A program made the translations under genes and the position numbers. Under the pieces are notes generated by a model, which was given only the letters and a program-made list of their open reading frames with translations, was not told the DNA's origin and searched no databases. From positions 1 through 20,460 of the IMG/VR virus record IMGVR_UViG_3300006805_000209: a stretch of DNA of 20,460 bases. The stretch is one strand, 5' to 3'. Origin of the DNA: a virus. Position 1 is the first letter of the stretch. Every line of letters begins with the position of its first letter. Below are positions 1 to 20,460 of this stretch, piece by piece.

Positions 1-908
1 GCATCACTCAACTTCCGCACCCCCGCCCACACCGTCATCTTGTCCGTGCCGGTGAAGTCGATGCTAGGCGTTGCCATGCCGTCATCGGTGCCGTCGAAGG
101 ACAGGTAATACAGCCCGTTGCTGTCCTGTTGGAGTGTCGGCCTGCTTGCAGATGTGGTCTGGTAGGCGTGGTTGCCGGCGATTTCGCGGAGGGAAATGGA
201 GGTAAATGTCGCTGTCCCTGCGCCAGCTAATGCAAGGTAAATGAGTCCGTCGTTGAAAGTAACTTGGGTGTTAAGGGTGACATCAAAAGCCCCCACCGAG
301 ATATTTATCGATCCGGTAGAATTTGACGTGCAACGAACAGTGATCTGGACCGAAGTAGTGCCCACAAGGCGGAGTTTGTACCCTTTCCCTGCGGCATACC
401 CCGGCACCGCTTTGTACACCCCTCCCCCCGCGCTTGTTGTCACGCTGTTGGCGGTTTTACTGGACACTGATCCTGCGTTTGTCCAGTTGGTGAAGTCGAA
501 CGAAGGGAGAAGCTCCGCCCCCAACACCAGCCCTTTGCTCTTATCCAGCGCCAAGCCAACAGGCTGCCCGACCGCAGTCACCGGAGTTGTACCAGCGGCA
601 TCCTGAAACAGAGTCGAGAAGTCGGACGGGTCTAGCCAGATGCCTTGTTCGTTGGCAGAGAATAGGCTGCGTGGGTAGTTAGCAAGACCACCACCCGCAG
701 TAGCGGCCATAAAAGAAGCAATCATATCTGATAGTGTGCCAGTATAGCCCCAACCTACCAGAGTACGGTGTATCAAATCGTTTAAAGAGATAGAGCCAAA
801 GGTTAGGCCATTGATGCTAATAAGGTATGCGTACAGCATGTCATTAACAGACCCACTGTAACCCATTGTCTTCAGGTATGTGGCTAGAGAATCAGAAGGT
901 TGCAGCAC
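1..908 (-). CDS. LamG/concanavalin-like phage structural protein, partial (C-terminus off the left edge)
   Basis: Reading leftward, 302 codons stay open to the window edge, so the C-terminus is missing. I chose the GTG at 906-908 because GAGAGG lies 8 bases upstream; the first ATG in frame (a TMGYSG context) has no such site. Residues 1-75 hold two degenerate helical units of the type GYSGSVNDM and GYTGTLSDM, as in N-terminal parts of phage tail or head appendage proteins. Next comes a stretch with NYPRSLFSANEQG and GIWLDPSD, then a beta-rich part ending in SFDGTDDGMATPSIDF, which resembles LamG/concanavalin-like phage proteins. The inferred role is a virion surface or tail-associated, possibly glycan-binding, protein. 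It follows a terminator, so it may be transcribed apart from the capsid genes. Family assignment is by pattern memory; the exact virion location is unknown. Confidence 0.75.
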   Translation of the reverse strand, partial: MLQPSDSLATYLKTMGYSGSVNDMLYAYLISINGLTFGSISLNDLIHRTLVGWGYTGTLSDMIASFMAATAGGGLANYPRSLFSANEQGIWLDPSDFSTLFQDAAGTTPVTAVGQPVGLALDKSKGLVLGAELLPSFDFTNWTNAGSVSSKTANSVTTSAGGGVYKAVPGYAAGKGYKLRLVGTTSVQITVRCTSNSTGSINISVGAFDVTLNTQVTFNDGLIYLALAGAGTATFTSISLREIAGNHAYQTTSASRPTLQQDSNGLYYLSFDGTDDGMATPSIDFTGTDKMTVWAGVRKLSD

Positions 909-932
909 GTATATGGCCTCTCATCTAACACT

Positions 933-944
933 GTTCTTAAGAGC
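933..944. repeat. Dispersed palindromic site, GTTCTTAAGAGC (11/12)
   Basis: One mismatch to GTTCTYRAGAAC. It lies in the short gap between the terminator (943-970, on its T-tract edge) and the ribosome-binding site of the LamG-type gene, so a bound protein could affect readthrough or initiation there. Confidence 0.6.
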
Positions 945-970
945 AAAACAAAAAGGGTCTTTCGACCCTT
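943..970 (-). terminator. Intrinsic terminator after the capsid-associated gene
   Basis: On the minus strand the stem AAGGGTC (970-964) pairs with GACCCTT (959-953) around a GAAA tetraloop, followed by TTTGTTTTG. The 7-bp stem, stable tetraloop and T-rich tail are a textbook rho-independent terminator. It ends the leftward capsid transcript 18 bases after the stop of the 988-1512 gene. Confidence 0.85.
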
Positions 971-987
971 CCTGTTATAGCTTAGCC

Positions 988-1512
988 TTACGGCTTGCCG
1001 GGGATGTACTCGATAACGAGGCGACCCGTACCAGCAGTCAGCGTACCGTTCGGAGTGAACTTGATGTACGCATCAGCAGTACCGATGTTGTCGTTAGAAG
1101 CCAGAGCGCCACCACACACAACAGTCGTGTTGGCAGTCAGGCCCGAGAGAACACCACCTGCACCTGCGGCAGCAGCGATACCATCAGCATCAATGGCAAC
1201 ACCAGCCTTGGTGAACAGACCAATGTCGATACCCGTTGCAGTACCACCAGTTACAGCGGCCTTGACCTGCATGAAAGCTCGGAGGACAGAGGCACCAGCC
1301 GGGATGGCTGGAGTCTGACCAGAGAAGCTGTCAAGAGTACCATCATTGTTGGCATCCTTGTCATACGTTGGGTAGTTCGCGTAGTCAAAGTCGATATACA
1401 TCGTCTTGTGTACGGAACCGCGATTGCTCGACTCACCCACACCGTAGGTCAGTGGCGAAGCGCCACCGATACGAAGTGCGAGGCCATCGGCGTTTGTGTA
1501 GTTGTTAGCCAT
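988..1512 (-). CDS. Small capsid-associated structural protein (possible head decoration protein)
   Basis: The product has 174 residues. It is rich in Gly, Ala and Thr with little charge, which suggests an all-beta fold (for example GTGRLVIEYIP at the C-terminus). It starts with MANNYTNADGLALRIGG. A strong AGGAG site lies 8 bases before the ATG. It is the first gene after the major capsid gene (14-base gap) and ends at a terminator, the usual place for a decoration, capsid-fibre or head-stabilising protein. No catalytic motif is visible. Being structural is well supported by context and composition; the precise role is inference. A major tail protein is the main alternative, but the position directly after the capsid gene and the short length favour decoration. 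Confidence 0.7.
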   Translation of the reverse strand: MANNYTNADGLALRIGGASPLTYGVGESSNRGSVHKTMYIDFDYANYPTYDKDANNDGTLDSFSGQTPAIPAGASVLRAFMQVKAAVTGGTATGIDIGLFTKAGVAIDADGIAAAAGAGGVLSGLTANTTVVCGGALASNDNIGTADAYIKFTPNGTLTAGTGRLVIEYIPGKP

Positions 1513-1526
1513 TTGTTATTCTCCTA

Positions 1527-2468
1527 TTAGACCTGATCGGTGTCAGACAGAACCACAACCAGATTCTCTGGGCGGTACAGCTTCACACCGTAACGGGCAG
1601 TGGTGACATATTCTTCACGCTGCTCGTCCTTGTTGTACTCAGATTCCACTGTCGGCATCTGACGCCATGCGCCAATGAACGGCAGCACACCCGGTGCAGC
1701 GGAGAAGAACAGGTTAGCCTTACCAGCGGCAGTAGTCTTGCCGTCGATAGTTTCGTTGGCATCAGCCAGATAGTTGCTGGTGTACACATCGAAGCCGTAG
1801 ATGTTCTTCAGGAAGCGCATACCCGAAGCCATCGAGGATTCAATAACACCTTCCCAACGAGGGTTGTTGCTCACGGACACAATGTTGGACAGTGTGTTGA
1901 TAGCGTACTCAACAGACGGGTCAACGATTGCAATCAGGTTCACGTCAGGAACGTTGGCCTTCTTCAGAGCATACAGAGCCTTGGCAAAGTCAGCCAGAGC
2001 CATTGTCTCGTTAGTACCGGAAGCAACGAAGCGGTGAGCTGCGCCGTTAATCAGGTTCTTGTTACTCGCAGTCTGCTGAGACTGGAGGTTCATGATAGAG
2101 CGTTCAACGTGCTCATTGATAGCACGGGCCTGCGATGGCACGAACTCAGCGACAAGCTGGTTCATGTAGAAACCATCCTGCTTTGCCTTGTTAGTGATGT
2201 AGGTTGCAGAACTCAGGTACTCGCTGATCGAGAACTGGAACTCACCAGTTGCAAGAGCGTCATACTGAATCGAAGAACCTTCTGCGTAGTTACGGACTAC
2301 AGCCTGACCGATGGAGGGCACAGTAAATGTGTCACCATCCGGGAACTCAGACATCCAGTTCACGTAACCCTTTGCCATCAGTTCATCTTCAAGGATGTCC
2401 TTGAGCTGACCCGACCATACCTCTGCGCGACGGAGATGCTCCGTATTTGTGCTGTTCATACCAGCCAT
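1527..2468 (-). CDS. Major capsid protein (HK97-fold type)
   Basis: The product has 313 residues and follows the scaffold gene. The order portal, 80-aa protein, scaffold, capsid is classic for tailed phages. The N-terminus carries helical residues (LRRAEVWSGQLKDILEDEL) followed by FPDGDTFTVPSIGQ, which resembles the N-arm and E-loop region of podovirus-type capsid proteins. The C-terminal part has a P-domain-like section with RYGVKLYRPENLVVV. Length matches single-domain capsid proteins without a large insertion. The start is supported by AGGTGA 6 bases upstream, which overlaps the end of the scaffold gene, so the two are probably translationally coupled. No N-terminal delta domain obviously needing cleavage is seen. 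Confidence 0.88.
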   Translation of the reverse strand: MAGMNSTNTEHLRRAEVWSGQLKDILEDELMAKGYVNWMSEFPDGDTFTVPSIGQAVVRNYAEGSSIQYDALATGEFQFSISEYLSSATYITNKAKQDGFYMNQLVAEFVPSQARAINEHVERSIMNLQSQQTASNKNLINGAAHRFVASGTNETMALADFAKALYALKKANVPDVNLIAIVDPSVEYAINTLSNIVSVSNNPRWEGVIESSMASGMRFLKNIYGFDVYTSNYLADANETIDGKTTAAGKANLFFSAAPGVLPFIGAWRQMPTVESEYNKDEQREEYVTTARYGVKLYRPENLVVVLSDTDQV

Positions 2469-2478
2469 TTAATTCACC

Positions 2479-3195
2479 TTAATTGTAGAAAGCGTCGCCC
2501 AGTTTTTGGGCGTCTTTGTGGAGTTGTACCTGAAGGCGCTTGTCGTTGTAGAAACGTGCGTTCCCCATCTCACGACGCTGCTTCTCATAGTAAGCTTTGT
2601 TACGCACCTCACCGTTGTTGAAGCCCAGATTAACTGTGCCATGTTCAGCGGGGAGGCCACTACCAGAAGGAGCACCAGCAATCAGTTTGGTAACTGCGGC
2701 TGGGGAGACAGAAGCAAGCTCTGTCAGGTTAATACCGAGCGAAGCGTTAAGCTGTGCCACGGCATCTTTGGCTTTGTTCTCGTCACCAAAGTGCTTCAAC
2801 AGAAACTCATTCACTTGTCGCAAATTAGCCTGCTTGGTAGCATTCAGATCACGGTCACGCAGCTTACGGTCCAGTAGGGCTTCTACATCTTCGGGTTTAG
2901 CAACGGTAGCACCAGCTTGGTTATCTGTGCCCGGAGGAGGGTTGCCTCCGGCATCTGCGTTGTCACCACGAGCGAGACGGGCCAACTGTTCTTCAAGGTT
3001 CATACGTTTCTCCAGTTCAGTCCTGAGTTGGGTAGTTTCATCAGTCAGCTTTGCGATGAAAGAATCCGCTTCCAGCTTGGACTTAGCCAGTGCTTCGATG
3101 TCCTTGAACTTTTTGCCTTCGCCTACCAAGGTCGATAGAGCGTCAGCGGGTTGTGTTACAACGGGGTTCGGGTCGCCCCCAAGAATATCAGCCAT
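2479..3195 (-). CDS. Capsid assembly scaffold protein
   Basis: The product has 238 residues and is strongly charged. Predicted coiled coil covers residues 25-75 (FKDIEALAKSKLEADSFIAK and LRTELEKRMNLEEQLARLAR). A flexible Gly/Pro/Asn segment follows at about 77-95, then a second helical part, and a basic helical C-terminus at about 200-238 (NDKRLQVQLHKDAQKLGDAF). Acidic coiled coil, flexible linker and basic C-terminal helix are the architecture of phage scaffolds, whose C-terminus contacts the capsid protein. It lies directly before the major capsid gene with a 10-base gap. The ribosome site is weak (GAG 9 bases upstream), so expression may depend on coupling with the 80-aa gene 5 bases upstream. 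Confidence 0.85.
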   Translation of the reverse strand: MADILGGDPNPVVTQPADALSTLVGEGKKFKDIEALAKSKLEADSFIAKLTDETTQLRTELEKRMNLEEQLARLARGDNADAGGNPPPGTDNQAGATVAKPEDVEALLDRKLRDRDLNATKQANLRQVNEFLLKHFGDENKAKDAVAQLNASLGINLTELASVSPAAVTKLIAGAPSGSGLPAEHGTVNLGFNNGEVRNKAYYEKQRREMGNARFYNDKRLQVQLHKDAQKLGDAFYN

Positions 3196-3200
3196 AAGAA

Positions 3201-3443
3201 TTAACTCAAGAGGTCTAAGAGTTGTTTGAGAATATCTACCTCACCGTTCTTATGGGCTTGGTAGTGGGACCAACTAGCCTTGTCGTAGTCCTTGTGGGAC
3301 GTAGACAACAGCGCGGTTGTTCGGTTCTGTAGTTCGTTCTTAAGAGCACGCACTACATTGGAGGAAGCAAGTTCAGCCTTAAAGGCTGCCTTGTCTACCT
3401 TCGGGTCGTTGAGGACAGCGTAGAGGGTGTCGCCATACTTCAT
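3201..3443 (-). CDS. Hypothetical 80-aa protein between portal and scaffold
   Basis: I do not recognise this small helical, charged protein. It begins MKYGDTLYAVLNDPKVDKAA and ends with an amphipathic helix, VDILKQLLDLLS. Its start overlaps the portal stop (ATGA) and a strong GGGAGGTG lies 7 bases upstream, which makes it a real gene. The position suggests a minor head or assembly protein. It carries one copy of the dispersed palindrome (3336-3347) in the codons for ALKN. Confidence 0.75.
   Translation of the reverse strand: MKYGDTLYAVLNDPKVDKAAFKAELASSNVVRALKNELQNRTTALLSTSHKDYDKASWSHYQAHKNGEVDILKQLLDLLS
3336..3347. repeat. Dispersed palindromic site, GTTCTTAAGAGC (11/12)
   Basis: One mismatch to GTTCTYRAGAAC. 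It lies inside the 80-aa gene; on the coding strand it reads GCT CTT AAG AAC, the same codon phase as the copies in rightward genes. Confidence 0.6.
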
Positions 3444-5302
3444 TGTGGCGCACCTCCCATAGAAGCCAGCATGGCTGGGTCGATACCAGCCCCTGCAAGC
3501 TGCTCTGCTGCAAGCTCGTCAGTCAAGCCTTGTGCTTCGCCGTCCAGACCTGTGTCAGTCATCTGGGTCTTCTGCAACTGGTTCTGGGCTTCCATCTTCA
3601 TGGATTCTGTTTCCAGACTTTCAGTTACCTGAATGTTCTCAGCATACAAGGAGTAGTAGTCAAGGTTGAGCAGTCGGTTAAACAACTTACCAATAGCCTT
3701 TCCTGAGAAGTGGGAACGTACGCCGGGGTCGGCACCTAAGCCACCGGGGCCGAAGAACGCCGACATCTCTTGCACCAACTTAGCACGTTCAGCGAAGTGC
3801 CGAGCACCCACAGGGCGCAAGCGTCCAGTTGCTACGATGTCATCCTTATTGATGTCAGTGTAAATCTGAGCGCCCGTAGCGTCACTGGTATCGCGCACGA
3901 TAGTGCGGTTGTCCATGTTACGGCGGCCTGACTCCAACAGGAGGTTAATGACAGGCTCAATCAGACCACGCTCAAACTGCGTGATCTTGACTTGGAAGAT
4001 ACGGCCTGCTGCGTTCTCAAGGGACTGCACTTCATAGGCAGTCTTTTCGCCGGGGGTACGAATACCCATAGCTGTCTTAGGAGCACCCGCCATCTCTTCC
4101 ATTGTGTTTTCAAGAATGGCAATCTGGGTGTCAGCATTGAGGAACGTAGTGTCCGGGATGAGGTAACTTACTTCACCCTCATTGCCCATCTTGATACGCT
4201 CACCGGGAGCATACTCCCAGTCCTGAACCAGACCCTTCTCTTTGACAATTGGGTATACGACTTGATCGAAGGCATCAGCCTTCAGATTCTCAAGATGGTC
4301 GATACGATACTGAAGGCCAACGAGATTATCCAGCGGCCCCATGCCAAGCAGATTATCCGGGCGAGGTCGCCAGACAACCCCTCGCTTATTAGACTTGCCC
4401 AGCCAACTTGGATTAGTTCGAGTAGAGATAACGTGAGCACGGTCAGCGACGACAATAACGGCATTCTCTGTGAGTACACCAGTCTCTTGATCGTAGAAGT
4501 CGCCTTCAAACGTAAGCAGTTCGACACAGCCCGAGTTGTAATATTCACTGAGAGACCCGAACCCTTCAATGGCAAATGACTTAATCCTTGCCTGTTCCTT
4601 GTCTGTCAGAGCGTGAAAGTTCTGACGGTTCTCCAGCATCTTTGCAATGATAGCAGAGTCGTATTGATACTCGGGGTAGTCCCGTTCAATACGCTTCAAG
4701 TCACCAAGGGTAACTACAGAGCGTGTGATCTTGGGGGCAGCATCAAAGCTGGAAGCCGTGAGGTCAAACACTACATCCATAGGATTGTAGCGGACGATAC
4801 GAGGGCCGGAGTAGATAACTGTCTTCTCGCCCTCGGCGTCTACGTTGTAAAGATTAACGTACTCAACACCAGCGATGCTAATACCAAAATCAATATAGTC
4901 ATACAGAAGTTGGGAGATGGTGTCGAAAGCATTGCTATCCTCCATCTTGGTCTTCACGTATGCCGTCATCAGACGGGCCTTGGATTCCTCAGCGTCGTCC
5001 TCTACACCAGCTTCCCAGTGCAGGAAGTTACCACCCAGACTAAGGGCAGAGATGTAGTTGGCGTGCAGGTTGTCCCTGATCTGGCACAGCTTGGGGCGTG
5101 TAGTTGTATTCATCCACGGCAGCTTGGCTGCGCGTGTCATTGTCGTGTCAGTCTGGTAGACGTACTCACGAAGCTCTGCACGTTGGGATTCCCAGCCCTT
5201 GCGGGCGTCCCTCCAACGCGTGTACTGGTTGACAATGGTTGTTGCACCCTTGTCACCACCAGCATAATCACTAAAGTCAATTGCTCTACGCAAGATTACC
5301 AT
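3440..5302 (-). CDS. Portal protein (head-tail connector)
   Basis: The product has 620 residues, within the range of podovirus-type portals, and would form the dodecameric DNA entry ring. Visible parts are an N-terminal helical region with RKGWESQRAELREYVYQTD, a central region, a portal core segment around residues 320-370 (LLGMGPLDNLVGLQYRIDHL, then a long helix and VVYPIVKEKG), and a flexible C-terminus rich in Met, Gln, Ala and Gly. The ATG overlaps the large terminase stop (GGATGGTAA), so translation is coupled; no good independent ribosome site is visible. A degenerate copy of the dispersed palindrome (4106-4117, 10/12) lies in codons for ILEN. Family identity is clear from context and core sequence; I infer a podovirus-like morphology only tentatively. 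Confidence 0.88.
   Translation of the reverse strand: MVILRRAIDFSDYAGGDKGATTIVNQYTRWRDARKGWESQRAELREYVYQTDTTMTRAAKLPWMNTTTRPKLCQIRDNLHANYISALSLGGNFLHWEAGVEDDAEESKARLMTAYVKTKMEDSNAFDTISQLLYDYIDFGISIAGVEYVNLYNVDAEGEKTVIYSGPRIVRYNPMDVVFDLTASSFDAAPKITRSVVTLGDLKRIERDYPEYQYDSAIIAKMLENRQNFHALTDKEQARIKSFAIEGFGSLSEYYNSGCVELLTFEGDFYDQETGVLTENAVIVVADRAHVISTRTNPSWLGKSNKRGVVWRPRPDNLLGMGPLDNLVGLQYRIDHLENLKADAFDQVVYPIVKEKGLVQDWEYAPGERIKMGNEGEVSYLIPDTTFLNADTQIAILENTMEEMAGAPKTAMGIRTPGEKTAYEVQSLENAAGRIFQVKITQFERGLIEPVINLLLESGRRNMDNRTIVRDTSDATGAQIYTDINKDDIVATGRLRPVGARHFAERAKLVQEMSAFFGPGGLGADPGVRSHFSGKAIGKLFNRLLNLDYYSLYAENIQVTESLETESMKMEAQNQLQKTQMTDTGLDGEAQGLTDELAAEQLAGAGIDPAMLASMGGAPQ
4106..4117. repeat. Degenerate dispersed site, GTTTTCAAGAAT (10/12)
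   Basis: Two mismatches to the consensus, inside the portal gene; on the coding strand it reads ATT CTT GAA AAC (ILEN), in the usual codon phase. It could be chance on its own. Confidence 0.3.
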
Positions 5303-6846
5303 CCACCGAATCGGTTGCTTTGTTTAGGCTTGCGGTTAAGAAGAGTCTTACCAAACCGCTTCGTTGGAACTGAACTGATCTGCACGGCGTTAGCCAGTGC
5401 GTCTTTGATGTCGTCATGTGCCGGGTGAGCTAGAACAAGTTCTTCCTCTAGCGTCTGGCAGTTACCACCTTGGTAGTGCTTGATAGTACGGCTACGGTAG
5501 CGAGGCTCAAGGACGGCGCTTATTCTATCCTCCTTCTTACCGTCATGGCGAGTAGGGGAGAACTCGTCGAAGATAACTGGCAGCCCCTCAGGTCTAGCGT
5601 ACTGTTCCTTGATCTCGCGTACCACGATACCCTGTCCCGCTGATACTTCAACCCGTATCTTCTGGAAGCCCCACTTGATATGGGCCTCCTTGATAGCAAG
5701 GTAGAAGTCCTCCAACTTGTCCGTCTTGAAGTGCTTGATGTCCAAGACGTAGATGAAGCCGTGGTAGTCTACACCAATAACCACAAGTGCTGTGAAGTCA
5801 CTCTGGCGATTCTTTGTGTAGGAAAAGTCCATTGCCGCTACTACGTTAAGCTCGTTGCCAGCGTGGTAGACCTTTCCGTTGGCTAGGGAGATAAGGCTCT
5901 TGTCGTAGTACTCAAACCAACCCCGGTCGATGGGAGCATTGTCCGGGTCGTTGGGGTCGTTGTAATACTGGGCACGGAACTGACTGGCGTCGAGGTACTG
6001 GGCTTTCTTCTTGGCCAGAATCTCCTTAGAGAACCCGAACCACTTACCATCAGTACGACGCTGCATCGGCCAGAGGAACTCCCCTGTGCCATTACCGTTG
6101 TCTTCTACAACACGCTCGAAGACCTCGTATACAGGCGACGTACCTGTAACTACACCCTCTTCACTGAAGATGGGTTCCTCCATCTCCATCATTGATGCGT
6201 ACAAATCCTTAGGATGGTAGCGCGTACCTACAGCCCACTCACGGGCACCGGGGTTTTCAATGGAAGAGAGGAGAGAGTACAGCTCTGCTACTCGTTGACG
6301 ACCTTCTGGGGTGTAGGCATTCTCCTGCACCACCATGTCATCCAGAACTGCAATATCGCAGTGCAGCCCTGTGATTGTAGAAGTAAGGCCACGGGCAAAT
6401 ACCGTGGGGTCACGCACGCCCTCAATCTTACGTGCTGGGTGGTCTACCGCAATTTCAGAGGCAGTCCACTTCTCACGCTTGCCCTCTTGTTCAAGTACCA
6501 TGTCCGGCCAGTACTTACGATACTGGGCAGACAACAGGATGTCCTGAACCATCTTCAACTGCTTCTCTGCCAAGTCGGCAGTAGCTGAGATATAGAGGAT
6601 AGTTGTAGCAGGGTTACGTGTAATCTCCCAAGCCACCCGATAGGCAATCATCGCAGACTTCTGATGAGCACGGGGGAGGAGAACTAACTGGTGGCTCTTA
6701 GCGCCTTCACGGGTCCACCAGTGACACAGTTCCTCATGCACTGAACCAAGCATACGCTTAGGAGCGAGGAGCTTGATAAAGGTGACGAGATCAGCTTCAG
6801 CAGCAACACGGATGCTATCCGAGATTGGGCTAGTGGTCTTAGCCAT
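5296..6846 (-). CDS. terL: Terminase large subunit (packaging ATPase/nuclease)
   Basis: The product has 516 residues from the ATG at 6844-6846 (MAKTTSPISD). A longer reading to 7026 would translate tRNA-Asn antisense and is rejected. The ATPase domain shows a Walker A-like LPRAHQKS at residues 57-64, a variant of the usual LPRGxGKS, and Walker B IAVLDD at 165-170. The nuclease domain starts with AAMDFS (Asp340) and ends in HDDIKDAL near residues 478-485, supplying the acidic metal ligands. Length fits phage large terminases. It cuts and pumps DNA through the portal, whose gene overlaps the stop. The small subunit gene lies upstream beyond two tRNAs. AGGA is 14 bases upstream of the ATG, so initiation looks weak. 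Confidence 0.93.
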   Translation of the reverse strand: MAKTTSPISDSIRVAAEADLVTFIKLLAPKRMLGSVHEELCHWWTREGAKSHQLVLLPRAHQKSAMIAYRVAWEITRNPATTILYISATADLAEKQLKMVQDILLSAQYRKYWPDMVLEQEGKREKWTASEIAVDHPARKIEGVRDPTVFARGLTSTITGLHCDIAVLDDMVVQENAYTPEGRQRVAELYSLLSSIENPGAREWAVGTRYHPKDLYASMMEMEEPIFSEEGVVTGTSPVYEVFERVVEDNGNGTGEFLWPMQRRTDGKWFGFSKEILAKKKAQYLDASQFRAQYYNDPNDPDNAPIDRGWFEYYDKSLISLANGKVYHAGNELNVVAAMDFSYTKNRQSDFTALVVIGVDYHGFIYVLDIKHFKTDKLEDFYLAIKEAHIKWGFQKIRVEVSAGQGIVVREIKEQYARPEGLPVIFDEFSPTRHDGKKEDRISAVLEPRYRSRTIKHYQGGNCQTLEEELVLAHPAHDDIKDALANAVQISSVPTKRFGKTLLNRKPKQSNRFGGW

Positions 6847-6913
6847 AATTGTAAGTTGTGTCCTGCTGATAGAATAGGTACGGGGTTTATTCGACAGCCC
6901 CGCCGAAAACGAT

Positions 6914-6933
6914 TCACTGACTAAGACCAGTGA
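6914..6933 (-). other. Short hairpin between tRNA-Asn and the large terminase gene
   Basis: TCACTG (6933-6928 on the minus strand) pairs with CAGTGA (6919-6914) around an 8-base loop, followed by ATCGTTTTC. It could be a weak attenuator or a processing site between the tRNA and terL. The stem is only 6 bp and the T-run is short. Confidence 0.3.
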
Positions 6934-6949
6934 CAGACTACGCGGTGTC

Positions 6950-7025
6950 TGGCTGTCGAGGCAGGGGTCGAACCTGCGACCATCTGAGTAACAGTCAGAC
7001 GCTCTGCCAACTGAGCTACTCGACA
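6950..7025 (-). tRNA. tRNA-Asn (anticodon GTT)
   Basis: A full cloverleaf is visible on the minus strand. The acceptor TGTCGAG pairs with CTCGACA, the D arm is GCTC/GAGC, and the anticodon stem TCTGA/TCAGA encloses the loop CTGTTAC with anticodon GTT. The T arm is GCAGG-TTCGACC-CCTGC. The discriminator is G, as expected for Asn, and CCA is encoded (6952-6950). It is a standard, intact 76-base tRNA. Confidence 0.96.
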
Positions 7026-7045
7026 CAAGAGGGGTGCTGGTTGTA

Positions 7046-7116
7046 GAAGAGAACTAGGAATCGAACCTAGATTCACGGAGTTCAAGTCCGCTGTCCTACC
7101 GTTAGACGATTCTCAC
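7046..7116 (-). tRNA. tRNA-like gene with Ser anticodon (TGA), atypical
   Basis: The minus strand shows a D arm (GTCT/GGAC), an anticodon stem GCGGA/TCCGT around CTTGAAC (anticodon TGA, reading UCA Ser), a 4-base variable loop and a T arm CTAGG-TTCGATT-CCTAG. The acceptor GTGAGAA/TTCTCTT has a G-U first pair and a U-U mismatch at 2-71, the discriminator is C, and CCA is not encoded. Real tRNA-Ser has a long variable arm and G73, so identity is doubtful. It may be a decayed or mischarged tRNA. Flanking CTGGTTG (7128-7122) and CAACCAG (7043-7037) would pair and enclose the whole tRNA. Confidence 0.7.
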
Positions 7117-7208
7117 TAGATCAACCAGTACGAAACAGTTGAGAGCGTGAGGTATGGGCGAGGCCCTAACGTGGGCTTTCCAACTTCTTGCTCTATCTTA
7201 TGTGCCCA

Positions 7209-7237
7209 ATTATAACATATTGTTACATCATTGTCAA
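7209..7237 (-). promoter_or_regulatory. Perfect consensus sigma70 promoter for tRNAs and terL operon
   Basis: On the minus strand TTGACA (7237-7232) and TATAAT (7214-7209) are separated by exactly 17 bases. Both hexamers match consensus at all positions. The -35 box overlaps the stop codon of the small terminase gene. Start of transcription is expected near 7202, giving a leader of about 85 bases before the first tRNA. Confidence 0.9.
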
Positions 7238-7761
7238 GAGGTGCTTACAAGACCGAGCCTTACAGCGTCGTCTTCATAACCCTTGTGGATAGAAGCCAGC
7301 TTACCAAGCTCCCTCTTGGTCTCCTCTTTGCTAGGCCGCCCAGCACTCCTTGAGTTCCACTTACCCTCTGCTAACCACTTAGCTGCGTCTGTCTTCCCCT
7401 CTGCCAGCTTACGCATGTGGAGGAAGGCTTCCCGGCGTAGCTTAATCTCCAACTCATCCCTCCATGCCGTAATGTAGGGGACGAACCACTGGGGGCCGTC
7501 TGGCCCTGCCAAGCGTTGCCAAGCCTCCCAAGAGCCGAGGGCTTGAAGGGCGAAGTCATACTCCGTAGGGTCGGCCACCTCAAGATAGATGTCCTTGAGA
7601 CTAACTACCCCTTTGTAGTCCCCCGCACGTAAGGCGTAGACTGGCGGCTCGGTGGATGTCGTAAGTCCTGGGGCATCAACAAACAAAGACACAGTACGGA
7701 TACGGTTAGAGCCATCCCTAATACTATCAAGGTCTACTCCCCACTTATTGATGTTAGGCAA
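7234..7761 (-). CDS. terS: Probable terminase small subunit
   Basis: The product has 175 residues. The start is TTG at 7761-7759, overlapping the end of the protease gene, with CGGAG 7 bases upstream; no in-frame ATG exists before codon 116. The centre holds a charged helical part (WRDELEIKLRREAFLHMRKL), followed by AAKWLAEGKWNSR and AGRPSKEETKRELGKL. The latter is a pattern I know from small terminase or DNA maturase A proteins of podovirus-type phages, where it serves DNA recognition or large-subunit contact. Position next to the large terminase agrees. The strong promoter for the downstream genes begins within its stop codon. Assignment rests on the C-terminal pattern and synteny. Confidence 0.7.
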   Translation of the reverse strand: MPNINKWGVDLDSIRDGSNRIRTVSLFVDAPGLTTSTEPPVYALRAGDYKGVVSLKDIYLEVADPTEYDFALQALGSWEAWQRLAGPDGPQWFVPYITAWRDELEIKLRREAFLHMRKLAEGKTDAAKWLAEGKWNSRSAGRPSKEETKRELGKLASIHKGYEDDAVRLGLVSTS

Positions 7762-8245
7762 TCCGAATCTCCGTTACGTTACCATTGGTGTTCAGGTCTA
7801 CCCGTGAAGCGATTAGCACAGCCTCTCCCGGTGTCTTACCGGCAAGCATTGCTCCAAGGGCGATGTCCCCACCAGAGCCTGTGGCCATCGTCTTACGGAC
7901 CTCAAGGACGCTCTCGGCGTAACCAGCCATGAACACCCGGCCTTGCTCCGTAAGGATAAGAGCGTGGGTCTCCGATGGGTGTGGGGCTTCGTCTCCGAAG
8001 TCCTCCTCTGGGTTGTACACGTTCGTTCTTAGGAACACACTATCCCCTACATAGGACTCGCTGATGTACTCCAAGAGGCTTTGCATATGGACAAAAGCCC
8101 CAGAGCAACCTACCAGTAGGGTCTCCCCTGCCTTCTCTACAAAGAGCTTGACGATCTTGTCATCATCCTCTTTGAGAATACGGTCACCCATGACCAGACG
8201 ACCGTCTGCTGCCATAGCCTTACCATCTGTTGCAATTGTAGTCAT
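7754..8245 (-). CDS. HslV-like Ntn-hydrolase (proteasome-type peptidase)
   Basis: The product has 163 residues from the ATG at 8245-8243, preceded by GAGGG at 10 bases. A ten-residue upstream extension is possible but would bury the nucleophile. The N-terminus MTTIATDGK gives a Thr after Met removal, as in HslV. AADGR supplies the Asp equivalent to HslV Asp17, DDDKIVKLF matches the Lys33 region, and TGSGGDIALGAM near residues 121-132 matches the GSGG segment with the catalytic Ser. HslV itself has about 175 residues. No HslU partner is seen nearby. It is the first gene of the leftward virion block, so a role in head maturation or in degrading host proteins is possible but unproven. Confidence 0.85.
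   Translation of the reverse strand: MTTIATDGKAMAADGRLVMGDRILKEDDDKIVKLFVEKAGETLLVGCSGAFVHMQSLLEYISESYVGDSVFLRTNVYNPEEDFGDEAPHPSETHALILTEQGRVFMAGYAESVLEVRKTMATGSGGDIALGAMLAGKTPGEAVLIASRVDLNTNGNVTEIRIA
8025..8036. repeat. Dispersed palindromic site, GTTCTTAGGAAC (11/12)
   Basis: One change from GTTCTYRAGAAC. It lies inside the HslV-like gene in a different codon phase from the other copies (codons TTC CTA AGA ACG). Confidence 0.55.
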
Positions 8246-8395
8246 ACGGTCATATCCCTCAATCATTGAGCACAAGGGTGCAGGTGTATCGAAATAAGTG
8301 GTATAAGCTTGGAGCGACCTATCGGGAGCGACAAGTACAGCTATCCCCTCTTACTTAATACAATCTATCTTGTTCGTTTGATTCTTTATAGTGTT

Positions 8396-8424
8396 CTTGT
8401 TTCTTTACAAATCTAAAGAACAAG
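8396..8424. repeat. Inverted repeat at the start of the leftward transcript
   Basis: CTTGTTTCTTTA (8396-8407) mirrors TAAAGAACAAG (8414-8424) with one bulged base and a 6-base loop. It covers about +1 to +25 of the transcript from the 8428-8456 promoter. It could be an operator or a 5' stabilising hairpin. It contains GTTCTT and AAGAAC half-sites of the dispersed palindrome. Confidence 0.6.
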
Positions 8425-8427
8425 TAG

Positions 8428-8456
8428 ATTTTATCATATTTTGGGTCAAAAGTCAA
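8428..8456 (-). promoter_or_regulatory. Sigma70-type promoter of the leftward virion block
   Basis: On the minus strand TTGACT (8456-8451), a 17-base spacer, and TAAAAT (8433-8428). Each hexamer has one mismatch to consensus. It gives a leader of about 175 bases before the HslV-like gene. Confidence 0.8.
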
Positions 8457-8606
8457 GTGGTCACTTCGTTCCCAAGAGGATGTCTTCAACATCCTTAGCT
8501 ACCCCCGAGTCATCATAATTTCTCAGAGATAATTTCAGGGTGCAGTGCATACAAGCTCTAACCCCCTACCCCCGGCATGGGCCTTCCTTTACAGGCATGT
8601 CACGTG

Positions 8607-8620
8607 AGTGAGTACTCACT
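8607..8620. repeat. 14-bp perfect palindrome AGTGAGTACTCACT
   Basis: The palindrome is self-complementary over all 14 bases. A near copy, AGTGAGTACTTACA, lies at 8729-8742, about 120 bases away. The pair flanks the AT-rich repeat cluster, which suggests binding sites for one dimeric protein. Confidence 0.65.
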
Positions 8621-8636
8621 TACCCTGAAACCCCGT

Positions 8637-8648
8637 GTTCTTAAGAAC
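8637..8648. repeat. Dispersed palindromic site, GTTCTTAAGAAC (12/12, perfect palindrome)
   Basis: The only copy with a fully self-complementary centre; with flanks it reads TGTTCTTAAGAACA, 14 bases. It is intergenic and immediately precedes the TTACAC repeat cluster. Confidence 0.85.
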
Positions 8649-8651
8649 ATG

Positions 8652-8718
8652 TTACACTATAACATTACACATACAACGTTATAACATTACACTACATTCC
8701 CGATCAGTATACATTCCC
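8652..8718. repeat. AT-rich direct-repeat cluster (candidate origin or operator)
   Basis: TATAACATTACAC occurs at 8658-8670 and 8680-8692, 22 bases apart, that is two helical turns. TTACAC also occurs at 8652-8657. TACATTCCC then occurs twice, near 8692-8701 and 8709-8717. Helically phased short direct repeats in an AT-rich intergenic region resemble iterons or tandem operators. No initiator gene is seen nearby. Confidence 0.55.
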
Positions 8719-8728
8719 AGACAATGTT

Positions 8729-8742
8729 AGTGAGTACTTACA
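8729..8742. repeat. Second copy of the AGTGAGTACT palindrome
   Basis: AGTGAGTACTTACA differs from the 8607-8620 palindrome at two positions near its right end. Confidence 0.5.
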
Positions 8743-8972
8743 TACAGTATTGGCTCTGTCAGTGCCGCCAATGGTAAGTAGTACCTAAGTTATTGATTTT
8801 ATTGGGTACTGTTATCTATAGTGTTTTGTCCGGCTCTTCTTTCCTTATAGTATAAGGTAAAGGTACTGTCCTTCTGTCCAGTAGTATTCCTGTTTTAGAT
8901 AGGGTTTAATGGCGCTTCTCCAGTGACGAATTGGGGAGGCAGCAAGCTCTTTAGACCTGTAGTGTTAGGTAC

Positions 8973-9001
8973 TTGACAAGGGTTGGTTATTGGGGTTTAA
9001 T
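8973..9001 (+). promoter_or_regulatory. Rightward sigma70 promoter
   Basis: TTGACA (8973-8978), 17-base spacer, TTTAAT (8996-9001). One mismatch in the -10 box. Start is expected near 9008, giving about 700 bases of leader before the first gene at 9703. Confidence 0.8.
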
Positions 9002-9017
9002 GGCCACCTCGTTGCAA

Positions 9018-9075
9018 GGGTAGTTAGGCAGTGGGATGTACACTTTAAACCATCGTATAAATGGTTTAACTACCC
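9018..9075 (+). other. Nested stem-loop just after the rightward promoter
   Basis: GGGTAG (9018-9023) pairs with CTACCC (9070-9075) and encloses TTAAACCAT (9045-9053) pairing with ATGGTTTAA (9061-9069) over a 7-base loop. It would form about 10-15 bases into the transcript from 8973. No T-run follows, so it is not an intrinsic terminator. Confidence 0.55.
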
Positions 9076-9148
9076 TAAAGAGAAGCGTATCCATCTAGTC
9101 GTGGGCAAACGGTCTTGAGCAACATAGAGTCAACAACCTAACACGGGG

Positions 9149-9177
9149 TTGACAAGCGCTAAAGGTTCCGGCAGAAT
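9149..9177 (+). promoter_or_regulatory. Possible second rightward promoter
   Basis: TTGACA (9149-9154), 17-base spacer, CAGAAT (9172-9177, 4 of 6). The surrounding word GGGGTTGACAA also occurs at the third candidate. It overlaps predicted RNA stems, so the match may be incidental. Confidence 0.45.
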
Positions 9178-9244
9178 GGGAACCTCAATGGAAGCCAGAA
9201 CAACGGCGGAGACGGTGGAAGCCCGGTCCCCCTTAGGCAAGGGG

Positions 9245-9273
9245 TTGACAACGAGTTGGCCTTCAAGTAAAGT
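9245..9273 (+). promoter_or_regulatory. Possible third rightward promoter
   Basis: TTGACA (9245-9250), 17-base spacer, TAAAGT (9268-9273, 4 of 6). It shares GGGGTTGACAA with the 9149 candidate. Confidence 0.45.
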
Positions 9274-9633
9274 TGTGGTGTGGTCGGGCAGGATGCCCGG
9301 TCTCGATTGTAACAGTGTAGGATGTTTTAAGATGGTAGTAGTCTGCCTGAAGCCTGAACCATAACAGGTCGCTGGGAGCCCGCCGCGTAACCAAAGGGGG
9401 TAGGGGTAGAAAGGCGGTTCTTTGCCTGCATACTTTGTCTACAGTCCCAAGCAAGCTGTTTTTGCTTGGTTCCCGAAAGGGTAATTCTGTAGGAACGTAA
9501 GGTGTAAGCTAGGGAACAACATTCTACTAGAGTGTCCGGGGTCATAGCCGGGTATGCTCTAGCAGGTGCGCCAGATAAATCCCCGGCCTTTGTGCCTATC
9601 AGGACTGGCAATCCGCAATGATAGGTACAAGGG

Positions 9634-9671
9634 AAGCGCATTCCTAAGAACGTTTGTTCTTGAGTGTGCTT
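9634..9671 (+). other. Hairpin built on a dispersed palindrome, before the first rightward gene
   Basis: Bases 9634-9643 pair with 9662-9671 (two G-U pairs), then after a CT bulge AAGAAC (9646-9651) pairs with GTTCTT (9656-9661) over loop GTTT. Each arm holds a copy or partial copy of the dispersed palindrome (ATTCCTAAGAAC at 9640-9651, 10/12). It ends in GTGCTTCAC (first base 9666), shared with the hairpin at 10182. It lies 32 bases before the first start codon. Confidence 0.6.
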
Positions 9672-9702
9672 CACCTTGTAAACCCACGAAGAGAGCGCCA
9701 TC

Positions 9703-9864
9703 ATGGCTAAGAAACAAAGCACTATCGGTACAATGATGAGTCTTGAACTGTCACGTCACACCATGCGCCAGAATGCCAATGCGCGTAGTGTTGAAATCCG
9801 CAAGGTGAAGCGTGCTGCCAAGGCGCGTGCCAAGGCTATTGGCTCGGTTTGGGATGACGAGTAA
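9703..9864 (+). CDS. Small basic hypothetical protein, 53 aa
   Basis: It reads MAKKQSTIGTMMSLELSRHT at the start, then an Arg/Lys/Ala-rich helix (VEIRKVKRAAKARAKAIG) and an acidic end, WDDE. It is too short for family assignment. The strongly basic helix could bind nucleic acid. It is the first gene of the rightward block; the stop overlaps the next start (TAATG). The ribosome site is weak (AGAGAG about 9 bases upstream). I do not recognise it. Confidence 0.65.
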   Translation: MAKKQSTIGTMMSLELSRHTMRQNANARSVEIRKVKRAAKARAKAIGSVWDDE

Positions 9865-10022
9865 TGAAACCCGACACGTACTTCATAGCCGCACTTGTTT
9901 GTGCTGTTGAGGGTGCAAGCGCGACAGCCACCACTGTCTGCGCTGTCGTTATGACAATCCTGTATATCTGGAGTGACAGACGTGCAAATATCTCTAGTAA
10001 TGCTACTGCTGGCTCTGAATAG
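9864..10022 (+). CDS. Small membrane protein, 52 aa
   Basis: The protein begins MKPDTYFIAALVCAVEGASA and continues with a second hydrophobic run, VCAVVMTILYIW, then a polar tail with SDRR. It has one long or two short membrane segments with a positively charged cytoplasmic-type end. The start overlaps the previous stop. Function is unknown; small early membrane proteins of phages often act in superinfection exclusion or lysis, but nothing here decides it. Confidence 0.6.
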   Translation: MKPDTYFIAALVCAVEGASATATTVCAVVMTILYIWSDRRANISSNATAGSE

Positions 10023-10179
10023 CCAAGCCCTTCCGCCTGACGTAGAGGCTGAGTGTGACGACCACGTTGCTGCCCTTCGCACCATTAAAGGGCACGACGT
10101 GGTTTTTTCGTGTGAGGATAACGTGTGGTTGTCGTGGTCACAATGGGCCAACTATGGAGAAACTACACCTGCACACTGA
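9982..10179 (+). CDS. Small exported protein, 65 aa, overlapping the previous gene
   Basis: I chose the GTG at 9982 because TGGAG lies 8 bases upstream, inside the previous gene. It overlaps that gene by 41 bases in another frame. The N-terminus, MQISLVMLLLALNSQALPPD, looks like a signal peptide with possible cleavage near residue 15. The rest is polar with two Cys residues (in EAECDDH and FSCEDN) that could form a disulphide in the periplasm. I do not recognise the family. Arrangement with an embedded start recalls Rz/Rz1 pairs, but there is no lipobox and the upstream protein is not Rz-like. Confidence 0.55.
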   Translation: MQISLVMLLLALNSQALPPDVEAECDDHVAALRTIKGHDVVFSCEDNVWLSWSQWANYGETTPAH

Positions 10180-10181
10180 GC

Positions 10182-10225
10182 TTGATTAACCAAGCATGTT
10201 CTTAGGAACGTGCTTCACTAATCAA
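10182..10225. repeat. 44-base interrupted inverted repeat with a dispersed palindrome at its centre
   Basis: TTGATTA (10182-10188) pairs with TAATCAA (10219-10225). Inside, after a symmetric ACC/CAC mismatch, AAGCATGTTCTT pairs with AGGAACGTGCTT (12 bp, two G-U). The centre is GTTCTTAGGAAC (10198-10209, 11/12). It sits between the exported-protein gene and the 171-aa gene. It could be an RNase III-type processing hairpin, an attenuator or an operator; no T-run follows. Confidence 0.75.
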
Positions 10226-10248
10226 CCACAGTCCCGGAGACTGCTATT

Positions 10249-10764
10249 ATGTCGTACAATAACCTCGGTGTTGCCCTGTCTGCTCTGGTTGTCCTGCCTA
10301 ACCGTGAGGACGTGCTCAAGACAGACCTCATGCTTCACGACGCTGGCGCTGCTTTGAAGGAGAAGGGCGTGGATCAGTTCAAGATGCACCTGCTGATGAC
10401 CTTACAGGCTGAAGATGTTAGCCAGTACTTTGACACCTATGCGGCAGACTTCAAGAAGCTGTCCGGTGAGAAGGCTATGCCGACGCACTTCCGTACCAAC
10501 AAGTGTGTCCTGCTTGCCTGCGAGAAGCTCGGAATCCCTGTGCTTGATGCTGCTGGCTTGCCTCGTGGCAAGTCTGAGCTGGACAAGGCAATTGCTGAAG
10601 CCAAGAACCCAAAGACCCCACTGGAGAAGGCACTGGATGCACTTGGTCGCATGGCCAAGGCAAGTGATGAGTGTACGCAGGCTGAGCTTGACGTGCTTAT
10701 CAACGCTGTGTCTGAGAGCTTCCCCCAGTTGGTTGTGGTCAGCCGTACAGCGGCTGCTGCCTGA
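10249..10764 (+). CDS. Hypothetical 171-aa helical protein
   Basis: ATG is preceded by GGAG at 9 bases. The protein is soluble, mostly helical, with charged Ala/Leu/Lys-rich segments (ELDKAIAEAKNPKTPLEKAL) and an Ala-rich C-terminus. No known motif is visible. It follows the 44-base inverted repeat and precedes a gene for an exported protein with a 10-base gap. I do not recognise it. Context within the early rightward block, before the VWA/AAA+ pair, suggests an accessory role. Confidence 0.75.
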   Translation: MSYNNLGVALSALVVLPNREDVLKTDLMLHDAGAALKEKGVDQFKMHLLMTLQAEDVSQYFDTYAADFKKLSGEKAMPTHFRTNKCVLLACEKLGIPVLDAAGLPRGKSELDKAIAEAKNPKTPLEKALDALGRMAKASDECTQAELDVLINAVSESFPQLVVVSRTAAAA

Positions 10765-10774
10765 GAGGTGAGCC

Positions 10775-11059
10775 ATGAGCAAGACAGGTATCCTGACACT
10801 AGGTGTCCTGTTAGGGCTGGCACTGGGTACATTCATCCAGTGCAGTCCTGATACCCCGTCCCTTGCCGCTCTTAGGAACGGCGAGGGCACTTACTTTGAT
10901 GTGCCTGAGTTCAAGCACGACATGGTGTTGGCTGCGTACTGTGATACAGTACCGGCTGACGCCTATGTGCATGGCTCTGTGCTGTCCACTAACACAGGCT
11001 ACACGTTCCAGTACCGCTCATGCGGTGAGGCTCGGGCAATGGGAGTAATACCTAAGTGA
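10775..11059 (+). CDS. Small exported or membrane-anchored protein, 94 aa
   Basis: The N-terminus MSKTGILTLGVLLGLALGTF is a signal-anchor or signal peptide, followed by IQC. The Cys has Gln at -1, which is not a proper lipobox, so lipoprotein status is doubtful. The mature part holds three more Cys or charged positions and no known domain. AGAGG lies 6-8 bases upstream of the ATG, and the stop overlaps the GTG start of the VWA gene. A degenerate dispersed site (10868-10879) lies in codons for ALRN. Function unknown; periplasmic side exposure is inferred. Confidence 0.7.
   Translation: MSKTGILTLGVLLGLALGTFIQCSPDTPSLAALRNGEGTYFDVPEFKHDMVLAAYCDTVPADAYVHGSVLSTNTGYTFQYRSCGEARAMGVIPK
10868..10879. 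repeat. Degenerate dispersed site, GCTCTTAGGAAC (10/12)
   Basis: Two changes from consensus, in codons for ALRN of the 94-aa exported protein, in the common codon phase. Confidence 0.4.
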
Positions 11060-12726
11060 GTACACCAGATAAGCTGGACCTTACTACCTTCTTTCGCTCT
11101 ACTACCAGCCAGTTGCTTGACTTGGGTCAGGCTGCACTTGGCAAGGCAGGGCGTGTTAAACCTTTCGACTGGAGCAAAGGCTCCCTCGTTCACGTTGATG
11201 GCAATACGTTGAACGTTGCCCGTATCAAACAAGATGCAAGTCCTGAGACTAAGGCACAGTTGCGCCGCCAGATATACCTTGGTGCTGAGTCCATCATCGA
11301 GCGTGGCGACAAGACTATCGACGTTCTCAAGAACGCCGAGGTCAAGAGCATCGCTCGTGTGTTGGATAGTGGCCGGCTGCGTAACGTACTCACTGACAAG
11401 TACGCTGGAGACAAGCTGCTCTTTGCCACTGAGGCATCTGATGCAGTACCCATGCTACAGACAGCGCATCCCGCAGAGGCAATCACTAACCTGCTGGCCA
11501 TGAACCGTAGCCTGAGCTTGGATACGTCCAGTGCCCTTGCTATGGCACAGTTGATGGCAGAGCGTGAGGATGTGCGTGAGCTGTGGACCAAGCTGCAAGA
11601 CGAGGGTATCTTAGCTGACGCTCTCAAGATGAGGACAAAGCAAGAGGCCGTTGACTTGGCAGAGCGCCTGCTTAAGTTCTTCAAGGACAATGATGTTGAG
11701 CCACCACCTGAGGAACAACCTTCTGGTGGTGGTGGTGGAGACGGTGATGCCGAGGGCGATGAAGGCCAGCCTAAGGATGGCGGTGATGGCTCTGAGCGTG
11801 GTGATAACGCAGGCTTTGGTAAGGACGGCAGCCCCTCATATGAGAACATCGGTGGCGTTCTCAAGAACGAGCTTGATGACCCCGGCAGACAGCCTGAGGT
11901 AGCAGAGTCTGGTGTTGAGCCAACTGATGTTATCATCTGGGACTACACAGCCATACCCAATGCCAACACCCATGCCGAGCAACGTATCCAACGGTACGTC
12001 GATGACAATGATCGGCTTGGGCATGAGCTTTCCCGTCTGCTGCAAGTGCGTAGTGCCTCACGGTATGAGCATCTGCAAAAGCGTGGCAAGGTTAGCCAGT
12101 CTCACATACACCGTGTTGCCTTGCCTACGATGGGTAGTGGTAGCTGGAATGCCAGTGTGTTCAAGAAGAAGAAGGTGTCTGACTGCCTTGACACAGCGGT
12201 AACCCTGCTGGTTGACTGCTCTGGTTCCATGTCTGGTGAGAAGTACTACGCTGCCAGTGCCAGCGCCGTTATCATGGGCAACGCCCTTGATGTAGTGCAC
12301 GTACCCTTCGAGGTGCTTGGGTTCACTGACTCAAGCTACAACGCTGTTATCCCTGTGTTCAAGACGTTCAGCTCGGGCTGGTCGCCCTTGAATTGTGTCG
12401 CTGGTTTTGGTAAGATGGAGTACCACCTGAATGCCAACCCGGACAGCGTGGCTGTGCAGGTAGCATCGGAGCGCTTGAAGATGAGGAAGAACAAGCGCAA
12501 GGTGTTGATCGTCCTGTCGGATGGTATGCCGTCATCGTTCCTACGGGATGGTGCTGGCTCTCTGAAGGCAGCGGTACGCCATGCCACGGAGAGTGGTGTT
12601 GAGGTGTACGGTATTGGCATCAACTCTGAGGCGGTGCGCCAGTTCTACAAGCAATGCACTGTCGTCAATGACTACTCCAAGCTGAGCGCAACCCTGCTCT
12701 CTGTGCTTGACAATCAACTTTCTTGA
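11056..12726 (+). CDS. CobT-like VWA domain protein
   Basis: The product has 556 residues from a GTG that overlaps the previous stop (AAGTGA), with GGGAG 10 bases upstream. Residues 1-210 are helical. Residues 214-258 form a Gly/Asp/Glu-rich flexible linker, as in cobaltochelatase CobT relatives. The VWA domain follows with a MIDAS motif DCSGSMSG at 387-394, and VLIVLSDGMPS with Asp489. Such proteins bind Mg2+ at the MIDAS site and pair with a MoxR/CobS AAA+ ATPase, encoded next door 15 bases downstream. Similar VWA/AAA+ pairs occur in N4-like and other phages with unclear function; cobalamin synthesis is unlikely here. It carries two exact copies of the dispersed palindrome, each encoding VLKN. 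Confidence 0.9.
   Translation: MSTPDKLDLTTFFRSTTSQLLDLGQAALGKAGRVKPFDWSKGSLVHVDGNTLNVARIKQDASPETKAQLRRQIYLGAESIIERGDKTIDVLKNAEVKSIARVLDSGRLRNVLTDKYAGDKLLFATEASDAVPMLQTAHPAEAITNLLAMNRSLSLDTSSALAMAQLMAEREDVRELWTKLQDEGILADALKMRTKQEAVDLAERLLKFFKDNDVEPPPEEQPSGGGGGDGDAEGDEGQPKDGGDGSERGDNAGFGKDGSPSYENIGGVLKNELDDPGRQPEVAESGVEPTDVIIWDYTAIPNANTHAEQRIQRYVDDNDRLGHELSRLLQVRSASRYEHLQKRGKVSQSHIHRVALPTMGSGSWNASVFKKKKVSDCLDTAVTLLVDCSGSMSGEKYYAASASAVIMGNALDVVHVPFEVLGFTDSSYNAVIPVFKTFSSGWSPLNCVAGFGKMEYHLNANPDSVAVQVASERLKMRKNKRKVLIVLSDGMPSSFLRDGAGSLKAAVRHATESGVEVYGIGINSEAVRQFYKQCTVVNDYSKLSATLLSVLDNQLS
11323..11334. repeat. Dispersed palindromic site, GTTCTCAAGAAC (12/12)
   Basis: Exact match, in frame as VLKN (residues 90-93) of the VWA protein. 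Confidence 0.85.
11857..11868. repeat. Dispersed palindromic site, GTTCTCAAGAAC (12/12)
   Basis: Exact match, in frame as VLKN (residues 268-271) of the VWA protein, 534 bases after the previous copy. Confidence 0.85.
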
Positions 12727-12741
12727 TAGGAGAACTACCCC

Positions 12742-13830
12742 ATGAGTACTACTACTACTGTGTCTGCTGAGGAACTGTTGAACACTATCGCAGCGACCCG
12801 CCGTCAGGTATTGAAGGATGCTGCTGCCACAATGGCTGAGTCCCCTGTTGAGGATGGCCCTACCAAATCTGCTATCGTTCTCAAGAACGGGGAACAGTTG
12901 TTCTCTGCTGTGTTTGGCTTCGTTCCTCCTGTGCGTGGTGACTTTGCTGTGCCAGTCCATACCACTGCTGACTGGCCAAGCTGGGCACATGCCTACATCC
13001 CGAGCAAGAATGAGCAGCACATCTGGTCACAGAAAGAGACTGAGATGGTTGTCTCTGCCATGATTCGTGGTAAGCGTAGTGGTCTTATCCACGGCCCCAA
13101 GGGCTGTGGTAAGTCGCAGCTTGGTGAGCAGGTGTGTGCCTACCTGTGCATCCCTTTCTTCCGTGTCAATCTGTCCGAAGATGCGGAGGGTAGCCGTGTG
13201 TTTGGTGCTCCCAACGTCATCGAGGGTAGCCTTGACTGGACTAAGGGCATGGCTGAGATGGCTGCTGAGATCGGTGGTGTGTTGTGTGTGGACGAAGTGT
13301 CTGCTGCACCTCCCGGTATCAACCTCAACATGCAATGGATGCTTGAGAAGAACGGCAAGATTCTCCTTGAGAACAAGCCGGAGCAGGCTGGTGAACGTCT
13401 GATCGTTCCTAAGAGCGGCTTCTTCGTGCTGTGTACTGATAACACACAGTTGCAGGGTGACACCACAGGTAAGTACGGTGGCACACAGGTGCAGAACGAA
13501 GCGTTCATTGACCGTATGCAGTTCGTCATTGCGATGGGCTACATGGACCCGGCCAAGGAGATCGAGATGATTAAGGGCTACTACAAGAAGCTGCGTAAGG
13601 AGACAGCTACCAAGATGGTTACGCTTGCAACACAGATTCGTAACCTGTACGACAACAAGAAGGTTGGCCTCACCATCAGCCCTCGTGGCCTGCTGGAATG
13701 GGCAGAGGAGGCGGTGGACACCGGCTCTATCCCCGAGGCTTTCCGTTACACCATCTATGATAAGTTCATGGATGCCGACAAGACACAGGTGAATGACCTG
13801 TTTATGCGTGTGTTCGGTGTGCCCCTGTAA
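12742..13830 (+). CDS. CobS/MoxR-like AAA+ ATPase
   Basis: The product has 362 residues; AGGAG lies 10 bases before the ATG. Walker A is GPKGCGKS at 118-125, Walker B VLCVDE at 180-185, a sensor-1 Asn in CTDN near 234, and an arginine-finger candidate in FIDRMQF. The segment between Walker B and sensor 1 contains the extra helix-type insert (ALNMQWMLEKNGKI-like) seen in MoxR/CobS proteins. It would form a ring that remodels a target, with the upstream VWA protein as adaptor. In this phage the target is unknown. The two genes are adjacent and clearly form one unit. An exact dispersed site at 12877 encodes VLKN. Confidence 0.9.
   Translation: MSTTTTVSAEELLNTIAATRRQVLKDAAATMAESPVEDGPTKSAIVLKNGEQLFSAVFGFVPPVRGDFAVPVHTTADWPSWAHAYIPSKNEQHIWSQKETEMVVSAMIRGKRSGLIHGPKGCGKSQLGEQVCAYLCIPFFRVNLSEDAEGSRVFGAPNVIEGSLDWTKGMAEMAAEIGGVLCVDEVSAAPPGINLNMQWMLEKNGKILLENKPEQAGERLIVPKSGFFVLCTDNTQLQGDTTGKYGGTQVQNEAFIDRMQFVIAMGYMDPAKEIEMIKGYYKKLRKETATKMVTLATQIRNLYDNKKVGLTISPRGLLEWAEEAVDTGSIPEAFRYTIYDKFMDADKTQVNDLFMRVFGVPL
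12877..12888. repeat. Dispersed palindromic site, GTTCTCAAGAAC (12/12)
   Basis: Exact match, in frame as VLKN (residues 46-49) of the AAA+ protein. Confidence 0.85.
13405..13416. repeat. Degenerate dispersed site, GTTCCTAAGAGC (10/12)
   Basis: In frame as VPKS in the AAA+ gene; the same 12 bases recur at 18096-18107 in the helicase gene. Another degenerate match, CTCCTTGAGAAC (10/12), lies 42 bases before it at 13363. Confidence 0.45.
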
Positions 13831-13839
13831 GGGGTGCAC

Positions 13840-13851
13840 GTTCTCAAGAAC
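13840..13851. repeat. Dispersed palindromic site, GTTCTCAAGAAC (12/12), intergenic
   Basis: Exact match in the 52-base gap between the AAA+ stop and the next gene, 32 bases before that start codon. Because it is non-coding, it shows that the word is not merely a protein motif. Confidence 0.88.
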
Positions 13852-13882
13852 ATACCACCACAACAACGTAGGAGATTTACAT

Positions 13883-14311
13883 ATGAGTACTGCTGGAGAT
13901 AAACTGCTTGCCAAGTGTCTGACTATGGATGAGGCAGAGGCTTTGACTGCAAGCAAACCGGACATCCTCGACCGCTTGGTTGAACTGCGTGCCCAAGGGG
14001 TGCCCTTCACAATCAATGCTTGTGTCCCTACCGTATCGGGTGACGGGTCAGGTGCCTTTGCTATGCTGGTGACTGCGGGGTACGTCAACACTGACAGTGA
14101 TACACTCTCTGAGATCACACGGGACAATGATGAGAGCACAGGTACTCGTACTGTGGCGTTCCTTGTTCGTACTATGCGTGATGCTGCCTGCACTGTCCAG
14201 TGCGGGTTGAATGTTGCCGGGTCTACAGGTGACACGGAGACGGTGAGTAGTCTCATTGACTTTCTCGGAGAGTTGAATGAGTATGCCAACAAACCAGAGG
14301 TGACGCACTAA
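13883..14311 (+). CDS. Hypothetical 142-aa protein
   Basis: The start is the ATG at 13883 with GGAG 8 bases upstream; a longer in-frame reading begins inside the AAA+ gene and lacks a ribosome site. The protein is soluble and mildly acidic, beginning MSTAGDKLLAKCLTMDEAEA. No motif is recognised. The stop overlaps the next start (TAATG), so it is coupled to the 97-aa gene. It belongs to a run of small genes between the AAA+ ATPase and primase. Confidence 0.75.
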   Translation: MSTAGDKLLAKCLTMDEAEALTASKPDILDRLVELRAQGVPFTINACVPTVSGDGSGAFAMLVTAGYVNTDSDTLSEITRDNDESTGTRTVAFLVRTMRDAACTVQCGLNVAGSTGDTETVSSLIDFLGELNEYANKPEVTH

Positions 14312-14604
14312 TGAACAAACAACACAACCACATGACCTTCTACCGTGATGGCCGTGAGTTTCAGGTGGTACGTCTGGTTCACCTCACCCCTATCAGTGCC
14401 TCCCGTAAGGCCCGTGATGGCAAGGTGTGGAAGACTGTGGCTACCGTGAAGGATATGTACAACGGTGTTGAAGCCACTGGTATTGCGTGGTGTGGCCGTA
14501 AGGACAACCCCTCCCGCAAGACAGGGCGTAACATTGCCATTGGTCGTGCTGTTGCAAAGCTGTCGCCACTTCGTGGCGTTCTCAAGAACACTGGAAAGGA
14601 GTAA
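14311..14604 (+). CDS. Hypothetical 97-aa basic protein
   Basis: The start overlaps the preceding stop. The protein is basic (for example ISASRKARDGKVWKTVATVK and RKDNPSRKTGRN) and beta-strand rich in its first half, so nucleic acid binding is possible but unproven. An exact dispersed site at 14578-14589 encodes VLKN just before the C-terminus, where the protein ends GVLKNTGKE. I do not recognise a family. Confidence 0.7.
   Translation: MNKQHNHMTFYRDGREFQVVRLVHLTPISASRKARDGKVWKTVATVKDMYNGVEATGIAWCGRKDNPSRKTGRNIAIGRAVAKLSPLRGVLKNTGKE
14578..14589. repeat. Dispersed palindromic site, GTTCTCAAGAAC (12/12)
   Basis: Exact match, in frame as VLKN near the end of the 97-aa protein, about 20 bases before the start of the next gene. 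Confidence 0.85.
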
Positions 14605-14608
14605 CAAC

Positions 14609-14995
14609 ATGACTAACAAATCCAACGCCCTTCTGGGTAACCTCGGCATGATTCTTGGTATGAGCTGGACTGTGGCAGATACGCCCGGTGAGCTTGAGTC
14701 TCTTGGTATTACTGGTGATGGTGCCAAGGGTTTCCGGGCTATGTCAGAGGGCCAAGCCAATACGCTCAAGATGCTGATGAGCAAGACTCTTGAGGCAGCC
14801 AAGGCGTCCAAGGATGCCGACACGCTGGAGGCTATCATCGCCTTCTCCGAGGGTGTTATTGACGGGATTGAGAAAACGAGGGCGAACATCGAAGCTGCTA
14901 AGAGTGACCCCTTCCCTGAGAACCCAACACCAAAGGAGGCTGAGAGTGCGCTTGACGCTGTGATGGCCATCATCAACAAGATGAAAGGGAGCTAA
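14609..14995 (+). CDS. Hypothetical 128-aa helical protein
   Basis: The ATG at 14609 has GGAG 7 bases upstream and follows the previous stop by 4 bases. The protein is largely helical with Ala, Lys and Glu-rich segments (LKMLMSKTLEAAKASKDADT) and a Pro-rich break near residue 105. No catalytic motif is visible. Its neighbours are a basic protein and a zinc-finger protein. Not recognised. Confidence 0.75.
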   Translation: MTNKSNALLGNLGMILGMSWTVADTPGELESLGITGDGAKGFRAMSEGQANTLKMLMSKTLEAAKASKDADTLEAIIAFSEGVIDGIEKTRANIEAAKSDPFPENPTPKEAESALDAVMAIINKMKGS

Positions 14996-14999
14996 GGCT

Positions 15000-15185
15000 A
15001 TGCGGTGTATCGCTTGTGATGCGCCGCTGTCTGTCTCGGAAAGCCCGTGGCTACCAGAGCACGGGCGGTTCGAGGATATGTGCAGGCGGTGCCGTGGTAC
15101 TATCGTTGAACAGACCGAGCTGCCTACCAACAGTGAGTTATTGGAGGCGGGTGAGGACACACTGGCCGACCTTCCTTGGGAGTAG
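15000..15185 (+). CDS. Small zinc-finger protein, 61 aa
   Basis: Two CxxC pairs, Cys3-Cys6 (CIAC) and Cys28-Cys31 (CRRC), fit a single zinc ribbon. The C-terminal half is acidic. It sits 4 bases before the primase gene, so it may help replication or transcription, for example as a DNA-binding adaptor, but this is inference from position. Length is too small for anything beyond one domain. Confidence 0.75.
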   Translation: MRCIACDAPLSVSESPWLPEHGRFEDMCRRCRGTIVEQTELPTNSELLEAGEDTLADLPWE

Positions 15186-15188
15186 AGC

Positions 15189-16166
15189 ATGGCAACGTAC
15201 CTACGTTCCGATGAGTATGTACCTTTCGCTCCTAAGAACGTGGGTACAGTCCACATTAACCACGCTAACTGCCCTGCCGGAGAGGATAGGAAGAAGCGTT
15301 TATACATAACGAGGTGTCAAAATGGAACAGTGGTTGCCTATTGTCATCATTGTACTCTGCGTGGCAGCGCCAAGTCTGGTGGGCTGGCCTTGGGTGGAGG
15401 TCGTCGTGAGTTACTTGGCTCTCTACGTACCGTGGAAGATGCAAAAGATCATGGCGGAAGTAAAGAAGATCAACGGAAGCGGTGGGTCGGGTCTTGCAAG
15501 TTCCCTAGCAAAAGCTCGTTCGAGCCTGCGGAGTGGCCACAAGAAGTAAGAGCATGGTATCAAGGCTTTGGTATCACAGACGAGGAGGCACGCAAGTATG
15601 GCTTTGGTTTTGTTAGTGATGGGTTCTACGCTGGTCGTCTTGGGTTGCCTTGTTATGCTAGTGGTAAGCTCAACGGAATCCAGTTTCGTAACATCTGTGC
15701 AACGTCAGGACCAAAGTATCTTTCACGCTTTGCGGACCAAGCCGGAGGCATCAGTGCGACCGCTACTTCTGAAGATGCAGCAGTCACAGAGAGAAAGTAC
15801 TTTGATAGTCAACAAGTTGCTCCTGCTATCGGGAGTGCTACTAGCACCGGGAATGGCGCTGCTGTTCTTGGGAACGCTGTCGTCGTAGTGGAGGACGTAC
15901 TCTCTGCTATCAAGGTGGGCAGGCACTGTCGGGCCATTGCGTGCTTGACAAGTACTGCCCCAGAGAATATAATGTTGAGCCTCGCTGCGTCAGGGTACAC
16001 CACCTGTTACGTGTGGCTTGATAATGACAACACCGATGTGAACAGAAAGGCAAGGTCTATCGAGAGGCATCTTGGCCTGTTCTTTCCGCGTGTTGTGTTT
16101 GTTACAGACCACGCTGACCCCAAGCACTACAGCGATGAGGAGATTCTCAATGTTCTTTCGAGCTAA
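15189..16166 (+). CDS. DNA primase (TOPRIM type)
   Basis: The product has 325 residues; GGGAG lies 6 bases before the ATG. Zinc ligands Cys28, Cys43, Cys52 and Cys55 (CHHC) form an N-terminal zinc-binding domain. The TOPRIM part shows VVVVEDVLSA with Glu235 and VWLDNDN with Asp277 and Asp279, the metal-binding acidic residues. This is the size of a stand-alone phage primase without fused helicase; the helicase is encoded about 0.7 kb downstream. It would lay RNA primers at the fork. Residues 57-110 are unusually rich in Gly, Ser, Lys and Arg and may be a linker. Two hydrophobic +1-frame ORFs lie inside the gene. The end overlaps the next gene by 17 bases. Confidence 0.88.
   Translation: MATYLRSDEYVPFAPKNVGTVHINHANCPAGEDRKKRLYITRCQNGTVVAYCHHCTLRGSAKSGGLALGGGRRELLGSLRTVEDAKDHGGSKEDQRKRWVGSCKFPSKSSFEPAEWPQEVRAWYQGFGITDEEARKYGFGFVSDGFYAGRLGLPCYASGKLNGIQFRNICATSGPKYLSRFADQAGGISATATSEDAAVTERKYFDSQQVAPAIGSATSTGNGAAVLGNAVVVVEDVLSAIKVGRHCRAIACLTSTAPENIMLSLAASGYTTCYVWLDNDNTDVNRKARSIERHLGLFFPRVVFVTDHADPKHYSDEEILNVLSS
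15228..15239. repeat. Degenerate dispersed site, GCTCCTAAGAAC (10/12)
   Basis: In frame as APKN near the N-terminus of the primase. Confidence 0.4.
15322..15549 (+). CDS. Possible overprinted holin-like membrane protein inside the primase gene (speculative)
   Basis: In the +1 frame of the primase gene an ATG with GAGG 7 bases upstream opens 75 codons. The product has two hydrophobic segments (about 5-22 and 26-38: MEQWLPIVIIVLCVAAPSLV, then VVVSYLALYV) and a basic, Gly/Ser-rich tail ending in RSGHKK, which is the layout of a small holin. It covers the low-complexity linker of the primase. Against it, +1 frames over T-ending codons tend to be hydrophobic by chance. Treat it as a candidate only. 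Confidence 0.25.
   Translation: MEQWLPIVIIVLCVAAPSLVGWPWVEVVVSYLALYVPWKMQKIMAEVKKINGSGGSGLASSLAKARSSLRSGHKK
15864..15875. repeat. Dispersed palindromic site, GTTCTTGGGAAC (11/12)
   Basis: In frame as VLGN in the primase, a few residues before the TOPRIM motif. Confidence 0.6.
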
Positions 16167-16506
16167 GAATGTTGTTGGGATATGGGAAGTGCCCATACTG
16201 CGAGACCCACAGGATCATTGGTTCCGGTCTAAGACGATTGTTGTTAAGGTCCACGACCCTGCTTGGGGGTATGAGTGGGTTGTAGTAACGGCGAGTGACT
16301 TGTGCTTCCACACCACGGCCCAATGCAAGACACGTTGGGACTTTGTACAAGCACAGCCATCCTGCACTGTTCTTGAGAACGATATGTACCGTAAACTTCT
16401 TGTGGAGGCAGCACAACAAGGCAGGGTTATGTGCCTATACGTACCCACACCAAAGATTAACAGGCTGTACGCTATCCACGAAGCACTAGCCAAGGTGACG
16501 CCATGA
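16150..16506 (+). CDS. Hypothetical 118-aa protein
   Basis: I chose the ATG at 16150 because GAGGAG lies 7 bases upstream; it overlaps the primase end by 17 bases. The protein starts MFFRAKNVVGIWEVPILRDP and is mixed alpha/beta with several Trp residues. No motif is recognised. It carries an exact dispersed site encoding VLEN. Its stop overlaps the next start, so it forms a coupled chain from primase to the 103-aa gene. Confidence 0.7.
   Translation: MFFRAKNVVGIWEVPILRDPQDHWFRSKTIVVKVHDPAWGYEWVVVTASDLCFHTTAQCKTRWDFVQAQPSCTVLENDMYRKLLVEAAQQGRVMCLYVPTPKINRLYAIHEALAKVTP
16369..16380. repeat. Dispersed palindromic site, GTTCTTGAGAAC (12/12)
   Basis: Exact match in the opposite orientation of the asymmetric centre, in frame as VLEN of the 118-aa protein. 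Confidence 0.85.
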
Positions 16507-16814
16507 TGGTTCTACCCATACCAGTAGAGGATATAGCTTACTTGCTGACCTGTACTACAGGCAAAGTGTACTCTGCTGTAGAGACTACTTGGCACATTCT
16601 TGTCACGAAGAAGGGGTACATCTACTACCACACTAGCCCTGAGAATCTACTCTTGTACATTAGTGATTGCCTGATAAGCGGCAATATGGGTGATGACGAC
16701 CTGCCCGGTTCGTTACGAAGAGCGCCTGAACGCGCTGTTATGCTGTACGACCACAACACAGACACACCGGAACAGGCTTGGCCTGTGCTTAGCATATGGG
16801 GTGTTGCTTGTTAG
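16503..16814 (+). CDS. Hypothetical 103-aa protein
   Basis: The ATG overlaps the previous stop (ATGA). The protein begins MMVLPIPVEDIAYLLTCTTG and has several beta strands and aromatic residues; it is not a membrane protein. No motif is recognised. It is followed by a 45-base gap and the helicase gene. It is probably real given the tight coupling and codon use like its neighbours. Confidence 0.65.
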   Translation: MMVLPIPVEDIAYLLTCTTGKVYSAVETTWHILVTKKGYIYYHTSPENLLLYISDCLISGNMGDDDLPGSLRRAPERAVMLYDHNTDTPEQAWPVLSIWGVAC

Positions 16815-16859
16815 GCACAGCTTTCCCCGGATTCTTATTCAATCTTCAGGAGTACATTC

Positions 16860-18137
16860 GTGTCAATAGAAGTTGATCTTCTCCACGTTCTCAAGAACGT
16901 TGAGAACTACAGTAAGTACCGTAAGTACGTCAAGTCTGACTTCGTATCGAAAGAATGCAACACTCTTATTGATGCGATAGGTACATACCACAAGCGATAT
17001 GGCAAGGACGTTGACGATTTCAAGGACTTCTACACATGGCTCGTCACGGTTGGGGGCACATGGACAGAGGGTGAGCGCAAGTTCTTCAAGCTCGTCACTG
17101 ACAAGCTGGCTGCATACACACCGGATGACGCTGCTGATGAGATTATGATGCGGTTCCAGTGCATGAACTGGGCCGAACAGCAGATTCCAATCATGGAAAA
17201 GATGGCAAGAGAGGGAGACCCCGATGCTCTACATGATATGCGGGATAGTATTAACCTTGTGTATGATGACGTTGCCTCCACAGGAGACGAGAAGTTCGTT
17301 ACTAAGAACATCAAAGATATTCTTGCAGCCCACGTCACAAGTGGTGGGTACAACTGGCGGTTTGATGAACTCAACAAGATGGCTGGACCTATCCGTCCCG
17401 GCGACTTTGTTATCGTGGTCGCAAGGCCCGAGACAGGCAAGACTTCATTCATCTTTAGTGAGCTTACGAACTTTGCCCAACAGATGGGTGCAGGTGACAA
17501 GATTGTGGTGTTCAATAACGAAGAAGCAGGTGAGAAGCTTCTCCTCAGATCATACACTTGTGCGCTCGGTAAGTCTTCTCATGCTATTAGTGCTCTGGCT
17601 AATCCTGATGCAGACTATGTAAAAGCCCTTGGTGGTGAGGACCGTATCCTTGTCTATGATGATGAGGGTATCAGTACACATGACGTAGACCGTGTGCTTA
17701 GTTCTACCAAGCCGAAGGTTGTTGTGTTCAACATGCTGGAGAAGGTGCGTGGGTTTGAGCGTATGGATGAGACGGCAAGGCTCAAGGCTCTGGCAATGTG
17801 GGCACGAGGCTTAGGCAAGCGTTATGGCTGTATTGTCTTTGCTGTATGGCAGGCTGATGCACAGGCAGAAGGTGAACGCTTCATCCGAAAGAACCAAGTA
17901 TATGCCAGCAAGACTGGTGCTCCATCGGAAGCTGACCTCATCATTGGTATCGGAGCTACGTTTAATCCTGCGGAAGCAGACTATAGATTCTTCCACCTAT
18001 CCAAAAACAAGCTGGCCGGTGGCCCAACACGAGACCCGAAGCGTTCCCACGGCTACGCTGTGGCCCACTTTGACACAGAGACAGGTAGGTTCACCGTTCC
18101 TAAGAGCACGGCAACGACCCCTGTTGTGGAGGTATGA
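16860..18137 (+). CDS. DnaB-type replicative helicase (RecA-fold ATPase)
   Basis: The product has 425 residues from GTG, with AGGAG 7 bases upstream. Residues 1-150 are helical, like a DnaB N-domain. The RecA-fold part starts with GDFVIVVARPETGKTSF; the Walker A-like ARPETGKT is at 188-195. VFNNEE near 217-222 matches the H1a catalytic Glu. The Walker B strand reads KVVVFNMLEKV with Asn291 where Asp is usual. AVWQADAQAEG carries the H3 Gln, and HLSKNKLAGG the arginine-finger region. It would unwind DNA for the polymerase encoded next. The stop overlaps the polymerase start. An exact dispersed site encodes VLKN at residues 10-13. Confidence 0.88.
   Translation: MSIEVDLLHVLKNVENYSKYRKYVKSDFVSKECNTLIDAIGTYHKRYGKDVDDFKDFYTWLVTVGGTWTEGERKFFKLVTDKLAAYTPDDAADEIMMRFQCMNWAEQQIPIMEKMAREGDPDALHDMRDSINLVYDDVASTGDEKFVTKNIKDILAAHVTSGGYNWRFDELNKMAGPIRPGDFVIVVARPETGKTSFIFSELTNFAQQMGAGDKIVVFNNEEAGEKLLLRSYTCALGKSSHAISALANPDADYVKALGGEDRILVYDDEGISTHDVDRVLSSTKPKVVVFNMLEKVRGFERMDETARLKALAMWARGLGKRYGCIVFAVWQADAQAEGERFIRKNQVYASKTGAPSEADLIIGIGATFNPAEADYRFFHLSKNKLAGGPTRDPKRSHGYAVAHFDTETGRFTVPKSTATTPVVEV
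16887..16898. repeat. Dispersed palindromic site, GTTCTCAAGAAC (12/12)
   Basis: Exact match 27 bases into the helicase gene, followed at once by a partial second copy (GTTGAGAAC). Confidence 0.85.
17298..17309. repeat. Degenerate dispersed site, GTTACTAAGAAC (10/12)
   Basis: In frame as VTKN of the helicase. Confidence 0.35.
18096..18107. repeat. Degenerate dispersed site, GTTCCTAAGAGC (10/12)
   Basis: In frame as VPKS near the helicase C-terminus; identical to the copy at 13405-13416 in an unrelated gene. Confidence 0.45.
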
Positions 18138-20263
18138 TGAAGCCAGACCCAAAGCTGAAAAAGCAGCTACTCATGTGGCACCACAATACCGACGAAGGAT
18201 TGTGTGGTCTGATTGACCTTGAGACAGAGATAAACTTAGAGGTTGGAAGCCCCTCTGCCTACGTCAAAGGCACACATGTAGTGCTTGGTGGGACGCGAGG
18301 CTTCGGTGACAGTATGGTAGTAGTGGGGCGACGCGTAACAGCCTATACACACGGCCCCACAGGGTCTATCCCTGTTGTACTCGTTGGTCATAACGTGTCC
18401 TTTGACACCGCTCACAGTTTGATGGAGGCAACGCCCGCTTCTGCGGCGAACTTCCTGAAAGAGATGGCATCTGGTAAAGTTATACAGCACGATACACAGG
18501 ACATGGAGTACATCCTGTCTGGTCACCAAGAAACGTTTGGTTCTCTTGACACTCTGGCCGAGAACTACGGCGTTACAAAGAAGAAGGACACACTCAAGAC
18601 CTACCTTGATGCGGGTAAGAACGTGTCGGACGTACCTATTAAGGAGCTTACTGAGTACTTGAAGCAGGACTTGGACACTACAATGCAGGTAGTGCGTCGT
18701 CAGGCCGAGCTTCTTCCCGGTACATGTACGCCACAACAGATACATCTCGCTGCCTTGCGTCGTAACGTCACTACTATTATGATGCACAATGGTATGCCCT
18801 TCGACAACTTCCTTGCCATGCAGGAGCTAGGCAAGCTAGAGGAACAGATAGAGTTTATACAGAAGGAGTGGGATTTTGCGGTACGTGGTTGGTGGAGTGG
18901 TGGACTTGCTGGTCCTGTCAGTGACGCCTTTGAGGAGTGTGCACTAGGTGCCCTATCTTCACCAAAGAAACTACACACCCTGCTGTATGGTGGGGCACTT
19001 AAGTACACAGCAAAGACTCTTGTTGGTACGTATAAGAACGGTAAGCCTAAGTTTAAGAATGAGGCTTGTGAGACCACTGTCAGTGGGTACTTAATGCTAC
19101 GCCTTCATGCTACGGACACTAGAAGCACAGATGAATCAAGTCTCCAACGTATTCTTGACGAAGCTAAGAAGGCGGGTATCCCCATCATACCGCAGTCTGC
19201 ACTACGTTGTATTGAACTGTTGCTTGAGTACCGCAAGCTGTCGAAGGTAGCAGGCACCTACATTGGCCCTCTGCTGGCGATGGCAGAGAACTCCAAGGAT
19301 GGGCGTATACACCCTAGCCTGAACACAACAGCGACGCACACAGGGCGTCTTAGCTCGTCTAAGCCCAATGCCCAGAACATGCCAAGTGATAGCCCTGTCA
19401 AGGGTTTGTTCCGTGAGGATGGTTGGACCTGTATTGAAGGGGACTACAAGCAGCTTGAGATGATTGCTCTCGCTCTTAAGAGCGGGGATAAGCAACTCAT
19501 GCGTGATCTTGAGGGCGGTGTTGACATTCACTATGAGGTGGGTAAGCAGGTATTTGGTTGGACATCTACGTCTGACATGACTAAGGAAACACGACGCTTG
19601 GTCAAGTCTGTTGACTTTGGCCTTGTGTACGGTGGTGGTGCTAAGACATTGGCAGCACAGTCCGGTGCCGATGTTGCCATCGTACAGAACGTGATTGATT
19701 CTTTCTTCAAACGCTACCCCGGTGTCTTTGCGTATCACAAGAAGATGGAAGCGATAGCCAAGGATGCTTCCCTTGGTGTCCCTACTGGTGTCGCTCTTGA
19801 GAACGGGGCATCACAACGACGCATGACGTTGAAGTGTGACATTAGTGGTCGTCGCTACACAGTGCTTAGTTATGCAAGCAAGTACGGGCACAAGAAAGAC
19901 AGTAACTTCAGCCCCACTGAGTTGAAGAACTATCTGGTACAAGGTCTGGCTACTGCTGACTTCGTTCCCTTTGCTTGCTCTCTCGTCGCTAAGGCAATGG
20001 CTGCTGGTGGTTGGATGGATTTACAAGTGGATGGACAGCCCAAAGCAAAGCTCTGTAATACTGTGCATGACTCGATCATGGTGTGGGTAAAGGACGAGTA
20101 CGCTGAAGAGTTTGCAGGGTTCTTGAAGGCTACTATGGAGGCGGCGTGGCCTTTGATGTTTGACTTCTTCGGCTGTCCAGCCAAGCGGTTGAACACAGAA
20201 GTAGTAGCAGAGATTTCAATGGGGCCATCTTGGGGCGAAACAAAGGAGGTAAAGTTCACATGA
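18137..20263 (+). CDS. Family A DNA polymerase with 3'-5' exonuclease
   Basis: About 708 residues. Two ATGs lie in tandem at 18134 and 18137; GGAGG is only 1 base from the first and 4 from the second, so I favour the second. Numbering from the first Met, exonuclease motifs are IDLETE (Asp28, Glu30), GHNVSFD (Asp91) and YLKQD (Tyr175, Asp179). The thumb to palm region has IHPSLNTTATHTGRLSSSKP. Polymerase motif A is GDYKQLEM (Asp437), motif B RRLVKSVDFGLVYGG with Lys491 and Tyr499, motif C VHDS (His645, Asp646). All catalytic residues are present, so it is a full replicative enzyme of T7 type, without a 5' nuclease domain. It is coupled to the helicase gene. Confidence 0.96.
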   Translation: MKPDPKLKKQLLMWHHNTDEGLCGLIDLETEINLEVGSPSAYVKGTHVVLGGTRGFGDSMVVVGRRVTAYTHGPTGSIPVVLVGHNVSFDTAHSLMEATPASAANFLKEMASGKVIQHDTQDMEYILSGHQETFGSLDTLAENYGVTKKKDTLKTYLDAGKNVSDVPIKELTEYLKQDLDTTMQVVRRQAELLPGTCTPQQIHLAALRRNVTTIMMHNGMPFDNFLAMQELGKLEEQIEFIQKEWDFAVRGWWSGGLAGPVSDAFEECALGALSSPKKLHTLLYGGALKYTAKTLVGTYKNGKPKFKNEACETTVSGYLMLRLHATDTRSTDESSLQRILDEAKKAGIPIIPQSALRCIELLLEYRKLSKVAGTYIGPLLAMAENSKDGRIHPSLNTTATHTGRLSSSKPNAQNMPSDSPVKGLFREDGWTCIEGDYKQLEMIALALKSGDKQLMRDLEGGVDIHYEVGKQVFGWTSTSDMTKETRRLVKSVDFGLVYGGGAKTLAAQSGADVAIVQNVIDSFFKRYPGVFAYHKKMEAIAKDASLGVPTGVALENGASQRRMTLKCDISGRRYTVLSYASKYGHKKDSNFSPTELKNYLVQGLATADFVPFACSLVAKAMAAGGWMDLQVDGQPKAKLCNTVHDSIMVWVKDEYAEEFAGFLKATMEAAWPLMFDFFGCPAKRLNTEVVAEISMGPSWGETKEVKFT
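19472..19483. repeat. Degenerate dispersed site, GCTCTTAAGAGC (10/12, perfectly self-complementary)
   Basis: In frame as ALKS of the polymerase. Both outer positions changed symmetrically, so the palindrome is kept. Confidence 0.5.
19793..19804. repeat. Dispersed palindromic site, GCTCTTGAGAAC (11/12)
   Basis: In frame as ALEN of the polymerase. Confidence 0.6.
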
Positions 20264-20460
20264 CAATCGCAGAGAAATACGCAGCGCAATGGATGCCGAA
20301 CGGCGAGGTAAGTCTGGCTGATCTGATTCAGGCGGCTGTGGATGAGGCGCAGTCCGTTCCTGTGGTGGGGGAGGTGGTGGCTTGGGTGCGCCGCCACCCA
20401 GATGGGGCGCTTACAGCCGAGTTTCTTGAGGATGCAGTCATTGAGCCTGTCCGGCGCAAC
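20260..20460 (+). CDS. Hypothetical protein, partial (C-terminus off the right edge)
   Basis: 67 codons are open to the window edge. The ATG overlaps the polymerase stop (ATGA) and AAGGAGG lies 10 bases upstream, a strong site. The protein starts MTIAEKYAAQWMPNGEVSLA and continues with VVGEVVAWVRRHPDGAL and EFLEDAVIEPVRRN. This resembles uncharacterised phage proteins with a GEVVAW...VIEPVR pattern, but the function is unknown. Confidence 0.75.
   Translation, partial: MTIAEKYAAQWMPNGEVSLADLIQAAVDEAQSVPVVGEVVAWVRRHPDGALTAEFLEDAVIEPVRRN

What the first reader, a model, noticed from the sequence alone, without database searches (positions are those of the whole stretch)
8637..18107. Dispersed sites are spaced about every 0.5 kb along the rightward block
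Using copies with at most two mismatches, successive distances from 8637 are about 1003, 558, 670, 455, 534, 1020, 528, 435, 738, 650, 636, 505, 518, 411 and 798. Most fall between 400 and 740, and the two long ones are close to double. The leftward virion block of similar length has only four copies. Even spacing is unusual for operators and would fit a DNA-bridging or nucleoid-like protein, or repeated control along one transcript.
Basis: seen in the sequence. Interest (0 to 1): 0.68.

Follow-up and report, generated by a model that had tools for sequence, protein, structure and literature searches.

The report
Evenly spaced protein-binding sites on phage
This bacterial virus carries a 12-14 base palindrome at fairly even distances (about every 0.65 kb) through its early genes; relatives carry the same kind of array and keep it under strong selection, which points to a virus-made protein that organises or gates the viral DNA, though that protein and its job are not yet proven.

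Summary
The palindrome (consensus YGYTCYYRRGARCR) is by far the most over-represented 12-bp palindrome in the window: 21 copies with at most 2 mismatches, 18 of them from 8637 rightward. Codon-shuffled genes give about 1.5 against 16 in-gene copies. With them, gaps average 656 bp, CV 0.41, P about 1e-4 against random placement; spacing is even but not periodic. The array recurs in uncultured Zobellviridae-like podophages. Early blocks of eight relatives are also evenly spaced (combined P 2e-6); their virion blocks are not. Between two near-complete relatives at 89.5% DNA identity, 35 of 35 aligned sites remain sites, so the sites are under purifying selection. One small early gene (window 10249-10764) of no described family occurs in all seven site-bearing species that cover its locus and in none of four site-free relatives with adequate coverage; it may encode the binding protein. 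No lysogeny genes were recognised in the best relative, and sites ignore gene boundaries and promoters. I favour a phage-encoded DNA-organising protein (about 0.45); a transcription roadblock resembling mycobacteriophage stoperators is the main rival (about 0.30). Binding, bridging and the protein's identity are inferred, not shown.

The parts
8637..8648 (.). site GTTCTTAAGAAC (exact consensus), in the non-coding interval before the rightward block
9640..9651 (.). site ATTCCTAAGAAC, 63 bp before ORF 9703
10198..10209 (.). site GTTCTTAGGAAC, 51 bp before the 171-aa candidate gene
10868..10879 (.). site GCTCTTAGGAAC in ORF 10775-11059
11323..11334 (.). site GTTCTCAAGAAC in CobT/VWA gene
11857..11868 (.). 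site GTTCTCAAGAAC in CobT/VWA gene
12877..12888 (.). site GTTCTCAAGAAC in CobS-like AAA gene
13405..13416 (.). site GTTCCTAAGAGC in CobS-like AAA gene
13840..13851 (.). site GTTCTCAAGAAC in a 31-bp intergenic gap
14578..14589 (.). site GTTCTCAAGAAC at the 3' end of ORF 14311-14604
15228..15239 (.). site GCTCCTAAGAAC in primase gene
15864..15875 (.). site GTTCTTGGGAAC in primase gene
16369..16380 (.). site GTTCTTGAGAAC in ORF 16150-16506
16887..16898 (.). site GTTCTCAAGAAC in DnaB-type helicase gene
17298..17309 (.). site GTTACTAAGAAC in helicase gene
18096..18107 (.). site GTTCCTAAGAGC in helicase gene
933..944 (.). left-block site GTTCTTAAGAGC, intergenic
3336..3347 (.). left-block site GTTCTTAAGAGC in ORF 3201-3443 (-)
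8025..8036 (.). left-block site GTTCTTAGGAAC in the HslV-like peptidase gene (-)
10249..10764 (+). 171-aa early protein of the family called 'RSAKS' here; candidate cognate protein of the sites
   Evidence: co-occurrence with the sites; no Pfam, PHROG or GenBank-phage relative of note
11056..20263 (+). rightward early/replication block: CobT-like VWA, CobS-like AAA, primase, DnaB-type helicase, family-A DNA polymerase
1..8275 (-). leftward virion block (capsid, portal, terminase and others), sparse in sites (0.36 per kb against 1.48)

Best explanation
The palindromes are sites for a two-fold symmetric, site-specific DNA-binding protein made by the phage, probably the 171-aa early protein at 10249-10764 or a partner of it. 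It works on the phage genome as an architectural (nucleoid-like, bridging or nucleating) protein. Sites about 0.65-0.8 kb apart through the early half, and about every 2 kb through the virion half, let neighbouring bound dimers contact each other or seed local coating, so that the early region is folded or marked as one body. Shown here: the site array, its non-chance even spacing, recurrence in relatives, purifying selection on the sites, and indifference to gene boundaries. Inferred: that a phage protein binds, that it is this gene, and that the function is architectural.
For: Sites are real and numerous. Even spacing in the window (P about 1e-4) and in early blocks of eight relatives (Fisher P 2e-6 without the window), not in virion blocks (P 0.31). 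Pooled gaps of three dense early blocks: 3 below 200 bp against 13 expected, 30 at 400-800 bp against 13.6. Purifying selection: G049 against G063, 89.5% identity, 35/35 sites kept, 12-mer identity 0.983 against 0.898 for all 12-mers and 0.905 for near-match controls, virion-block sites included. Sites show no excess near gene ends and no second conserved element within 50 bp. The RSAKS gene is in 7/7 site-bearing species that cover its locus and 0/4 site-free relatives with adequate coverage. A search with that gene returned two more contigs, with 26 and 16 sites against 0 and 0 controls. G063, near-complete, has no recognised integrase, repressor or ParAB.
Against: No binding, bridging or compaction was measured. 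The RSAKS protein has no recognised DNA-binding domain; AlphaFold2 gave only pLDDT 54-55 and no solved-structure match. The two further contigs are close kin of species already in the set (88% protein identity, and an identical protein), so they are weak independent tests. Evenness confined to the early block is as easily explained by a role in early transcription.
Confidence: 0.45

Rival explanations
1. Transcription roadblocks or stoperator-like silencers: a phage repressor bound at each site arrests RNA polymerase, so one protein shuts or paces the whole early transcript at many points.
For: Density is 3-4 times higher in the early block of the window and about 2.4 times in G063. Functional precedent in Cluster A mycobacteriophages, with 20-30 dispersed sites and co-varying motifs (PMC6550527, PMC9283540); Trixie sites are also mildly even. 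Related phages use a shifted site, RTTACTAGTAAY, as repressor specificities do.
Against: Stoperators are asymmetric, oriented with transcription and lie in short intergenic spaces; these are palindromic and mostly inside genes. Virion genes that must be strongly expressed carry conserved sites, 7 of them in one 6-kb gene. No lysogeny module recognised in G063 and no clearly integrated relative in a scan of GTDB species genomes, only contigs binned in MAGs.
Confidence: 0.3
2. The sites are recognised by a host protein (regulator or chromosome organiser) that the phage recruits or mimics.
For: The host is unknown, so it cannot be excluded; the window also carries an exact E. coli SlmA consensus GTGAGTACTCAC at 8608 and a 1-mismatch copy at 8730.
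Against: Presence follows a phage gene and phage lineage, and the motif differs between phage lineages. Phages of 41 to 52% G+C share one site, which would need one factor in different hosts.
Confidence: 0.1
3. A role in replication, repair or self-marking of phage DNA (for example loading or protection sites used with the CobT/CobS-like pair next door).
For: Densest in the replication block and linked to a gene just 5' of cobT/cobS.
Against: CobT/CobS also occur in phages without sites (ICP2, G032, L009, L342). Replication would call for sites genome-wide, not enriched in its own genes.
Confidence: 0.1
4. A by-product of codon usage: GTT CTC AAG AAC (VLKN) is simply a favoured codon string.
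For: 15 of 16 in-gene sites of the window lie in one reading frame, and 93% of the codon-shuffle expectation falls in that frame.
Against: Only about 1.5 copies are expected against 16 seen; relatives use a second frame too; intergenic sites exist; the sites are conserved far above background.
Confidence: 0.01

Closest known systems
Stoperators of Cluster A mycobacteriophages (L5, Trixie; Rep repressor)
   Same: Tens of short conserved sites spread through a phage genome, lineage-specific motifs, mildly even spacing
   Different: L5-type sites are 13-bp asymmetric, bound by a monomer, oriented with transcription and placed in short intergenic spaces of temperate phages (PMC6550527, PMC9283540); here palindromic, mostly in genes, about four times denser in the early block, and no lysogeny genes recognised in the best relative
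SPBRE sites of Bacillus prophage SPbeta (MrpR master repressor)
   Same: Repeated short element read by one phage protein
   Different: SPBRE sits in promoter regions of a prophage (PMC10516654); these sites are not promoter-linked
Dispersed palindromes of Streptomyces phage phiC31
   Same: Palindromic 12-mer repeated 14 times across the genome (read from its sequence here)
   Different: Temperate phage; evenness and the protein that reads that palindrome were not tested here
SlmA-type chromosome-organising sites
   Same: Short palindromes spread over a chromosome and read by one protein
   Different: Far sparser (50 SlmA sites along the E. coli genome, PMC3116907); host, not phage, protein

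Membership tests
Cluster A-type stoperator system | Asymmetric site oriented with transcription | tested here: not met
   Site is a palindrome; central variants occur in both orientations
Cluster A-type stoperator system | Many dispersed copies of one site through the genome | tested here: met
   21 in the window, 36 in G049, 38 in G063
Cluster A-type stoperator system | Sites in short intergenic spaces or overlapping gene ends | tested here: not met
   16 of 21 in genes; no excess near gene ends in G063, P 0.10 in the window
Cluster A-type stoperator system | Temperate phage with immunity repressor | tested here: inconclusive
   No integrase, repressor or ParAB family among the G063 proteins scanned and no clearly integrated relatives, but an unrecognised repressor cannot be excluded and the window itself is a fragment
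Cluster A-type stoperator system | Bound repressor stops transcription elongation | not testable with these tools
   needs in vitro transcription
Nucleoid-like / bridging architectural protein system | Sites spaced by DNA distance rather than by genes | tested here: met
   Even spacing with no link to gene boundaries
Nucleoid-like / bridging architectural protein system | A protein that binds several sites at once and bends, coats or bridges DNA | not testable with these tools
   only a co-occurring candidate gene
ECF-sigma or other promoter array | Second promoter element at fixed distance | tested here: not met
   No conserved column above about 0.26 bit within 50 bp of 49 aligned sites, apart from the site and its two flanking bases
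Zobellviridae (the phage itself) | Portal, terminase and capsid genes related to family members, virion block opposed to early block | tested here: met
   Portal 44-49% to CRP-5, ICBM2, CW02, ICP2; TerL 46-53%; same block layout. Formal placement not attempted.

The most novel reading that the evidence does not exclude
A group of apparently lytic podophages encodes its own site-specific chromatin organiser: a small early protein of a new family reads a genome-wide array of palindromes held at a preferred spacing of about 0.65-0.8 kb by selection, folding or marking the early half of the genome during infection.
Probability: 0.33. Interest if true: 0.82.

Novelty: new variant of a known kind. 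Interest (0 to 1): 0.64.

Why it matters
Dispersed phage sites are known mainly as operators or stoperators of temperate phages. A conserved, evenly spaced, mostly intragenic array in phages without recognised lysogeny genes, together with a linked gene of unknown family, gives a concrete and cheap test of whether phages organise their own genome with sequence-specific architectural proteins, or silence a whole early operon at many points at once.

Tried and rejected
Codon-usage artefact: explains the single reading frame, not the number. Strict period or helical phasing: none. RNA hairpins: in the virion genes of G049 the variant sites read on the transcribed strand mostly as C.A mismatches rather than G.U pairs, so base pairing in mRNA is not what is kept (my reading of the list). 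Promoters: no second element. Operators at gene starts: no significant excess. Prophage relatives: only contigs binned in MAGs. Close relatives of the window's CobS or helicase by single-protein search: none for CobS, one distant locus for the helicase. Seven cultured Zobellviridae and five long uncultured relatives: no such array. Scan for the exact 14-mer in viral contigs: mostly single-copy chance hits. Two structure predictions of the candidate protein were too poor to use (pLDDT 54-55); fold searches gave no solved-structure match and only weak hits to uncharacterised phage proteins. L357 was dropped from the co-occurrence count because only 602 bp lie 5' of its cobT gene.

Full report
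WHAT IS IN THE WINDOW. The record is a 20460-bp viral contig with no more sequence held. Portal, terminase and capsid genes place it with the Zobellviridae: portal 44-49% identical to Roseobacter CRP-5, Lentibacter ICBM2, Salinivibrio CW02 and Vibrio ICP2. Genes at 1-8275 run left (virion); genes from 9703 run right (small early genes, CobT-like VWA, CobS-like AAA, primase, DnaB-type helicase, family-A polymerase). The full consensus is YGYTCYYRRGARCR; nearly all variation is transitions that keep the pyrimidine-purine pattern. Of all 4096 12-bp palindromes it is far the commonest (21 copies; the next unrelated one has 6).

IS IT MORE THAN CHANCE. Dinucleotide shuffles give 0.5 copies of the 14-mer at up to 3 mismatches against 22. 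A stricter null, shuffling codons within genes, gives 1.5 in-gene copies of the 12-mer at up to 2 mismatches against 16; copies with exactly 3 mismatches (12) fit that background and are not counted. The codon null also explains an oddity: 15 of 16 in-gene sites share one reading frame (GTT CTC AAG AAC and variants), because codon usage makes that frame the easy one; one of the other frames would put a stop codon in most variants. In relatives a second frame is used as well.

SPACING. With all 18, CV is 0.41 against 0.93 under random placement, P 9e-5, and the smallest gap (321 bp) has P 6e-5. Drawing null sites from near-match positions gives P 2e-5 to 4e-5; there is no strict period. So spacing is even in the sense of avoided close pairs and few long gaps. 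With at most 1 mismatch the result weakens to P 0.013 (n 9); the exact-12-mer test is too small (n 6).

RELATIVES. Terminase-related contigs mostly lack the array, but G010, G004 and G037 carry variants of the same site with no matches for the reversed-pattern control. Site-bearing terminases fall outside a large site-free clade. A search with a helicase alignment found G049 (45.8 kb, 36 sites), G050, G051, G052, and a lineage (G054, G055, G057, G058) with the shifted palindrome RTTACTAGTAAY. The early block of G049 has 21 sites, mean gap 728 bp, CV 0.50, P 7e-4; G052 CV 0.30, P 0.005; over eight relatives Fisher P is 2e-6, while virion blocks give 0.31. G064 gives CV 0.52, P 0.002. The block limits and motif sets were my choices, made after seeing whole-genome CVs (all below the null but mostly P 0.05-0.3), so the combined P is somewhat optimistic; some of the relatives are also close kin.

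SELECTION. G049 and G063 align over 42.5 kb at 89.5% identity. All 35 aligned sites remain sites; mean 12-mer identity is 0.983 against 0.898 for all 12-mers and 0.905 for near-match 12-mers; the changes seen are between allowed variants. In the G004 group at about 75% identity one site (G004 3829) is kept unchanged in every relative that covers it, another swaps GTTACTAAGAAC for GTTCTTAAGAAC, and others are gained or lost.

A LINKED GENE. The 171-aa protein at 10249-10764 belongs to a family (motif YRSAKSVI..A...I.LLD..G.P.GKSELE) found by profile search in the window, G049, G050, G051, G052, G054 and G055, that is every site-bearing species that covers the locus, and not in site-free CobT/CobS phages (ICP2, L009, G032, L342). 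L357 has too little 5' sequence to count, so the comparison is 7/7 against 0/4; shared ancestry could inflate it. A search with this gene then returned G063 and G064 with 26 and 16 perfect sites and no control matches, though both are near kin of known members. No Pfam or PHROG match for the window protein and no GenBank phage relative better than E 0.6 (the one Pfam row is below its cut-off); predicted structures were poor, with helices and a short hairpin but no reliable fold match.

HOW IT LIKELY WORKS. Shown: a conserved symmetric site array, evenly spaced in early blocks, not tied to gene ends, with no second element, in phages whose best relative shows no recognised lysogeny module. Inferred: a dimeric phage protein reads it. 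Spacing set by DNA distance, plus conserved sites inside virion genes that must be strongly expressed, favours an architectural role over roadblocks; the density excess in early genes favours the reverse. I give 0.45 to architecture, 0.30 to roadblocks, 0.10 to a host reader, 0.10 to replication or marking.

COMPARISON. It resembles stoperators in being a dispersed array but fails their defining asymmetry, orientation and intergenic placement (PMC6550527, PMC9283540), and SPBRE sites of SPbeta are promoter-linked (PMC10516654). I therefore file it as a new variant of dispersed phage site arrays, not as a member of either.

Noticed in passing
window 8608-8619 and 8730-8741: Exact copy and a 1-mismatch copy of the E. 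coli SlmA (nucleoid occlusion) consensus GTGAGTACTCAC in the non-coding interval between the blocks; may hint at a gammaproteobacterial host or at recruitment of a division inhibitor. Not seen in the other site-bearing contigs tested except one 1-mismatch copy in G037.
   Followed up: partly
window 8276-9702: 1.4-kb interval without convincing genes between the blocks, no Rfam match.
   Followed up: partly
window 6950-7116: tRNA-Asn and tRNA-Ser genes on the - strand next to the terminase gene.
   Followed up: no
window 7754-8275: HslV/proteasome-like peptidase gene (PHROG 1040); a 'putative proteasome beta subunit' is annotated in Klebsiella phage Klyazma too.
   Followed up: no
L431 13094-13573 (G063), and G049, G055, G057, G058: Site-bearing phages carry a sigma-70 region-2 (ECF-like) factor in the distal part of the early block.
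   Followed up: partly
L010 (phage GX1-k141_326647) 41781, 42234, 43760, 45573: A different palindrome, TTGTCTAGACAA, repeated four times in the early region of another Zobellviridae member.
   Followed up: no
L233 (phiC31), 14 places: The palindromic 12-mer ACTCACGTGAGT occurs 14 times across the genome, including the virion half.
   Followed up: no
L336 3437-4147: The RSAKS homolog of G050 has an extra N-terminal domain matching PHROG 11307 and relatives of unknown function.
   Followed up: no
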